Source of the DNA: Actinoallomurus purpureus
GTDB taxonomy: Bacteria; Actinomycetota; Actinomycetes; Streptosporangiales; Streptosporangiaceae
NCBI RefSeq assembly: GCF_024055795.1
Contig: NZ_JAMXMY010000025.1
Location: forward strand, 1 to 64,000
Length of the DNA: 64,000 bases
Direction: 5' to 3'
The notes below the pieces were generated by a model, which did not search any database, was not told where the DNA came from, and worked only from the letters and a program-made list of their open reading frames with translations. A program made the position numbers and the translations under genes. Positions 1 to 64,000 of this stretch are shown here, in pieces; the first letter of the stretch is position 1, and every line of letters starts with the position of its first letter.

Positions 1-91
1 CAAAAGGCACTGGCTTTTAGCACACTGTTGAGTTCTCAAGAAACGGACACACACCGTCAGGACCCTGTTTCCAGTTCCCGTCTGGGGCATT
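1..91 (-). promoter_or_regulatory. rRNA operon leader, 16S gene beyond the left edge
   Basis: Read on the minus strand, positions 46 to 21 contain CTTGAGAACTCAACAGTGTG. This is the conserved anti-termination and 16S-processing leader motif of actinobacterial rrn operons; mycobacteria have the close variant TTTGAGAACTCAATAGTGTG. The leader runs left off the window, so the 16S gene should begin within a few hundred bases beyond position 1. No rRNA body is inside the window. The identification comes from motif recognition plus the two promoters upstream. Confidence 0.75.
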
Positions 92-97
92 TCCTCT

Positions 98-125
98 ATC
101 TTACCGATCCGTTTCCCTTTGTCGA
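98..125 (-). promoter_or_regulatory. proximal rRNA operon promoter
   Basis: On the minus strand, TCGACA (125-120) and TAAGAT (103-98) are separated by 16 bases. They match the actinobacterial -35/-10 pattern and lie just upstream of the rrn leader. Transcription would start near position 91. Confidence 0.55.
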
Positions 126-365
126 ATTGACCGACTCGGGATTCCTTCTCGGCCCCGCCCAGCATTAAGCGACCGAAGTATATAACTTCTGAAACTTTCA
201 CTGGGAGGCTCCCGGTGACCGCACCGCCTGATGGCGTCACGTACTCGACCGGGCCGACACCTCATGCTACCTCGCGCCAGAGCATTCTCTGTCACGATGT
301 CGCGTGGAGTGTCTTCCGCGGGGCCGGCCGCCTCTCGGCGTCCTGCTCCCCTGCGGGCAAGATGA

Positions 366-394
366 ACACTACGTGTCTACGGCAGCAAGGTCAA
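366..394 (-). promoter_or_regulatory. distal rRNA operon promoter
   Basis: On the minus strand, TTGACC (394-389) and TAGTGT (371-366) are separated by exactly 17 bases, a near-consensus vegetative promoter. Several tandem promoters before 16S are normal in actinomycetes. It lies about 275 bases upstream of the proximal promoter. Confidence 0.55.
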
Positions 395-658
395 ATCCCG
401 CCGCCGCCACGTATGGCTTCACAGGTCAATGCTCGTTGGGCTTCTCGTACCCCAGCGATCCGGCGGCGAAACATCGGGCACCGGAACATCATCGCCGTCC
501 CCGAACCACACGAAGCCGTACACGTGACACACCGAGAGAACCCGCCTCCACTGCCGGGTCCCCCTCCATGCCGCAAGGGTGCTCGGCGACGTGCGGGCCA
601 GGTCGCTGAATGACCGGTGGGCTTCCTCGCTCCGGAACGCCTCGTCTCCGGCATACGG
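395..658. other. non-coding stretch between valS and the rrn promoters
   Basis: Short open frames on both strands here are low-complexity Arg/Pro/Ala translations with no ribosome-binding site or recognisable family. I see no gene between the valS terminator and the distal rrn promoter. Confidence 0.5.
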
Positions 659-706
659 CCGAGGCCGGCTCCCCGGACCTCGATGGATCCGGGGAGCCGG
701 CCTCGG
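659..706 (-). terminator. valS terminator hairpin
   Basis: A 19-bp perfect inverted repeat (659-677 with 688-706) and a 10-base loop lie 38 bases after the valS stop. There is no long U-run, as is usual for actinobacterial terminators. It separates the clp-valS block from the rRNA operon transcribed in the same direction. Confidence 0.75.
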
Positions 707-744
707 GGCGGCGCGACGGTGTTGCCGGGAACGCGGGAGGGCGC

Positions 745-3330
745 TCAGGCGCTCGGCAGGGCGGCCAGTTGTGCCTCCAGGCGGGCCACGTCGGCGTGGG
801 CCTGCTCGAGACGGCTCCGGGTCTTGGCGACGACCTTCTCCGGCGCCTTGGCCATGAACTGCTCGTTGCCGAGCTTGCCCTCGGCCTGAGCGATCTCCTT
901 ACGGGCGGCCGTGAGGTCCTTCTCGATCCGGGCGCGCTCGGCGGCGACGTCGATCGCGCCGGCGGTGTCGAGGCGCACGGTGACACCGTCGGCGGGCAGG
1001 GACGCCGTCGGGGTGAAACCGTCCTCCGGCTGGGTGAGGCGGAGGATCGTGCGGGCCGCCTCCTCGTACGCGGGGTCGATGCCCTCCAGAGAGGCGGCGA
1101 CCCGCTGCCCCGGCTTGAGACCCTGGTCGGCGCGGAACCGGCGGACCTCGGTGACGAGGCGCTGGAAGCCCGCGATCTCCGCCTCGGCACCCGGGTCGGT
1201 GAAGGCGCCGGGCCGCGGCCAGGACGCCGCCACGATGGTCTCGCCGCCCGTCAGCGCCGTCCACAGCTCTTCGGTCACGAAGGGCGTGAGCGGATGCAGG
1301 AGGCGCAGCAGGACGTCCAGAACGTGGCCCAGGACGGCGGAGGCGTCCACGCTCATCCCCGGAATCTTGGAAAGTTCGACGTACCAGTCGCAGAACTCGT
1401 CCCAGGCGAAGTGGTAGAGCGTCTCACACGCCTTGGCGAACTCGAACCGCTCGAAGTGCGCCTCCACCTCGGACACCACCGACGACAGCCGGGAGACGAT
1501 CCAGCGGTCCGCCACCCTCAGGTCCGCGGGCAGGCCCTCGCCGACCACGCCGACACCGCCCGCCGGGCTCGTGGCGCCGTTCAGCAGAGCGAACCGGGTG
1601 GCGTTCCAGAGCTTGTTGCAGAAGTTGCGGGATCCCTGTGCCCACTCCTCGCTGACCGCGACGTCGCTGCCGGGGTTGGCGCCGCGCAGGAGGGTGAAGC
1701 GGGTCGCGTCCGCGCCGTACCGGTCGATCCAGTCGAGCGGGTCGACGACGTTGCCGAACGATTTGGACATCTTCTTGCCGAACTGGTCGCGCACCATGCC
1801 GTGCAGCGCGATGACCTTGAACGGCTCGACGCCGTCCATGGCGTACAGCCCGAACATCATCATCCGGGCCACCCAGAAGAACAGGATGTCGTACCCGGTG
1901 ACCAGCACGGACGTCGGGTAGAACGCGCGGAGCTCGGGGGTGTCGTCGGGCCAGCCCAGGGTGGAGAACGGCCACAGCGCCGAGGAGAACCACGTGTCGA
2001 GCACGTCGGTGTCCTGCGTCCAGCCCTCCGGCGCCTCGTCGCCGGGGCCGACGCACGCCATCTCGCCGTCGGGGCCGTACCAGACCGGGATGCGGTGGCC
2101 CCACCACAGCTGACGGCTGATGCACCAGTCGTGCATGTTGTCGACCCACTCGAAGTAGCGGGGGGCCATCTCCTGCGGCTCGATCCGGACCCGGCCGTCG
2201 CGTACGGCGTCGCCGGCGGCCTTGGCCAGCGGCGCGACCTTGACGAACCACTGGAGCGACACCCGCGGCTCGACGACCGTCTTGCAGCGGGAACAGTGGC
2301 CGACGGCGTGGACGTACGGGCGCTTCTCGGCGACGATGCGGCCCTGCTCGCGGAGGGCCGCGACGACGGCCGGGCGCGCCTCGAGCCGGTCGAGCCCCTG
2401 GAACGGACCGTGCGCGGTGATGACGCCGCGCTCGTCCATCACCGTGATGGAGGGCAGGCCGTGCCGGCGCCCGATCTCGAAGTCGTTCGGGTCGTGGGCG
2501 GGCGTCACCTTGACGGCGCCGGTGCCGAAGTCCGGGTCGACGTGCGGGTCGGCGACGATCGAGATGCGGCGCCCGGTCAGCGGCAGCTCGATCTCGGTGC
2601 CGACCAGGTGGGCGTAGCGCTCGTCGTCGGGATGAACGGCCACCGCCGTGTCACCGAGCATCGTCTCCGCGCGGGTCGTCGCCACCACGATCGACGCGTC
2701 GCCCTCGCCGTACCGGATCGAGACGAGCTCGCCCTCGTCGTCGGAGTGCTCGACCTCGATGTCGGACAGGGCGGTGAGGCAGCGCGGGCACCAGTTGATG
2801 ATGCGCTCGGCGCGGTAGATCAGGCCGTCGTCGTACAGCCGCTTGAAGATCGTCAGGACCGCCCGGGAGAGGCCCTCGTCCATCGTGAACCGCTCGCGGG
2901 TCCAGTCGACGCTGTCACCGAGGCGGCGCATCTGTCCGAGGATCTTGCCGCCGGACTCGGCCTTCCACTCCCAGACCTTCTTCACGAACGCCTCGCGGCC
3001 GAGGTCGTGCCGTGACAGGCCCTCCTGGGCGAGCCGCCGCTCGACGACGTTCTGGGTTGCGATGCCGGCGTGGTCCATGCCGGGCACCCACAGCGTCGCG
3101 ACGCCCCGCATCCGCTGCCAGCGGATCAGCGCGTCCTGGATCGAGTGGTCCAGCGCGTGCCCGACGTGCAGGGAGCCGGTTACGTTCGGCGGTGGGATGA
3201 CGATCGAGAAGTGGGGCTTGCCGGGTACGGCGTCCGGGGTGAAGTGGCCGCCGTCGATCCAGCGTTCGTAAAGACGCCCCTCGACGTCGGCCGGGGTGTA
3301 TTGAGTCGGCAGGTCAGCACGCGAAGTCAC
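745..3330 (-). CDS. valS: valine--tRNA ligase
   Basis: Class Ia aminoacyl-tRNA synthetase that charges tRNA-Val in the cytoplasm. The 861-residue product has the HIGH-type motif HVGH (55-58) within [15 protein letters not shown], the KMSKS motif at about 515-521, and a C-terminal coiled coil of about 65 residues ([17 protein letters not shown] onward) typical of ValRS. The GTG at 3330 was chosen because family homology begins there; the open frame extends another 17 codons to 3381 with no homologous sequence. It lies downstream of clpX on the same strand, the usual actinobacterial order, and ends at a strong hairpin. Confidence 0.97.
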
Positions 3331-3399
3331 GGATGCTGAGTGTACGGATGTTCGGGCGCGACCGTGGTCTTGCCCGAACATCGAGCGGCATGCGGCCGG

Positions 3400-4674
3400 T
3401 CAGGCCGACTTCTCACGAGGCTCACGCTTGTTCCGCTCGCGCGGCACCAGCGTCGGGTTGACGTGCTCCAGAACGGCCTCCCGGGTGATCACGACCCGGG
3501 CGACGTCGACGCGACTGGGCACCTCGTACATCACGGAGAGCAGGACCTCCTCCATGATGGCGCGCAGGCCACGGGCACCGGTGCCGCGCAGGATCGCCTG
3601 GTCGGCGATCGCCTCGAGCGCGTCGTCGGTGAACTCCAGGTCGACGCCGTCCAGCTCGAACAGCCGGTGGTACTGCTTGACCAGGGCGTTGCGCGGCTCG
3701 GTGAGGATGCTGATCAGCGCCTCACGGTCGAGGTTGTGCACGCTCGTGATCACGGGCAGCCGGCCGACGAACTCCGGGATCATGCCGAACTTCAGGAGGT
3801 CCTCGGGCATCACGTCGGCGAACCGGTCGGCGCCGTCGTCACCGTCGGCCTTGGTGCGCAGGACCGCGTTGAACCCGATGCCCTGCTTGCCGACGCGCTG
3901 CTCGACGATCTTCTCCAGGCCGGCGAACGCACCGCCGCAGATGAACAGCACGTTGGTGGTGTCGATCTGGATGAACTCCTGGTGGGGGTGTTTGCGGCCG
4001 CCCTGCGGCGGCACACTCGCGGTCGTGCCCTCCAGGATCTTCAGCAACGCCTGCTGGACGCCCTCCCCCGAGACGTCCCGCGTGATCGAGGGGTTCTCGC
4101 TCTTGCGGGCGACCTTGTCGACCTCGTCGATGTAGATGATGCCGGTCTCGGCCTTCTTGACGTCGTAGTCGGCGGCCTGGATCAGCTTCAGCAGGATGTT
4201 CTCGACGTCTTCGCCGACGTAACCGGCCTCGGTCAGGGCGGTCGCGTCGGCGATGGCGAACGGAACGTTGAGCAGTTTCGCGAGCGTCTGCGCGAGGAGC
4301 GTCTTACCGGAACCGGTCGGGCCCAGCAGCAGGATGTTCGACTTGGCGAGCTCGACGCCCTCGTCCCTGCCGCCGCTGCCCGACTGGATCCGCTTGTAGT
4401 GGTTGTACACCGCCACGGACAGGGCCTTCTTGGCCTTGTCCTGCCCGATCACGTACGAGTCCAGGAACTCGAAGATCTCCCGTGGCTTCGGCAGGTTGTC
4501 CCACTTGAGATCGGAGGACTCGGAGAGCTCCTCCTCGATGATCTCGTTACAAAGATCGATGCACTCGTCGCAGATGTACACGCCCGGACCCGCGATGAGC
4601 TTCTTGACCTGCTTCTGACTCTTGCCGCAGAACGAGCACTTGAGCAGGTCACCACCGTCGCCGATGCGTGCCAC
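3400..4674 (-). CDS. clpX: ATP-dependent Clp protease ATP-binding subunit ClpX
   Basis: AAA+ unfoldase that recognises substrates and feeds them to the ClpP1P2 protease. The 424-residue product has the N-terminal zinc-binding domain (Cys13, Cys16, Cys35, Cys38), Walker A GPTGSGKT (118-125), Walker [10 protein letters not shown] and the conserved C-terminal small domain ending in a basic tail. The start is GTG at 4674 with AAGGAG about 8 bases upstream. The gene lies 160 bases after clpP2, so it may be co-transcribed. Its stop is 69 bases before valS. A direct repeat TCTCGACGTT (4737-4746, 4750-4759) lies in the clpP2-clpX gap and could be regulatory. Confidence 0.97.
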
Positions 4675-4834
4675 CCTGTCTCCTTTTCGTGGGGCCGCTC
4701 ACCCGCTATGAGCGGGGCGAGGGAGCGTGCTGAGGCTCTCGACGTTGTGTCTCGACGTTACCGTCTCCTGGACCGTGAGTGAGCCCTCTGGCATGGTCAA
4801 TCTGGCGGACACCGGGGCGACACCCACAGGCCGC

Positions 4835-5521
4835 TTATGACGACACTACCTCGGAGGGACGCTTCTTGCGGCTGGCGATGATGTCATCGACCAGACCGTA
4901 CGTCTTGGCCTCCTCGGCGGTCAGGAACCGGTCGCGCTCGATGTCACGGCGAACCTTCTCCACGTCCTGGCCGCTGTGCCTGGCCAGGATCGTCTCCATC
5001 TCCGCGCGGATCCGGAGGATCTCGTTCGCCTGGATCTCGATGTCGCTGGCCTGGCCGTAGCCGCCCTCGGTGGCCGGCTGGTGGATCAGGATCCGGGAGT
5101 GCGGCAGCGCGGCGCGCTTGCCGGGCGTCCCGGCCCCCAGCAGAACGGCGGCGGCCGACGCGGCCTGGCCGATGCAGACCGTCTGGATGTCGCACCGGAC
5201 GAACTGCATCGTGTCGTAGATCGCCGTCATGGCGGTGTAGGACCCGCCCGGGGAGTTGATGTAGATGCTGATGTCACGCTCGGGGTCGATCGACTCGAGC
5301 GTGAACAACTGGGCCATCACGTCGTTGGCGGAGGCGTCGTCGATCTGCACGCCCAGGAAGATGATCCGCTCCTCGAAGAGCTTGTTGTACGGATTCATCT
5401 CCTTGACGCCGTACGTCGTGCGCTCGACGAAGGACGGGATGATGTAGCGGCTTTCCGCAGGCTGGAGGCCGGCCCGGATCTCGTGGCTCACGCTGTTCAG
5501 TCCCCTCGGGTCAAAAGTCAT
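4835..5521 (-). CDS. clpP2: ATP-dependent Clp protease proteolytic subunit ClpP2
   Basis: Serine protease subunit that pairs with ClpP1 to form the mixed ClpP1P2 tetradecamer of actinobacteria. The 228-residue product carries the catalytic triad Ser122 (GQAASAAA), His147 (ILIHQP) and Asp197 (ERDRFL). The ATG at 5521 overlaps the clpP1 stop as ATGA, which implies translational coupling and equal stoichiometry and decides the start. The first 25 residues are a probable processed propeptide. A GTG at codon 11 (VSHEI) is an alternative start. Confidence 0.96.
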
Positions 5522-6204
5522 GACACCGCGCCTTCCGAGGCGACCTGGTTGGCGTTGTGCACGACGTGGTCGATGAAGCCGTAGTCCTTCGCCTCGTCCG
5601 CGGTGAACCACCGGTCGCGGTCGGAGTCGGCCTGGACCTGCTCGAGCGGCTGACCGGTGTGGAAGGCGATGCGCTCGGCGAGCGTCTGCTTCACATAGAG
5701 CATCTGCTCGGCCTGGATCCTGATGTCGGCGGCCGTACCCCCGATGCCGCCGGACGGCTGGTGCATCATGATGCGCGCGTGCGGCAGGGCGTAGCGCTTG
5801 CCCGCCGTGCCGGCGCACAGCAGGAACTGCCCCATCGAGGCGGCCAGGCCCATGCCCACCGTCGCGACGTCGTTCGGGACGTACTGCATCATGTCGTAGA
5901 TCGCCATGCCGGCGGTCACCGAGCCGCCCGGCGAGTTGACGTACAGGTAGATGTCCCGCCGGGAGTCCTCGGCCGCCAGCAGCAGGAGCTCCGAGCAGAT
6001 CCGGTTGGAGATGTCGTCGTCGACCTGCTGACCGAGGAAGATGATGCGCTCGCGCAGCAGCCGCTGATAAAGCTGGTCCCCCAGCGGCAGAAGGGGCGCC
6101 TCGGCCGTACGCGCGTCAATGCGCGCCGGACGGTCGAAGGTCGGAGGCGTGGTCACTGCGTCACCTGCTCCGGTTCGTTGTTCGTGGTCGGTTGATTGCG
6201 ACAT
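5518..6204 (-). CDS. clpP1: ATP-dependent Clp protease proteolytic subunit ClpP1
   Basis: First proteolytic subunit of the ClpP1P2 peptidase. The 228-residue reading has the triad Ser123 (GLAASMGQ), His148 (IMMHQP) and Asp197 (RDRWF). The start is uncertain: the ATG at 6204 has no clear ribosome-binding site, whereas GTG at 6156 (VTTPP) is preceded by GGAG and AGGTGA and would give 212 residues, closer to the usual length. It is followed by the overlapping clpP2. A ClgR-like operator lies 41 bases upstream of the ATG. A hairpin separates it from tig. Confidence 0.95.
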
Positions 6205-6244
6205 TAACGCGCTGGAGCGGGGGCTTAAGCCGCGAGGGTGGCTT

Positions 6245-6258
6245 GTTCGCTGTCGGCG
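6245..6258. promoter_or_regulatory. ClgR-like operator upstream of clpP1P2
   Basis: GTTCGCTGTCGGCG on the plus strand fits the published ClgR box core CGCYNANRGCG at every fixed position except one (T for the central A). ClgR is the known activator of clpP1P2 in streptomycetes and corynebacteria. The site lies between the tig terminator and clpP1, where an activator would act. The regulator gene is not in this window. This is a motif match only. Confidence 0.5.
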
Positions 6259-6278
6259 TGGAACCCGGAGGCGGGAAT

Positions 6279-6315
6279 ACGAACGGGCCGGCGCCCACGG
6301 CGCCGGCCCGTTCGT
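6279..6315 (-). terminator. tig terminator hairpin
   Basis: A 17-bp perfect stem (6279-6295 with 6299-6315) and a 3-base loop begin 14 bases after the tig stop. It separates tig from clpP1, so clpP1P2 probably has its own promoter downstream of it. Confidence 0.75.
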
Positions 6316-6328
6316 GGATTCGGCCTGA

Positions 6329-7759
6329 TCAGGCGTCCGCCTTCTCGCCTTCGGCCTCGTTGTTCTCGTTTGCCTCGTTGTTCTCGTCGGTCACGGCGTC
6401 CGCCTCGTCACCGGCGGCCTCGGCGTCGTCCTCGCCGGCGAGCCGACGCTGCAGCGCCGCCAGGTCGACCTCGTCGCCGTTCTCGTCGGTGGCCTTGACG
6501 TGCTCGACCACGAGGTTGAGGGCCTTGCTGCGCAGGACCTCGGACACGACGGCCGGGATCTGGTTGTTCTCGGTGAGGTGCCGCGCCAGGACGTCGGGCT
6601 GCACGCCCATCTGCAGGGCGTTGGAGACGACGTACTCGGTGAGCTCCTCGTTCTCGACGGTCAGCTCCTCCTGCAGGGCGAGCTGGTCGAGGATGAAGCC
6701 GCCCTTGACCGCGTCGTGGGCGTCCTTCTTGAGCTCCTCGTCGTACTCCTCGGCGCTCTGCTCCTGCTGCTCGAGGTACTTCTCCCGGTCCAGGCCGTAC
6801 ATCTGGAGCTGCTGGTCGAGCTGCTCGTTGCGCCGCTCGATCTCGCTCTCGATCACGCTGTCCGGGAGCGGGATGTCGATCTTCTCCATCAGCGCCTCGA
6901 GGGCCTTGTCACGCGCCTCGCCGAGCTGCTGGGCGCGCTTCTGGTTCTCCAGGCGCTTACGGACGTCCTCGCGCAGTTCCTCGATCGTGTCGAACTCGCT
7001 CGCGAGCTGGGCGAACTCGTCGTCGAGCTCGGGCAGCTCCTTGATCTTGACGCTCTGCACGGTGACCGTGACCTCGGCCTCCTCGCCGGCGTGCTCGCCG
7101 CCGACCAGGGTGGAGGTGAAGGTCTTCGACTCGTCGGCGTTCATGCCGGTCAGCTGCTCGTCGAGCCCGTCGATGGACGAGTCGCTGCCGACCTCGTAGG
7201 AGTAGCCGCTCGTGCGGGCGTCCTCGACGTCCTCGCCGTCGATCTTCGCGGAGAGGTCGATGGAGGCGAAGTCGCCATCCTCCGCCGGACGGTCGGCGTT
7301 CGTCAGCGTCGCGAAGCGCTCGCGGAGGTTCGAGATGGTCTCCTCGATCTCCTCCTCGGTCACCTCCGCCGCGTCAATGGTGATCTCCAGGCCGTCGTAC
7401 TCCGGCACCTCGAACTTCGGCCGGATGTCGACCTCGGCGGTGAACGCGAACTGCTCGTTGTCCTCGAGCTCGGTGATCTCCACGTCGGGCTGGCCGAGGG
7501 CGAAGACCTCGCTCTCCTGGACCGCGCGGCCGTACAGGTCCGGCAGCGCGTCGTTGACCGCCTCCTGCAGGACCGCGCCCCGGCCGACGTACTGGTCGAT
7601 CAGACGAGCCGGCACCTTGCCCGGGCGGAAGCCCTTGAGGCGAACCTGCTGCGAGAGCTCCTTGTATGCCTTGTCGAGGTTGGGCTTCAGCTCGTCGAAA
7701 GGCACCTCGACGGTGAGCTTGACCCGAGTCGGGCTCAGCTCCTCAACATCGGTCTTCAC
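6329..7759 (-). CDS. tig: trigger factor, ribosome-bound chaperone and prolyl isomerase
   Basis: Binds near the ribosome exit tunnel and shields nascent chains. The 476-residue product has the ribosome-docking signature GFRPGKVP (43-50), a central FKBP-type PPIase domain (about 150-245) and an all-helical C-terminal chaperone domain. It ends in a very acidic, Asn/Glu-rich tail of about 50 residues, typical of actinobacteria. The GTG start at 7759 is preceded by AAGGAG at about 9 bases. It is transcribed in the same direction as clpP1P2-clpX-valS, the standard actinobacterial order, but is separated by a terminator. Confidence 0.96.
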
Positions 7760-8058
7760 TGGGGCGGTCTCCTTGATCCGGCCGCGGCACGGATTTCACG
7801 TTGGATGTCGTGGGCGGCTGCGTTTTTCAGCCGGACGCGGGCACGCTGAATGCGGTCACCGCGCGCCTTCGCGCGCCAAGTCTATGGTGTTCCAGCACGT
7901 CTGCGGACAGTCGGGGCCGCAATGCGTGCCCAAGCATTGCGAAAGGGCGGTCCTGCGGAGGTGCCGTCGGCCGTGATCGGGGTCCTCGGCGCGAGGATCT
8001 TCACGGCGGGGTCTGGGAAGCAACCACGAATCAGTAAATGTCATGCCATGATGCTGCG
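7760..8058. other. intergenic region with tig promoter and a short palindrome
   Basis: Divergent region between tig and a lipoprotein gene. CGCAATGC/GCATTGCG (7918-7925 and 7934-7941, 8-base loop) is the only clear symmetry and could be an operator. No convincing ORF or RNA gene is seen. Confidence 0.35.
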
Positions 8059-8436
8059 ATGCTCGAGACGCGGGTCATCGGCGCGTGCGTGCTCGCCGCG
8101 CTGGCCCTGTCCACGGCGGCATGCGGCAGCGGAGTGGACAAGAAGGCGTGCGGCCGGCTGGAGAACACCCTCAGCGGCATCCGGCAGCAGGCCATGACGC
8201 ACGTCGACGATCCCGGCCGTGTCGCCCAGACCTACGCGGCCGGCGCGGTGACCCTTCGCGACCAGGCGAAGCAGACGGACGGGAAGCTGCGCAAGTCCGC
8301 CGAGAAGGCGGCCGGCGCCCTGGACCAGCTGGGCCGGCAGGTGAAGGCGGCCGCCGACGGGACCGGGTCGAGCGTCGACTCTTCCCCCCTGATCGCCGCC
8401 ACCAACGATCTCAAGCGCTCCTGCGGCGGCTCCTGA
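8059..8436 (+). CDS. small lipoprotein of unknown function
   Basis: The 125-residue product has a short basic N-terminus, a hydrophobic stretch (VIGACVLAALALSTAA) and a lipobox STAAC, so it should be lipid-anchored on the outer face of the membrane after signal peptidase II cleavage before the Cys at about residue 19. The mature part is Lys/Arg/Ala/Asp-rich and predicted helical, with a second Cys (KKACGRL) and a third near the C-terminus (KRSCGGS) that may form a disulfide. I recognise no family. The ATG at 8059 is chosen because it opens the signal peptide; no strong ribosome-binding site is visible. Confidence 0.7.
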   Translation: MLETRVIGACVLAALALSTAACGSGVDKKACGRLENTLSGIRQQAMTHVDDPGRVAQTYAAGAVTLRDQAKQTDGKLRKSAEKAAGALDQLGRQVKAAADGTGSSVDSSPLIAATNDLKRSCGGS

Positions 8437-8517
8437 CCCCGCCCGCGTGCGCGGTCGCGCACCGGAGCGGATCCGAGGGCGACCGCGCCGTACCGGCATG
8501 TCCGCGGGCGACGGCAA

Positions 8518-8531
8518 GGGACCTTGGTCCC
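8518..8531. promoter_or_regulatory. DosR/DevR-like box upstream of an FMN-binding protein
   Basis: GGGACCTTGGTCCC is a perfect 14-bp palindrome matching the GGGAC-N4-GTCCC core of the dormancy regulator box. It lies about 190 bases upstream of the next gene (GTG at 8722), whose mycobacterial relatives include DosR-regulon members. Motif match only; the two-component system itself is not in the window. Confidence 0.5.
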
Positions 8532-8721
8532 GTGATCCAAGGATCTTCGCCCCGCCGCGTCCCCGCCCGTTGTCGTTAACGTCATAGGCATGGACGCCGT
8601 GATTCCAGTGGCCGACGGACGGCCCCGCACGGCCCGGTGTTCCGGCACCGGGTCGCCGTGTCGCGGCGGCTGCCGGTTTCTGATCAGCGTCCGCCCGAAG
8701 ACCCTGCCTGAAGGATGACCC

Positions 8722-9132
8722 GTGTACGACTCCGGAGGCCTGGAGATCCTGTCGGAAGACGAGTGCCGGCAGCTGATCACCGCGGTCCAGCTCGGCCGGA
8801 TCGTGTTCACGGACCGCGCGCTCCCGGCGATCCAGCCGGTCAACTTCGTCGTCGCCCGCGGTGAAGTGATCATCCGGACGTCGCCCGGGTCCAAGCTCGC
8901 CGCGGCGGCCCGCAACGCGGTCGTGGCGTTCGAGGTCGACGACTTCGACCCGGCGATCCGCACCGGCTGGTCCGTGGTGATCGTCGGACACGCCCGCATC
9001 GTGTCGGAGAACGGCGAACTCTCCGACCTGCGCAACCTCCCGCTCCGCACGTGGACACCGGCCGCCCAGGACTACTTCATCGCCATTTCCCCGGAGCTGA
9101 TCTCCGGTCGCCGGCTGCCCAAGGCGGCCTGA
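8722..9132 (+). CDS. pyridoxamine 5'-phosphate oxidase family (FMN-binding split barrel) protein
   Basis: The 136-residue product fits the Pyridox_ox_2 type of split-barrel flavoproteins: the N-terminal LSEDECRQLI...GRIVFTD...PAIQPVNFVV pattern, then GEVIIRTSPGSKL and VVAFEVDDFD, where the FMN phosphate and ring would bind. It probably binds FMN or F420 and acts in redox stress; the substrate is unknown. The GTG start is preceded by AAGGA. A DosR-like palindrome lies upstream, and relatives such as mycobacterial Rv0080 belong to the dormancy regulon. It ends just before a convergent zinc-ribbon gene. Confidence 0.8.
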   Translation: MYDSGGLEILSEDECRQLITAVQLGRIVFTDRALPAIQPVNFVVARGEVIIRTSPGSKLAAAARNAVVAFEVDDFDPAIRTGWSVVIVGHARIVSENGELSDLRNLPLRTWTPAAQDYFIAISPELISGRRLPKAA

Positions 9133-9261
9133 CCGATGCCGGGCCGCCCGAGGCGGCCGGCCTGGACGCTGGGCCGCTTGGGCGGCCTGGACGCCGGTCG
9201 CGGATGCCAGGCCCGTACGTCGCGGCCCGGACGTCGCGGCCCGGACGCCCGGCTGCGGATG

Positions 9262-9492
9262 TCAGGCCCGTACGTGCTCGATGCCGACCTCGCGCGCGCA
9301 GGCCGCACCACAGAAGATCCTGTCGTCCGCCTCGGCACCGTGCCCGAGGACCCGGCATCCGCAGTGGGCGCAGACCGGAGCGATCGCGTGCGCGGCGCAC
9401 TCGATGCTGTCGAACACGCGTGAGGCCCCGTCGGCCGTGATGACGGTGAAGACCTTGTCGTACTCATTGCCGCAGACGTCACAGTGAGCCAT
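9262..9492 (-). CDS. small zinc-ribbon protein
   Basis: The 76-residue product has clustered cysteines: CDVC near the start, then a central IECAAHA, then CAHCGCRV...GHG and FCGAAC. The C-terminal half (CAHCGCRVLGHG...IFCGAACA) resembles bacterial metallothionein-like or TRASH-type metal-binding modules, so zinc binding is likely; the cellular role is unknown. ATG at 9492 is chosen because homology starts at MAHCDVCG and a GGGGG run lies about 8 bases upstream. The region 9133-9261 on its 3' side has imperfect direct repeats (GTCGCGGCCCGGAC twice) and no gene. Confidence 0.65.
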   Translation of the reverse strand: MAHCDVCGNEYDKVFTVITADGASRVFDSIECAAHAIAPVCAHCGCRVLGHGAEADDRIFCGAACAREVGIEHVRA

Positions 9493-9639
9493 GAGAGATC
9501 CCCCGATTCTCGCCATTAGGCCACGTCTTTAGCGATTCCCCGTACTCGGCGGTCGAAGCGAGCGCCGAGGGAGTTCCCGCAGGTGAATCGACCGGCCGGG
9601 CGCGGTGCGTCACCGGGCCGGAGCGGGCAGGACGCCCAC

Positions 9640-10092
9640 ATGCAGGAGATCACGCTACGAAGCCCCGCGTTCGACGACCATGCGGAGATCCCGAAGGAGT
9701 ACTCCCACGAGGCCGGCGACGTCTCACCGCCGCTGCGGTGGTCGGGGGTGCCCGACGAGGCGGTCGAACTCGTTCTCACGTGCGAGGACCCGGACGCCCC
9801 GGTCGGCACGTTCGTCCACTGGCTGCTCGCGGGTATCCCGCCGGAGACGGAGGGCATGGAGGCGGGCGATCCGCCGACCGAGGCGGTCCCGGGACGCAGC
9901 GACTACGGGGGTCTCGGCTACGGCGGCCCGCACCCGCCTCCTGGCGACCGGCCGCACCGGTACGTCTTCCGGCTGATGGCCCTGTCCGAGCCGTCGGGGC
10001 TGACGGCAGGGCTCTCGGCCGGAGACCTGGACGAGGCGATCGAGGACAAGGTCATGACGACCGGAACCCTCGTCGGCGTCCACGGCAGATGA
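9640..10092 (+). CDS. YbhB/YbcL family Raf kinase inhibitor-like protein (PEBP)
   Basis: The 150-residue product is a bacterial phosphatidylethanolamine-binding-fold protein: MQEITLRSPAF at the start, CEDPDAP (ligand-site Asp-Pro-Asp), FVHWLLAGIP and YGGPHPPPGD..H.Y.F are the family hallmarks in order. The biochemical role of bacterial PEBPs is not settled. The ATG at 9640 is favoured over an upstream in-frame start at 9583 because homology begins there; GGAG lies upstream. It is followed by a strong hairpin shared with the convergent tRNA-Pro. Confidence 0.9.
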   Translation: MQEITLRSPAFDDHAEIPKEYSHEAGDVSPPLRWSGVPDEAVELVLTCEDPDAPVGTFVHWLLAGIPPETEGMEAGDPPTEAVPGRSDYGGLGYGGPHPPPGDRPHRYVFRLMALSEPSGLTAGLSAGDLDEAIEDKVMTTGTLVGVHGR

Positions 10093-10160
10093 GGCGCGGC
10101 AAGCCGAACCCGTACGGGAGCGAGGACCTGCCGTGACACCGCACCGGCCGGGGTGACCCG

Positions 10161-10212
10161 GTGACAGAGGAGAACCCCCGAGGCGTGGTGCCCGGGGGTT
10201 CTCCTCTGTCAC
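10161..10212. terminator. bidirectional hairpin between PEBP gene and tRNA-Pro
   Basis: A 20-bp perfect inverted repeat (10161-10180 with 10193-10212, 12-base loop) lies immediately after the 3' end of the minus-strand tRNA-Pro and 69 bases after the plus-strand PEBP gene. It can serve both. Confidence 0.75.
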
Positions 10213-10222
10213 GAACGGAATG

Positions 10223-10296
10223 TCGGGCTGGGGAGATTCGAACTCCCGACCCCTGCGACCCAAACGCAGTGCGCTACCAAGCTGCGCTACAGCCCG
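10223..10296 (-). tRNA. tRNA-Pro (anticodon UGG)
   Basis: On the minus strand the 74 bases fold into a full cloverleaf: acceptor CGGGCTG/CAGCCCG, D arm with GGTAG, anticodon stem CTGCG/CGCAG around loop TTTGGGT (anticodon TGG), T loop TTCGAAT with stem GGGAG/CTCCC, discriminator A. CCA is not encoded. A -10 element TACACT lies 11 bases upstream. Confidence 0.95.
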
Positions 10297-10306
10297 TGCG
10301 TCACCG

Positions 10307-10312
10307 AGTGTA
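10307..10312 (-). promoter_or_regulatory. tRNA-Pro promoter -10 element
   Basis: TACACT on the minus strand ends 11 bases before the mature tRNA 5' end, a typical arrangement for actinobacterial tRNA promoters. No good -35 hexamer is seen. Confidence 0.35.
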
Positions 10313-10463
10313 CCGAAAAGCCGCCGTTCCCGGCTGCCGCGCGATTCTCACGCACAGTGACGGGCTCGCGAACGGCTCATACGACCCGGCGCGCGACCCC
10401 GGCGCTCCGCCGCGAGACGGCCCTGATCTCGAACGAGAATATCGGACTAATACAGATATAACC

Positions 10464-10670
10464 CTAAATTGGAAATGCGTCGGCGGCGTTGGTCGCGACC
10501 TTCTTCGGCACGCAACAAGGGCGGTTCGCCCGGATTGCCACCAGCAGATATTCACGTTGAGTAATCACTTCAGCGCTAAAAGTGATCTTATTAATAGTGC
10601 GATCAATTAATGCGTCCAGCGTGGCCGCAAAGCGGCTCTGGTCAGCTACTCTATTGCACACGTCACACAT
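10464..10670 (-). CDS. possible small ORF in an AT-rich patch
   Basis: A 68-codon frame starts MCDVCNRV, with GGAG about 9 bases before its ATG. Its third codon positions are unusually AT-rich for this genome and nothing in it is recognisable. It is either foreign DNA or a chance frame in the AT-rich island at about 10440-10620. Weak call. Confidence 0.2.
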   Translation of the reverse strand: MCDVCNRVADQSRFAATLDALIDRTINKITFSAEVITQREYLLVAIRANRPCCVPKKVATNAADAFPI

Positions 10671-11143
10671 GACCGGGAGCTCCGGAACCCCGCGCCCGGC
10701 GCGGGTTCAGGACAGTCGGACGTCACTGCGAGTAGCGAAGAGCGGCATCTCAAGGGATACCGAGAGATCATTTTCGAAGCGGCCGGTCGCGACGGGATTC
10801 GCCCGGCACGACGGCGGAGGCCGGGAGAACGCGACCGACGCCCGAGAGGGCCGTACAACAGAAAAAGGCATCAGGGCCGCCCCCATCTCCGACCGGGGAC
10901 TGTTGGCACAGCCGGCGGTAGACGCGGGCGGCCCCCTCCTCCATCGAACCTGCCGGTTTCGGGAACAGACAAGGCTCGCGGGAGTCTATGAAATGGCTAT
11001 TTCACGCGTTTCGCCGCCATTGAGCTGGTCTAACGGCGGTCACGGGTTGCCATCGCGTCCTACCGTACGCCACCGGCGGTTCGCCGGTCGGGGGTTTACC
11101 GCTTCCGGCCCTGACGGGCCGCTCGGGACGATCGGCGGCCACC
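10671..11143. other. non-coding stretch
   Basis: Longer plus-strand frames here lack a ribosome-binding site, family resemblance or coherent composition. No RNA gene was seen. It precedes a membrane-protein gene and should hold its promoter. Confidence 0.35.
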
Positions 11144-11644
11144 ATGGATGACAGGACATCGCCCACGTCGCACCCGGCCAGCGGGCCCTCGCCCACCACA
11201 CGCCACCGGCACGCCCGATCCGGCCCTCGGCGGCAGCGAGGCGTCCTGTACGTCGCCGGCGGGCTCTTCGGGGCGAGCGGCACTGGATGGTGGCTGTCCC
11301 AGGCACGCGACGACGGTCCTCGGATCACCGGTCTCCACGTGCCGCCGTCCGTCGCGCTGTGGGGCCTGGTCGGCCTGGCCGGTTGGGGAGCACTCCTGCT
11401 TCTCGGCGAACTGACGCTGTTCGTCCTGGCGATCGTCAACGTCGCGGATCCCGAGGTGCACGACCGCTGCCGCAACCTCATGATCCTCTGGGGGTACGTC
11501 CTAACGCTGGGCACCTCCCGGCTCTTCTGGAGACTGCCCGCGCAGTTCGCCCAGCTGTTCGCCGACGAGGACACGCCCCGCCCACCCACTCGCGACCGGC
11601 CCGGCGGCCGGCGACGGCGCCGGACACGGCCGCCACAGAGCTGA
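11144..11644 (+). CDS. hypothetical membrane protein
   Basis: The 166-residue product has a basic, Ser/Pro-rich N-terminus (about 1-32), a weakly hydrophobic segment GVLYVAGGLFGASGTGWWL (33-51), a strong membrane region at about 68-100 (VALWGLVGLAGWGALLLLG then ELTLFVLAIVNVA, probably two helices) and a very basic C-terminal tail. I recognise no family. The ATG follows GCCACC with no clear Shine-Dalgarno sequence, so the start is uncertain. It lies directly upstream of tRNA-Gly. Confidence 0.55.
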   Translation: MDDRTSPTSHPASGPSPTTRHRHARSGPRRQRGVLYVAGGLFGASGTGWWLSQARDDGPRITGLHVPPSVALWGLVGLAGWGALLLLGELTLFVLAIVNVADPEVHDRCRNLMILWGYVLTLGTSRLFWRLPAQFAQLFADEDTPRPPTRDRPGGRRRRRTRPPQS

Positions 11645-11764
11645 GACCTTCCCCGGGCCGTGCGCGCGATCACCGTCCATGCGTGCACGATCCGGGCGTG
11701 GGAACCGGTACGCTACGCGAGGGACGTTGTGGGATGGGCGCTCGTCCGCTCGTCTCCTGCGCAC

Positions 11765-11835
11765 GCGGGCGTAGCTCAATGGTAGAGCCCCAGTCTTCCA
11801 AACTGGCTACGCGGGTTCGATTCCCGTCGCCCGCT
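11765..11835 (+). tRNA. tRNA-Gly (anticodon UCC), integration site of the element
   Basis: Cloverleaf: acceptor GCGGGCG/CGCCCGC, D arm GCTCAATGGTAGAGC, anticodon stem CCAGT/ACTGG around loop CTTCCAA (anticodon TCC), T arm GCGGG-TTCGATT-CCCGT, discriminator T, with CCA encoded at 11836-11838. The 3' half (from 11794) is repeated perfectly at 15744, marking this tRNA as the attachment site of the integrated element. Confidence 0.96.
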
Positions 11836-11845
11836 CCAACCACAA
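11794..11845 (+). repeat. attL: 52-bp repeat inside tRNA-Gly
   Basis: Identical to 15744-15795. It starts in the anticodon loop and runs through the tRNA 3' end, CCA and a few flanking bases. Past the 52 bp the similarity continues, with a 1-base indel, through the tRNA terminator hairpin. Confidence 0.92.
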
Positions 11846-11883
11846 AGGCCCAGGTCATCCGGCATTCCGGGACCTGGGCCTTT
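11844..11883 (+). terminator. tRNA-Gly terminator hairpin
   Basis: AAAGGCCCAGGTC (11844-11856) pairs perfectly with GACCTGGGCCTTT (11871-11883) around a 14-base loop and ends in T residues. A slightly diverged copy follows attR at 15794-15834. Confidence 0.75.
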
Positions 11884-11948
11884 CGAACACCTGGGGGCCA
11901 TTCTCGGCTCCGTGCCACAAACGTGCCACAGAGCGCCACGACCGTTGA

Positions 11949-13045
11949 TCACATCCCGCGAACGGTCTTGAACGCCTCACCGAGCGCCTGGGCGACGACC
12001 TTGTCTCGATCACGGGTCGCGTGCTGGTAGATGAGCGCCGCACGCGGGGAGGCATGGCCCATACGGGTCACCAACTCCTTGAGGCTTGCGCCCGTGCTGG
12101 CGGCCAACGTGTTGCCGACGTGCCAGAGATCATGAAAGTGCAGGTCAGGTAGGCCAATCTGGGCACGGGCCTTGTTCCAGATGCGCCGGAAGCCGGAACG
12201 CCGCAACGGTCCCCCGCGTGGTCCGACGAACACCCTGCCTTCCGGTCCGAACTCGGCAAAGGTGTCAAGGTGCGCTTGCAGGTCCGGGATGGTCTCGGCG
12301 GGGATCGCCACCGTCCGGCGTCCGGCCCGAGACTTGGGCGTGTCCTCCATGAGCTTGCCGCCGTCGAGTTCGGCGACGGCCCCGGCGATCCGGACCACTC
12401 CCTCCCCGATCGAGCTGGCCACGACGAAGGCCGGCCAACTCGCCCCAGCGGAGACTGGCGAAGGTCCCCAGAAGCACGAGCGCCCGGTACCGCTCGGGAA
12501 TGACCCCCATGATCTCGGCCACCTTGGCGAGCGGGATCATCTCCCGTTCGGGCGTATCCGGCGTTCCCGCGCCCTTGATCCGGCAGGGATTACGGCGGAT
12601 CAACTCATCGTCCACAGCCGTACTCAGAATCGACTTGAGGAGCTGGTTAGCCTTGGCGACAGTGGACTGTCCGACCTCGCCAAGCCGTTCCTTGCGCCAC
12701 CGACGTACATCCGGCTCCTTGATGTCCCTCAGGGAGTAACCGCCAAAGGTCGGGAGAAGGTGGTTGCGGAGCAGGCCCCGATACAGGTCCTCGGTGCGCG
12801 GCTTGAGCACGCGATCATCAATCCACTGAGTGGCAAAACTCGAAGGTGACCTTTCCGGCGTTCGGGTTGATCCAGTCCCCGCGATGGATCTCAGCCTCCT
12901 TCAGCACGAGCCACCGATCAGCGTCGCGCTTCGTCTCGAACGGTCTTGGTGCGGCGTACAGGACACCGTCAGGTCCTCGGTAGCGCGCTTGGAAGCGCCC
13001 GGACGGGAGCTTGCGTATGGTTCCGAACCGGCGTCGCTGAGTCAT
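11949..13045 (-). pseudogene. int: tyrosine-recombinase integrase, frameshifted and catalytically damaged
   Basis: Three consecutive frames together make one AICE-type integrase. The N-terminal SAM-like piece (12818-13045) is joined to the core-binding and early catalytic part (from about 12835 to 12410) by a frameshift in the run at 12835-12838; in the right frame this reads FATQWIDDRVLKPRTEDLY. A second frameshift lies at about 12402-12412. The first Arg (SLRWGEL) and the final Tyr (LIYQHA) are present, but the H-x-x-R box reads HDLWH: the second catalytic Arg is Trp (TGG for CGG). Its start overlaps the xis stop (TGATG). Confidence 0.9.
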
Positions 13046-13260
13046 CAGGCCGCACCCCTGCCGAGTTGCACCGGTTCGACGACACCGGCAGCGACGAAGG
13101 CAGCGACAGCTGATTCAGGTACACGGACCTTCCGCCCGAGACGGACGAAGGTGATCCGCCGCTCCTCGATGGGTCGGCGAGGGAAACGCTCAGAGGTGTT
13201 GAGCAGTTCGGCGACCTCAGCCACAGTAAGCAGCCGATCTCGCGTGGGGTCGATCTTCAC
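13045..13260 (-). CDS. xis: excisionase / helix-turn-helix DNA-binding protein
   Basis: The 71-residue product matches the excise-type winged HTH found directly upstream of AICE integrases: LLTVAEVAELLNTSERF, then PRRPIEERRITFVRLGRKVRVPESAV. It would bind attachment sites and steer the integrase toward excision. GTG at 13260 has GAGGAG about 11 bases upstream, and the stop overlaps the int ATG. The Pro in RRPIEE sits where Leu is usual, which may weaken a helix. The frame is intact although its partner integrase is broken. Confidence 0.75.
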   Translation of the reverse strand: MKIDPTRDRLLTVAEVAELLNTSERFPRRPIEERRITFVRLGRKVRVPESAVAAFVAAGVVEPVQLGRGAA

Positions 13261-13407
13261 GCGTGTGGGTTCTCCTCACGGGTCAGGGCATACGGGCGTC
13301 CTTTCGTCGAGGGCGTGAGCTGCTGGCAGATCTCACGTCCGGCCTGCCGTGTTCTCCCGCGATGTCAGCGGCGGCGTTTGGCCTGGTGTCTTCTCACCGG
13401 TAGTGAG

Positions 13408-14180
13408 TCATGCAGCGTGCAGGGCGTCATCCTCGGTGGCGTCGAGGTGGACGAGTTCTTCACGGCCGGTCTCGCGCCATTGGCGGGCTTGGTCGGCTGC
13501 GGTGTTGGCAAGAAGGGCGTCTCCGGTGGTTTTCCAGCCGGTCCCGGCATAAGCGAGCCGACTGACGATCAGGGTTGTTTCGGTGTCAACGTCGTCTTGA
13601 CGGTCAAAGCGGTCTTGGTCGTAGTCCGGGCCTTGTGGGCCTCGGTACGGCGGTAGATGACGCGTGCGTCCCGGAGGGCAGCGAAGGTGACCGAGTAGCG
13701 ACGGGCCTTGGTGAGGAAGTGACCGCCGAACCCGAGCATGTGAGCCCACCGGCGCAGGGACTCCCAATGCTCACCAAGGTCCCAGGCTGCTTGCACCAGG
13801 CGTTCGGTGTGGGTGCCGTTGGGGTCGGCGTACAGACGGATGATGGAGGGATCAAGGCGGCGGGAACTGTGACCGGTGACCTCAGTGCCCTTAGTCGAGT
13901 ACTTGGCCAGATAGCCCGCGACCATGGCGTCAGTGACGGTGCCATCGCCCGTAAGGGTGATGGGGCGGACGTCCAAGGCCTTATTCGGGTCACCCCAAGC
14001 GATAGGCCAGCCGTCGGGATGCTCGGGGTGCGGATCGGTGACGTAGCCGATTGACGCGGCGGCGTACCGGACGGCCTCATCGAGATCGGCGACGGTGAGG
14101 CCGGGGGGTGGCGGGATGATGCGGCTCTTGTCGTCGGAGTCGACGCCGAGCGCTCGGCGACTCCGGCCAGATGCTGTCCC
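13408..14180 (-). pseudogene. RepSA-type replication initiator, frameshifted and truncated
   Basis: In one frame the minus strand encodes PPPPGLTVADLDEAVRYAAA and then ALDVRPITLTGDG...MVAGYLAKYSTKGTE, the hallmark of pSAM2-type replication initiators. This continues to DARVIYRRTEAHK, after which the homologous reading shifts frame (about 13625-13645) to DQDRFDRQDDVDTETTLIV...TGWKTTGDALLANTAADQAR and stops at 13408. The upstream half expected in the family, including the N-terminal catalytic region, is missing beyond about 14180. It cannot make a functional initiator. Confidence 0.82.
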
Positions 14181-14329
14181 TCAAGTCAATCGGTGTAACC
14201 GGGTTTCCTGCGGTGGCCGATACACGGTGTTCACGGACAATCACTTGTGCGTGCGCTAAACGGCACGCGAAACACACAGCCAAAAACCCGAACAGTCGGC
14301 CACACACCGACTACCATCAGGAGGAAGAC

Positions 14330-14515
14330 ATGGCGCAACGCGAACGCGAAGATGAATGGCGAGTTCCCTCCCCTGGCCTCCCGCAGCAGGCCGCCAACCT
14401 CAGCGACGCCATCGCGAACGGGTGCGTAACCCCCGAGGGGGCGGTCCGTTCGCTCGCCGAGGGGAACGGTATCTCGGAGAGCGAGGCGAAGGGCCTCATC
14501 GAGAACGCCAGCTAG
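14330..14515 (+). CDS. small acidic protein of unknown function within the element
   Basis: The 61-residue product (MAQREREDEWRVPSPG...) has an excellent ribosome-binding site (AGGAGGAAGAC before ATG) and a downstream hairpin, so it looks like a real, expressed gene. The C-terminal half, LSDAIANGCVTPEGAVRSLA followed by EGNGISESEAKGLIENAS, is predicted as two or three helices and resembles a small helical repeat. I recognise no family. It is the only clearly intact gene on the plus strand of the element and is divergent from the dead rep. Confidence 0.65.
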   Translation: MAQREREDEWRVPSPGLPQQAANLSDAIANGCVTPEGAVRSLAEGNGISESEAKGLIENAS

Positions 14516-14565
14516 TCCTGATCGCTGAACAGGTCACGGCCCTGGCCGGCTGGTGACCAACGGCT

Positions 14566-14595
14566 CCCGGTCCCTCGCTCAGGTGAGGGGCCGGG
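14566..14595 (+). terminator. terminator after the small element ORF
   Basis: CCCGGTCCCTC (14566-14576) pairs with GAGGGGCCGGG (14585-14595), one G-U pair, 8-base loop, 51 bases after the stop at 14515. Confidence 0.55.
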
Positions 14596-14718
14596 ATCTT
14601 TGATTCCGGTGAGGGCATAAGAACTAGACACCGGTGACCGCCCTCGCGTCGGCGAACAGTGTGGTGATATGGCAGGATAAGCGAACCTCGATCCGGTCAA
14701 ACGGAAAGGGGATTCGGC

Positions 14719-15285
14719 ATGGTAAGACGTGTTGCGATGATGGCGGGGGCCATTGTTGTCGCGAGTGTCGCGAGTGTCGCGTTGACGGGTACGTCGGCGA
14801 CGGCACAGGCCGCCAATGGGCAGGGCGGCAGGGCCGTCGTCAGCTCCACACGGACGCGACTGGCCGCCGCAGTGAGCCGGATGACGCTGCTGCGGCTCAT
14901 CCGTGCGATGCCCGACCCGGCATCGGGCGGGCCGGTGCGGGTGCTGGGTGTCGATGACTTCGCCCTGCGCCGCGGTCACGTCTACGGCACCGTGCTGATC
15001 GACATCACGACCAGCCGGCGCGATCATTGTGCTGGGCGTTCTTGTCTTGAACCTCACGGGGTCGAGGGAGCCCAGCTCGACGGTGCGCTGCCTCGCGGGG
15101 TTGGCCCTGCTCATCGGTATGTACGTGCTGCTTCCTACGCTCCGGGGGCGGCGCGTATACAGGATGGTCGCCTCGCAGGGGAAATTCCAGGCCATCGTGG
15201 ACGACAGCGGGGTGCGGGTGACCTCACGGGATACCGAAACGAGGTACCAGTGGCCGATGCTCACCCGGTATGCAGAGACGGATGA
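14719..15285 (+). pseudogene. chimeric ORF: signal peptide, ISL3 transposase scrap, out-of-frame tail
   Basis: The 188-codon frame is a genetic patchwork. Residues 1-33 ([16 protein letters not shown]...ATAQAAN) are a secretion signal with GGGGA before the ATG. Residues about 44-101 are an internal slice of an ISL3-family transposase, including [20 protein letters not shown] with catalytic-core Asp residues. From about 15020 onward the frame reads out of phase through a YcxB-like gene fragment whose own frame is 15029-15415. Any protein made would be secreted junk; the frame is best treated as debris of successive insertions. Confidence 0.7.
14845..15018 (+). mobile_element. ISL3-family transposase internal fragment
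   Basis: About 58 codons encode the [15 protein letters not shown]...[21 protein letters not shown] segment typical of ISL3 (IS204/IS1001/IS1096/IS1165) transposases. Both ends of the gene and any terminal repeats are missing. Confidence 0.75.
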
Positions 15286-15415
15286 GCTGTTCGTCCTGAT
15301 GACGCCCGACAAGCACGGCATCGGCTTCGTCGTCCTTCCCAAGCGCGGCGCCGCAACACCGGCGGACCTCGACCGATTGCAAGCCGTCCTCGACCGGAAC
15401 TCCACCCGAGCCTGA
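15029..15415 (+). pseudogene. YcxB-like protein, N-terminus replaced
   Basis: The 128-codon frame carries a membrane stretch ([18 protein letters not shown]) followed by a soluble domain: [38 protein letters not shown]...VVLPKRGA, the pattern of the YcxB C-terminal domain. The usual N-terminal cytosolic strand region and first transmembrane helix (about 50-60 residues) are missing where the transposase fragment adjoins, and no ribosome-binding site precedes the first GTG. The gene was probably cut by the ISL3 insertion and later deletion. Confidence 0.6.
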
Positions 15416-15743
15416 CCCAGAGGAATCCGGCCTAGATCGAACACGCCTCCGGCGGGGGCTCAAAGAGGCCGACTGGTCATGCCGGGTTAGTCGAGCGTGA
15501 CACTGGGGGCTCCACCGCCCCCACGCCCCCGCGAGCCGGAGTACTCGCCCGCGCGCTCCTGTCTGTCACCACATCTCACCGCTCGCGCGGACGAGCACTC
15601 CGGGCCGATGCCGCCCGCCGCCATAAGCGTGCCCGCTGCGTGCCCGTCAGGATGGTGATCATGGAGGACTCACGGCGAGTCGCGGGCATCGTATGCAACG
15701 CGCTGAGCTGGGTCGGAGCAGTTCACAAGATCGCGGTCCGAAA
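15416..15743. other. non-coding right end of the element
   Basis: No supported ORF or RNA. It contains a GC-rich run of C residues at about 15505-15535 and precedes attR. Confidence 0.4.
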
Positions 15744-15795
15744 TCTTCCAAACTGGCTACGCGGGTTCGATTCCCGTCGCCCGCTCCAACCACAA
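15744..15795 (+). repeat. attR: 52-bp copy of the tRNA-Gly 3' end
   Basis: Perfect copy of 11794-11845. The sequence upstream (GATCGCGGTCCGAAA) does not form the 5' half of a tRNA, so this is an attachment-site scar, not a second tRNA gene. A diverged copy of the tRNA terminator follows directly. Confidence 0.92.
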
Positions 15796-15898
15796 GGCCC
15801 AGGTCATCCGGCATTCCGGAGCCTGGGCCTTTGATCTTCGTCAAGTCTTCTTGAGCCTTCGTGCCAGATCCGTGCCAGATTAAGACAAGCTCAAGAAA

Positions 15899-15930
15899 GG
15901 CCCCTTCCCCGAGGCTTCGGGGAAGGGGCC
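15899..15930 (-). terminator. terminator of the repeat-peptide gene
   Basis: GGCCCCTTCCCCGA (15899-15912) pairs perfectly with TCGGGGAAGGGGCC (15917-15930), 4-base loop. It lies 38 bases after the minus-strand stop at 15968 and is followed on the minus strand by CTTTCTTGAGCTTGTCTT, a T-rich tract. Confidence 0.7.
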
Positions 15931-15967
15931 AGCGGGTCATAGTCGACCCTTTAGCAGCTCTGCCGAG

Positions 15968-16123
15968 CTACGACAGCGGGAACTCGACGATCCCGCCGTC
16001 AGTCTCGACCAGCACGGACTTGCTGGTCTCGGTGGTGTTGGTCGCGGTGGAGCCCAGCGGGAACTCGACGATCCCGTCATCGGTCTCGACCAGCACGTGC
16101 TGCGAGGTGTCCTTGTTGGACAT
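15968..16123 (-). CDS. 51-residue peptide made of two near-identical 16-residue repeats
   Basis: On the minus strand GAAGGAGTAACTC precedes ATG at 16123. The product starts MSNKDTSQ, then has two units, HVLVETDDGIVEFPLGS (9-25) and SVLVETDGGIVEFPLS (36-51), joined by a Thr/Asn-rich linker (TATNTTETSK). It is strongly acidic, has no signal peptide and no Cys. Each unit looks like a beta-hairpin (strand, Asp-Gly turn, strand). The perfect ribosome-binding site and downstream terminator argue that it is expressed. I recognise no family; a modified-peptide precursor, a signalling peptide or a small structural protein are all possible. It lies 173 bases outside attR. Confidence 0.75.
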   Translation of the reverse strand: MSNKDTSQHVLVETDDGIVEFPLGSTATNTTETSKSVLVETDGGIVEFPLS

Positions 16124-16554
16124 GAGTTACTCCTTCATCAGTTGTCCGTGGATACACGTGTGGGGGTCTAGACACCCGCCACGGCAACGACTGTCTGCGG
16201 CATTCGTTGGAAGGCAACCCGCGAGAAGCGGCTAAGCCGCTGGTCGTGTTCCCGACGGGCCGCCCGTGCTGTCCGGCGATGGCAGGGTGAGCCTCCCTTC
16301 GAGCCGCAGCACCTGCCGGCATGCCTCCGTCGGGGGCGCTCCGGCTCGGGTATGGCCCCACCCGCACGCGGCGGGAGGTCTGAAAGTGGTTGAGGTGGAA
16401 GCCGGGTTATCCAAGCGGCCAGAACCGTGCGCGAGGCGCCCGCGTACGATGCGCGTTCGTGGGCCGTCCTCTCACTCTCCCGGCAGCGTCGCAACGCAGG
16501 TCACGAACGTATCTGGGGCGAAATGCGATACTGCCCTCACAGCCGCCCGTCACT
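16124..16554. other. non-coding stretch upstream of the repeat-peptide gene
   Basis: Frames here are Arg/Pro-rich shadows with no ribosome-binding sites. The minus-strand promoter of the peptide gene should lie in 16130-16250, but I cannot assign hexamers with confidence. Confidence 0.4.
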
Positions 16555-16791
16555 TCAGGGATACGATCCGGCGCCTAAGGTCCACCGGGCCCCCTGCCGT
16601 GGTGCCGGCCAGGGCCAGACGTGAGCTTTGATGACCGCTTGGGTCAACTGCTCCGGGTCAGCGGCCTCGACGAGCCGCCACCCGCCCGAGATCGGCACGG
16701 CTGCCCACCAGACCCCGGTCCGGTGACCGAACCAGAACACCAATCCAGGGAATCGCCGCCTCAACACCCTGGTGGCTTCGGAGGCCATCAC
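16555..16791 (-). CDS. small conserved actinobacterial protein, coupled to its upstream neighbour
   Basis: The 78-residue product has a Trp/Phe-rich core (LRRRFPGLVFWFGHRTGVWWAA then VPISGGWRLVEA) followed by an amphipathic helix (ADPEQLTQAVIKA). The pattern resembles small proteins often found next to HTH/TPR regulators in actinomycetes; function unknown. GTG at 16791 (or ATG at 16788) overlaps the stop of the upstream gene, so the two are translationally coupled and probably work together. It has no signal peptide. Confidence 0.65.
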   Translation of the reverse strand: MMASEATRVLRRRFPGLVFWFGHRTGVWWAAVPISGGWRLVEAADPEQLTQAVIKAHVWPWPAPRQGARWTLGAGSYP

Positions 16792-17072
16792 CTCTCCCCC
16801 GGTCCTGCGCCACGCGCTTCGAGATACTCCGCGATCGCTCTGGCCGCACCTGCCGGATCATCCACCGAGTGGCATGCTCGGTCGTCACGTCGCCATACGA
16901 ACGACTCGCCAGAAGGATCGACCTCGATCCACGTTTTCCTGTCGACCAGACCACCGCGCACGGACAGTGCCGGGCGTGCGTCGCTCAGGCCCACTTTCAC
17001 ACCGAGCTTGGCGAGTTCCCGACACAGCTCCACCAGCAGGCCGAGATTCCGCTCGCTTTGGGGCGCGTTCAC
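16788..17072 (-). CDS. small conserved actinobacterial protein
   Basis: The 94-residue reading from GTG 17072 (AGGGG about 7 bases upstream) begins VNAPQSERN, then LGLLVELCRELAKLGVKVGL, a helix, then SDARPALSV and KTWIEVDPSGESFVWRRDD, a beta sheet, and a C-terminal helix DPAGAARAIAEYLEARG. The open frame extends upstream to 17195 without similar character. The product of 56500-56790 has the same organisation (helix, W-rich sheet, DPCGAAVKVARVLEA), and both genes lie divergent from an HTH/TPR regulator, so I infer one family linked to such regulators. Function unknown. Confidence 0.65.
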   Translation of the reverse strand: MNAPQSERNLGLLVELCRELAKLGVKVGLSDARPALSVRGGLVDRKTWIEVDPSGESFVWRRDDRACHSVDDPAGAARAIAEYLEARGAGPGER

Positions 17073-17287
17073 CGAGCACCCCTGGACAACGGGTCGTTCC
17101 CTATGACGAGATGGACGGTCGATGAGAAGTTCGTTTGCTGTGCAGGCACCTGCCACTCCCGGAATCGCCGTGTCGGTTCGGTCACGGACAGTCAAATGGC
17201 TGCGGGCCCGCCGCTGGTAGACGACAATGCGGGGCAGGGCGGGGCACTGGATATATGTGCTCTCGGCATGGTCCGTGAGGTGTGAAC

Positions 17288-18532
17288 ATGGCCGGTGTGC
17301 GACGGGAATGGGCTGCTCGCATCCGTACGGCCCGCAAAGCGCGCGGATGGGACAAACCCGAAATGGCGCGCAGGCTCGCGCAGGCTGCCGGCGAGTCCCG
17401 AAGCGGTCTCCCCGATCACGAGACGCTGCTCGGGTATGTCAAGCGATGGGAACGTGCAGCCGTCGGCATCTCCGAGCGGTACCGCATGCTGTACGCACGG
17501 GCGCTCTCGACGGACGAGGATGAGCTTTTCGGCGCCCAGCCATTCGCCGCCCCTGTCGATGAGCCGGCGATCATCGGTGCGAGCGAGCCTCTGGCCGGTT
17601 CCGCATCAGGGCGCATCGGTGTTCAGGATGTCGACGAGTTCCATCGGGCCATCCAGCAGCTCTACTCGATCGATGATCAATACGGTGGTGGCCGCCTACG
17701 CGACCCCGCGCTGAGGCTTCTGCGAGGGGTTCAGCATCTTCTGGACGAAGGAACCTACACCGAGCGAATCGGGACGACACTGCGCAGCGCCGCCGGTCAC
17801 GTCTCCGAGCTTGCAGGCTGGGCGTTCTTCGATTCAGGCGATCAAGAACGCGCACGCCGTCACTACCTTGAGGCTTTGTTCGCCGCACACGTAGCGCAAG
17901 ATCATCGACTCGCCACTCTTACCTTGTCGAGCATGAGCACCCAGGCCTACTACCAGCGCCGCCCGCAGGAGGCACTCAACCTGATCAGCGCGGCAGAGGC
18001 GTCTGCCCGTGGCTGGGCGACGCCGCGAGTCCGCGCCATGCTCGCGCTCCGTGAGGCGGTCTCGTATGCCGCCATGAGAGACCGCTCGGGGTTCTCGAAC
18101 GCGATCGCACGGGCACGCTGGGAACACGCGGACGAGATCGAAACCGCCGATCCGCATTGGGTGCAGTGGCTCACCGAATCCGAACTGACCGTTCAGGAAT
18201 CCAGCTGCTTCATGGACCTGGGCGAAGCCCGAGATCTGGACCGGGCTGAAATGCTCCTCAGTGAGGCGCTTGAGGATGTGATCGGCCCCTATCAGCGCAA
18301 CCGCACGTTGTACGTCACCTGGCTGGCGGCCATCCGATATCGCCGGGGCGACGTCAACGGAGCCGCGAAGACCGGCATACAGGCCCTTGGGCTCCACTCC
18401 ACGGTGTCCTCTGCGCGTGGCGTCGCACATCTCCAGGCCCTCCGAGATCATCTCGGTGCTCATAGCGGCAATACCGTCGTACGGGAATTCCTTGAAGGCT
18501 GCCGCGAGCGGTCCGCCGGATCGAACGGCTGA
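17288..18532 (+). CDS. HTH and tetratricopeptide-repeat transcriptional regulator
   Basis: The 414-residue product has an N-terminal XRE-like helix-turn-helix (REWAARIRTARKARGWDKPEMARRL, about 6-30), then about 250 residues of TPR-like helical repeats (for example AGWAFFDSGDQERARRHYLEAL and RGDVNGAAKTGIQALGL). Such proteins are cytoplasmic regulators that may sense a peptide through the TPR groove; that is family-level inference. ATG at 17288 has GAGGTG just upstream. It is divergent from the small-protein pair 16555-17072 and lies six bases before an acetyltransferase gene. The nearby repeat-peptide gene is a possible ligand source, which is speculation. Confidence 0.8.
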   Translation: MAGVRREWAARIRTARKARGWDKPEMARRLAQAAGESRSGLPDHETLLGYVKRWERAAVGISERYRMLYARALSTDEDELFGAQPFAAPVDEPAIIGASEPLAGSASGRIGVQDVDEFHRAIQQLYSIDDQYGGGRLRDPALRLLRGVQHLLDEGTYTERIGTTLRSAAGHVSELAGWAFFDSGDQERARRHYLEALFAAHVAQDHRLATLTLSSMSTQAYYQRRPQEALNLISAAEASARGWATPRVRAMLALREAVSYAAMRDRSGFSNAIARARWEHADEIETADPHWVQWLTESELTVQESSCFMDLGEARDLDRAEMLLSEALEDVIGPYQRNRTLYVTWLAAIRYRRGDVNGAAKTGIQALGLHSTVSSARGVAHLQALRDHLGAHSGNTVVREFLEGCRERSAGSNG

Positions 18533-18537
18533 GCCCC

Positions 18538-19080
18538 GTGTCGGACTTGATCGTTCGTACGTATGACGGGTGCGGCGCCGCCGCGCTGACCGAGAAGGTC
18601 GTCGGCCTGTACGCGGCGGTGTTCGCCGAGCCGCCGTACGCCGAGGGACCGGAGGACGTCGAGGATTTCCGGGACCTGTTGGCCATCGAGATCCCGCAGC
18701 CGGGTTTCAGGCTGGTGACCGCCGAGGTCGACGGCGAGCTGGTCGGCTTCGCCTATGCCTACTCGCTCCGTGAGGCGACTCGATGGTGGGAGGACATCAC
18801 GCCATCGCCCGCTCCCGAGGTCACGGCAGAACGTGATGGCCGCACGTTCGCGGTCAAAGAACTGGCCGTCGCGGCGCCGTACCGGCGAAAAGGGATCGGT
18901 CGGCGCCTGCACGGCGTGCTCCTCGCCCGGCGTTCCGAGGAGAGGGCCACCCTCACCGTCCGGCCGGACGCCGCTCCCGCCCTCGCGGCCTACGAATCCT
19001 GGAACTGGTCTCAGCTCGGCGTGATTCGACCGGGTGGTGGAGAGATCACGTACGTGGTCATGGTCCGCTCGCTGCCCTGA
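18538..19080 (+). CDS. GNAT family N-acetyltransferase
   Basis: The 180-residue product shows the GNAT core: VTAEVDGELVGFAYAY (strand 2-3), VKELAVAAPYRRKGIGRRLHGVLL (acetyl-CoA pyrophosphate loop R/Q-x-x-G-x-G/A, here RRKGIG) and TLTVRPDAAPALAAYESWNWSQLG at the C-terminal end. The substrate is unknown. GTG at 18538 follows the regulator stop by five bases, so the two are probably co-transcribed. Confidence 0.85.
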   Translation: MSDLIVRTYDGCGAAALTEKVVGLYAAVFAEPPYAEGPEDVEDFRDLLAIEIPQPGFRLVTAEVDGELVGFAYAYSLREATRWWEDITPSPAPEVTAERDGRTFAVKELAVAAPYRRKGIGRRLHGVLLARRSEERATLTVRPDAAPALAAYESWNWSQLGVIRPGGGEITYVVMVRSLP

Positions 19081-19125
19081 CGCCTGGGTCCGTTCCATGT
19101 TCTCCGCTTGCTGACCCGGGGGCTG

Positions 19126-19212
19126 GCGCAATGCTCGGTGAACGCGCGAGCCAGGTGGCGGTCTGGGCGGGTTAGTTCCGGTTTGCGATGGCGGTTACCG
19201 AGCATTCTGCGC
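19126..19212 (-). repeat. dispersed palindromic repeat, copy A
   Basis: Arms GCGCAATGCTCGGTGAAC (19126-19143) and GGTTACCGAGCATTCTGCGC (19193-19212) form an imperfect stem around about 50 bases. On the minus strand it reads GCGCAGAATGCTCGGTAACC, matching copy B at 46789-46877 in both arms and in the CGCAAAC-GGA-AACCC interior. It lies in the 310-bp gap 19081-19390, which holds no gene and also contains the promoter of the next gene. Confidence 0.7.
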
Positions 19213-19390
19213 CGTTGCCTGGGCCGGAGCCCGGCTTCGGCGGTGGCGGGCGGGCATCGCGGCGGGGAGATGTCGCGGCTTGGCCGTCGTCGGCGGTTCG
19301 TACGGAGGTCGCGCGTTTGTCTTGCCTTTGACGCATGGGTCAAGGGTTAGCGTCGCGGCGCCTTGTTTTCGTTCTCTTGAGGAGCGTCTG

Positions 19391-20413
19391 ATGTCGGAGC
19401 TGCCCCGTACCTCCCGTGAGGTGCGCCTCGTCGCTGTTCCCTCCGGGCTGCCGCGGCCCGGGGACTTCGCCGTCGCCGATACGCCTCTACCGGCTCCCGG
19501 TGACGGGGAGGTGCTGGTACGGAACCGGTTCTTCCACGTGTTCGCGGCGCTGCGGACGTTGCTCGGGGGCGGTGTGGAAGGGGCGCCGTTCCCTCCCCTC
19601 CGTCCCGGGGACACGCTGTTCGGACCGGCGGTCGGCGAGGTGGTCGCGGCACCCGGTGACAGCGGGGTGTGGCCCGGTGACCTGGTCTTCCACTGGCTGG
19701 GATGGCGCGAGTACGCCGTCATGGCCGCCGCGGACTGCTCTCCCCTCGATGACGCGCTGCCCGATCCGATCATGCATCTGGCGCAGGGACGGACCGTGTA
19801 CGGGGCCCTGACCCGCGGCGCGAAGGTCCGGCCCGGTGACACGGTGTTCGTCTCCGGCGGAGCGGGGTCGGTGGGGTCGCTGGCCGGGCGGATCGCCCGG
19901 CTGCTGGGCGCCGAACGGGTGATCGGAAGCACCGGATCGCCGGAGAAGGCGAAGCGGATGGTCGCCGAGCTGGGCTACGACGCGGCGGTCGTCCGCGGGG
20001 CGGGGCCCCTCACCGAGCAGCTGGCAACGGCGGCGCCCGGCGGCATCGACGTCCTCTTCGACAACGTCGGCGGGGAGGAACTGCGCGCGGCGGTCGCGAC
20101 GGCCCGGCCGGGAGCGCGGTTCGTCCTGGTCGGTGCGCTGTCGGGGCAGCTGGCGGAGAGCGGCTCCGGCACCACGGCCCCGGTCGAACTCGACTCCTAC
20201 CAGCTCATCATCAAGCGGATCACGATGCTCGGGTACAGCGCCCTCGACGATCCGGGCGTCCAGGCGGAGTGGATCGACCGGTTCGGCGGCTGGGCGCGCT
20301 CCGGCGCACTCGGCTTCCCGCACGTCCGCGTCGACGGCATCGAGAACGGGCCGCGGGCGTTGCACGAAATGATGAGCGGCCGGCATCTGGGCACCGTCGT
20401 GGTGTCCCTGTAG
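19391..20413 (+). CDS. NADP-dependent oxidoreductase, MDR superfamily
   Basis: The 340-residue product is a medium-chain zinc-independent reductase of the leukotriene B4 12-hydroxydehydrogenase / curcumin reductase type: N-terminal GroES-like fold, then a Rossmann domain with VFVSGGAGSVGSLAGRIARLLGAERVIG and VLFDNVGGEELRAAV. It reduces activated double bonds with NADPH; the substrate is unknown. ATG at 19391 has GAGGAG upstream. The following merR starts 13 bases after the stop, so the pair is probably an operon with the MerR protein regulating it. Confidence 0.9.
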   Translation: MSELPRTSREVRLVAVPSGLPRPGDFAVADTPLPAPGDGEVLVRNRFFHVFAALRTLLGGGVEGAPFPPLRPGDTLFGPAVGEVVAAPGDSGVWPGDLVFHWLGWREYAVMAAADCSPLDDALPDPIMHLAQGRTVYGALTRGAKVRPGDTVFVSGGAGSVGSLAGRIARLLGAERVIGSTGSPEKAKRMVAELGYDAAVVRGAGPLTEQLATAAPGGIDVLFDNVGGEELRAAVATARPGARFVLVGALSGQLAESGSGTTAPVELDSYQLIIKRITMLGYSALDDPGVQAEWIDRFGGWARSGALGFPHVRVDGIENGPRALHEMMSGRHLGTVVVSL

Positions 20414-20426
20414 GACCGGAGGACCC

Positions 20427-20825
20427 ATGCGGATCGGCGACGCGGCGGCAGCGGCGGGCACGACACCCCGCGCGTTGCGCTTCTACGAACAGAACGGCCT
20501 GCTGCCGCCGCCACGGCGCACCGCCACCGGACAGCGGGAGTACGGCCATCGGGACGTGGCGCGCGTCCGTGTCATCCGCACGCTGCTGTCGCTCGGACTG
20601 ACCGTCGCGGATCTACGCGACTGCGGGGATCGGCTGGATCTGCTGGAGGACGACGCGCTGCCGCCGTACGGCGGGCCGGGGGCGTGCTCGCGGCCCAGCG
20701 GCGTCGCGGAGCGTCGGCTCGCCGCCCTCGACGCCGAGATCACCCGGCTGACGCGGCTCCGCGAACGCCTCGCGGCCCGGGTCGGCGCGCAGGCCCAGGG
20801 CGTGTCTGACAGATCCCGTTCGTAG
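20427..20825 (+). CDS. MerR family transcriptional regulator
   Basis: The 132-residue product starts with the MerR winged HTH (MRIGDAAAAAGTTPRALRFYEQNGLLPPPRR, 1-31), continues with YGHRDVARVRVIRTLLSLGLTVADLRD, a Cys-containing linker and a dimerisation helix (RRLAALDAEITRLTRLRERLAARV). The last eight codons (GVSDRSRS) and the stop derive from the left terminal repeat of a MITE-like sequence at 20798, so the original C-terminus was replaced by insertion. The core domains look intact. Confidence 0.85.
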   Translation: MRIGDAAAAAGTTPRALRFYEQNGLLPPPRRTATGQREYGHRDVARVRVIRTLLSLGLTVADLRDCGDRLDLLEDDALPPYGGPGACSRPSGVAERRLAALDAEITRLTRLRERLAARVGAQAQGVSDRSRS

Positions 20826-20942
20826 CGAGCGGCGTCCAGGCGGAGGAGGGGGTCAGCCTGGTTTGGCCGGCGACCGACGACAACGCGGCGGGGCGTCGCC
20901 TGAGCGTCGCGCAGCCGGACAGCGGATCTGTCGGACACGCCC
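20798..20942. mobile_element. MITE-like element with 19-bp terminal inverted repeats
   Basis: GGGCGTGTCTGACAGATCC (20798-20816) and GGATCTGTCGGACACGCCC (20924-20942) are inverted with one mismatch and enclose 107 bp with no coding capacity. The terminal sequence looks like an insertion-sequence end, so I read it as a non-autonomous derivative. No clear target duplication is visible. It supplies the last codons and stop of merR. Confidence 0.55.
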
Positions 20943-20996
20943 CAGGAGCGCGCGGCCGACCGGGGCGAGCAACCCGCCGTGGTACGGCGGGCCGGC

Positions 20997-21091
20997 GATC
21001 CCGGCCTGCCCGGCAGCACGATCAGCAGTCCCGGCCCCGGCCTGCCCGGGACCCCGATCAGTGGTCCCGGCCCTGGCCTGCCCGGCGCCCG
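20997..21091. repeat. imperfect 36-bp tandem repeat
   Basis: Two full 36-bp units (21020-21055 and 21056-21091, GATCAG...TCCCGGCC...GGCCTGCCCGG) and a partial unit at 20997-21019. The 347-bp gap 20826-21172 otherwise holds only the MITE-like sequence; no gene is seen. Confidence 0.5.
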
Positions 21092-21172
21092 GATCGGCGC
21101 GGACCGGGTCTGACCGTCCCCTCGTCGGTGCCGGGCACCGGCGGGGTCGTGACCGCGTTCGCGAGGCCCCGG

Positions 21173-21652
21173 TCAGTCCGCCTCGCCGACGCGGAGCGTG
21201 GCGTGCACCGATCCGGTCTCAGGGTCCTCCCACAGCATGGCGCCGAGGGTACGCAGAGCCGAGACGGCGGCCGTGTTGGACACATGGGTCTCGGCGATGA
21301 GCGCGCTCGCCGCGTGCGCCCGCGCCTCGTCGATCAGCAGGCGAAGCGCCTCAGTGCTGTAGCCCTTCCCCCGGGCCGAGCGCCCCAGCCAGATGTACGC
21401 CTGGACCGCGCCGGGCGCCTCCGCAGGGGTGATGCGGGCCGCGCCGGCGAGCTGCCCGTCCACCAGCACCGCGTAGGCCGCCCCGTCCCCCGGTCGGTGG
21501 TACTCGTCGAAGGCGGCGCGGCTCGCGTCGTTCCACCGGGGCGCGACGGGAACGTCCGGCATCACCTCATGCGGGTCGGTGTCGGCGATCGCGATCTCGA
21601 GCAACCTCGGCAACAGGTTCTCGTCCACCGGTTGCAGTGTGACAGTGCTCAT
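21173..21652 (-). CDS. GNAT family N-acetyltransferase
   Basis: The 159-residue product has YAVLVDGQLAGAARITP (strands 2-3), VQAYIWLGRSARGKGYSTEALRLLI (acetyl-CoA loop RGKGYS) and ETHVSNTAAVSALRTLGA (C-terminal Asn-x-x-S helix), as in RimJ/RimL-like acetyltransferases. ATG at 21652 is favoured because homology begins at MSTVTLQPVDE; an upstream in-frame start at 21712 adds 20 unrelated residues. It overlaps nothing but lies 57 bases after the phosphatase gene on the same strand. Confidence 0.85.
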   Translation of the reverse strand: MSTVTLQPVDENLLPRLLEIAIADTDPHEVMPDVPVAPRWNDASRAAFDEYHRPGDGAAYAVLVDGQLAGAARITPAEAPGAVQAYIWLGRSARGKGYSTEALRLLIDEARAHAASALIAETHVSNTAAVSALRTLGAMLWEDPETGSVHATLRVGEAD

Positions 21653-21708
21653 ACCCGCAGACTGCCAGGTGCGCGGCGCCGTGGCGTGGAGGCACGGCCC
21701 GGGAGCCG

Positions 21709-22827
21709 TCACTTCCGCCAGATGAGGACCAGGGCGCAGTCGTCGTCGCGGGCGGCGGCCATCTCGGCGACGAGTTCGGCCGCTCCCTCACGGAATCCGC
21801 TGGGGACGAGGCTCTCGACCGCGCCGAGCAGCCGGTCGATGCCGGCGTCCAGGTCGCGGCCGGGCGCCTCCACCAGACCGTCGGTGTAGAGGAGCATCGC
21901 GTCGCCGGGCCCAAGCACACCACGCTCGGGTTCGGAGCTCATCTCGGGGACGACGCCGAGCACGATGCCCTTGGCCGAGCTGACCCGCCAGGTGCCGCTG
22001 CCCGAGTGGAACTGCACGGCGGGCGGGTGGCCCGCCGACTCGACGACGTACTCGCCGGTCCGCAGGTCGATGGTGAGACGGACCGCGGTGACGAACCCCT
22101 CGTCCCACCGCTGACGGTGCAGGTAGGCGTTGCACGCCGCCAGGAACCGCTCGGGCTCGACCGAGCCGAGCAGCCCGCCGAACGCCCCGGAGAGCATCAG
22201 CGCGCGCGTGCCGGCGTCGACGCCCTTGCCGGACACGTCGACCAGCGCGACCTCGAGCGTGTCGTCGCGGCAGACCGAGACGAAGAAGTCGCCGCCGAAG
22301 GAGGAACCGCCGGCCTGGAGCAGGACCACCTTGGAGTCCCATCCGGCCGGCAGTTTCGGCATCTCTCCGTGCCGGCGCAGCCGGTCGCGCAGTTCGAGCA
22401 GCATCAGCTCGCCGCGCAGGCCCTTCACGCCGATCTGCTCCCGGCTGCGGGCCAGCACCGTCGCCAGGACGGCCGTGACGATGATCGTCGCGATGACGCC
22501 GGGGCCGACGCGCGCGAAGCCCATGGCGATCGCGTCGTACAGCAGTGCGGCGGCGACCACGCCTAGGAGGACCCCGAGGCTGCGGACGCGGAGCACGAGA
22601 CCACCGGCCAGCACGGTCAGGACGACGGCGCTGGGCGAGAACCAGGTCTGCGACGCCGGCGCGGAGATCCCGATCACTACGGTGACGGCGATGAGGGCGG
22701 CGAGGGCGTTGCGGTCCTGCGTGAGCTGGCCCCGCTGCAGCCACTGATACAGCCGCACCAGGACGGGGATCCGGCGCAGGAAGGCGCGGATCCTCGGTGG
22801 CAGGAACTGGACCAGGCGGCTGAGCAT
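21709..22827 (-). CDS. SpoIIE/RsbU-type PP2C serine phosphatase, membrane-anchored
   Basis: The 372-residue product begins with a basic segment and about 100 residues of hydrophobic helices (ALAALIAVTVVIGISAP, VVLTVLAGGLVL, LLGVVAAALLYDAIAMG and VIATIIVTAVLATVLA), about four membrane spans. The SpoIIE phosphatase domain follows: GGDFFVSVCRDDTLEVALVDVSGKGVDAG supplies the metal-binding Asp residues, then MLSGAFGGLL, ESAGHPPAV and LLYTDGLVEA. It should dephosphorylate an anti-sigma-factor antagonist; no partner is adjacent. ATG at 22827 is preferred over the long Arg-rich upstream extension. Confidence 0.88.
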   Translation of the reverse strand: MLSRLVQFLPPRIRAFLRRIPVLVRLYQWLQRGQLTQDRNALAALIAVTVVIGISAPASQTWFSPSAVVLTVLAGGLVLRVRSLGVLLGVVAAALLYDAIAMGFARVGPGVIATIIVTAVLATVLARSREQIGVKGLRGELMLLELRDRLRRHGEMPKLPAGWDSKVVLLQAGGSSFGGDFFVSVCRDDTLEVALVDVSGKGVDAGTRALMLSGAFGGLLGSVEPERFLAACNAYLHRQRWDEGFVTAVRLTIDLRTGEYVVESAGHPPAVQFHSGSGTWRVSSAKGIVLGVVPEMSSEPERGVLGPGDAMLLYTDGLVEAPGRDLDAGIDRLLGAVESLVPSGFREGAAELVAEMAAARDDDCALVLIWRK

Positions 22828-23033
22828 GATGCGGGCACTGTATCGAGCATCGCCTGGTCCGTGCTGCGTGCCGTTGCGCAGGACGCGTGTCTCGGCCGTC
22901 CGAAACACCGGTGCACCGCTCGGCTCGACGCGTCGGATCCGCCGCCGGTGACGGGTGTGGCGGCACGTTCGTGTTTTCCGCCCGCCCATCGAGGGGAGAC
23001 CTAAAAGATCATCGGATCTTCCGGAGGTGGCGG

Positions 23034-23207
23034 ATGGGACAGGGCATGCGTGTCACGGTCGACGCGGCGATGCGGGCCCGCGACGTCTCGCGCGTCCGGT
23101 CGGAGGATGATGCGCCGAGCCCTCCGGCCGCACCGCCTCAGCCCGTGAAGCCCCGTAGAGGGGAGAAGCGGCGGCTGGCGAAGCGCCGAGCCGCCGCGGA
23201 GCTCTGA
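23034..23207 (+). CDS. small basic conserved protein
   Basis: The 57-residue product starts MGQGMRVTVDAAMRARDVSR, followed by a Pro/Ala-rich linker and a very basic tail (RRGEKRRLAKRRAA). GGAGGTGGCGG before the ATG is a good ribosome-binding site. The N-terminal segment looks conserved in actinomycetes, to the best of my recollection. The basic tail suggests nucleic-acid or ribosome contact, which is inference. Confidence 0.55.
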   Translation: MGQGMRVTVDAAMRARDVSRVRSEDDAPSPPAAPPQPVKPRRGEKRRLAKRRAAAEL

Positions 23208-23292
23208 CCGGCGGCCGTCTCTGACGGCCGGCCGCCTCTGACGGCGGCGTCCGCTGACGGCTCGGTCGCCGCTGACGCTCCGGCGTCCCGCG

Positions 23293-23763
23293 TCAGGCCG
23301 GGAGCTTGGGAAGGTCGCCGGTCTGCTCGAAGGCGGTCAGCATGGCGATGCGCCGGACGTGTCGCTCCTCACCGGAGAACGGCGTGTCGAGGAAGATCCC
23401 CACGAACCGGGTCGCCTCGTCGAGCGGGTGCATGCGCGCACCGATGCTGATGATGTTCGCGTCGTTGTGCTCGCGGCCGAGCCGTGCGGTCTCCTCGCTC
23501 CAGGCGAGGGCCGCGCGTACGCCGGGGACCTTGTTCGCGGCGATCGCCTCGCCGTTGCCCGAGCCGCCGATGACGACGCCGAGCGAGGCGGGGTCGGCGG
23601 CGGTCCGGGCCGCCGCGTCCATGACGAACGGCGGATAGTCGTCCTGGCCGTCGTACTCCTTCGGGCCGCAGTCGACCGGCTCGTGTCCCTGCTCGGTGAG
23701 CCATCCGATCAAGTGCTGCTTCAGTTCGTACCCCGCGTGGTCGGAGCCGAGATAGACGCGCAT
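23293..23763 (-). CDS. rpiB: ribose-5-phosphate isomerase B
   Basis: Interconverts ribulose 5-phosphate and ribose 5-phosphate in the non-oxidative pentose phosphate pathway. The 156-residue product has the family start MRVYLGSDHAGYELK, GGSGNGEAIAANKVPG and NDANIISIGAR. In the mycobacterial type the catalytic base is Glu rather than the Cys of E. coli RpiB, and Glu72 stands at that place here. ATG at 23763 is set by homology; the open frame extends 26 codons further. No clear ribosome-binding site is seen. Confidence 0.94.
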   Translation of the reverse strand: MRVYLGSDHAGYELKQHLIGWLTEQGHEPVDCGPKEYDGQDDYPPFVMDAAARTAADPASLGVVIGGSGNGEAIAANKVPGVRAALAWSEETARLGREHNDANIISIGARMHPLDEATRFVGIFLDTPFSGEERHVRRIAMLTAFEQTGDLPKLPA

Positions 23764-23943
23764 GCCGCAAAGTCTGTCAGGTCGGTGCCGCCGGCCGCAC
23801 GACCGGGGCTCGGCGCGCGGGCGGCGGCGTCGAGCGGCCACTGGGCGACCGTGAGCATCGCGCCGACGCCGCCGATGACCGCCCCGATCACCCGTGAACG
23901 CATGGCCGGACGCTGACCTGCCACGGGAGATGCCGGAAGACCC

Positions 23944-25353
<1,410 letters not shown>

Positions 25354-25453
25354 GTCCTCATCCTTCCCCCGGTCGCCGGACGCGGACCAGCCGTCCGGGT
25401 GAGGGATATGGATCCGCCCCGGGCAGGGGCCCGTCCCGGCATACGATCGGCTG

Positions 25454-25470
25454 TTGCAAGTAATTTGCAA
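25454..25470. promoter_or_regulatory. Nur box (nickel-uptake regulator operator)
   Basis: TTGCAA (25454-25459), 5 bases, TTGCAA (25465-25470), inside the 7-5-7 palindrome GTTGCAAGTAATTTGCAAC. This equals the published Streptomyces Nur consensus TTGCAA-N5-TTGCAA. It lies 60 bases before the nickel permease start, where a nickel-loaded Fur-family repressor would block transcription; the divergent aldehyde dehydrogenase could also be affected. Confidence 0.82.
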
Positions 25471-25530
25471 CAGGGATTGAATGGCAGATGAGCGCATGTC
25501 ATGCGCATACGGCGGAAACGAGGAGGATCG

Positions 25531-26634
25531 ATGGCGACGGTGCGGTCCGCGGCACGGACCCGGCTGGGCCGGGCGGAATGGGGACGCCTCGCCGGGATGA
25601 TCGGCTTCGTGGGACTGTTGCACGTCGTCGGCTGGGGGATCCTGCTGTTCCTCGTCGTACCCGGCCAATACCACCTCGGCGACGGGAAGCTGTTCGGCGT
25701 CGGGATCGCACTGACGGCGTACACGCTCGGCATGCGCCACGCGTTCGACGCGGACCACCTCGCCGCCATCGACAACACGACCCGCAAGCTGATGTCCGAC
25801 GGCCAGCGCCCGGTGTCGGTCGGGTTCTGGTTCTCGCTGGGGCACTCCTCGGTGGTGTTCACCGCCTGCGTGCTGCTCGGCTTCGGCGTCAAGGCGCTGT
25901 CCAACGGCGTCTCCGACGAGAACTCCGGGCTGCACCAGATCACCAGCACGATCGGCCCGACCGTGTCCGGCACGTTCCTCGCCATCATCGCGATCATCAA
26001 CCTGGTGATCCTCATGGGCATCATCAAGGTGTTCCGCGAGATGCGCGAAGGCGCCTACGACGAGGCGGCGCTGGAGGAGCAGCTGAACAACCGCGGTTTC
26101 ATGAACCGCTTCCTCGGCCGCTTCACCAAGGCGATCACCAAGCCGTGGCAGATGTACCCGCTGGGCTTCCTGTTCGGGCTGGGCTTCGACACCGCCACGG
26201 AGATCGGCCTGCTCGCGCTGGCAGGCTCGGCCGCCGCCACGAGCTCCCTCCCCTGGTACGCCGTGCTGTGCCTGCCGATCATCTTCGCGGCCGGCATGTC
26301 GCTGTGGGACAGCATCGACGGCACGTTCATGAACTTCGCGTACGGCTGGGCGTTCTCCAACCCGGTCCGCAAGATCTTCTACAACATCGTCCTGACCGGG
26401 GTCTCGGTGGCGTTCGCCTTCGTGATCGGCGGCACCGAGCTGCTCCAGGTCGCCCAGGAGCGGTTCGGACTGCACGGGGGCTTCTGGGACTGGGTCGCCG
26501 GCCTGGACCTCAACACGGCCGGTTTCGTCGTCACCGGCCTGCTGCTGGTCATGTGGGCGGGGGCGCTGGCGATCTGGAAGTTCGGCCGCATCGAGCAGCG
26601 GTGGTCGGCCGCCCTGCAGGACAGCGACGCCTGA
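25531..26634 (+). CDS. high-affinity nickel/cobalt permease, HoxN/NixA (NiCoT) family
   Basis: Integral membrane importer of Ni2+ (or Co2+). The 367-residue product carries the NiCoT signature RHAFDADH (69-76) in transmembrane helix II, followed by [11 protein letters not shown], and the second signature [14 protein letters not shown] near residue 220, with about eight membrane spans. The ATG at 25531 has AGGAGG 5 bases upstream. A perfect Nur box 60 bases upstream points to repression by nickel, which favours nickel as substrate. Likely clients, such as urease, hydrogenase or Ni-superoxide dismutase, are not in the window. Confidence 0.94.
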
Positions 26635-26692
26635 CGGCGGCGTGGTCGCCGGGCCCGTGCCGCGAGCACGGCCCGGCGACCGCGGAGCCGCA

Positions 26693-27307
26693 TCAGTCGA
26701 AGATCGGGTCCCGCGTACGGCTGCGCTTGAGCTCGAAGAAGCCGTCCGTGCCGGCGACGAGACGGACGCCGTCCCACAGCTTCGCCGCCGCCTCGCCGCG
26801 CGGGATCGGCGACACGACGGGGCCGAAGAACGCCGCCCCCTCCACCGAGATCACCGGCGTGCCGACCTCGTAGCCGACCCGGTCCATGCCGTCGGCGTGC
26901 GAGGCGCGTAGCGCCTCGTCGTACTCGTCGCCGTCGGCGGCGGCCGCGAGAGCCCCGTCCAGACCCGCCGCCTCGAGGGCCTCCTCGATGACCTGGCGGG
27001 TGTCCTTCCGCTGCTCGTCGTGGAAGCGGGTGCCGAGCTCGGTGTAGAGCGCGCCGAGCACTTCGGCGCCGTACTTCTTCTCGGCCGCGATGGCCACCCG
27101 GACCGGTCCCCACGCCTCCTTCATGAAGGCGACGTACTGCTCCGGCAGGTCACGACCGTCGTTGAGCACGGCCAGGCTCATGACGTGCCACCGAACGTCG
27201 ATGGGCCGCAGCCGCTCGACCTCAAGGATCCACCGCGAGGCGATCCAGGCCCACGGGCACTTCGGGTCGAACCAGAAATCCACCGGCGTGCGCTCGGTGT
27301 CGGTCAC
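26693..27307 (-). CDS. DsbA-family protein, Rv2466c (mycothiol-dependent reductase) type, with CPWA site
   Basis: The 204-residue product closely follows mycobacterial Rv2466c along its length: [68 protein letters not shown] and FFELKRTRT-like [12 protein letters not shown]. Rv2466c has a CPWC redox centre; here it is CPWA (Cys17, Ala20), so the resolving Cys is missing and a monothiol mechanism with mycothiol is likely. GTG at 27307 has GGAGGTAGC directly upstream. It is monocistronic and convergent with the nickel permease gene. Confidence 0.88.
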
Positions 27308-27606
27308 CGCTACCTCCACAATGCCTCGGCGCGTCCTCCCGGACCGCCGTCGAATGGCCGGGAGACCTCGCACGGAGATCACCGGCCCGTTTGGCGGGCT
27401 CCGGACGTCGCTGGGACACCGGACCCCGTAACCGGCAACAGACGCATTTCGGTCGGCATTCCTTCTTGGAGTTCTCCCAGATCCGAGGGCATGATCACCA
27501 TCTCGCGGTTAGATGTGTGCTGAGGCGGACCGCCGTTCGTACGGCCGCTCTTCGAGCCGTACGGTTGGTAGGACCACGACGTCGCGAAACGAGGCGAGGA
27601 GTTCAC
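27308..27606. other. divergent promoter region before pepN with an inverted repeat
   Basis: CGTACGGC (27538-27545) and GCCGTACG (27556-27563) form an 8-bp inverted repeat with a 10-base spacer, 44 bases before the pepN start; it could be an operator or an mRNA leader hairpin. No gene is seen in this gap. Confidence 0.35.
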
Positions 27607-30138
27607 TTGGCTGGCAATCTGACGCGCGATGAGGCGCGGGAGCGCGCCCGGCTGCTGACCGTCGAGTCGTACGAGGTCGATCTCGACCTCACGACGGGAG
27701 CGGAGACGTTCGTCTCGGACACCACCATCAGGTTCGGCTGCGCCGAACCGGGCGCGTCCAGCTTCGTCGACCTGCACGGCGCGACGGTCCGCGAGGTCAC
27801 CCTCAACGGTCAGCCGCTCGACCCCGGATCGTACGACCCGGACAAGGGCCGCGTCCCGCTGCCCCGGCTGGCCGCCGAGAACGAGCTGCGGGTGGTCTCC
27901 GACAACGCCTACTCCCGTACCGGCGAGGGACTCCACCGCTTCGTCGACCCGGTCGACCAGGAGGCGTACCTCTACACGCAGTTCGAGACGTGCGACGCGC
28001 ACCGCATGTACGCCTGCTTCGACCAGCCGGACCTCAAGGCGCGGTTCGAGCTGAGCGTGACCGCGCCGGAGCACTGGCAGGTCATCACCAACAACGCCCC
28101 CGACCGGTCCGAGGGCGGCCGCTGGCACTTCCCCGCGACGCCGGGCATCTCCACCTATATCACCGCCCTCGTCGCCGGCCCGTACCACGTGGCGCGCGAC
28201 GAGTACGCCGCCGACGACCAGCGCATCCCGCTCGGCGCCTACTGCCGGGCCAGCCTGGCCGAGCACTTCGACCCCGAGGCGATCTTCGAGGTCACCAAGC
28301 AGGGCTTCGACTTCTTCCGCAAGATCTTCGCCCGGCCGTACCCCTTCGACAAGTACGACCAGCTCTTCGTGCCGGAGTTCAACGCGGGCGCGATGGAGAA
28401 CGCCGGCTGCGTCACCTTCCTCGAGGACTATGTCTTCCGGTCGCGGGTCACCGACGCCGCCTACGAGCGCCGGGCCGAGACGATCCTGCACGAGATGGCG
28501 CACATGTGGTTCGGTGACCTCGTCACCATGCGCTGGTGGGACGACCTGTGGCTGAACGAGTCGTTCGCGACGTACATGAGCGTCCTCTGCCAGTCCGAGG
28601 CCACCCGCTGGAAGGGCGCCTGGACGACCTTCGCGAACCTCTGGAAGGCCTGGGCGTACCGCCAGGACCAGCTGCCGTCCACGCACCCGATCTCCGCCGA
28701 CATCCCCGACATCCGGGCGGTCGAGGTCAACTTCGACGGCATCACGTACGCCAAGGGCGCGAGCGTGCTCAAGCAGCTCGTCGCCTACGTCGGGCGCGAC
28801 AACTTCATCAGCGGCGTCCGCAGCTACTTCGACCGGCACGCGTGGGGCAACACCTCGCTGTCCGACCTGCTCGACGCCCTGGAGGAGACCTCGGGCCGCG
28901 ACCTGACCTCCTGGTCGAAGGAGTGGCTGGAGACGGCCGGCGTCAACACCCTGCGCCCGTCGTACGACGTCGACGACGAGGGCCGCTTCACCTCGTTCAC
29001 GGTGCTGCAGGAGGCGCCGGAGAACCACCCGACGCTGCGCTCGCACCGGGTGGCGATCGGCCTGTACGACCGGACGGACGAGGGCATCGTTCGCCGCAGG
29101 CGGGTCGAGCTGGACGTCGTGGGCGCCCGTACGGAGGTCTCCGAGCTGGTCGGCGAGCGGCGCCCCGACCTCGTGCTGGTCAACGACGACGACCTGACCT
29201 ACGCCAAGATCCGCCTCGACGAGCGCTCACTGCGCACGCTCGTCGACGGGATCGGCGAGATCGTCGACGGCCTGCCGCGGGCGCTGTGCTGGTCGGCCGC
29301 CTGGGACATGTGCCGCGACGCCGAGCTCGCCGCCCGCGACTACGTCCGGCTGGTGCTGTCCGGCATCCGCGGCGTCTCCGACATCTCGGTGACCCAGACG
29401 CTGCTCCGGCAGGCACGGCTGGCGACCTCGCAGTACGCCGACCCGGCCTGGCGCGACACCGGCTACGGCCTGCTGGCCGACGCGCTGCACACGCTGATGA
29501 CCGAGGCCGAGCCCGGCTCGGACTGGCAGCTCACCTACACCCAGGCATTCGTCTCGGTGGCCACCTCGGACGAGCACGTCGCGTTCGTGCGCGGCCTGCT
29601 CGACGGTTCGGCGAGCCTCGACGGGCTGGTCGTCGACACGGACCTGCGCTGGTCGCTGCTGCGGCGTCTCGTCGTACGCGGCGCCGCCGGGGAGGACGAG
29701 GTCGAGGCGGAGCTGCGCCGCGATCCCACCGCCGCGGGCGAGCGGCAAGCGGCCGGCGGCCGCGCCGCGATCCCGACGCCGGAGGCGAAGGTCGCGGCGT
29801 GGGAGCGGATCATCGGCGGCGACCTGCCCAACGCCGTGTTCCGCGCCACGCTCGGCGGCTTCGTCGACACCGACGACATCACGCTCCTCGAGCCGTACGT
29901 CGAGAGGTACTTCGCCGAGGTCGGCCGCGTCTGGTCGTCGTGGTCCAGCGACATGGCCAGCACGTTCGCCGAGAGCGCCTACCCGTTCCTGGTGATCTCG
30001 CCGGCCGTCATCGACCGGACCACCGTGTACATCGAGGCGGAGAACCCGCCGCCGGCCCTGCGCCGCCTGCTCGTCGAGGGGCGCGACGGCGTCGCCCGCG
30101 CGCTGCGGGCGCGGGAGAAGGACCGCCAGAGCGCGTAG
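27607..30138 (+). CDS. pepN: aminopeptidase N (M1 zinc metallopeptidase)
   Basis: Cytoplasmic exopeptidase that trims N-terminal residues from peptides. The 843-residue product has the GAMEN substrate-anchor motif (261-265), zinc site HEMAH (295-299) with the third ligand Glu318 in WLNES, and a long helical C-terminal domain. The start is TTG at 27607 (LAGNLTRDEARERAR, read as Met), chosen because GAGGAG lies 6 bases upstream and homology begins there; no ATG or GTG fits. It ends at a bidirectional hairpin. Confidence 0.95.
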   Translation: MAGNLTRDEARERARLLTVESYEVDLDLTTGAETFVSDTTIRFGCAEPGASSFVDLHGATVREVTLNGQPLDPGSYDPDKGRVPLPRLAAENELRVVSDNAYSRTGEGLHRFVDPVDQEAYLYTQFETCDAHRMYACFDQPDLKARFELSVTAPEHWQVITNNAPDRSEGGRWHFPATPGISTYITALVAGPYHVARDEYAADDQRIPLGAYCRASLAEHFDPEAIFEVTKQGFDFFRKIFARPYPFDKYDQLFVPEFNAGAMENAGCVTFLEDYVFRSRVTDAAYERRAETILHEMAHMWFGDLVTMRWWDDLWLNESFATYMSVLCQSEATRWKGAWTTFANLWKAWAYRQDQLPSTHPISADIPDIRAVEVNFDGITYAKGASVLKQLVAYVGRDNFISGVRSYFDRHAWGNTSLSDLLDALEETSGRDLTSWSKEWLETAGVNTLRPSYDVDDEGRFTSFTVLQEAPENHPTLRSHRVAIGLYDRTDEGIVRRRRVELDVVGARTEVSELVGERRPDLVLVNDDDLTYAKIRLDERSLRTLVDGIGEIVDGLPRALCWSAAWDMCRDAELAARDYVRLVLSGIRGVSDISVTQTLLRQARLATSQYADPAWRDTGYGLLADALHTLMTEAEPGSDWQLTYTQAFVSVATSDEHVAFVRGLLDGSASLDGLVVDTDLRWSLLRRLVVRGAAGEDEVEAELRRDPTAAGERQAAGGRAAIPTPEAKVAAWERIIGGDLPNAVFRATLGGFVDTDDITLLEPYVERYFAEVGRVWSSWSSDMASTFAESAYPFLVISPAVIDRTTVYIEAENPPPALRRLLVEGRDGVARALRAREKDRQSA

Positions 30139-30155
30139 GCGTCCGCACCGTGATC

Positions 30156-30190
30156 GCGAGGGCCCGGCCGGTCTCCGGCCGGGCCCTCGC
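30156..30190. terminator. bidirectional terminator between pepN and the GTPase gene
   Basis: A 16-bp perfect stem (30156-30171 with 30175-30190) and 3-base loop lie 17 bases after pepN and directly abut the stop of the convergent GTPase gene. Confidence 0.8.
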
Positions 30191-30769
30191 TCAGTAGGAG
30201 GCGGTCGACCGCTGGCGCTGCCGGGTGCCCAGGACGTGCTCGACCAGGGTGATGAGCACCTGCTTGACCGACTCCCGCTCCCGGGCGTCGCAGGCGATCA
30301 CCGGCACGTGGGGCTCGAGGTCGAGCGCGCTGCGGACCGCCTCGATGTCTGGCTGGGCCGCGCCCTCGAAGCGGTTCAGGCCGATGATGAACGGCATGCC
30401 CCGGCGCTCGAAGAAGTCGATCGAGGAGAAGCAGTCGGCCAGCCGACGGGTGTCGGCGAGGACGACCGCGCCGATCGCGCCCGTGGCCAGTTCGTCCCAC
30501 ATGAACCAGAACCGCTTCTGCCCCGGGGTGCCGAACACGTAGAGGACGAGTCCGTCGCCGAGCGTGATACGGCCGAAGTCCATCGCGACGGTCGTGGTGG
30601 TCTTCTGCTCCACGCCGGAGGTGTCGTCGACGCCGACGCTCTGCGAGGTGAGCATCTCCTCGGTGCGCAGCGTCTGGATCTCACTGACCGTGTTGACCAG
30701 GGTGGTCTTGCCGGCCCCGAATCCGCCGGCGATCAGCACCTTGACCGCGAGCTGGGTTCCCATCTGCAT
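30191..30769 (-). CDS. CvnD-type small GTPase, orphan
   Basis: The 192-residue product has P-loop GGFGAGKTT (15-23), a switch-like Thr-rich TTTTVAMDFGRI, the G3-like FGTPGQKRFWFMW and LNRFEGA in place of NKxD. This is the Ras/MglA-like family that ends streptomycete conservons (sensor kinase, roadblock protein, DUF742, GTPase). None of the partner genes is adjacent, so it is an orphan or acts with a conservon elsewhere. ATG at 30769 (AAGGG about 9 bases upstream) is preferred; GTG 30787 and ATG 30763 are alternatives. Confidence 0.88.
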   Translation of the reverse strand: MQMGTQLAVKVLIAGGFGAGKTTLVNTVSEIQTLRTEEMLTSQSVGVDDTSGVEQKTTTTVAMDFGRITLGDGLVLYVFGTPGQKRFWFMWDELATGAIGAVVLADTRRLADCFSSIDFFERRGMPFIIGLNRFEGAAQPDIEAVRSALDLEPHVPVIACDARERESVKQVLITLVEHVLGTRQRQRSTASY

Positions 30770-31130
30770 CTCAATACGCCCTTTCACGGGAACGGGCGCC
30801 GGAGTGGAGCCGCGAGACGAGGGCGTTCGCCGGCGGACCCTGGGGGGACGGCACCGCGGCTCGTCTCACCTCGGCGGGTCTCAGCATCGCTTCAGCGGCC
30901 ACGGGCTCCTTCTCCTACTCCACGACGGCACGGAAACCGGACGATCGCCGTGTCAGCAGACATGATCCCACCCAGAGGGAAACAAGATCCCCGAAATGGA
31001 ATACGGATTTGTAACTGGACTCTAACCTTCGGCGGGTTCGCCCGATTCACGGTCATTCGCCGTGCGGAGGTGGCGGAGACCACCGCACCGCGGCACGGGC
31101 GCTGTCACCGGGGCATGGCAAAGTGAACGG
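30770..31130. other. divergent intergenic region
   Basis: 361 bp between the GTPase gene and the next plus-strand gene. A comparatively AT-rich patch (about 30955-31030) probably holds promoters for both, but I cannot fix hexamers. No ORF or RNA is supported. Confidence 0.35.
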
Positions 31131-32150
31131 GTGGAGACGGCACACGAAGTACTCACGACTCTCGCCTGGCGCTACGCCTTCGGTGACCTCGCCGCCCTGT
31201 GCGAGGCGGGCGCCGCGGGGCTGCGACCTGACGTCGCCGCCGAGGTCCGGTTGCTGTGCTCGTTCGGGCAGCGGCTGATCGACCTGGACGCGGAGGACTT
31301 CGGCGTCCCCGAACGCACCGGCGACCCGGCCGTCGACGTCCACGAGGTGCCCGATCACCTGCTCGCCCGCGCCCGGGCCAGCCGGATGCCGCAGTCCGCC
31401 AAAGAGAACACCCGCGGGGCGCTGCGGACGCTCCGTCCCGCCTACGGCCTGCTGCTCGAGGTGATCGAGGCGCGGTGGCGGCGGCGCGAGATGGCGGCCC
31501 TGGTCGCCGCCCTGCACATCGCCGCCGAATACCTCCCGCTGCTGGCCTGGGAGCCGGTCCTCGGCCACGCCGGCGACCCGGCGCTGCTGCCCGCGGCGGT
31601 CGCCGGCACCGGCAGCCGGTTCGGTGTGATGCCCGAGCCGGGCACGCCGCGCCAGTGCGACCTGACGCGTCCCGAGCAGTCCGCCGCCGAGCGCGCGCTG
31701 CGGGTGGCCGGAGAGCCCGGTCCCGGCTGGCGCGCCTACCTCGACCGCCAGCACAGCACGCTGGCGTCCGCCCTCGGACGCTGTGCCGCGTCGTGCCGCA
31801 CGCCCTGCGACGTGGTCACGCGCCTGTCCCCCGACGTGCTCGAGGCCCTGACCGCCCGCTGCCGGCTGGCCCAGGAGTTCTCCGACGGCGCGCTCGTGCG
31901 CCTGCGCCACGCCGCGCCGGTCGGGCACGGCTTCGGGGTCCCGAGCCCCGAGGAGGTCGAGGAGGCCTGGTCCCGCACCCGCAGGTCGGTGGGCAACCAG
32001 CCGCTCGGGCGCGCGGTGGTCGAGCCCAGCACCGTCTACTGCCTGCCCGGCCTGCCCGAGGTGTTCTCCGCGGCGGCCGGGCGCCCGATCCTGCCCGACA
32101 CCCTGCTGCACGACGTCGCCGCGCACATCGTCGCCATCCTCGAACACTGA
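31131..32150 (+). CDS. conserved hypothetical protein, mostly helical
   Basis: The 339-residue product (GTG 31131, VETAHEVLTTLAWRYAFGDL) is predicted almost entirely helical, rich in Ala/Leu/Arg, with no signal peptide or membrane span. A pair CAASCRTPC near the middle puts three Cys close together and might bind metal. I recognise no family. The start is inferred from the composition change; the frame is open from 31062 and the ribosome-binding site is weak. Composition and length leave little doubt that it is coding. Confidence 0.65.
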   Translation: METAHEVLTTLAWRYAFGDLAALCEAGAAGLRPDVAAEVRLLCSFGQRLIDLDAEDFGVPERTGDPAVDVHEVPDHLLARARASRMPQSAKENTRGALRTLRPAYGLLLEVIEARWRRREMAALVAALHIAAEYLPLLAWEPVLGHAGDPALLPAAVAGTGSRFGVMPEPGTPRQCDLTRPEQSAAERALRVAGEPGPGWRAYLDRQHSTLASALGRCAASCRTPCDVVTRLSPDVLEALTARCRLAQEFSDGALVRLRHAAPVGHGFGVPSPEEVEEAWSRTRRSVGNQPLGRAVVEPSTVYCLPGLPEVFSAAAGRPILPDTLLHDVAAHIVAILEH

Positions 32151-32208
32151 TGAACCTTCCGCCCGTCCCCTGATCCGCCGCTCGTGTCCTCCCGCGACGC
32201 GGAGGACG

Positions 32209-34371
32209 TCAGTGGGCACCGCCCTGATCGAGTACGGGACCGAGGGTGGCCGGCAGGCGGGGGTGACGGGGAAGGTCGTCCAGGAGCACCGGGCGGCCGG
32301 CGGCGTCCGCCAAGGGGATCCGCCAGTTCGGGTACTCATCGACCGTGCCGGGCTGGTTCTGCGTGCGCCGCTCCCCCACGGCGTCCGCCAGCGACACGCC
32401 GATCAGCCGCGCGGGCGTACGCGCGAGGAATGCGTGCAGCGCCGCCGTCATGTCGGCCGTGTCCAGGCCGAGCGACGTCAGCAGTTCCTTCCACTCGCGC
32501 AGTGACCGGTCGAGTTCGGCGTACTCCTCGGCGGCGGGCCGGGTGAGCAGGCCGAGACGCTCCCGCAGGACGATGTGGTCGCCGTTCAGGTACCCCTCGA
32601 TGGGCGGCATGTCGTGGGTGCCCACAGTGGCCAGGCACAGCTCCCGCCACTTCCCCGGCGGCAGCGGCGCACCGCTCTCGTCGCGCTCGAACCACGCCAT
32701 GGACGTGCCGAACACCCCGCGCTCGGCGAAGACGTCGCGCATGTAGTCCGCCACGGTGCCGAGATCCTCGCCGATGACCACGGCCCCGGCCTCGTGCGCC
32801 TCGGCCAGCAGCACGCCCAGCAGGTCGCCGTACGGGTAGGAGACGTACGTCCCATCGGCCGGGGAGGCACCCTGCGGCACCCACCACAGCCGGAAGACCT
32901 GCATCGCGTGGTCGAGGCGGAGCCCGCCCGCGTGCCGGAGCACGTGGCGCAGCATCGCGCGGTACGGGGCATAGCCCGCCGCCGCGAGCCGCTGCGGGTG
33001 CCAGGGCGGCTGACCCCAGTCCTGGCCGCGCTGGTTGAACTCGTCCGGCGGCGCCCCCACGCTCATCCCCGGCGCGAACAGGTCCCGGTACGCCCACGCG
33101 TCCGCCCCACCCGGGTCCACCCCGACGGCCAGGTCGTGGACGATCCCCAGGTCCATGCCGGCCTCACGCGCCGCGTCGTGGACGGCGCCGAGTTGCTCGT
33201 CGAGCCACCACTGCAGCCGACGGTGGAACTCGACGCGGTCGGCGCGCCGCTCACGCTCGGCCGCGACCGCCGCCGATCGGGGGTCGCGCAGGTCGGCCGG
33301 CCAGGACGGCCAGGACGAGCCGTGCTCCTCCGCGAGGGCGCACCAGGTCGCGAACGCGGTCAGTTCCTCTCCCTCGCGCTCGCGGAACCCGGCGTACGCC
33401 GCCGCACGCTCCGGGGTGAGCGGCACCTCGACCAGGAGTTCCAGCGCCGCCCGCTTGGCCGTCCAGACCGCGTCGCGGTCGATGTCGTCGGTCGTCCGGG
33501 ACCGGGCCTGCTCGGGAGCGGCCAGTTCGGCGACCCGGCGCCGCACCTCCGGGTCGGCCCCGGTGTACTCGGACACGTCCTCCGGCCGCAGGTACAGGGG
33601 GCTGGTGTAGCGGCGGCTCACCGGCAGGTACGGCGACGGCCTGACCGGCGGGGCCGGTTCCCCCGCGTGCAGCGGGTTGACCAGGACGAATCCCGCGCCG
33701 AGCGCGCGGCCGCTCCACGCGGCCAGCTCCCGCAGGTCGGCGAGGTCCCCCATTCCCCACGAGCGGGTCGACCGCAGGGAGTAGAGCTGGGCCATGAGGC
33801 CCCAGGAACGCTCGCCGGGGTCCGGAGCCCGCGAGGGCGCGACGAGCAGCGGCGCGGCCTCCTCCCGGTCGCCGCGCCGGGCGCGTACCCGGTGCCATCC
33901 GAGCGGCGTCTCCAGGGGCAGCCGGTACGCCGTACGGAACCCGGTGGCCTCCGCCGACGTGGCGGGCGGCCGTCCTGCCGTCGCGGCCGCCTGCGGGCCG
34001 CCTGCCGTGGCCGCCTGCGGGGCGGCGGAGGACGGGCGCGGTTCCGCGCGGTGGAGACGGAGTTCGTCGCCGGTGGCGAGTTCGACCCACAGCTCGGCGT
34101 CGTCCGCCGCGAGCAGGTCCTCTCCCGCGAAGACGACGGCGACGGACGGGAGGAGGCGGGCGCGGCACTCCCGGTCGATCCGCTCGAGCTCGCGGCCGAC
34201 GGCCTCCGACGACGACACGTCCGCCCCGAGCGCGGTGAGCACCGAGCTGATCGTGGTCACGGAGACGTCGGCCGGCCGGCCCCGCCAGTCCGTGTAGGAG
34301 GTCTCGACGCCGTACGCCGCGGCCAGCGCCTTCAGATCCTCGGTGCCCTCGGCCACGGTGTCCTCTCTCAC
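32209..34371 (-). CDS. malQ: 4-alpha-glucanotransferase (amylomaltase)
   Basis: GH77 enzyme that transfers maltosyl and longer glucan segments between alpha-1,4-glucans in maltose and glycogen metabolism. The product (720 residues from GTG 34371; 715 from GTG 34356, which has the better AGAGAGG site) shows WGMGDLADL, the catalytic nucleophile region LRLDHAMQVFRLWW, acid/base IGEDLGTV and stabiliser region VGTHDMPPIEGYL. Residues about 115-145 are a low-complexity Ala/Gly/Pro/Thr linker (AATAGGPQAAATAGRPP) between the N-terminal extension and the barrel. Confidence 0.94.
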   Translation of the reverse strand: MREDTVAEGTEDLKALAAAYGVETSYTDWRGRPADVSVTTISSVLTALGADVSSSEAVGRELERIDRECRARLLPSVAVVFAGEDLLAADDAELWVELATGDELRLHRAEPRPSSAAPQAATAGGPQAAATAGRPPATSAEATGFRTAYRLPLETPLGWHRVRARRGDREEAAPLLVAPSRAPDPGERSWGLMAQLYSLRSTRSWGMGDLADLRELAAWSGRALGAGFVLVNPLHAGEPAPPVRPSPYLPVSRRYTSPLYLRPEDVSEYTGADPEVRRRVAELAAPEQARSRTTDDIDRDAVWTAKRAALELLVEVPLTPERAAAYAGFREREGEELTAFATWCALAEEHGSSWPSWPADLRDPRSAAVAAERERRADRVEFHRRLQWWLDEQLGAVHDAAREAGMDLGIVHDLAVGVDPGGADAWAYRDLFAPGMSVGAPPDEFNQRGQDWGQPPWHPQRLAAAGYAPYRAMLRHVLRHAGGLRLDHAMQVFRLWWVPQGASPADGTYVSYPYGDLLGVLLAEAHEAGAVVIGEDLGTVADYMRDVFAERGVFGTSMAWFERDESGAPLPPGKWRELCLATVGTHDMPPIEGYLNGDHIVLRERLGLLTRPAAEEYAELDRSLREWKELLTSLGLDTADMTAALHAFLARTPARLIGVSLADAVGERRTQNQPGTVDEYPNWRIPLADAAGRPVLLDDLPRHPRLPATLGPVLDQGGAH

Positions 34372-34430
34372 GATGTCCCCGTCCTCGGCCCGCTCCCGGC
34401 TCCTGCCCGACGACTACGATGCCCCGTGGA

Positions 34431-35840
34431 TCAGTCCCAAATCGGGGGATGACGGTGGGCCCACGGTCGGGCCTCCTCCAGTTGCGACGACAGGGCGATC
34501 AGCGTGGCCTCGTCGCCCACCCGCCCGGCGAGCATGACGCCGATGGGCAGGCCGCCGTCGGTCCAGTGCAGGGGGACGTTCACCGCGGGCTGGCCGGTGA
34601 CGTTGTACACCGAGGTGAACGGTGTGAAGCGCTTCTGCCGCTCGAAGTTCTCCACGGGCTCGGCCTCCTCGAAGTGGCCGATGGGCACGGGCGGCTGCGC
34701 GAGCGTGGGATGCAGGATCACGTCGTAGCGATCGAGGACCGGCAGCGCCGTCCGTACGGCGGCCTGCAGCGACGCCTGGGCGCGCAGCAGTTGCGGAGCG
34801 GTGATCGTCTGGCCGCGTTCGCGCAGCCATCGGGTGAGCGGGCGCAGGAGCTCCTCGCGCTCGGGCGGGACCGGGGTGAGCGTGGCCATGGACGCCCAGA
34901 TGACCTCGAAGTGGGGCATCAGCTCGTCCTGCCACGGCGGGACGATGTCCTCCACCTCGTGGCCGAGCTCCGCCAGCAGCGCGCTGGCGGCCTCGTAGGC
35001 GGCGAGGCAGTCGGGGTGCACCTCGGCGCCGGAGATCGGCGGCACGGCGCTGCGGCCGACGCGCAGCCGTCGCGGTGCCCGGTCGGCGGCCTCGAAAAAG
35101 GTCCCCTCGGGCGGCGCGGCGCGGTACATGTCGCCTGGAGCGTTCCCGGCCATGACGTCGAGGAGCAGCGCGGCGTCCCGTACGGTCCGGGTGATCGGGC
35201 CGCTGGTCGACAGGCCGACGAGGTCGGGGCTGACGGGCCCCTGGCTGATGCGGCCGCGCGTCGGCTTGATCCCGAAGAGGCCGCAGACGCTGGCCGGGAT
35301 CCGGATGGACCCGCCGCCGTCACTGCCGTGCGCGGCCGGTGCGAGCCCGGCGGCGACCGCCGCGGCGGCGCCTCCGCTGGACCCTCCCGCGGAGCGTTCG
35401 ACGTCCCAGGGCGTACGCGCGGGGGGTGCCACGGCGTTTTCGGTATAACAGGGCAGTCCGAATTCCGGCGTATTGGTCTTCCCCAGGAGAATCGTCCCCG
35501 CTTCACGCAGAAAAGCGACGACGTTGTCGTCGGTGAATGCCGTGAAGTCGGCAAAGGCCGCCGAGCCGAGCGTCGTCCGTACGTCCTTGACCATGTTGAG
35601 GTCCTTGACGGGGATCGGAACGCCGAGCAGCGGAGCCGCGTCGCCGGCCATGACCGCGCGCTCGGCCGCCTTGGCCTGGTCACGCGCGAGGTCGGCGGTC
35701 ACGGTGATGTAGGCGCCGACGCGGTCCGTCAGGCGGTCGATGCGGTCGAGGTAGTGCTCGGCGACGTCGACGGGTGAGAGCTCCCGGCGGCGGATCGCGG
35801 TGGCCTGCTCCCGGACACTGAGATCGTGAATTTGCGTCAC
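34431..35840 (-). CDS. amidase (amidase-signature family)
   Basis: Hydrolyses a carboxylic amide with the Ser-cisSer-Lys triad; the substrate is unknown. The 469-residue reading from GTG 35840 has Lys79 (PIPVKDLN), the cis-Ser region GGSSGG (152-157) and nucleophile Ser178 (SDGGGSIRIPA), plus CGLFGIKPTRGRIS. GatA is unlikely because no gatC/gatB are adjacent. An in-frame GTG at 35861 would add seven residues; neither start has a clear ribosome-binding site, and VTQIHDLS matches the usual family beginning. Confidence 0.9.
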   Translation of the reverse strand: MTQIHDLSVREQATAIRRRELSPVDVAEHYLDRIDRLTDRVGAYITVTADLARDQAKAAERAVMAGDAAPLLGVPIPVKDLNMVKDVRTTLGSAAFADFTAFTDDNVVAFLREAGTILLGKTNTPEFGLPCYTENAVAPPARTPWDVERSAGGSSGGAAAAVAAGLAPAAHGSDGGGSIRIPASVCGLFGIKPTRGRISQGPVSPDLVGLSTSGPITRTVRDAALLLDVMAGNAPGDMYRAAPPEGTFFEAADRAPRRLRVGRSAVPPISGAEVHPDCLAAYEAASALLAELGHEVEDIVPPWQDELMPHFEVIWASMATLTPVPPEREELLRPLTRWLRERGQTITAPQLLRAQASLQAAVRTALPVLDRYDVILHPTLAQPPVPIGHFEEAEPVENFERQKRFTPFTSVYNVTGQPAVNVPLHWTDGGLPIGVMLAGRVGDEATLIALSSQLEEARPWAHRHPPIWD

Positions 35841-36044
35841 AAGTGAAAACGGTACGCCCACCGAAAGTTGCAGCAGAGCAGTGGGGGGATAGGAATTATC
35901 TACCCTGGTAGGATGCCACCGAACCGCTCAAGGGCGGAGACAAAAGTATCAACCGGACACGACTATGCACTCGGCGCCGGCTCTGGTTACGCTTCGCTCG
36001 GAAGATCATGTGCGCTGCCGTCAATCGAGCACGGAGTGTCGACA

Positions 36045-36893
36045 ATGGCCAGTGTGGAGCGAGGCGAGTCCACCCAGACGTCCACACGCGAGCACCCTGA
36101 CGACGAACGTCCGTTCGAGCTGCCCGGTGAAGAAGGCTCGGCCGAACGTCCTGACGAGGGACGCCCGCCCAAGCGGCGGAGGGAGCAGGCGATCGGAGGC
36201 CGGATCAGCGATCCGCAGATCCAACGCTGGATGATCCGGATCGGCGCGGCCGCCGTTCTCGGCCTGCTGTTCGCGATCATCTTCGAGATCCGGATCGGCC
36301 TGGCCGTGGCGGTGCTCACCGTGGTCGTCGATGTCGTCCGGAGATCCCGTCAGCACTCCAGTGTGGAGGCCTGGCGGAAGCCGTCGGTCGCGGAGCGCAG
36401 GACCGAGCGGCAGCTGCGCGGCATGGAGAAGGCCGGTTATCGCGCCCTCCACGCCCGCGCCGTCCCCCGCGACGACGACGGCGTCAGCGATGGGCAGATC
36501 GACCACCTCGTCATCGGGCCGACCGGCGTGTACGCCGTCGACTCGGAGAAGTGGGACAAGCGGCTGCCCGTACGAGCGCTGTCGCACCGCAAGCTGTTCC
36601 TCGGGCCGTTCAACAAGAAGGAGCGCCTCGACGAGGCCCGCTGGGAGTCCGACCAGGCCAGCAAGCTGATCAGCGCGGAGCTCGGCTATGAGGTGCCGGT
36701 CCAGCCGTCGCTGGCCATCTACGGCCCGGCGATCTCCTGGAAGGTGCTGATGGTGCGCAACGTCGACGTCTACTCCGGTGGACGGGCCCGCAACTACCTG
36801 CGGCGCCGGCCCAAGATCCTCACCGCGGTGGACATCGAGCGCATCTACAACGCCGCCGAGCGGGTGCTGCCGCCGAAGTACCCCGGATCCTGA
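36045..36893 (+). CDS. NERD-domain protein with membrane hairpin
   Basis: The 282-residue product has an acidic, charged N-terminus, two membrane segments (IGAAAVLGLLFAIIFEI and LAVAVLTVVVDVV, about 65-100), then a NERD domain: RQLRGMEKAGYRALHARAVP, DHLVIGPTGVYAVDSEKW (Asp and a Glu/Asp of the nuclease-like core) and ending in a C-terminal helix. NERD is a PD-(D/E)xK-related fold of unproven substrate. ATG at 36045 has GGAG 9 bases upstream; the upstream open frame to 35868 looks non-coding. Confidence 0.85.
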   Translation: MASVERGESTQTSTREHPDDERPFELPGEEGSAERPDEGRPPKRRREQAIGGRISDPQIQRWMIRIGAAAVLGLLFAIIFEIRIGLAVAVLTVVVDVVRRSRQHSSVEAWRKPSVAERRTERQLRGMEKAGYRALHARAVPRDDDGVSDGQIDHLVIGPTGVYAVDSEKWDKRLPVRALSHRKLFLGPFNKKERLDEARWESDQASKLISAELGYEVPVQPSLAIYGPAISWKVLMVRNVDVYSGGRARNYLRRRPKILTAVDIERIYNAAERVLPPKYPGS

Positions 36894-37019
36894 CCGTCTC
36901 CCGTCGCGTGCCCGACGCTCGATCCCCGGTACGACGTCCCAGAAACTGAGACCGCCGTCTCATGCGGGCCGTCGACCCCATACCATCGAAGTCTGAGCAC
37001 GAATCGATGGGAGAGGCAG

Positions 37020-38864
37020 ATGCCCCCGCTGAGGTCACGAACGGTCACGCACGGCAGGAACATGGCGGGAGCCCGGGCCCTTCTCAGGGCCACCGGCGTA
37101 GCGCGTGAGGACTTCGGCAAGCCCATCATCGCGGTGGCCAACAGCTTCACCGAGTTCGTGCCCGGCCACGTCCATCTGCGCGAGGTCGGCCAGGTCGTCG
37201 CCGCCGCGGTCAAGGAGGCGGGCGGCATCCCGCGCGAGTTCAACACGATCGCGGTCGACGACGGCATCGCGATGGGCCACGGCGGCATGCTCTACTCGCT
37301 GCCGTCCCGCGAGCTGATCGCCGACTCGGTCGAGTACATGGTCAACGCGCACTGCGCCGACGCCATGATCTGCGTCTCCAACTGCGACAAGATCACGCCG
37401 GGCATGCTGATCGCGGCCATGCGGCTCAACATCCCGACCGTGTTCGTCTCCGGCGGGCCGATGGAGGCGGGCAAGCCAGTGAACGGCACGACCAAGCTCG
37501 ACCTGATCGACCCGATGATCGCCTCCGCCGACGAGTCGGTCTCCGACGAGACCCTCGCCCAGATGGAGGAGAACGCCTGCCCGACCTGCGGGTCCTGCTC
37601 GGGCATGTTCACCGCCAACTCGATGAACTGCCTCACCGAGGCGATCGGCCTGTCCCTTCCGGGCAACGGCACGATCCTGGCGACCCACGCCGACCGCAAG
37701 AAGCTGTTCCAGGACGCCGGGCGCCGCGTCGTCGAGATCGCCAACCGTTACTACGCCGGGGACGACGAGTCCGTCCTCCCGCTGAACATCGCGACCCGCG
37801 ACGCGTTCGAGAACGCCATGGCGCTCGACGTGGCGATGGGCGGATCGACCAACACGATCCTGCACCTGCTCGCGGCGGCCCGGGAGGCCGGCGTCGACTT
37901 CGGCCTGAAGGAGATCGACGAGCTGTCGCGCCGCGTGCCCTGCGTCTGCAAGGTCGCCCCGGCCACGGCCAAGTACCACGTCGAGGACGTACACCGGGCG
38001 GGCGGCATCCCCGCGATCCTCGGCGAGCTCGACCGCGCCGGGCTGCTCAACCGCACGGTCCACACGATCCACAGCGCGTCGCTGGGGGAGTTCCTGGAGG
38101 CGCACGACGTCCGCTCCCCCGGCGTCCGTCCGGAGGCGGTCGAGCTGTTCCACGCCGCGCCGGGCGGGGTCCGCACGATCAAGCCGTACAGCCAGGACAA
38201 CCGCTGGGAGGAGCTCGACCTCGACCGCGAGCAGGGCTGCATCCGCGACGTCGAGCACGCCTACACCAAGGACGGCGGGCTGGCCGTGCTGCACGGCAAC
38301 CTGGCCGTCGAGGGCGCCGTCGTCAAGACCGCCGGCGTCGAGGAGGCCCTGTGGACCTTCGAGGGCCCGGCGATCGTCTTCGAGAGCCAGGACGACGCGG
38401 TCGAGGGCATCCTCGGCAACCGGGTCAAGCCCGGTGACGTCGTCGTCATCCGCTACGAGGGCCCCAAGGGCGGCCCGGGCATGCAGGAGATGCTGTACCC
38501 GACGTCGTTCCTCAAGGGCCGCGGGCTCGGCAAGGCCTGCGCGCTGATCACCGACGGGCGCTTCTCCGGCGGCACCAGCGGCCTGTCCATCGGCCACGCC
38601 TCGCCGGAGGCCGCCGCCGGCGGCGACATCGCCCTGGTCGAGGACGGCGACCGGATCGTCATCGACATCCCGCGCCGGGAGCTGCGCCTCGACGTGCCCG
38701 CCGACGAGCTCAGGGCGCGCCGCGAGCGCCTCCTGAAGGAGCTGGGCTCCTACCGGCCCCGCGACCGGCACCGTCCGGTGAGCGCCGCGCTGCAGGCCTA
38801 CGCCGCGATGGCCACGTCCGCCTCCACCGGCGCGGCCCGCGACATCTCCCAGCTCGGCGGCTGA
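37020..38864 (+). CDS. ilvD: dihydroxy-acid dehydratase
   Basis: Fe-S enzyme of branched-chain amino acid synthesis: converts 2,3-dihydroxy-isovalerate and -3-methylvalerate to the keto acids. The 614-residue product has the cluster ligand motifs NCDKITPGM (Cys about 122) and [19 protein letters not shown] (about 187-205) and the C-terminal [14 protein letters not shown] signature. ATG at 37020 has GGGAGAGG about 6 bases upstream. It stands alone, as in many actinomycetes, and ends at a clear hairpin. Confidence 0.97.
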
Positions 38865-38871
38865 CCTCCCG

Positions 38872-38902
38872 GATCCGGTGGGCGTCACCCGCCCACCGGA
38901 TC
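38872..38902 (+). terminator. ilvD terminator hairpin
   Basis: GATCCGGTGGGCG (38872-38884) pairs perfectly with CGCCCACCGGATC (38890-38902), 5-base loop, starting 8 bases after the ilvD stop. Confidence 0.75.
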
Positions 38903-38964
38903 ACTCCTGGTTCGCCCCGCCGCCGACACGTCCATGACGACACAGGGCGCGCGGCTCGGACATC

Positions 38965-39744
38965 TCAGCTTCGGGTGCCGCCCACGAACTGCATCAGGCC
39001 GTACGTCCGCTGGCGCAGGGCCGTGAAGCCGCGGCCCCTAAGGGCGTGGCAGAGGTCGTCGGTGCCGAACATCCGGATGCCGGTCAGCCGCCCGAGCACG
39101 GCGCTGCCCGTGCCGATGAGCGGGAGCTCCGGCCGCCGGGTCGTGAGGAACACGGCCCGGCCGCCGGGCCTGAGCACGCGGGTGATGTCGTCGACGGCCG
39201 CCCACGGGTCGTCGAAGAGGTACAGGCCGCCGAAGCAGCACACCGCGTCGAACGCCTCGTCGCGGAACGGCAGGTCCGCCGCGTCGCCGCGGACGTAGGC
39301 GGCGTCGGCGGCGCCGTTCTCCCCGCGGGGACTCGGCCGGGCCGTCTCGGCCACCGCGCGGTCGAGCATGGTCGAGGAGGCGTCGATGCCCACGACGAGC
39401 CCGTGGCCCGTCATCCCGGCGGCCAGCGCGCGGGTGATGTTGCCGGGGCCACAGGCCACGTCGAGCACGGTGCCGTCCGGAACCGCGGCGAGGTCCAGCC
39501 AGTCGCGGGCGAGCGCGTACTCCTCCTCGACGCTGGGCCCGAGCGGGCCCTTGGACAACCCGAACATCACCGGCCGCCACACGTCCTCGTAGATCTTCGG
39601 GAGGAAGCCGGAGCGCATGAGCCGTTGCGCCATCGTGTCGTGCTGCCGCGCCTCCTCGCCGAGGAGGTCGAGGTAGCCGCGCGACACGTCCGGCTCGGCG
39701 GGCGGCCGGTCGAGCAGCGGCAGGACGCGTTCGAGCGCGGTCAT
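38965..39744 (-). CDS. class I SAM-dependent methyltransferase
   Basis: The 259-residue product has an N-terminal helical cap, then the SAM-binding Rossmann motif VLDVACGPGN (93-102), GIDASSTML (motif II Asp), YVRGDAADLPFRDEAFDAV (motif III) and LRPGGRAVFLT. The pattern is that of UbiE/Methyltransf_11 small-molecule enzymes; the substrate is unknown. ATG at 39744 overlaps the stop of the prolyl oligopeptidase gene as ATGA, so the two are translationally coupled. Confidence 0.9.
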   Translation of the reverse strand: MTALERVLPLLDRPPAEPDVSRGYLDLLGEEARQHDTMAQRLMRSGFLPKIYEDVWRPVMFGLSKGPLGPSVEEEYALARDWLDLAAVPDGTVLDVACGPGNITRALAAGMTGHGLVVGIDASSTMLDRAVAETARPSPRGENGAADAAYVRGDAADLPFRDEAFDAVCCFGGLYLFDDPWAAVDDITRVLRPGGRAVFLTTRRPELPLIGTGSAVLGRLTGIRMFGTDDLCHALRGRGFTALRQRTYGLMQFVGGTRS

Positions 39745-41858
39745 GTCCCCTGTCCCGCCTCCTCGAGCGTGAGACCGGTGTGCGCGGCCATGAACGACAG
39801 GGTGTCGACGCTCAGGTCGATCGAACGGCTGACCGCGCGGGCGCCGTGCCCGACCTCGGCCTCGTTGCGCAGGAGGATGGGGCCGCCCTCATCGGAGGTG
39901 GCGTGCTGGAGGGCCGCGCACATCTTGCGGGCGTGCAGCGGGTCGACCCGGGTGTCGCTCTCGAAGACCGTGAAGAGGGTCGCCGGGTGGGCGACGCCCT
40001 CACGCACGTGGTGGTACGGGGAGTAGGCGTACAGCCAGCCGAACTGCTCCGGGTCGTCGGCCGTGCCGTACTCGACGTTCCAGGTCTGGCCGAGGCCGAA
40101 CCTCTCGTACCGGATCATGTCCAGCAGCGGCGCCGAGCACACGGCCGCCGCGTACAGGTCGGGCCGCTGGGTGATCGCGGCGCCGACGAGCAGGCCGCCG
40201 TTGGACCCGCCGGAGATGGCGAGCCGGTCCGCCGAGGTCCACTCGTCGGCGATGAGCTTCTCGGCCGCGGCGTGGAAGTCGTCGAAGACATTCTGCTTCT
40301 TGCCCAGCATCCCGGCGCGGTGCCACTCCTCGCCCTCCTCCGAACCGCCGCGCAGGTTCGCGACGGCGTAGACGCCGCCGGCCTCCACCCAGGCGAGCGT
40401 TGCGGCGGAGTACGCGGGCGTCAGCGGGACGTTGAAACCGCCGTAGCCGTAGAGGATGGTCGGCTTGGGCGTGCCCTCGCCCGGCACCGCGTCGGCCCGG
40501 GCGACGATGAGCATGCGCACCTCGGTGCCGTCCTTCGAGGTGTACGTCACCTGGCGCGCCTCGACGTCGGGCACGTCGACCGTGCCGGGCGCGGACGCCC
40601 ACAGCGTCGTCTCGCCCGTCGTGGCGTCGAAGTGGTACACGGACGTCGGCGTCGTGTGGTCGACGTAGGAGAACCACGTCTCGTGGCCGCCCTCGGGACG
40701 GTCGACGAGGCCGCCGATGGTGCCGAGGCCGGGCACCGGAACCTCGCCGATACGCTCCCCGGTCGCCAGGTCGTGGACGGTGATCTCGCTGATCGCGTGG
40801 CGGGTCCATCCGGCGAGCAGGATCGGCCGGTCGAGATCGTCGAGGATCGCGAAGTCCGTGAGGACCGCCTCGGTGTCCTCGGGGAGCAGGTCGCGCCAGG
40901 CGCCGGGCGACAGGTCGGCCGGGTCGGCCACGCACAGCCGGCCGCGCGGGGCGTCCCGGTCGGTGAAGACGTACGCGCGGCCGTCGCGCCCGAAGTGCAC
41001 GCCGGTCTCGGCGTCGACGCCCTCCTGGACCACCCGCAGCTCCGGGGCCTCCGGGGAGGAGGTGGTCAGGTCGGCGACCCACAGGTCGTTGCGCGGCGCG
41101 GTGCCCTGGGAGGAGGAGAGGCTGAGCCAGCGGCCGTCGCGACTGACGCCGACGCCGTAGTAGTTGGTCTTCTCCCGCCCCTCACCGAAGATCATCACGT
41201 CGTCGGTCTCCGGGTCGGTCCCGAGCCGGTGCAGGTAGACGCGGCGGTGGTACTGGTCCTCCCCCGCCGGGACCTGGTCGGCGGGGAGCCGGCGGACGTA
41301 GTAGTACGTCTCGCCGCCCGGCAGCCAGGCGATCGGGGTGTAGCGGCACCGGTCGATCGGCCCCTCGACCGTCTCGCCGGTGGCGACGTCCATCACGTAG
41401 AGCTTGGACTCCTCGTCGCCGCCGTGGGAGAGCTGGTAGGCCAGCAGGCGGCCCTCCTTGTCCGGCTGCCAGGAGTCCAGCGTCGTCGTGTGGGTCGGGT
41501 CGAGCGCCATCGGGTCGATCAGCGCCCGCTCCCCTCCGCCCTCGCCGGGGTCGACGGTGTAGAGGACGGCGTGCTCCTGCTCCGCGGTGCGCCGCATGAA
41601 GAACCGGCGCTCGCCCCGCCAGACCGGAGCCCCGACGCTCCCGGCGCCGAGCAGCTCGCGCACGCGCGCCCGCATCCGGTCCCGGCCGGGCAGGTCGTCG
41701 ACCTCGCGGTGGAACAGCTCGTCCTGGGCCGCCAGCCATTTCTTGGTGTCGTCGCCGTTCGGATCCTCCAGCCACCGGTAGGGATCGGCGACGCGATGAC
41801 CGTGGATCTCCTCGACGATGTCCTGACGATGCGCGGACGGGTACTGCAGTCGGCTCAT
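39741..41858 (-). CDS. prolyl oligopeptidase family serine peptidase (S9)
   Basis: The 705-residue product has the N-terminal prolyl oligopeptidase beginning ([23 protein letters not shown]), a seven-bladed propeller region and a C-terminal alpha/beta hydrolase: nucleophile Ser in [11 protein letters not shown] (about 551), Asp in [11 protein letters not shown] and His in EVGHGAR. It cleaves short peptides after proline. No signal peptide, so cytoplasmic. ATG at 41858. The methyltransferase gene overlaps its stop. Confidence 0.93.
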
Positions 41859-41973
41859 GACGGCACTTTACGAGGTCGCCGTCACCGCCCGCGCCGGGCG
41901 TGGCGGTTTCCCCCCGATCGCCGCGCCGAGAAAGATGTGGGGCGCGTCTTTCCACGTTGATTCGGGGGGAACA

Positions 41974-42753
41974 ATGAAAGACACCATCGACCCGCACGGG
42001 TCGGACTCGCGCGCGAGCGGTCCCTACGGCAGCCGTACGAGACTGGTCGCGGCACCGGCGCTGGTCACGGTCGCCCTGACCGCCGGGGCCCTGGCGGGCG
42101 GGACCGCGCTCGCGCTCGCTCCGCGGCCACACGCGGCCGCGTCACCGCAGGGCGCCCAGCGCGCAGAACGGCCGGCGCATCCGGGACACGCGGCCCAGCC
42201 GTCACACGCACCGTCCCACGCGACCGAACCGTCGCACGCACCGTCCCAGGCGGCCCAAGGGCCACACGCGGCGTCGCACGAGGGCGCCCAGCAGTCACAC
42301 GCGGCGTCGCACGAGGGCGCCCAGCGCTCCCGCGAGGCGCAAGGAGGGCACCGCACCGAGGCACAAGGAGGGCACCGCGCGCAGGGGGCGGCCCTGCGGC
42401 TGCTGTACGACCGGCCCGAGGCCGCGCCGGGAGGTTCCGGCGTCATCTGGCGCTGGACCGTGGCGAACGACGGAAAGAGCGCGGCCGAGGGCGTCGTCGC
42501 GACCCAGAAGATCACGTCCGGTCACAAGATCCTCGGGCTGTCGAAGCCCTGCGGCTCGGACCACGAGACGGTCGTGTGCCGCTACGAGACGCTGGGCGCG
42601 GGCGACAAGCGCACCGGCTGGATCAAGACCTCGGGCAACCCGAAGGGCGGCCCGCTGCGCGTCGACGCCAAGATGACGTGGCACGGGCGTCCGGCGCAGG
42701 CGGCCACGCCGGACGCGGGGACCGAGACAGGCGGTCACCACCCGGGTCACTGA
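41974..42753 (+). CDS. membrane-anchored or secreted His-rich protein
   Basis: The 259-residue product has one hydrophobic segment (LVAAPALVTVALTAGALAGGTALALA, 24-49), then about 70 residues built from short repeats such as PSHAPSHATEPSHAPS and SHEGAQQSHAASHEGAQ (66-137) with some 13 His, then a compact domain (ALRLLYDRPEAAPGGSGVIW to VDAKMTWHG) with two Cys (KPCGSD, VVCRY) that resembles DUF11/CARDB-type extracellular beta folds. The His repeats suggest Zn, Ni or Cu binding, which is inference. ATG at 41974 follows GGGGGGAACA. Confidence 0.75.
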   Translation: MKDTIDPHGSDSRASGPYGSRTRLVAAPALVTVALTAGALAGGTALALAPRPHAAASPQGAQRAERPAHPGHAAQPSHAPSHATEPSHAPSQAAQGPHAASHEGAQQSHAASHEGAQRSREAQGGHRTEAQGGHRAQGAALRLLYDRPEAAPGGSGVIWRWTVANDGKSAAEGVVATQKITSGHKILGLSKPCGSDHETVVCRYETLGAGDKRTGWIKTSGNPKGGPLRVDAKMTWHGRPAQAATPDAGTETGGHHPGH

Positions 42754-42870
42754 CCCGTCGAGCCGCCTCACGGGCGCGCTTCCAGCGATTGCCGCGATAT
42801 GGGGTAGCGGGATCAGCACCTCAGCAGCCACACTGATTTGAACTCGGGTATCACCCGTGAGGAGGTCCTC

Positions 42871-42972
42871 GTGTCGGGTGCGCTGGTGAGAAAGATCATT
42901 GAGCCTCATGTCGAGGCGCGCTGGAGCGTGGCCCGTGGGGCAGCCGGCGCCTGCGGCGCGGAGGCCGTCTGA
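42871..42972 (+). CDS. 33-residue ORF coupled to the HNH endonuclease gene
   Basis: GTG at 42871 has GAGGAGGTCCTC directly upstream, a near-perfect ribosome-binding site. The reading VSGALVRKIIEPHVEARWSV...AEAV runs 33 codons and its TGA overlaps the next gene's ATG (TGATG). No family is known to me. The HNH gene lacks its own good ribosome-binding site, so this frame may be a translational leader as much as a functional protein. Confidence 0.5.
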   Translation: MSGALVRKIIEPHVEARWSVARGAAGACGAEAV

Positions 42973-43481
42973 TGAGACAGGTCCTGCTGCTCAACGCGAC
43001 CTACGAACCCCTTACCACCCTTCCGCTGCGGCGTGCGGTCTGCCTGGTCCTCCGGGAGAAGGCCGAGATCGTGCATCTTGACGCCTCTGGAGCCCGGCTG
43101 CACTCGGCCTCCGTCATCGTCGAGATGCCGTCGGTGATCCGGCTTCTGCGCTACGTCCGGATCCCGTACCGACAACGCGTGCCGCTCACCCGGGCGGCCC
43201 TCATGCGGCGTGACAGCTTCCGGTGCGCCTACTGCGGCCTTCGCGCGGAGACGATCGACCACGTCCTCCCGCGCAGTCGCGGGGGAAAGCACGTCTGGGA
43301 GAACTGCGTCGCCTCCTGTCGGCCTTGCAATCACCGCAAGGCCGACAAGCTACTTGAAGAGATCGGATGGAAGCTGCGCTTCGTCCCGGGCGTTCCGCGG
43401 GGGGCGCACTGGCGGCTCATCGGCCTGGTCAACGACGGCGACCCCCAGTGGGCGCCCTACGTCTCCGAATCCGCCGCCTGA
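42972..43481 (+). CDS. HNH endonuclease family protein
   Basis: The 169-residue product belongs to the widespread actinobacterial HNH proteins that start VLLLNATYEPLTTLPLRRAV. The nuclease core is FRCAYCGLRAETIDHVLPRSRGGKHVWENCVASCRPCNHRKADKLL-type: two CxxC pairs for structural zinc and the catalytic DH and N-H residues. The cellular role of these single-copy proteins is not known; DNA repair or restriction are possible. Its ATG overlaps the stop of a 33-codon upstream ORF. Confidence 0.9.
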   Translation: MRQVLLLNATYEPLTTLPLRRAVCLVLREKAEIVHLDASGARLHSASVIVEMPSVIRLLRYVRIPYRQRVPLTRAALMRRDSFRCAYCGLRAETIDHVLPRSRGGKHVWENCVASCRPCNHRKADKLLEEIGWKLRFVPGVPRGAHWRLIGLVNDGDPQWAPYVSESAA

Positions 43482-43530
43482 TCGCCTGGCGGGGCGTGAC
43501 GGACGGGCGGCGACGTCGTACCCTGTGGCC

Positions 43531-43734
43531 GTGCCACGCTACGACTACCGCTGCCGCGCCTGCGGCGCGACGTTCGAGATGTCCCGCCCGATGGCCGAGG
43601 CGTCCGCCCCGGCCGCCTGTCCCGACGGGCACGACGACACGGTGAAGCTGCTGTCCACGGTCGCCGTCACCGGCGGCGCGACCGCCACTCCGCCCAGCGG
43701 CGGGGGGTGCTGCGGAGGCGGCTGCTGCGGCTGA
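43531..43734 (+). CDS. FmdB/CxxC-CxxC family zinc-ribbon regulator-like protein
   Basis: The 67-residue product starts VPRYDYRCRACGATFE, the FmdB-family signature, with a second metal-binding half in which Cys (AACPDGH) is followed by His. The C-terminus is Gly/Cys rich (GGGCCGGGCCG). Usually a small putative transcription or metal-handling protein; the real role is unknown. GTG at 43531 is set by homology. Confidence 0.85.
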   Translation: MPRYDYRCRACGATFEMSRPMAEASAPAACPDGHDDTVKLLSTVAVTGGATATPPSGGGCCGGGCCG

Positions 43735-43884
43735 CGGTTGTTTCCAGGGCTCATCTCCGCCGAGCGGCGCCGCCCTCCGGCCGGCATCCGGGCGAAGCTC
43801 CTTACAGCCGTGCCGCCGGCCGTTCCCGGAGGGGCGTGTACCCGTAGGCCGGGAAGACCTCGACCATGGTGCGCAGATTCTTGA

Positions 43885-45822
43885 TCACTCTTTCGCGGTG
43901 GCCAGTGTCACCGGAGGCGGGCGGGTGGCCGAAAAGGTGCTCCACGCGCTCGCCACGCCGGTCACGATGAACGCCCCCGGCACCAGCAGTCCCAACAGTT
44001 CCCAGGGCACCGCGACGAGCGGCCTGCCGATGGCCCGGTCGGCCGCCGCGCCGAGTCCCGCCAGCGCACCCGCCGCCACGAGGAGCCCGAGGAACAGCCC
44101 GATCGCGGTGACCGCCGCCGCCTCGATCAGCGCCATCCGTACCACCTGCGAGCGACCCATCCCGATGAGACGCACGACCGCGAACTCGACCTTGCGCTCG
44201 GCACCGGCGATGACCACCGCGTTGACGACGGCGACGGCCGCGTAGAGACCGCCGAGGCCGACGAGCACCGCGAAGATCGCCTCGTTGCCCTTCTGCTGCC
44301 TGTCGGCCTCATCGTCGGCCCAGTCCGCCAGGCTGCGGACCGTCCCGATCCCGGCCGCGCGGATCCGCGCGGCGACGGCCGAGGGCGCGGTGCCGGGCAC
44401 GACCTGGACCACCGTACGGGTCGGCGCCGTGGCGATGACATCTTCCGGGAGCAGTTCGCGCGGCAGGAGGAAATTGTCCGCGCCGTTCTCCAGCACGGGG
44501 GCCAGCACGGCGACGATCCGCAGCCGTAGGCGTCGCCCGCCGATCCGGGCGGTCGCCGCCTGCCCGCGCCGCAGGCCCATCTCGCTCAGGCCCGGCCCGA
44601 CCGCGATCGTCCGCCCGCGCAGAGCCTCGAGCGAGCCGAAGCGGGGTGGCCGCCGATGGGTCCGCCCGTACGCCGCCGGATCCACCGCGACGACCCCCGA
44701 GTAGTAGGTGTGCCGGTACGCGCCGCGCCCGACCGTCACGGCGATCGGGACGGTGGCCTGCGGCGACGCCACCGCGATCCCCGGAACGGCCGCGATCCGG
44801 GACGTCTGCGCGCCGGTCGAGTCGACGACCAGGTCACCGGCCACGATGCGCTTCTGCTCCTCTCCTCCCATCCGCCCCAGGGACGCCAGGGTGCCCATCA
44901 GGCCGACCACGAGGGAGACGAGCACGATCAGCGGAGCGGCGGTCGAGGCGCTCCGCCGGACGGCGTCCCGCAGGTTGGCCTGGGCGATCTCGCCGAGGGT
45001 GCTCCGGCGCAGCGCGAGGCCGATGAGGCGGCCCACGAGCGGCACGACCAGGGGGCTCAGCAGGCTCAGGGCCACCGCGCCGAGCACCGAGACGGTCATG
45101 GCGATGAGAAGCGCGCCCAGCACGTCGACGCGGCCGGTCTGCGCCGCGGTGACCAGCCAGATCACGCAGGCGAGCAGGGACAGGCCGAACACCCAGCGGG
45201 CGACGGTCATGACCCGGGCGGCACGGCCGGTGTCCCGCAGCGCCTCCAGGGGGCGCACCAGGGCGGCCCGCCGCGCGGCCGTCAGGACGCCGAGCAGTGC
45301 CACCGTGAGGCCGACGCAGGCCGACGCCAGGATGATCCCGCCACCCAGGTGCGGGGAGACCCCGCCGGGCAGGAAGCCGAACGCCACCAGCAGCCAGGAC
45401 TGGGCCCACGTACCCGGCACGCCGAGCAGGACGCCCGCCCCGGCACCCGCCGCACCGAGCAGTGCCGCCTCCGACAGCAGCAGGACGACGAGCTGGGGGC
45501 GGCCGGCCCCGGCCAGCCGCAGCAAGGCGAGTTCCCGGCGCCGCTGGGCCACGGTGAAGGCGAACGTCGAGCCGACGATGAACAGCGCGAGGAAGCCGGC
45601 GAGCATCACCGTCATGCCCAGCAGGGTCGCGGCGCCCGCGTAGGCGTCCTGGATCCGCTCCCTGGCCTGCCCGGACACGCCCGCGGGGATCCGCGCGTCA
45701 GAGACCGCGGCCATCATCGACAGCGAGGACTGCATCAACGCGACGCCCAGGGCGACGGCCAGAATGGCGCCGACGAACAGGCGGCGGTGCTCCCGGAAGT
45801 TGCTCCACGCGATCCGCAGCAC
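43885..45822 (-). CDS. ABC transporter permease, FtsX/MacB type
   Basis: The 645-residue product has an N-terminal membrane helix (LFVGAILAVALGVALMQS), two FtsX-type permease blocks (about 60-180 and 525-640) and a central periplasm-facing region (about 310-500) with four further helices between. Its match is to single-chain, double-FtsX permeases of the LolCDE/MacB superfamily in Gram-positive bacteria. GTG at 45822 lies two bases after the ATPase stop, so the pair is an operon. The cargo (lipoprotein, antibiotic or peptide) cannot be told. Confidence 0.9.
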   Translation of the reverse strand: MLRIAWSNFREHRRLFVGAILAVALGVALMQSSLSMMAAVSDARIPAGVSGQARERIQDAYAGAATLLGMTVMLAGFLALFIVGSTFAFTVAQRRRELALLRLAGAGRPQLVVLLLSEAALLGAAGAGAGVLLGVPGTWAQSWLLVAFGFLPGGVSPHLGGGIILASACVGLTVALLGVLTAARRAALVRPLEALRDTGRAARVMTVARWVFGLSLLACVIWLVTAAQTGRVDVLGALLIAMTVSVLGAVALSLLSPLVVPLVGRLIGLALRRSTLGEIAQANLRDAVRRSASTAAPLIVLVSLVVGLMGTLASLGRMGGEEQKRIVAGDLVVDSTGAQTSRIAAVPGIAVASPQATVPIAVTVGRGAYRHTYYSGVVAVDPAAYGRTHRRPPRFGSLEALRGRTIAVGPGLSEMGLRRGQAATARIGGRRLRLRIVAVLAPVLENGADNFLLPRELLPEDVIATAPTRTVVQVVPGTAPSAVAARIRAAGIGTVRSLADWADDEADRQQKGNEAIFAVLVGLGGLYAAVAVVNAVVIAGAERKVEFAVVRLIGMGRSQVVRMALIEAAAVTAIGLFLGLLVAAGALAGLGAAADRAIGRPLVAVPWELLGLLVPGAFIVTGVASAWSTFSATRPPPVTLATAKE

Positions 45823-45824
45823 GC

Positions 45825-46595
45825 TCAACCCTCCAGTCGCGCGAGCCGGTCGGCGACCTCCCGCGCGGACGGGCGCATCGCGTGGTCGACGATCCGACCG
45901 TCCGACAGGAACACCACCGCGTCGGCCCGTGCCGCCGCGCCGGGGTCGTGGGTGACCATGACGATCGTCTGGCCGGCCGAGTCGACCATGTCCCGCAGCA
46001 ACCCGAGCACCGTACGGGCCGATCCCGAGTCCAGCGCGCCGGTCGGCTCGTCGGCGAACAGCACCGCCGGCCGGGTCACCATCGCCCGCGCGATCGCGAC
46101 GCGCTGCTGCTGCCCGCCCGACAGCTCCCGGGGCCGGTGCCCCAGCCGGTCCCCCAGGCCGACGGCCTCCAGCACGTCGCGAACGGCCTGCCGGGAGACC
46201 TTCCGCCCGGCGAGCCGCAATGGCAGAGCGACGTTCTGCTCCGCGGTGAGCGAGCCGACCAGGTTGAAGGTCTGGAAGACGAACCCGACGGTGTGCCGCC
46301 GCAGCGCGGTGAGCGTGCCGTCCGGCGCGGAGGTGATGTCCTGTCCCCTCAGCAGGACCCTGCCGCCGCTCGCCTTCTCCAGACCCGCGGCGCAGTGCAG
46401 CAGCGTCGACTTCCCCGACCCCGACGGCCCCATCACCGCGGTCCAGGACCCGGCCGGAAACCCGATGCTCACCCCGGCGAGGGCCCGGACCTTCGCCTCG
46501 CCCTTCCCGTACTCCCTGCTGACCTCGCGCAACTCCACCGCGGGTGCGGCGGGGCCCGCGGGCCATGCCTGTCCGATCCCTTGTCCCACCGTCAT
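45825..46595 (-). CDS. ABC transporter ATP-binding protein, LolD/MacB type
   Basis: The 256-residue product has Walker A GPSGSGKST, Q-loop VFQTFNLV, signature LSGGQQQRV, Walker B AVLFADEPTGALD and the H-loop VTHDP, all in order. The EPTGALDS variant is typical of the FtsE/LolD/MacB branch, which fits the FtsX-type permease that follows. ATG at 46595 is preferred; the open frame continues 17 codons upstream without homology. Confidence 0.95.
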   Translation of the reverse strand: MTVGQGIGQAWPAGPAAPAVELREVSREYGKGEAKVRALAGVSIGFPAGSWTAVMGPSGSGKSTLLHCAAGLEKASGGRVLLRGQDITSAPDGTLTALRRHTVGFVFQTFNLVGSLTAEQNVALPLRLAGRKVSRQAVRDVLEAVGLGDRLGHRPRELSGGQQQRVAIARAMVTRPAVLFADEPTGALDSGSARTVLGLLRDMVDSAGQTIVMVTHDPGAAARADAVVFLSDGRIVDHAMRPSAREVADRLARLEG

Positions 46596-46788
46596 ACGAC
46601 GATCCCATCGCCCCAGCGATCCAGGGGCATCAGCCCAGGACACCAACCCGAGGTATGCCTGGCCCTACCTCCGCCCTCACGGGTGGACGTGATCCACCCA
46701 CCGCGAGCACCCGGCCCCGCCCCGACGTCGCGCTCGCCGTCATCCCGGCCTGCCCTGATTCCCGGCTCCCGCTCCGGGGGAGGGTGAC
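46596..46788. other. intergenic region with a short palindrome
   Basis: GGGTGGA (46681-46687) and TCCACCC (46693-46699) form a 7-bp inverted repeat with a 5-base spacer about 90 bases upstream of the ABC operon, a possible operator. The gap 46596-46982 otherwise holds a dispersed palindromic repeat and no gene. Confidence 0.4.
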
Positions 46789-46877
46789 GCGCAGAATGCT
46801 CGGTGACCGCTGCCGCAAACGGGACGAACCCCTCAGACCATCAGTCGATTCGGGGCCTTTACCGAGTCTTCTGTTCC
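46789..46877 (+). repeat. dispersed palindromic repeat, copy B
   Basis: Starts GCGCAGAATGCTCGGTGACC and ends TTTACCGAGTCTTCTGTTCC; the arms are imperfectly complementary. The first 45 bases match the minus strand of copy A (19126-19212) at most positions. Same architecture as copies C and D. Confidence 0.7.
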
Positions 46878-46941
46878 AGGCGCCCACCCAGGTCCCACAC
46901 GCTGCCGACACCCGCGCAACCTGCGCTGGTCACACATAGAA

Positions 46942-46968
46942 ATGGCCCCCGCCGAATGCGAGGGCCAT
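46942..46968 (-). terminator. weak hairpin after the DUF397 gene
   Basis: ATGGCCC (46942-46948) pairs with GGGCCAT (46962-46968), 13-base loop, 15 bases after the minus-strand stop at 46983, followed on that strand by TTTCTATG. Confidence 0.45.
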
Positions 46969-46982
46969 ACGTCGTGGAGGGG

Positions 46983-47078
46983 TCAGGGGTGCTCGATCTC
47001 TTCGCGGCCGCCGACCACGACCTCGACGCATTGCCCGCCGCCCGAATCACTGCGGCTGCTCTTGCGCCAGTCGGTCAT
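46983..47078 (-). CDS. very short DUF397 protein (WhiJ-partner type)
   Basis: On the minus strand ATG 47078 overlaps the regulator stop (TGATG) and encodes 31 residues: MTDWRKSSRSDSGGGQCVEV followed by VVGGREEIEHP. WRKSS-S-GGG-CVEV is the DUF397 signature, but the family normally has 60-70 residues and continues into a VRDSK...W segment that is missing here. It may be a naturally minimal form or a truncation. DUF397 proteins act as antagonists or effectors of the adjacent XRE regulator. Confidence 0.7.
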   Translation of the reverse strand: MTDWRKSSRSDSGGGQCVEVVVGGREEIEHP

Positions 47079-47887
47079 CACATCTTCTCCATCGCTCGCT
47101 TGATCACGTCGCGGGACGCCGAGCGGGACAGGGAATCCGCCCCGATCTCGTCGAACCGTACAACGAACCGCCGAACGCCTGGACCGTCGAGTACGAGTCG
47201 ACCGCCCTCCGCCGCCTCCGTATAGGCGATGTCACCGTCGGGCTCACAACTCATGATTTTGAATGCTCCGGTCAGCCCCAAGTAGTAGCCGGCCGACCGC
47301 GGGTAGATGCGCACAACGACGTCCGGCAGGTCCGAGAACTCAAGCAGGCGCGCAAGCTGGGCGCGCATGACCTTGGCTCCCCCCACGGGCCGGTCGAGTA
47401 CGCCCTCGTCCAGCAGCACATGCATCCGTGGCGGGTTCTTCCGGGTCAAGATCCGCTGGCGGTCCATGCGTAGCCGGAGGTCCGCCTCAGGGTCTCCGGA
47501 TCCTTCCGTCGCGATTGCCACGCGTGCGTAGTCCTCCGTTTGGAGCAGCCCGGGGATGATGAGCGGCTCGAAGATTCTGAGTGCGTAGGCGCGAGCCTCG
47601 TACAACAGGTGTTCGCGGAACCAGTTCGGATCATGGCCTTCCTGGGCGAAAGTGAACAGCCGGACAAAATGCCCGCCGGTTTCCCATGCCGCATCAAGGG
47701 CTCTGAGTTTTTTCAGGCCCGGACGACGCCGACCGCTCTCGAAGTTTGAAAAGTGGGACGCGCTGACGCTGACGATCTTGCCGGCCGCAGAGAGGGAGAC
47801 CGTCTGCCGCTTGCGGTATCTGCGCAGCTCATAGGCCAACCACGCCCACAGCGACGACTGCGGATCCAGCGTCTCGACGCCGACCAT
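47078..47887 (-). CDS. WhiJ-like XRE transcriptional regulator (HTH plus DUF5753)
   Basis: The 269-residue product has an HTH (LAYELRRYRKRQTVSLSAAGKIVSVSASHFSNFESGRRRP, about 12-50) and a DUF5753-type ligand-binding domain that begins at about 90 with EARAYALRIFEPLIIPGLLQTEDYARVAI and ends with DIAYTEAAEGG. These regulators control development and antibiotic production in streptomycetes together with a DUF397 protein and an anti-sigma-like ATPase; all three are present here. ATG at 47887 (GGGGG upstream) was chosen over the TTG of the longer frame. Divergent from the ATPase gene. Confidence 0.9.
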   Translation of the reverse strand: MVGVETLDPQSSLWAWLAYELRRYRKRQTVSLSAAGKIVSVSASHFSNFESGRRRPGLKKLRALDAAWETGGHFVRLFTFAQEGHDPNWFREHLLYEARAYALRIFEPLIIPGLLQTEDYARVAIATEGSGDPEADLRLRMDRQRILTRKNPPRMHVLLDEGVLDRPVGGAKVMRAQLARLLEFSDLPDVVVRIYPRSAGYYLGLTGAFKIMSCEPDGDIAYTEAAEGGRLVLDGPGVRRFVVRFDEIGADSLSRSASRDVIKRAMEKM

Positions 47888-47992
47888 GACGACCCCCGAC
47901 CTTTTCAATCTTCACCGTGCAGCGCGGACCATAACAAAAGCGAGCCATTATTTCTGCTATTCACGAAATCCCATCGATAAGTGGGGCGAAAA

Positions 47993-48418
47993 ATGGAAAA
48001 GCCGACGGCCTGGGTACCGGCCGACGACGACGGAATGCTACGGATCTACAGAGCAGAGCCCGCCGCCGCGAAGGCAGCTCGGGAATTCGCGGCGGAATGC
48101 CTCACGACGCACGGCCGCGCCGATCTCAGGGAGCGCGCCGAAGAGGTCGTCTGCGAACTGGCCACCAACGCGATACGCCACGCGACTCCGCTCGGCGGCA
48201 TGTTCGCGGTCCGCTTCGCACGCAGCGGGCGCGCCTATGTCTTCGACGTGATCGACAGACGCCCCGACGCGTGCCCCACGGTCCGCGACGCCGACGAGCT
48301 GGACGAGGGCGGCCGCGGCCTGGTCCTGGTCGAAGCACTCGCGGACGCATGGGTCTTCTTCACCCGCCCGGCCGGAGGCCCCGCCGCCGTGAAGGTGGTC
48401 AGAGCCACCTTCCTCTAA
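47993..48418 (+). CDS. anti-sigma-factor-like HATPase (RsbW/AbaA-orfA type)
   Basis: The 141-residue product is a GHKL ATPase fold: N-box EEVVCELATNAIRHATPLG, G1-like DVIDRRPD and G2 DEGGRGLVLVEALAD, ending VKVVRATFL. Such proteins bind sigma factors or partners in WhiJ-type loci. ATG at 47993 (MEKPTAWVPADD); a GTG at 47981 is also in frame. The 3' end (from 48242) is duplicated at 50171-50347. It is divergent from the WhiJ-like regulator. Confidence 0.88.
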   Translation: MEKPTAWVPADDDGMLRIYRAEPAAAKAAREFAAECLTTHGRADLRERAEEVVCELATNAIRHATPLGGMFAVRFARSGRAYVFDVIDRRPDACPTVRDADELDEGGRGLVLVEALADAWVFFTRPAGGPAAVKVVRATFL

Positions 48419-48454
48419 CCGGAACGCGGAAGCCACGTCCGTGTCACGGCGCAC

Positions 48455-48534
48455 GAAAGCTCGGAAATCGCGCGCGCGGAAACAGACAAACCGCCTCTGT
48501 CGGCATCCGGATCAGTCGTTTACCGAGTTTTCCG
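48455..48534 (+). repeat. dispersed palindromic repeat, copy C
   Basis: GAAAGCTCGGAAATCGC and GTTTACCGAGTTTTCCG are imperfectly complementary arms around GCGGAAACAGACAAACCGCC. It shares the GCTCGG...AAAC...AACC...TTTACCGAG layout with copies A and B and sits just after the HATPase stop, where it could act as a terminator. Confidence 0.6.
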
Positions 48535-48597
48535 TCCGGGTGCCCATCCGCCGGCCGGCGGCGCTCGCCAGCTGGGCGTCCGTGACGAGTCCACACC

Positions 48598-48866
48598 TCA
48601 GCGATGGCTGTGCGCGCGCACCTGGTGGATCGGGGGGCCCGGGAGACGGCCTGTCAGGAGGATCCAGCCGCCCACGGCGATGATCGGCACGGACATGATC
48701 AGCGTGGTGGCGGTGACACCGAGTCCGCTGTGCGACAGCAGCTGCCCGGTCAGCAGGGACAGGACCATGTTGTTCCCCGCGTGCGCCAGGCTCGGCGCCC
48801 AGACGCTGCCGCTGCGCGACCAGAGCCACGCGAGGATCACCTCCTGGAAGACGAAGGACACCGTCC
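48598..48866 (-). pseudogene. CPBP intramembrane protease, C-terminal fragment
   Basis: The minus strand encodes SFVFQEVILAWLWSRSGSVW, then APSLAHAGNNMVLSLLTGQLL, near-identical to the C-terminal 87 residues of the intact CPBP gene at 50551-51405. Homology stops abruptly at 48866. The essential EE-x-x-x-R motif and most membrane helices are missing, so it is a dead duplicate. Confidence 0.85.
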
Positions 48867-49028
48867 GGAGGGCACGGGCGGTCTCCCGGCGGCCCCAGCC
48901 AGATACGGAGCGCCCGGTCCTGGGACAGGGCGCCCGCTCGTTGATTCGGCCGCCCGCCAGGTCATTCGCGCCGGGCAGCGTGAGCAGGAAGGCCCGAGGA
49001 GTCGCCTCGTCGCCGACTGAGCCGTCCG

Positions 49029-49078
49029 TGATCGTCGAGGTCCTTCGTCGTTCCGCGTACGAAGAACCTCGACGATCA
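49029..49078 (-). terminator. hairpin at the 3' end of the truncated reductase gene
   Basis: TGATCGTCGAGGTCCTTCGT (49029-49048) pairs with ACGAAGAACCTCGACGATCA (49059-49078), one mismatch, 10-base loop. It overlaps the stop codon at 49076-49078. Confidence 0.7.
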
Positions 49079-49417
49079 AGCTGAGGAGCGCTTCGGCTCG
49101 AAGTGCAACACCGTTATCCCGCAGCTAAAAGGTTCGGCGGCGACCAGGCGGAGACGATGATGGGCGCCCAGGTCGGGGAATACGGGCATTCCGGTGCCGA
49201 TCGCCGTCGGGTTGACGAACAGGTGGAGCTCGTCGAGCAGCCCCTTGGCGATCAGGCTCGCCACGAGTGTGCCGCCACCGTAGGCGATCATGTCGCCGCC
49301 CGGCTGGGACTTCAGCCGGGCGACAGTCTCCGTCAGATCGCCGCCGGCGACGACGGCGTTCTTCCAGGGCGACTCGGTGAGGGTGTTGGAGATGACGACC
49401 TTCGGCGTGTCGTTCAT
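49076..49417 (-). pseudogene. dihydrofolate-reductase-like (RibD C-terminal family) protein, N-terminally truncated
   Basis: The 113-codon frame begins in the middle of the fold with MNDTPKVVISNTL and continues LKSQPGGDMIAYGGGTLVASL then LLDELHLFVNPTAIGTGMPVF, the second half of RibD-C family reductases (normally about 180-190 residues). The first 70-75 residues with the substrate and first NADPH-binding elements are missing. It starts 12 bases after the stop of the secreted-protein gene on the same strand, so a deletion or recombination has joined the two. It may still be translated by coupling, but is unlikely to be active. Confidence 0.8.
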
Positions 49418-49429
49418 CGGCGATCTCGG

Positions 49430-49924
49430 TCAGGAGATGCTCTGTGTCCCTCCCAGCTCCCATTTGAAGCTGCCAAGCTTGTCGCCGTTGATGTCGTAGG
49501 TCACGGTGGCGTCGGCGGTCCAGCCGCCCTTCGCGCCCGACTTGGACGACGCCGAGCCGCAGCTGATGGCAGAGCTTTCGTGGTTGTTGATGAGGTTCTT
49601 GTAGTCGCAGGTCTTCGTGCCCTTGGTCTTGTTGCTGCGCTCCAGCCGGACCTGCAGTTTGAACTTGTCGAACTTGTCGGTCCAGCCGTTGCCGTCCCAG
49701 AAGTTGCCGTACGCCGTGGCGTAGTGATAGCCGCCCGACTTGGAGACACACAGCTTGAGCTTGACGTCGGTCTTGTTGCCCCAGGTGTCGAACTCCTTGT
49801 GCTGGTAGCCGGTGCACTTCTCGGTGTAGGCGAGAGCCGGCATGGCCGTCAGAGTGGTCATGCCGCCGACGGCGAGAGTGGAGGCGGCCAGCGTGACGGC
49901 GAGACGTCGCGTTGTGTGCTTCAT
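49430..49924 (-). CDS. small secreted protein
   Basis: The 164-residue product has a Sec signal peptide (MKHTTRRLAVTLAASTLAVG...AMPALA, cleavage after about residue 32) and a mature domain rich in Gly/Lys/Trp/Tyr with four Cys (EKCTGY, KLCVSK, KTCDYK, ISCGSA), likely two disulfides. Patterns such as GNFWDGNGW suggest a beta-rich extracellular domain. I recognise no family. ATG at 49924 has GGGAGG 7 bases upstream. It sits between the two copies of the segmental duplication. Confidence 0.75.
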   Translation of the reverse strand: MKHTTRRLAVTLAASTLAVGGMTTLTAMPALAYTEKCTGYQHKEFDTWGNKTDVKLKLCVSKSGGYHYATAYGNFWDGNGWTDKFDKFKLQVRLERSNKTKGTKTCDYKNLINNHESSAISCGSASSKSGAKGGWTADATVTYDINGDKLGSFKWELGGTQSIS

Positions 49925-50170
49925 GCGGAGCCTCCCTTTCAGGAGCGGTTCCGGGCTCCGGAGCAACCCGAGTTGACCGGAATATCATGATCGTAAACGG
50001 CTCGCACACGACAGGGGCGTTATGGAATCGGTATCCGATGATCTCTATACACGCACGTCAACGGGGGTCTGGACAGACGCAACCCTGAGCCGCGAAACGC
50101 ATGCGAACCACGGCGCTCCGCTTTTTCGGCGAGCCGATACTCGAAGGTCGAGCACTTCGCGCTGTGCCTT

Positions 50171-50347
50171 TTCGACGTGATCGACAGACGCCCCGACGCG
50201 TGCCCCACGGTCCGCGACGCCGACGAGCTGGACGAGGGCGGCCGCGGCCTGGTCCTGGTCGAAGCACTCGCAGACGCATGGGTCTTCTTCACCCGCCCGG
50301 TCGGAGGCCCCGCCTCCGTGAAGGTGGTCAGAGCCGCCTTCCTCTAA
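50171..50347 (+). pseudogene. HATPase 3'-end fragment
   Basis: In the frame starting at 50171 the reading FDVIDRRPDACPT...DEGGRGLVLVEALADAWVFF to the TAA at 50347 duplicates the last 58 codons of the HATPase gene (47993-48418). The N-box half and any start are missing and the upstream sequence is unrelated. Confidence 0.85.
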
Positions 50348-50384
50348 CCGGAACGCGGAGGCCGTGTCCGTGTCGCGGCGCACG

Positions 50385-50464
50385 GAAAGCTCGGTAATCG
50401 CGAGCGCGGAAACGGGCAAACCGCCTCTGTCGGCCTTCGAATCCGGCGTTTGCCGAGCGTTCCG
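50385..50464 (+). repeat. dispersed palindromic repeat, copy D
   Basis: Duplicated counterpart of copy C: arms GAAAGCTCGGTAATCGC and GTTTGCCGAGCGTTCCG around GCGGAAACGGGCAAACCGCC. Confidence 0.6.
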
Positions 50465-50550
50465 TCCGGGTGCACCGCCACCAGCAGCCACTGACCGGCA
50501 CCGGCCGACGGCAATCGCCGGCGGCGGGGCGTCCGTGACGAGTCCGCGCC

Positions 50551-51405
50551 TCAGCGGTGGACGTGCGCGCGCATCCGGTGGGATCGGGGGGCCGACCGGC
50601 TCGCGGGGAGACGGCCTGTCAGGAGGATCCAGGTGCCCACGGCGATGATCGGCACGGACATGATCAGCGTGGTGGCGGTGGCGCCGAGTCCGCTGTGCGA
50701 CAGCAGTTGGCCGGTCAGCAGGGACAGGACCATGTTGTTGCCCGCGTGGGCAAGGCTCGGCGCCCAGACGCTGCCGCTGCGCGACCAGAGCCACGCGAGG
50801 ATCACCTCCTGGAAGACGAAGGACACCGTCCATGCGGCCAGGCCGAGGGCGACGTTGCCGAAGTGGATGTATCCGACGAACGCCAGGGGATAGTGCCACA
50901 GCGCCCAGATGAGGCCGGTCACCACGACCGACGCCAGGGGCCGGTCGGGGAACAGGCGCGGTCGCAGGTAGCTCGTCCAGCCGAACTCCTCACCCCAGTA
51001 CACCGGCGTGAGCAGGACGACCAGCACCATCAGCAGGAGCGGAGCCGCCCAGCCGGGAAGGCCGGAGACGATGCCGTTCAGCGGGGACAGGTCGGGGTGC
51101 CACACTCCCACGACCGCCGCCGCGCCCAGGGCGGCGACGACGAACACCGGCGGTCCGATCCAGGCCGCCAGGTAGGGAAGCCGCGACGTCCCCAGGCGAA
51201 GGCCCGCGTCGGCGAACCCCTCCCGCGTGATCCAGCGTCGTACGATCACCGCCGCGATGGCGGGGGCGAATCCCAGGGGAAGCTGCACCAGCGGATTCAC
51301 GAGCGACAGTCCCAGCGCGAACCGGGCGGTGAAGAGATACGTCCAGGTGGTGCCGAACGCGATCAGCAGGAACGCCACCACTCCCCTCTTGTGTTCCGTG
51401 ACCAC
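50551..51405 (-). CDS. CPBP family intramembrane metalloprotease (Rce1-like)
   Basis: The 284-residue product has about eight membrane helices and the CPBP motifs in order: EEFGWTSYLRPRLF (EE-x-x-x-R type), LIWALWHYPL (F/W-x-x-x-H) and SLAHAGNN (second H with Asn). Members act as CAAX-type proteases or bacteriocin-immunity proteins. GTG at 51405 (VVTEHKRGVVAF) has AAAGG 8 bases upstream and is preferred; ATG at 51474 is an alternative that would add 23 residues. Its C-terminal third is duplicated at 48598-48866. Confidence 0.88.
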   Translation of the reverse strand: MVTEHKRGVVAFLLIAFGTTWTYLFTARFALGLSLVNPLVQLPLGFAPAIAAVIVRRWITREGFADAGLRLGTSRLPYLAAWIGPPVFVVAALGAAAVVGVWHPDLSPLNGIVSGLPGWAAPLLLMVLVVLLTPVYWGEEFGWTSYLRPRLFPDRPLASVVVTGLIWALWHYPLAFVGYIHFGNVALGLAAWTVSFVFQEVILAWLWSRSGSVWAPSLAHAGNNMVLSLLTGQLLSHSGLGATATTLIMSVPIIAVGTWILLTGRLPASRSAPRSHRMRAHVHR

Positions 51406-51636
51406 GTAACGCACCTTTCGCCGACCGGAGATGATCTTCAGGTCACGGAACCATCCGGCCGACCCCTCGGACATCACGGCGGGCCACCGGATCCGGGTAG
51501 GGCCAGGGCCACCCTCGTAGGAGCGGCCAGCGGTGATCCGCGGTGCGCGCAGCACGAACGGCCCACGCAGACGGGGCCTACGCGATGCACGGCCGGCGCG
51601 GCACGATCGGCCTGCCTGGGTCCGATCTGCGCGGTG

Positions 51637-51810
51637 CGAGCGGCCTCCGTGGCGTGGCCGGTGCGGTGCACGGCCGACGCGAACGGGGTCTGTGGGTGCG
51701 CGGTCTGCGTGGTGCGGGCGGCCTCCGTGGTGTGGCTCGCCCGGTACGAGCGGCCTCCGTGGTGCGGCTCGCCCGATGCGAACGGCCTCCGTGGCGTGGC
51801 CAGTGTGGTG
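51637..51810. repeat. degenerate 32-bp tandem repeat upstream of a two-component system
   Basis: The motif CGAGCGGCCTCCGTGG starts at 51637, 51715, 51747 and 51779; the last three are exactly 32 bases apart, with a GTG-GGCTCGCCCG-like remainder. The 450-bp gap 51406-51855 has no gene that I can support. Confidence 0.6.
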
Positions 51811-51855
51811 CGGCCGGCCGCGTCGAGACGTGCAGGGGACGACTAACGTACGTCC

Positions 51856-53172
51856 GTGTCCGATTCCGCGCCTCGTACCGCGTTCGACGCGGTGCTCCGG
51901 CGACGCTTCCTGATCAGCGGCTGGCCGTGGCGGTGCGTGGCCTATCTGCTGACGGCGGCGGCGCCGCTGGCCGCGGCCGCCGTGCCTCTGGTGCTGCTCG
52001 GCCTGCCGTGGGTGTTCGCGCTGCGGAGAGCGACGGGCAGGGACCCGGCACCGGTCACCGTCGCGCTACTCGCCGTGCTCGGCGTTCTGCTCGTGGCGGG
52101 TGTCGGTCCGCTGGTCGCGGTTCCGCTGGCGGAGCTGGAGCGCCGCCGGCTGCGCCTCGTGGACGCCCGGCCCATCGCGTCCGGGCACCGTACGGTCCAC
52201 GGCGTGTGGGCCCGGCTGCGCACCCGGTACGGCGAGGCGGCCACCTGGCGTGAGCTCGGTTACCTCTGCCTGCTCCTCGTGGTGGCACCGGTCGTCTACC
52301 TGGTCCTCCTGGTGTTCCTGCTGCTGGTCGGCGCGTTCCTCCTCAGCCCGCTGCTGGCCCGCGGCGGCCGGGTCGCGCTCGGCTTCGGAAGCGTCGCCGA
52401 CCCGATGGAGGCCCTCCCGTACGCGCTCGCCGGTCTGGCGCTGGTGCCCACCATCCCGTACCTGACGGCGGTGGTCGCCGGGGCGCACGCGGCCGTGGCC
52501 CGCGCGCTGCTGGGGCGCGGGCCGGACGAGCGGCTGCGGGCCGAGCTCGTCGAGGTGTCGCGGTCGCGCGCCCGGCTGGTCGGCGCCTTCGAAACCGAGC
52601 GCCGGCGCATCGAGCGGGACCTGCACGACGGGGCGCAGCAGCGGCTGGTGAGCCTCACCCTGCAGCTCGGCATGGCCCGGCTGGACGTCCCGCCCGACTC
52701 CCCCGCGGCCCTGAGTGTCGCCGACGCGCACGAGCAGGCCAAGCGGCTGATGACGGAGCTGCGGGAGCTGATCCGCGGCATTCACCCACGGGTGCTCACG
52801 GACCGGGGGCTGCCCGCCGCGCTGCGCGAGATCGCGGATCGATCCACCATCCCGGTGACGGTCGACGCGGAGTTGCCGGACCGTCTGCCGGCCCATGTCG
52901 AGGGCACCGCCTACTTCGTCGTCTCGGAGGCGCTCGCCAACGTCGCCAAGCACAGCGGCGCTTCAGAGGCGGTCGTCACCGTACGGCGGCGGGGTGACCT
53001 GCTCACCGTGGAGGTCCGCGACGACGGTAACGGCGGCGCGGATCCGCGCGAGGGGACCGGGCTCACCGGCCTGGCGGACCGGGTCGCCGTGATCGACGGC
53101 AGAATGCTCCTGTCGAGCCCGGTGGGCGGGCCGACCATCGTTCAAGTGGAGCTTCCGTGCGGGAAAGGGTAG
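51856..53172 (+). CDS. sensor histidine kinase (HisKA_3 type) with integral membrane sensor domain
   Basis: The 438-residue product has an N-terminal sensor region of about 210 residues with four or more membrane helices, then the dimerisation/phosphoacceptor motif ERRRIERDLHDGAQQRLVSL (His257), and a HATPase domain with SEALANVAKHSGAS (N box) and VRDDGNGGADP...GTGLTGLADRV (G boxes). It pairs with the response regulator whose start overlaps by 16 bases. The membrane part resembles the 'putative sensor' domain of actinobacterial NarL-type kinases; the signal is unknown. GTG at 51856. Confidence 0.93.
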   Translation: MSDSAPRTAFDAVLRRRFLISGWPWRCVAYLLTAAAPLAAAAVPLVLLGLPWVFALRRATGRDPAPVTVALLAVLGVLLVAGVGPLVAVPLAELERRRLRLVDARPIASGHRTVHGVWARLRTRYGEAATWRELGYLCLLLVVAPVVYLVLLVFLLLVGAFLLSPLLARGGRVALGFGSVADPMEALPYALAGLALVPTIPYLTAVVAGAHAAVARALLGRGPDERLRAELVEVSRSRARLVGAFETERRRIERDLHDGAQQRLVSLTLQLGMARLDVPPDSPAALSVADAHEQAKRLMTELRELIRGIHPRVLTDRGLPAALREIADRSTIPVTVDAELPDRLPAHVEGTAYFVVSEALANVAKHSGASEAVVTVRRRGDLLTVEVRDDGNGGADPREGTGLTGLADRVAVIDGRMLLSSPVGGPTIVQVELPCGKG

Positions 53173-53816
53173 TCCTCGCCGAGGACGGGGTGCTGTTGCG
53201 GGAGGGGCTGGCCGGCCTGCTCGGCCGGTTCGGCTTCGACGTGGTGGCCGGCGTCGGTGACGCCGACGCGCTCGTGGCCGCCGTGACCGAACACCGTCCG
53301 GACCTGGTGGTGACCGACATCCGGATGCCTCCCGGATTCACCGACGAGGGCCTGCGCGCCGCCGTCGAACTACGGCGCGTCCATCCCGGCCTGGCCGTGG
53401 TGGCGCTGAGCCAGTACGTCGAGCTGAGCTACGCGTCCGAGTTGCTCGACTCGGCGGACGGCCGGGGGGTGGGGTATCTCCTCAAGGACCGGGTCGTCGA
53501 CGTCGAGGAGTTCGTCGACGCGCTGCGGCGGGTGGCCGACGGCGGGACCGTGGTCGATCCGCAGGTCGTGCGCCAACTGCTCCGCCGGCAGCGCGATCCG
53601 CTGTCGCGGTTGTCGCCGCGCGAACGGGAGGTGCTCGGTCTCATCGCCGAGGGGCACTCGAACACCGCCATCGCCCGGATCCTCGTGATCTCCGAGGCCA
53701 CCGTCGGGAAGCACGTCGGCAGCATCCTCACCAAGCTCGACCTGCCCCCGACGGAGGACACGCACCGCAGGGTCCTGGCGGTACTCGCCTATCTGCGGAG
53801 CGGCACCGCCGGCTGA
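53157..53816 (+). CDS. LuxR/NarL-family response regulator
   Basis: The 219-residue product has a receiver domain (VVLAEDGVLLREGL, phosphoacceptor Asp54 in VVTDIRMP, Lys in YLLKDRV) and a C-terminal LuxR HTH (LSPREREVLGLIAEGHSNTAIARILVISEATVGKHV-type). GTG at 53157 overlaps the kinase gene by 16 bases, so the two form a coupled two-component operon. Target genes are unknown; the CPBP gene on the opposite side of the promoter region is one candidate. Confidence 0.94.
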   Translation: MRERVVLAEDGVLLREGLAGLLGRFGFDVVAGVGDADALVAAVTEHRPDLVVTDIRMPPGFTDEGLRAAVELRRVHPGLAVVALSQYVELSYASELLDSADGRGVGYLLKDRVVDVEEFVDALRRVADGGTVVDPQVVRQLLRRQRDPLSRLSPREREVLGLIAEGHSNTAIARILVISEATVGKHVGSILTKLDLPPTEDTHRRVLAVLAYLRSGTAG

Positions 53817-53846
53817 ACGGCACCGACCGTCGGCATCGGCCATGTC

Positions 53847-53878
53847 GTGAGCGGCGGCGGACCACCGCCGCCGCTCAC
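53847..53878 (+). terminator. terminator after the two-component operon
   Basis: GTGAGCGGCGGCGG (53847-53860) pairs perfectly with CCGCCGCCGCTCAC (53865-53878), 4-base loop, 30 bases after the stop. Confidence 0.75.
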
Positions 53879-53954
53879 GGCCCCCTTCCCAGCCGGCTGC
53901 CGCCACTGACGGACCCATCGATCCCAGCGGGTCACCTCAGCCGTTCGCGTCGCC

Positions 53955-54530
53955 CTATCCCGGCCTGCCGCCGACGCCGCTCACGGCCTCCTGTCTCAGG
54001 TGTTTCTCGAAGTAGACCGTGACGGTGCCTCCGGTGGCCTTGCGGTCCACCTCCCGCCAGCCGAACGAGCGGTACAGCCCGATCGCGACCCGTTGCTTGA
54101 CGGTGGTGTCGGCCCGGAGCACGCGGTAGCCGAGCTCGGCGGCGCGTTGCTCCAGGACGGTGACGAGAGCCGCGCCGTAGCCCCGGCCCTGCAGGTCGGG
54201 ACGGACGCGCAGGCGGACCATCTCGGCGGTCCCGTCGTCGACGCGCCGTAGCCCGCCGAGCGCCGCGACCTCTCCGCGCACCTCTCCGACGAGGAACTCG
54301 CCCCGGTCGCGGAGATAGATCTCCTCGATCCGGGCGAAGTCGCCGTCGTAGTAGACGCCGTCACCGGGGCGCAACCCCACCTGGAACAGGCATTCCTGGT
54401 GGAGGGCGAACACCGTCCGGTGGTCACGTCGGGTGTAGCGCCGGAGACGGAGGTCCGCGAACTGCCATTCGGGTGGCTCCCTGCGCAGCCTCCGTGGGAT
54501 CGCCGAGGTGCTCCCTGACACGCGGGCCAC
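53955..54530 (-). CDS. GNAT family N-acetyltransferase
   Basis: The 191-residue product has the GNAT strand 2-4 region FLVGEVRGEVAALGGLRRV then AEMVRLRVRPDLQGRGYGAAL, containing the acetyl-CoA loop (QGRGYG), and the C-terminal VKQRVAIGLYRSFGWREV, typical for small-molecule or protein N-acetylases. GTG at 54530 is three bases after the stop of the upstream HTH/TPR regulator on the same strand, so the two are an operon. This repeats the regulator-acetyltransferase order at 17288-19080. Confidence 0.85.
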   Translation of the reverse strand: MARVSGSTSAIPRRLRREPPEWQFADLRLRRYTRRDHRTVFALHQECLFQVGLRPGDGVYYDGDFARIEEIYLRDRGEFLVGEVRGEVAALGGLRRVDDGTAEMVRLRVRPDLQGRGYGAALVTVLEQRAAELGYRVLRADTTVKQRVAIGLYRSFGWREVDRKATGGTVTVYFEKHLRQEAVSGVGGRPG

Positions 54531-54533
54531 GGA

Positions 54534-56192
54534 TCAGGCCTGCCTTCTGGTGATCCCCGCCGTCGCCGGGGCGGCGAGCGCGTCACGGAACTCACGCGCC
54601 GCCCGGATGTCGCCGTACTGCGCGACCACGGCGCTGGCGAGCTGGCGGGCACGGTGGATCACGATGTCGGTCCGGTGCGCGGCGGACACCGCGAGGATGG
54701 TCTCCTTCGCGGTGCGCAGCGCCTCTTCGGGCTCTCCTTCCTGGAGACGGCACGACGCCCGGTCGAGCCAGATGAGCGTGCGGTCGAGCTCTTCGGTCGT
54801 GGGGTAGAGGGTCAGGGCCTTGCGGAGGGTCTCCTCGGCGTTCCCGTGATCACCGAGGTTGGTGTAGGTGTCGCCCATGTGGAAGGCCAGTTGGCGCTCG
54901 GTGTAGCCGAAGGCGGTGTCCTTCACCTGTTCCTTTCCCAGCTGGGAGAAGACCGCCTGGCCGCGTGCGAGCGCGCGTTTGGCGCTGGGGACCGCTTCAT
55001 TGCGTCCCCGCTTGACGAGCATGCCGAGGGCGCGGGCCTCGACGATCGGCGCCATCGCGCCGGCCACGCTCGGCGCGCGGCCGGCCAGGTCCTGCGCCCG
55101 CCGCGCGAGGTGCAGGGCCTCGCGCGGATCGCCGTAGTACATCGGCACGAGTGCCTCGCGCACGCTCACCCAGGCGCGGAGCGCGCGGTCGCCGGTCTCG
55201 TCGGCGGCCGTCCGCGCGGTGCGGAAGAAGGAGCGGGAGAGGCGGTGGTCACCGAGGTCGATCATGATGACGCCGGACATGCCGGACAGCTGTGCCGCGA
55301 TCCGGCACAGCCTCTCCTGCAGTTCGATCGGCTGCCGTTGCTCGCACATCCGGCGGACCTCGCTGAAGTCCAACAGGACGTCGCAGAGCAGCCGCAGCGG
55401 CGGCGTCGACATGTACTGCTGTCCGTACCCCTGTACGGTCTCCTCCCACTGGTCGAGCATGGTGGGCGACACGGAGGCGTTGACCAGGGTGTCGTCCATG
55501 CGGCGGCGGATGCCGTCGACCGCCCCCAAGATCTGACCGTCGAGCACCACGCCTGCCCCGGCCAGGATCTGCAGGAGAGTTCGCCGAAGCACTATGTCCT
55601 CCTCATCTCCGTCCTTGCCTCCGGGGTCCTCGGCGCGGTATCGGACCCGGGACATGCGCGGAACAGAGTGTTGGTCGAATTTGGACGCCCATTCGTTGCT
55701 GTCGGTGACGACGGCTCGCGGCCTGATCACACTGTCGGGCTCGCGAGCCGCGGTCTGCTGGGCACCGGCCCGCGGGCGCTCGTGCCGGTGCCCGCAGACG
55801 CACGGCCCTTGAAAGCCGAGGTCCGGGGGTTCGACTCGGTAGACGCTGCACAGGTAGTGCAGATATTCGGGGCCCGGACGCTTGTAGCCGCTCTCGTACG
55901 CCGACAGCAGCGTCTCGCCGAGCTTGGGGAGGGGTTTTCCCTCCAACTCGTAAATCGCCCTCACCTGGGCGACGACATCGGACAACGCGATGCCGTGCGC
56001 CAGTCGCTGGGATTTGATCTGACTGGTTCCGAAGATCGGCCCGCATTGATCGTGAATTTCCCTCGCAATGTCGGGTGGCGCATGACCTTGTGCCAGCCCG
56101 CGGGCACGGATACGACGTGCCGTTTCAGCCTCTTTGCGAGGTGGATCCTTTTTACGGGGATCTGTCACTTCCGTTCTTGAGGGATCTGTCAC
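54534..56192 (-). CDS. HTH and TPR transcriptional regulator
   Basis: The 552-residue product has an N-terminal charged segment, an XRE-like HTH (SQRLAHGIALSDVVAQVRAIYELEGKPLPKL...YESGYKRPGPEYLHYLC, about 60-120), a Cys pair (GPCVCGH) and TPR-like helical repeats over the C-terminal 330 residues (for example YGDPREALHLARRAQ, HGNAEETLRKALTLYP and EPEEALRTAKETIL). Start GTG 56192 is chosen for its AGGAGG about 7 bases upstream; the frame continues to 56354. It is divergent from a small gene at 56500, as the 17288 regulator is from its small-gene pair. Confidence 0.88.
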   Translation of the reverse strand: MTDPSRTEVTDPRKKDPPRKEAETARRIRARGLAQGHAPPDIAREIHDQCGPIFGTSQIKSQRLAHGIALSDVVAQVRAIYELEGKPLPKLGETLLSAYESGYKRPGPEYLHYLCSVYRVEPPDLGFQGPCVCGHRHERPRAGAQQTAAREPDSVIRPRAVVTDSNEWASKFDQHSVPRMSRVRYRAEDPGGKDGDEEDIVLRRTLLQILAGAGVVLDGQILGAVDGIRRRMDDTLVNASVSPTMLDQWEETVQGYGQQYMSTPPLRLLCDVLLDFSEVRRMCEQRQPIELQERLCRIAAQLSGMSGVIMIDLGDHRLSRSFFRTARTAADETGDRALRAWVSVREALVPMYYGDPREALHLARRAQDLAGRAPSVAGAMAPIVEARALGMLVKRGRNEAVPSAKRALARGQAVFSQLGKEQVKDTAFGYTERQLAFHMGDTYTNLGDHGNAEETLRKALTLYPTTEELDRTLIWLDRASCRLQEGEPEEALRTAKETILAVSAAHRTDIVIHRARQLASAVVAQYGDIRAAREFRDALAAPATAGITRRQA

Positions 56193-56499
56193 TTCCCGGC
56201 CTCCTCGGGGGAAAGACCGACCGGATAACTCATGGCCACGGAGATGAAATCTCGCGTACGCAGCGTAACTCCGACATCGCGATACGCCAACCGAATCAGT
56301 CAGAAAGGCAAGCGATACGGTCGCTCTGCCCATACCGGAGCAGAAAAAGCTCATCCAACAGTGGAGAAACCTCTACCCGCGTAGACAGAAGATGGTCTTC
56401 AGCCGCTCTGACGGCCTCTTGACCGCCCCTGGAGGGCTTGCGATTCTCGCACCGCGTGACGAGGTGAGTTCGACTGGTGAGTGAGGGAGGCGTCACACC
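56193..56499. other. divergent promoter region of regulator and small protein
   Basis: 307 bp without a supported gene. It should hold promoters for the HTH/TPR regulator (minus) and the small protein (plus); I cannot assign hexamers with confidence. Confidence 0.35.
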
Positions 56500-56790
56500 G
56501 TGTTCGACGAACGTCGACTGGGATATCTCGAAGGTCTGGTCAGCGAGTTAGGCCGGCGCGGCCTGGTGGCCCGCGTGGTCCGCAGCCGCTCCGGCCCGGC
56601 CTTCTGCCGCGTGGTCAACCCGGACGCCGCGAGCATGTCGGAGAACGTCATGTGCGCTCCGGCGCCCGGAATCCCCGACCAGCGGTCCTGGTACTTCTGG
56701 TGGTCCTGGGGAGAGCCGATGCACGAGGTCGACGACCCGTGCGGTGCCGCCGTCAAGGTGGCCCGCGTCCTGGAGGCGCACGGCGCCTAG
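56500..56790 (+). CDS. small conserved actinobacterial protein next to HTH/TPR regulator
   Basis: The 96-residue product (GTG 56500; GGGAGG about 10 bases upstream) starts with an amphipathic helix (RRLGYLEGLVSELGRRGL), has a sheet with Cys residues and a striking RSWYFWWSWGEPM, and ends with HEVDDPCGAAVKVARVLEAHG. The last part matches the DPAGAARAIAEYLEA end of the 16788-17072 product. No known function; its genomic link to this type of regulator appears twice in the window. Confidence 0.7.
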   Translation: MFDERRLGYLEGLVSELGRRGLVARVVRSRSGPAFCRVVNPDAASMSENVMCAPAPGIPDQRSWYFWWSWGEPMHEVDDPCGAAVKVARVLEAHGA

Positions 56791-56796
56791 AAGATC

Positions 56797-56844
56797 CCCC
56801 GCGGAGCCTGTTGCCAGTGGCGCGGACTGACCGGCTCCGCGGGG
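56797..56844 (+). terminator. hairpin after the small gene
   Basis: CCCCGCGGAGCC (56797-56808) pairs perfectly with GGCTCCGCGGGG (56833-56844), 24-base loop. A 16-bp direct repeat CCGGATCGCACAAGAG follows at 56849 and 56868. Confidence 0.5.
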
Positions 56845-56969
56845 CCCACCGGATCGCACAAGAGCCGCCGGATCGCACAAGAGACGTCCCGTCGTCGCCT
56901 ACCATCCATCGGGTAGGTTCGCCGATCCAACGCGGTCGCCCGACACGGGCACCACCGGGAGGATGTCTC

Positions 56970-58007
56970 GTGTTCGCGCGTCACCCGATGACGACCTTGC
57001 CGTTCCTGGGCGGCAAGGGCACGCTCAACGACGCATGCACGGACAAGGTCCCGAACGCGTCCCCGCCCACCACGGGTTGCCGGTGGACGTGGCAGGTCAC
57101 GCACAACACCCACGTCGCCCACTGGTACCACGACTGGCTCGACGGGAAGAGCCCGATCACCTGGACCGTGAAGGTCATCCTCACGATCGTGATCGCGCTC
57201 GTCCTGCGGAACCTCACGCACAAGCTGATCACCAAGGTCACCGTGCGGATGGCCGAGGGCACGATGTCCGAGCGGCTCCGCGAGAGGACCCGCACGATCT
57301 TCGACGGCAGCCCGGTGCTGGTCAGCGAGCGGCGCCGGCAGCGGGCCGAGACGATGGGGTCGGTGCTGCGGAGCATCTCCTCGCTCATCATCCTCGGCGC
57401 CGCGGCCCTCACCGTGCTCGGTTACCTCGGGCTCGACCTCACGCCGTTCCTCGCCAGCGCCAGCATCGTCGGCGTCGCCGTCGCCTTCGGCGCGCAGAAC
57501 CTCGTGAAGGACTTCCTCACGGGCATGTTCATGCTGCTGGAGGACCAGTACGGCGTCGGAGACGTCATCGACGTCGGCACCGCCAAGGGCACGGTGGAGG
57601 CGGTGACGCTGCGCACGACGCGCCTGCGCGACGTCAACGGCATCGTCTGGTACGTCCCGAACGGGGAGATCAAACGGGTCGGCAACGAGTCGCAGAACTG
57701 GGCCCGCGTCGTCCTCGACGTCCCGGTCGAGTACGACGTCGACCTGGACAAGGTCCGTACGATCCTCGCGGAGACGGCCTCGGCCCTGGCGGTCGAGCCG
57801 CCGTGGGACGAGATCATCTTGGAGGACCCGACGGTCTGGGGCGTCCAGGCGCTGTCCGGCGAGGCGATCGTCGTCCGCGTCGTCTGCAAGACGGCACCGG
57901 GCAAACAGGCCGACACCGCGCGGGAGCTGCGGGAACGCGTCAAGAAGGCGTTCGACGCGGCTGGCGTCGCGGTCGCCACGTTCAAGGAGGACACCTCGGC
58001 CGCGTAG
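56970..58007 (+). CDS. mechanosensitive ion channel, MscS family
   Basis: The 345-residue product has two or three N-terminal membrane helices (WTVKVILTIVIALVLRNL and SSLIILGAAALTVLGYLGL), the pore-lining TM3 (ASASIVGVAVAFGAQNLVKDFLTG) and the beta domain (DVIDVGTAKGTVEAVTLRTTRLRDVNGIVWYVPNGEI). It releases osmolytes on hypo-osmotic shock. GTG at 56970 has GGAGG 8 bases upstream and decides the start. The glbO gene follows at 12 bases, so they may be co-transcribed. Confidence 0.94.
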   Translation: MFARHPMTTLPFLGGKGTLNDACTDKVPNASPPTTGCRWTWQVTHNTHVAHWYHDWLDGKSPITWTVKVILTIVIALVLRNLTHKLITKVTVRMAEGTMSERLRERTRTIFDGSPVLVSERRRQRAETMGSVLRSISSLIILGAAALTVLGYLGLDLTPFLASASIVGVAVAFGAQNLVKDFLTGMFMLLEDQYGVGDVIDVGTAKGTVEAVTLRTTRLRDVNGIVWYVPNGEIKRVGNESQNWARVVLDVPVEYDVDLDKVRTILAETASALAVEPPWDEIILEDPTVWGVQALSGEAIVVRVVCKTAPGKQADTARELRERVKKAFDAAGVAVATFKEDTSAA

Positions 58008-58019
58008 GCTGGGCACGTC

Positions 58020-58403
58020 ATGACACAAGAGGTCACTTTCTACGAAGCGGTCGGCGGCGAGGAGACCTTCCGCCGCCTGGTGCACCGGTTCTACCAGGGG
58101 GTGGCCGCCGATCCGCTGCTGCGCCCGCTCTATCCCGAAGAGGATCTGGGGCCGGCCGAGGAACGGCTCCGGCTGTTCCTGATCCAGTACTGGGGCGGCC
58201 CGCGCACGTACGGCGAGCGGCGTGGTCACCCCCGGCTCCGCATGCGGCACGTGCCGTTCCGGATCGGCGAGGCCGAGCGGGACGCCTGGCTCGGCCACAT
58301 GCGCGACGCCGTCGAGGAGCTGGAGCTCCCCGAGCCGGTCGAGACGATGCTGTGGGACTACCTCGTCATGGCGGCGAACAGCCTGATCAACGCGCCCGGC
58401 TGA
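58020..58403 (+). CDS. glbO: group II truncated haemoglobin
   Basis: Small haem protein (trHbO) implicated in oxygen or NO chemistry at the membrane. The 127-residue product has the 2-on-2 globin landmarks: [19 protein letters not shown] (helices A-B with Tyr25 at B10), LYPE (Tyr38 at CD1), [13 protein letters not shown], proximal His77 in MRHVPFRI and Trp90 (G8) in AWLGHM. Length equals the family norm. ATG at 58020. It is convergent with the MFS gene, whose stop is one base away. Confidence 0.93.
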
Positions 58404-58404
58404 C

Positions 58405-59601
58405 TCACCGCCGCGCGCGAGCCTCTGCCGGGGCGGCCGATCGGGTCGATGGCTGTTCGGCCCGTATCGGGAGCAGCAGGCCCGCCACCACCGGGAACGC
58501 CACCGCGACGGCGAAGGCCGTCCCGAAGTCCGACCCGGTGACGAGGAGGCCGAGCACCGGCGGGGTCGCCGCGGCGAGGAGGTTCTGGCCGGTGTTCTGG
58601 ATCCCGAGCGCCCGGCCGGCCCAGGCCCGCCCGGCGTACTCCGCCACGGCGGTGAAGGCCAGCCCGTTGGTCGTCACCGTGATCACCGCCGCGACGACCA
58701 GCACGACGGGGGTGGCGCCCCAGCCCGCCAGCGCGCCGAACGTCAGGGACAGCATCACCACGCCGATTCCCATCGCCAGAATGCGCATCGGCCGCAGCCG
58801 GCTGCCCGCGCGATCGGACCAGTGGCCGACGGCCAGCCGCGCCGCGGCCCCGCCGATCTGGGCGGCCGCCAGCAGCCGGCCGGCGGTTCCGGCGTTCCAG
58901 CCCTGGGCGTCGACCAGGTAGACGAGGGCGAACGCGGACACCGCGAACTGCGGGACCACCAGCAGCGCGCTCGCGGCGTGGATCCGCCACAGGACCGGAG
59001 TCCGGTACGGCGATCGGCCTCCGTGCGGCTCGTCCGCCTCGGTACGGGCCGGGTCGCGGACGAGCAGCGCCACCAGCAGCGCGGCTGCGAGGCAGCAGCA
59101 GGCGAGAAACACCAGGCCGCCCGCCAGGCCGGCGCCCGCCGCGAGCGGCGGCAGGACGAGGGCCGCCAGCCCGACGCCCAGTGGCTGCCCGGTCTGGCGT
59201 ACGCCCATGGCGAGACCGCGCTCGTGGGCGGCGAACCAGCCGAGGATGAGCCGGCCGCTGGCCGCGTGGATGGAAGCCCCACCGGCTCCCGCGACGAAGA
59301 AGCACGCCCCGAGTGCGACCAGGTCGCGCATCGCGGCGGCGGCGAGCAGCGCGGCACCGGCCACTGCCAGGCCCATGGCGAGGATGATCCGTTCGCCCCA
59401 GCGGTCGGCGGCCACGCCCCACAGCGCGAGGGAGACGAGGAGCCCCGCCACGGGGCAGGAGATCAGCATGGCGGCCCGGTCCAGGGAGAGCCCGGCGTCC
59501 GCGCGGAGGGCGGGGATGAGGTACGGAAGGCCGTACTGGTAGGCGCACCCGGCGATCATGGCGAACAACCCGACACCGAGGACCGACCACCGTCTGTTCA
59601 T
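58405..59601 (-). CDS. MFS transporter
   Basis: The 398-residue product has 12 predicted membrane helices and the MFS A-like motif ADRWGERIILAMG between TM2 and TM3, GVRQTGQPLGVGLAAL in TM5, and the corresponding loop GHWSDRAGSRLRPMR in the second half. The 'GVRQTGQPLG' pattern is common in CynX/NarK-like or organic-anion MFS members; the substrate is unknown. ATG at 59601. A 17-bp palindrome lies 15 bases upstream of the start. Confidence 0.9.
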   Translation of the reverse strand: MNRRWSVLGVGLFAMIAGCAYQYGLPYLIPALRADAGLSLDRAAMLISCPVAGLLVSLALWGVAADRWGERIILAMGLAVAGAALLAAAAMRDLVALGACFFVAGAGGASIHAASGRLILGWFAAHERGLAMGVRQTGQPLGVGLAALVLPPLAAGAGLAGGLVFLACCCLAAALLVALLVRDPARTEADEPHGGRSPYRTPVLWRIHAASALLVVPQFAVSAFALVYLVDAQGWNAGTAGRLLAAAQIGGAAARLAVGHWSDRAGSRLRPMRILAMGIGVVMLSLTFGALAGWGATPVVLVVAAVITVTTNGLAFTAVAEYAGRAWAGRALGIQNTGQNLLAAATPPVLGLLVTGSDFGTAFAVAVAFPVVAGLLLPIRAEQPSTRSAAPAEARARR

Positions 59602-59615
59602 ATCATGATACTAAT

Positions 59616-59632
59616 GTCTCATAATATGAGAC
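59616..59632. promoter_or_regulatory. palindromic operator before the MFS gene
   Basis: GTCTCATAATATGAGAC is a perfect 7-3-7 palindrome, and TATCATGATA at 59601-59610 overlaps the start codon. The AT-rich core in a GC-rich genome suggests a GntR-, MarR- or TetR-type repressor site at the transcription start. No such regulator gene is adjacent. Confidence 0.6.
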
Positions 59633-59652
59633 GAGTCTGGCGGTGAACGCGG

Positions 59653-59685
59653 CGCGCCACCGGACCGTCGGGGTCCGGTGGCGCG
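59653..59685 (-). terminator. terminator of the S37 peptidase gene
   Basis: CGCGCCACCGGACC (59653-59666) pairs perfectly with GGTCCGGTGGCGCG (59672-59685), 5-base loop, beginning 15 bases after the minus-strand stop at 59700. Confidence 0.75.
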
Positions 59686-59699
59686 TCGTCGGGGCTTCG

Positions 59700-61103
59700 C
59701 TACAGCGGCGGGCGCTGGGCGAGGCTCGGGTCCTCGGCGACCTGCGGGACCGAGAGGGTCTTCGCCTGCGCTGCGGACACGCCGGCCCAGCGGAGGAGGT
59801 CGGCGGTCGCCCGCGCGCGCTGCGCGTCGGGCAGCTTCGCGATCAGGCGTCCGCTGTGGTTCATGCCGGGCGCGACGTACACGGCCGAGTCACGGCTGCC
59901 CGGGCCGACGCGGAAGGCCTCGGCGCCCCACGGGTCGTTCTGGCCGTAGACGAACATCATGTGGGTCGCGTGGGCGTCGACCCAGTGGTCGATGTCCTTC
60001 ATGGCCGTCGGGTCGAACCGCATCGGGATGTCCCTCGGCACGTACGTCCGCGGCTGGTAGGTGCTCTCGTAGCGCAGCAGCGGACGCAGGTGCCTGAACT
60101 TCGGCGACGGCCAGCCGAGCTGGGTGCCCGCCTGGTAGTAGTACGCGATGTACGGCTCCAGGCCCTGGTCGGTGTAGGTCAGCGCGCCGGAGATCGTGTC
60201 GAAGTAGGAGTAGATGGCGTCGGTCGAGGCGGTCGTCGCCGGGATGTCCTTGCACTCCGACTGCAGGTGGTACTGCCAGAACGCCCACTCGAAGTCCATC
60301 ACCGAGTTCTCGAAGGCCCGGTCGACGGTCTTGATGATCTTCCAGGTATAACCCGCCTTCTCGGCATCGGCGCTCATCCGCGCCAGGATCTGCGGGCGGC
60401 GCTTCAGCAGCTCGCGCTGCAGACTTTCCAGGTTCGTCCGGCACCGGGGATCGGTTCCGACCTTCTTGAAGAACCGGTCGTACGCGCTGTCGTCCTTGTT
60501 ATTGACGTCGTTGGGAGCGACATAGGCGACCGTTCCGTCGACGTCCGACGGGTAGAAACGCTTGTGGTAAGTGGCGGTCATGCCACCCTTACTGGCCCCC
60601 GTCGAGATCCACTTGCCGTGGTAAATGGTCTTGAGCGCCTTGATCAGCCGGTGCTCGTCGGTCGCGGCCTGCCAGATGGTGTCCTTCTTCCACACCGGCG
60701 GCTCGGGCTCCGACGGCGAGAAGAAGCGGTACTCCACCGAGATCTGGTTACCGCCGACGAGCGCCGTCGGCTCCGACAGGAACATCGTCGTGGGCGTGTT
60801 GTAGCCGCTGGTGTACAGGACCATCGGCAGGTCGGCGGACTTGTGCTCGAGCAGCACGCGCTGCTCGAACCAGCCGCGTTCCGGGTGCCGGTGGTCGACC
60901 GGCTGCCGGTAGTTGAGCCAGAGCCAGCGGTAACCGGACAGGGTGGAGGTCTTCTCCTCCACCGTCATACCGGGAATCGCCTTGAGCTTGGTCAGGACGT
61001 CGTCGTCCGCCGCTCGTACGGGCGCCGCGTGCGCGGTTCCGCCGACGCCGCCGAGCCCCGCCGCGAGCAGCAGTGCCAGCATTCCTCGAGAGAGGTTGCG
61101 CAT
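59700..61103 (-). CDS. secreted tripeptidyl/prolyl aminopeptidase, S37 (PS-10) family
   Basis: The 467-residue product has a Sec signal peptide (MRNLSRGMLALLLAAGLGGVGGTAHA) and the S37 catalytic domain: nucleophile Ser in STGASKGGMTA (about 171), the Asp in FVYGQNDPWGAEAF and His in GMNHSGRL near the C-terminus. Streptomycete relatives remove N-terminal tripeptides from extracellular proteins. ATG at 61103 opens the signal peptide. It stands alone with its own terminator. Confidence 0.9.
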   Translation of the reverse strand: MRNLSRGMLALLLAAGLGGVGGTAHAAPVRAADDDVLTKLKAIPGMTVEEKTSTLSGYRWLWLNYRQPVDHRHPERGWFEQRVLLEHKSADLPMVLYTSGYNTPTTMFLSEPTALVGGNQISVEYRFFSPSEPEPPVWKKDTIWQAATDEHRLIKALKTIYHGKWISTGASKGGMTATYHKRFYPSDVDGTVAYVAPNDVNNKDDSAYDRFFKKVGTDPRCRTNLESLQRELLKRRPQILARMSADAEKAGYTWKIIKTVDRAFENSVMDFEWAFWQYHLQSECKDIPATTASTDAIYSYFDTISGALTYTDQGLEPYIAYYYQAGTQLGWPSPKFRHLRPLLRYESTYQPRTYVPRDIPMRFDPTAMKDIDHWVDAHATHMMFVYGQNDPWGAEAFRVGPGSRDSAVYVAPGMNHSGRLIAKLPDAQRARATADLLRWAGVSAAQAKTLSVPQVAEDPSLAQRPPL

Positions 61104-61211
61104 CCCTACCCCTTTGTGTCGGATCGCGAGAATGCAACCGCGACATTAGGGCGCAAAGGGCTCGGAAAGTCTGATCTACGCGCGCTTCGTTACTGAACTG
61201 TCGCCGCCCCG

Positions 61212-61267
61212 CCGGTCAGCCGGTCAGCCGGTCAGCCGGTCAGCCGGTCAGCCGGTCAGCCGGTCAG
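61212..61267. repeat. 8-bp tandem repeat, seven copies
   Basis: CCGGTCAG is repeated seven times without error, followed by a partial unit. The last copy contains the stop codon (61264-61266) of the thioesterase gene; the remaining copies lie in its 3' untranslated region. An error-free short repeat of this kind is expected to vary in copy number between strains. Confidence 0.9.
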
Positions 61268-61710
61268 CCGGCCGGAGCGTACGCCTCCAGGAAGGCCCGC
61301 TCTCGCTCGTCGAACCGTCGGGTGCGTCCCTTCGCGAGGTCGTAGCCGACCATGACGGAGGTCGCCCGCGCGTACACGTGCTCGTCGTCGCACACCTCAT
61401 AGGCCAGGCCGAACGACGCCGCACGGATCTGCGTGACCCGCGTCTCCACCCGGACCGGCTCGGGCCGCAGCAGCAACGGCCGCCGGTAGTCGATCTCATG
61501 CCGGGCCACGACCACGCCGTGCAGCGGGTGGCGTCGCTCGCGCTCCGGGTCGGTGAAGAACATCGCCACCCGCGCGTCCTCCAGGTACGTGAGGTACCGG
61601 CAGTTATTGACGTGCCCGAGCGAATCGATGTCGCCGAACCGCACGTGGAACTCGTGCACGTGCTTGCGCGGCACGCCGACGTGGCCGGGGTCAAGGGCAG
61701 ACTGGGTCAT
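61264..61710 (-). CDS. acyl-CoA thioesterase (4HBT hotdog fold)
   Basis: The 148-residue product has the 4-hydroxybenzoyl-CoA thioesterase pattern HEFHVRFGDIDSLGHVNNCRYLTYLEDAR, with the catalytic Asp in RFGDID, then EIDYRRPLLL and SVMVGYDLAKGRTRR. It hydrolyses an acyl-CoA; chain specificity is unknown. ATG at 61710 (GGATGAG upstream), or GTG at 61713. The stop lies inside an 8-bp tandem repeat. Confidence 0.9.
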   Translation of the reverse strand: MTQSALDPGHVGVPRKHVHEFHVRFGDIDSLGHVNNCRYLTYLEDARVAMFFTDPERERRHPLHGVVVARHEIDYRRPLLLRPEPVRVETRVTQIRAASFGLAYEVCDDEHVYARATSVMVGYDLAKGRTRRFDERERAFLEAYAPAG

Positions 61711-61944
61711 CACTCATCCATCTCGTGTCACGGGATCAGGGGACAGTCTCTCGCCTCCCTCGATGGACGAGTGCGGCCGGGGCGCCGATCGCCCTCCGAC
61801 CCGAAACATGCCGCGAGCCATCGGGAGTGCCGCCGACCAAGAGCCATCGGGCGATAGGTCCGACCTCTTTAGACCGCTCCGGCCGCCCCGCCCTGGGGAC
61901 TCCCCGCCTGAGAGATCAGTTCGTCCAAGCCGCCGGCCGAGCAG

Positions 61945-61981
61945 AAGGGCCGCGCGACCATGATGCGGTCACGCGGCCCTT
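61945..61981 (-). terminator. ettA terminator hairpin
   Basis: AAGGGCCGCGCGACC (61945-61959) pairs with GGTCACGCGGCCCTT (61967-61981) with one G-T mismatch and a 7-base loop, 16 bases after the ettA stop, followed on the minus strand by CTGCTCGG. The 61714-61944 gap holds no gene. Confidence 0.7.
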
Positions 61982-61996
61982 TCGTTCGCCGCTGTG

Positions 61997-63694
<1,698 letters not shown>

Positions 63695-63704
63695 GCCTTC
63701 AAGA

Positions 63705-64000
63705 CTAGAGCCTCCGGGGGGATGGCCTCGCCGTGATCCGGCGACGCTCACCCGGCTTCTTCACCGCCGGCAGGCAGATCCTGTCGCGCCCGGACTCTTT
63801 GGCGCGGTACAACGCGAGATCCGCGGAGGCGAGCAGCTCGATCAGATCGTGCCCGTGGGTGCGGAACAGCGCCACGCCGATCGAGATCGTCACCGTGATC
63901 GTGGCGTCGTCGGCGGGCACGCACATCCGGCCCACCCGGCTGCGGAGCCGCTCGGCCACCCGGCAGGCCTCCAGCATGTCGGCGTTCGGGAGCAGCACGG
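63705..64000 (-). CDS. GGDEF-domain protein, C-terminal part (5' end beyond window)
   Basis: About 98 codons enter from the right edge and encode the last half of a GGDEF domain: VLLPNADMLEACRVAERLRSRV, then TITVTISIGVALF and SADLALYRAKESGRDRI, followed by a basic tail. The GG[DE]EF active-site motif itself lies beyond the window, so diguanylate cyclase activity cannot be judged. It is transcribed toward ettA, whose start is 11 bases beyond its stop. Confidence 0.88.
   Translation of the reverse strand, partial: VLLPNADMLEACRVAERLRSRVGRMCVPADDATITVTISIGVALFRTHGHDLIELLASADLALYRAKESGRDRICLPAVKKPGERRRITARPSPRRL

Follow-up and report, generated by a model that had tools for sequence, protein, structure and literature searches.

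A probable orphan gene of 51 codons with an internal repeat in accessory DNA behind a tRNA-Gly gene

The open reading frame (ORF) at 16123..15968 on the minus strand of the window (the whole 64-kb stretch of DNA analysed here, part of a 9.25-Mb genome in 52 contigs), which encodes the 51-residue peptide MSNKDTSQHVLVETDDGIVEFPLGSTATNTTETSKSVLVETDGGIVEFPLS, is very probably a real gene that is translated. In the reading that we prefer, and to which we give a probability of roughly 0.4, it would be a real but taxonomically restricted orphan gene, forming part of the accessory cargo at tRNA-Gly, with a cytosolic product forming two acidic beta-hairpins that may bind a partner bivalently. With regard to kind, we regard it as very probably an orphan small gene of the ordinary sort, and the short ORF, the clear translation signals and the location next to a tRNA gene within accessory DNA are all shared with such genes on bacterial genomic islands, whereas its internal 27-codon repeat and its unusually host-like codon use set it apart from them. 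The features referred to below are collected in Table 1.

Table 1. Coordinates of the peptide gene and of the surrounding features in the window.
Feature	Position	Strand	Remarks
Orphan gene, 51 codons	15968..16123	-	ATG at 16123, TAG at 15970-15968
RBS GAAGGAG	16130..16136	-	6 nt 5' of ATG
Intrinsic terminator hairpin, then TTTCTT	15899..15930	-	14 pairs
First core repeat VLVETDDGIVEFPL	16055..16096	-	predicted strands at residues 9-14, 17-22
Second core repeat VLVETDGGIVEFPL	15974..16015	-	predicted strands at residues 36-41, 44-49
sB, small protein of sA-sB pair	16555..16791	-	
sA, small protein	16788..17072	-	GTG start read from sequence
NsdA-family HTH/TPR-like regulator	17282..18532	+	divergent from sA
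tRNA-Gly(TCC), island insertion site	11765..11838	+	
Attachment copy 1	11794..11883	+	tRNA-Gly 3' part plus downstream
Attachment copy 2	15744..15832	+	
pSAM2-like element remnant	11949..14180	-	integrase pieces, HTH_17 protein, truncated RepSA
Conserved non-coding motif, about 90 nt	16317..16412	+	repeated in related genomes

The first-pass annotation of this DNA had proposed an overlooked small gene with a ribosome-binding site and a terminator of its own; both the GAAGGAG element and the hairpin are present, and the position was also given correctly there, with the strand, left unstated, being the minus strand. Upon folding, the minus strand of 15885-15970 gave z = -4.89, and none of 200 shuffles was as well folded. 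A search for a sigma-70-like promoter 5' of the ORF found none, which means little in high-GC actinobacteria. The encoded product has a mass of 5.4 kDa and a pI of 4.05, with nine Asp and Glu and two Lys and Arg residues and without Cys, Trp or Tyr, and inspection by eye revealed neither an export signal nor a hydrophobic N-terminal segment.

The proposal of an overlooked gene gained further support from codon statistics trained on 18 long genes of the window. With 40 samples taken from each gene in frame (720 samples) and 1440 samples taken off frame, the ORF scored 0.79 bits/codon, a value reached by none of the 1440 off-frame samples and not exceeded by 79% of those in frame. Its codon use was thereby closer to that of the host than in the other island genes scored, among which ADH reached 0.32, GNAT1 0.30, MerR 0.20, the RepSA piece 0.13 and the YcxB-like gene 0.11, with the NsdA-type regulator at -0.09, sA at -0.17 and sB at -0.28; the conserved SpoIIE-type phosphatase gene outside the tract scored 0.48. 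Among 500 dinucleotide shuffles of 15840-16560, a lenient control because shuffling destroys triplet structure, none contained an ORF of 40-80 aa that followed an RBS and scored as high. The window holds 410 ORFs of 40-80 aa, 11 of which reach at least 0.7 bits/codon, and only two of these 11 carry an RBS, namely the peptide ORF and 26693-26854, the latter being the tail of the gene at 26693-27382. It is because of the host-like codon use together with the outcome of the shuffles that we consider the ORF very probably translated, and the coding signal is above chance, as in orphan small-protein genes.

The two near-identical copies noticed earlier in the peptide are indeed in-frame repeat units in a register of 81 nt, or 27 codons, with nine residues only ahead of the first and a Thr/Ser/Asn linker joining the two. 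Over 64 nt the copies are 80% identical, while in the 14-codon core 39 of 42 nt are the same, which is above chance, and three differ; in the 24 nt preceding the core 12 positions differ (Fisher p = 1.2e-4 against 3/42). The codon differences within the core are those previously described, two of them synonymous (ACC/ACT and GAT/GAC) and one nonsynonymous (GAC/GGC). The accompanying claim that the peptide sequence had been kept rests on just these three differences, and a ratio of two synonymous to one nonsynonymous, for which we estimate p at about 0.16 if some three quarters of random changes are nonsynonymous, is compatible with neutrality. The difference in divergence between core and flank is what an important core would give, but the unevenness could instead come from a short duplicated unit, and purifying selection cannot be demonstrated from three differences.

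Searches with the whole peptide retrieved nothing but the peptide itself from its own genome. Seven of 100 relatives gave matches at E<=1, one being the peptide itself and the others weak and partial; among 341 family genomes five matches at E<=0.1, again including itself, held none that was convincing; 394 class genomes gave itself and one match of E 0.0195 at E<=0.05, and 396 phylum genomes only itself at E<=0.01, these genome sets overlapping one another. All eleven weak matches were inspected and taken as chance, being low-scoring partial alignments of which 10 lie inside frames of at least 167 residues. Peptide patterns hit 208 stretches in GTDB species contigs and 21 in viral contigs, none of which was confirmed. 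A relaxed core pattern hit 21 and one, respectively, with one match per locus; 20 titles of the GTDB stretches give a lineage, none of them actinobacterial, and one reads only 'Bacterium'. None of the 22 loci had a second relaxed core motif in frame with the first, a partial test in that the expression missed some first copies. Plasmid and phage collections yielded no peptide relative, and the family and structure databases were likewise negative, with no match in Pfam up to E 1, in NCBIfam up to E 10 or in PADLOC, a best E of 0.14 in PHROGs and of 1.1 against PDB sequences, and no Foldseek match of the predicted model at E<=0.001. A Trypco1-type identity, considered on the presumption that VEFPL and VLVE recall such domains, was not supported, Pfam giving no match at E<=1.

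As judged from these searches the peptide appears to be an orphan, with no convincing relative in collections that may leave out records of its own species and that do not extend to metagenomes, and the earlier statement that it belongs to no recognisable family thus holds across genomes, phages, plasmids, families and structures. As for orphan small-protein genes generally, no homologue outside the species was seen in the searched collections. The lack of a homologue in any related genome had been named beforehand as a reason for doubt; this is what the searched sets gave, and it leaves function open. Since no homologue was found, selection on the protein is without evolutionary evidence.

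With regard to location, the gene was said to lie beside the scar of an integrative element, and this was borne out by the attachment copies, the integrase pieces and RepSA. The tract begins with the element between two attachment copies of about 90 bases and continues with the peptide gene, the motif of about 90 nt, sB, sA, the NsdA-family regulator, GNAT1, ADH and MerR. Seven congeners (G001-G007) were compared over the regions surrounding tRNA-Gly or the genes that follow it, and in six of them (L146-L151) the order tRNA-Pro, tRNA-Gly, variable stretch, GNAT2 (21173-21712), SpoIIE-type phosphatase and RpiB is kept, with about 0.65 to 3 kb between tRNA-Gly and GNAT2 compared with 9.3 kb in the window. 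In G002 the site is divided between contigs, with tRNA-Gly at a contig end (L154) and an attachment-region copy about 25 bases from GNAT2 on another (L153). Similarity to G005 at the DNA level reaches about 15880, ending just before the peptide gene, and from there to GNAT2 no DNA match was found in the congener regions except an ADH-like match of about 100 bases in G001. None of the small ORFs in the variable stretches of the congeners resembled the peptide, and none of the seven had a counterpart of it at this site. By this comparison, the tract from tRNA-Gly to GNAT2 (to about 21170) is variable accessory DNA.

The neighbouring element itself resembles pSAM2-type AICEs in its attachment copies at a tRNA 3' end, its tyrosine integrase pieces, its HTH_17 protein and its RepSA match. 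In one account of AICEs (PMC3218068), their modules are an integrase, a replication protein of the RepSA, RepAM or Prim-Pol type and an FtsK-like Tra. Here, in contrast, the integrase is in pieces, split across frames, RepSA is truncated and Tra was absent among the element ORFs scanned, and the element between the attachment copies is thus decayed and pSAM2-like, an AICE remnant at most. A YcxB-like protein, possibly cargo, is encoded between the attachment copies at 15029-15415 (+).

The strongest rival to the preferred reading, although in itself unlikely, is that of a young or decaying ORF without kept function, formed by island sequence with an internal 81-bp duplication and perhaps translated. 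It would agree with the failure to find a convincing relative in any searched collection, with the decay of the adjoining element and with core substitutions lacking a significant synonymous bias, but it accounts poorly for codon adaptation above that of most in-frame host-gene samples, for the combination of a strong RBS with a terminator and for a core far better kept than its flank. Readings as a RiPP precursor, a non-coding element, an amyloid-like element or a signal peptide are all lower.

Returning to the reading of an orphan gene carried as cargo, a single-sequence AlphaFold2 prediction, made without an alignment, placed strands at 9-14/17-22 and 36-41/44-49 with a short strand at 29-32, at moderate confidence (mean pLDDT 71.5, pTM 0.40, no residue at or above 90). 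The model is consistent with two acidic beta-hairpins, each formed by one repeat, of the form VLVET-D(D/G)-GIVEFPL, connected by the Thr/Ser/Asn linker, and the product would be cytosolic, as no export signal is visible. The hairpins might then offer a single intracellular partner a pair of equivalent edges for binding, and the small protein would act bivalently, as an adaptor or an inhibitor, the binding being pure inference. The minimal repeat protein suggested in the first-pass annotation is supported as one option. That the peptide stands for a new minimal class of fold and function, a freestanding two-hairpin bivalent adaptor or a self-assembling island-borne element without known relative, would come as a considerable surprise to us. 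If made and functional, the gene would constitute a family of one, noticed only through its internal repeat, and would make a compact system in which to study the origin of new small proteins on islands, here through a hairpin duplicated within a short ORF.

A modified-peptide precursor had also been suggested, and multi-core RiPP precursors are in fact short, with repeated cores and usually a leader. The peptide resembles them in its shortness, its two short cores and its Thr/Ser-rich linker, and the tract also contains a GNAT gene; in this reading, the two cores would be matured by enzymes encoded elsewhere. However, a Pfam scan of 27 other ORFs of 8038-27382, a set that includes pieces and overlapping frames and covers a subset of the genes of that stretch, revealed no modification enzyme; matches were to Pyridox_ox_2, PBP, integrase pieces, HTH_17, RepSA, YcxB, GNAT, ADH, MerR, SpoIIE, RpiB, Aldedh and DSBA, the rest being weak or without any. 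The RiPP-type match of the GNAT was far under cut-off (E 0.12, 12.2 bits against 250). With the peptide also lacking Cys, having too few residues before its first repeat for the usual leader and matching no curated precursor family in NCBIfam or Pfam within the limits given above, the suggestion is not supported and we consider such a precursor very unlikely.

That the repeat is a DNA or RNA element rather than part of a protein gene might be proposed from the strong hairpin downstream and the conserved non-coding motif upstream, but is made highly improbable by the frame-specific codon signal and the RBS of the ORF. A self-assembling two-repeat beta element, by analogy with HET-s-type or bacterial amyloid signalling motifs, would suit two short beta-rich pseudo-repeats with a polar linker; it is extremely improbable in view of the missing Pfam match and of the absence of any such partner protein among the scanned neighbours.

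The first-pass annotation had further pointed to a nearby HTH/TPR regulator that might sense the peptide. The regulator has a match to NsdA, a family of TPR-like regulators, but its more regular company appears to be the sA-sB pair, downstream of which, with the motif in between, the peptide gene is found. sA has 13 matches in its own genome at E<=0.001, including itself, and a match in 24 of 100 family genomes. At 20 further sA loci, 12 of them from the same genome, sB was matched in 13 (E<0.01) and the peptide in none (E<=1), most of these loci having a regulator-size ORF upstream; seven of the 10 such ORFs scanned had HTH or NsdA-type matches (L063, L064, L066, L068, L071, L077 and L078) and three had not (L072, L076 and L079, the last with DUF5919). 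Because of these two results, sA-sB would seem to be what this regulator is usually paired with, and since the sB-sA-NsdA module recurs without the peptide, it gives no evidence for peptide sensing. A signal peptide read by this regulator, 1.2 kb off, is therefore scarcely credible; by eye, no hydrophobic segment for export is visible either. The idea of sister peptides hidden at other sA/sB loci found no support among the matches listed. The sA-sB pair itself is without a Pfam family, occurs in several copies per genome in the genus and often stands beside divergent HTH or NsdA-type regulators.

Finally, the motif between the peptide gene and sB is widespread. A 701-base query was matched in 191 of 338 genomes (E<=0.01), with most of the matches listed falling in the motif and many being short, and within the genus all eight genomes had 2 to 6 motif matches each. 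The motif is probably non-coding, because an alignment of 20 copies contained indels of lengths not divisible by three; it folded no better than shuffles, and Rfam gave no match at gathering score and, over the motif, none at E<=5. A role as leader or promoter of the peptide was not supported, given this folding, the unrelated cargo and the occurrence in either relative orientation. The motif is enriched near tRNA-anchored islands: of 42 motif loci of about 3 kb (the window's own included, two overlapping), seven hold a tRNA gene and a further 11 show just an attachment match resembling tRNA-Gly, in some cases no longer than 23-26 nt, which makes 18 in all. At 100 control loci, which were other fetched loci unmatched by genome, there were eight attachment matches, two measuring 44-60 nt and the others less, and no tRNA gene. 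At three loci (L155, L156 and L170), a succession of attachment copies and motifs extends over several kb behind tRNA-Gly(CCC) with varying small cargo genes, an arrangement that suggests stacked small integrative cassettes, and a motif conserved in such tRNA-anchored arrays may matter more than the peptide.
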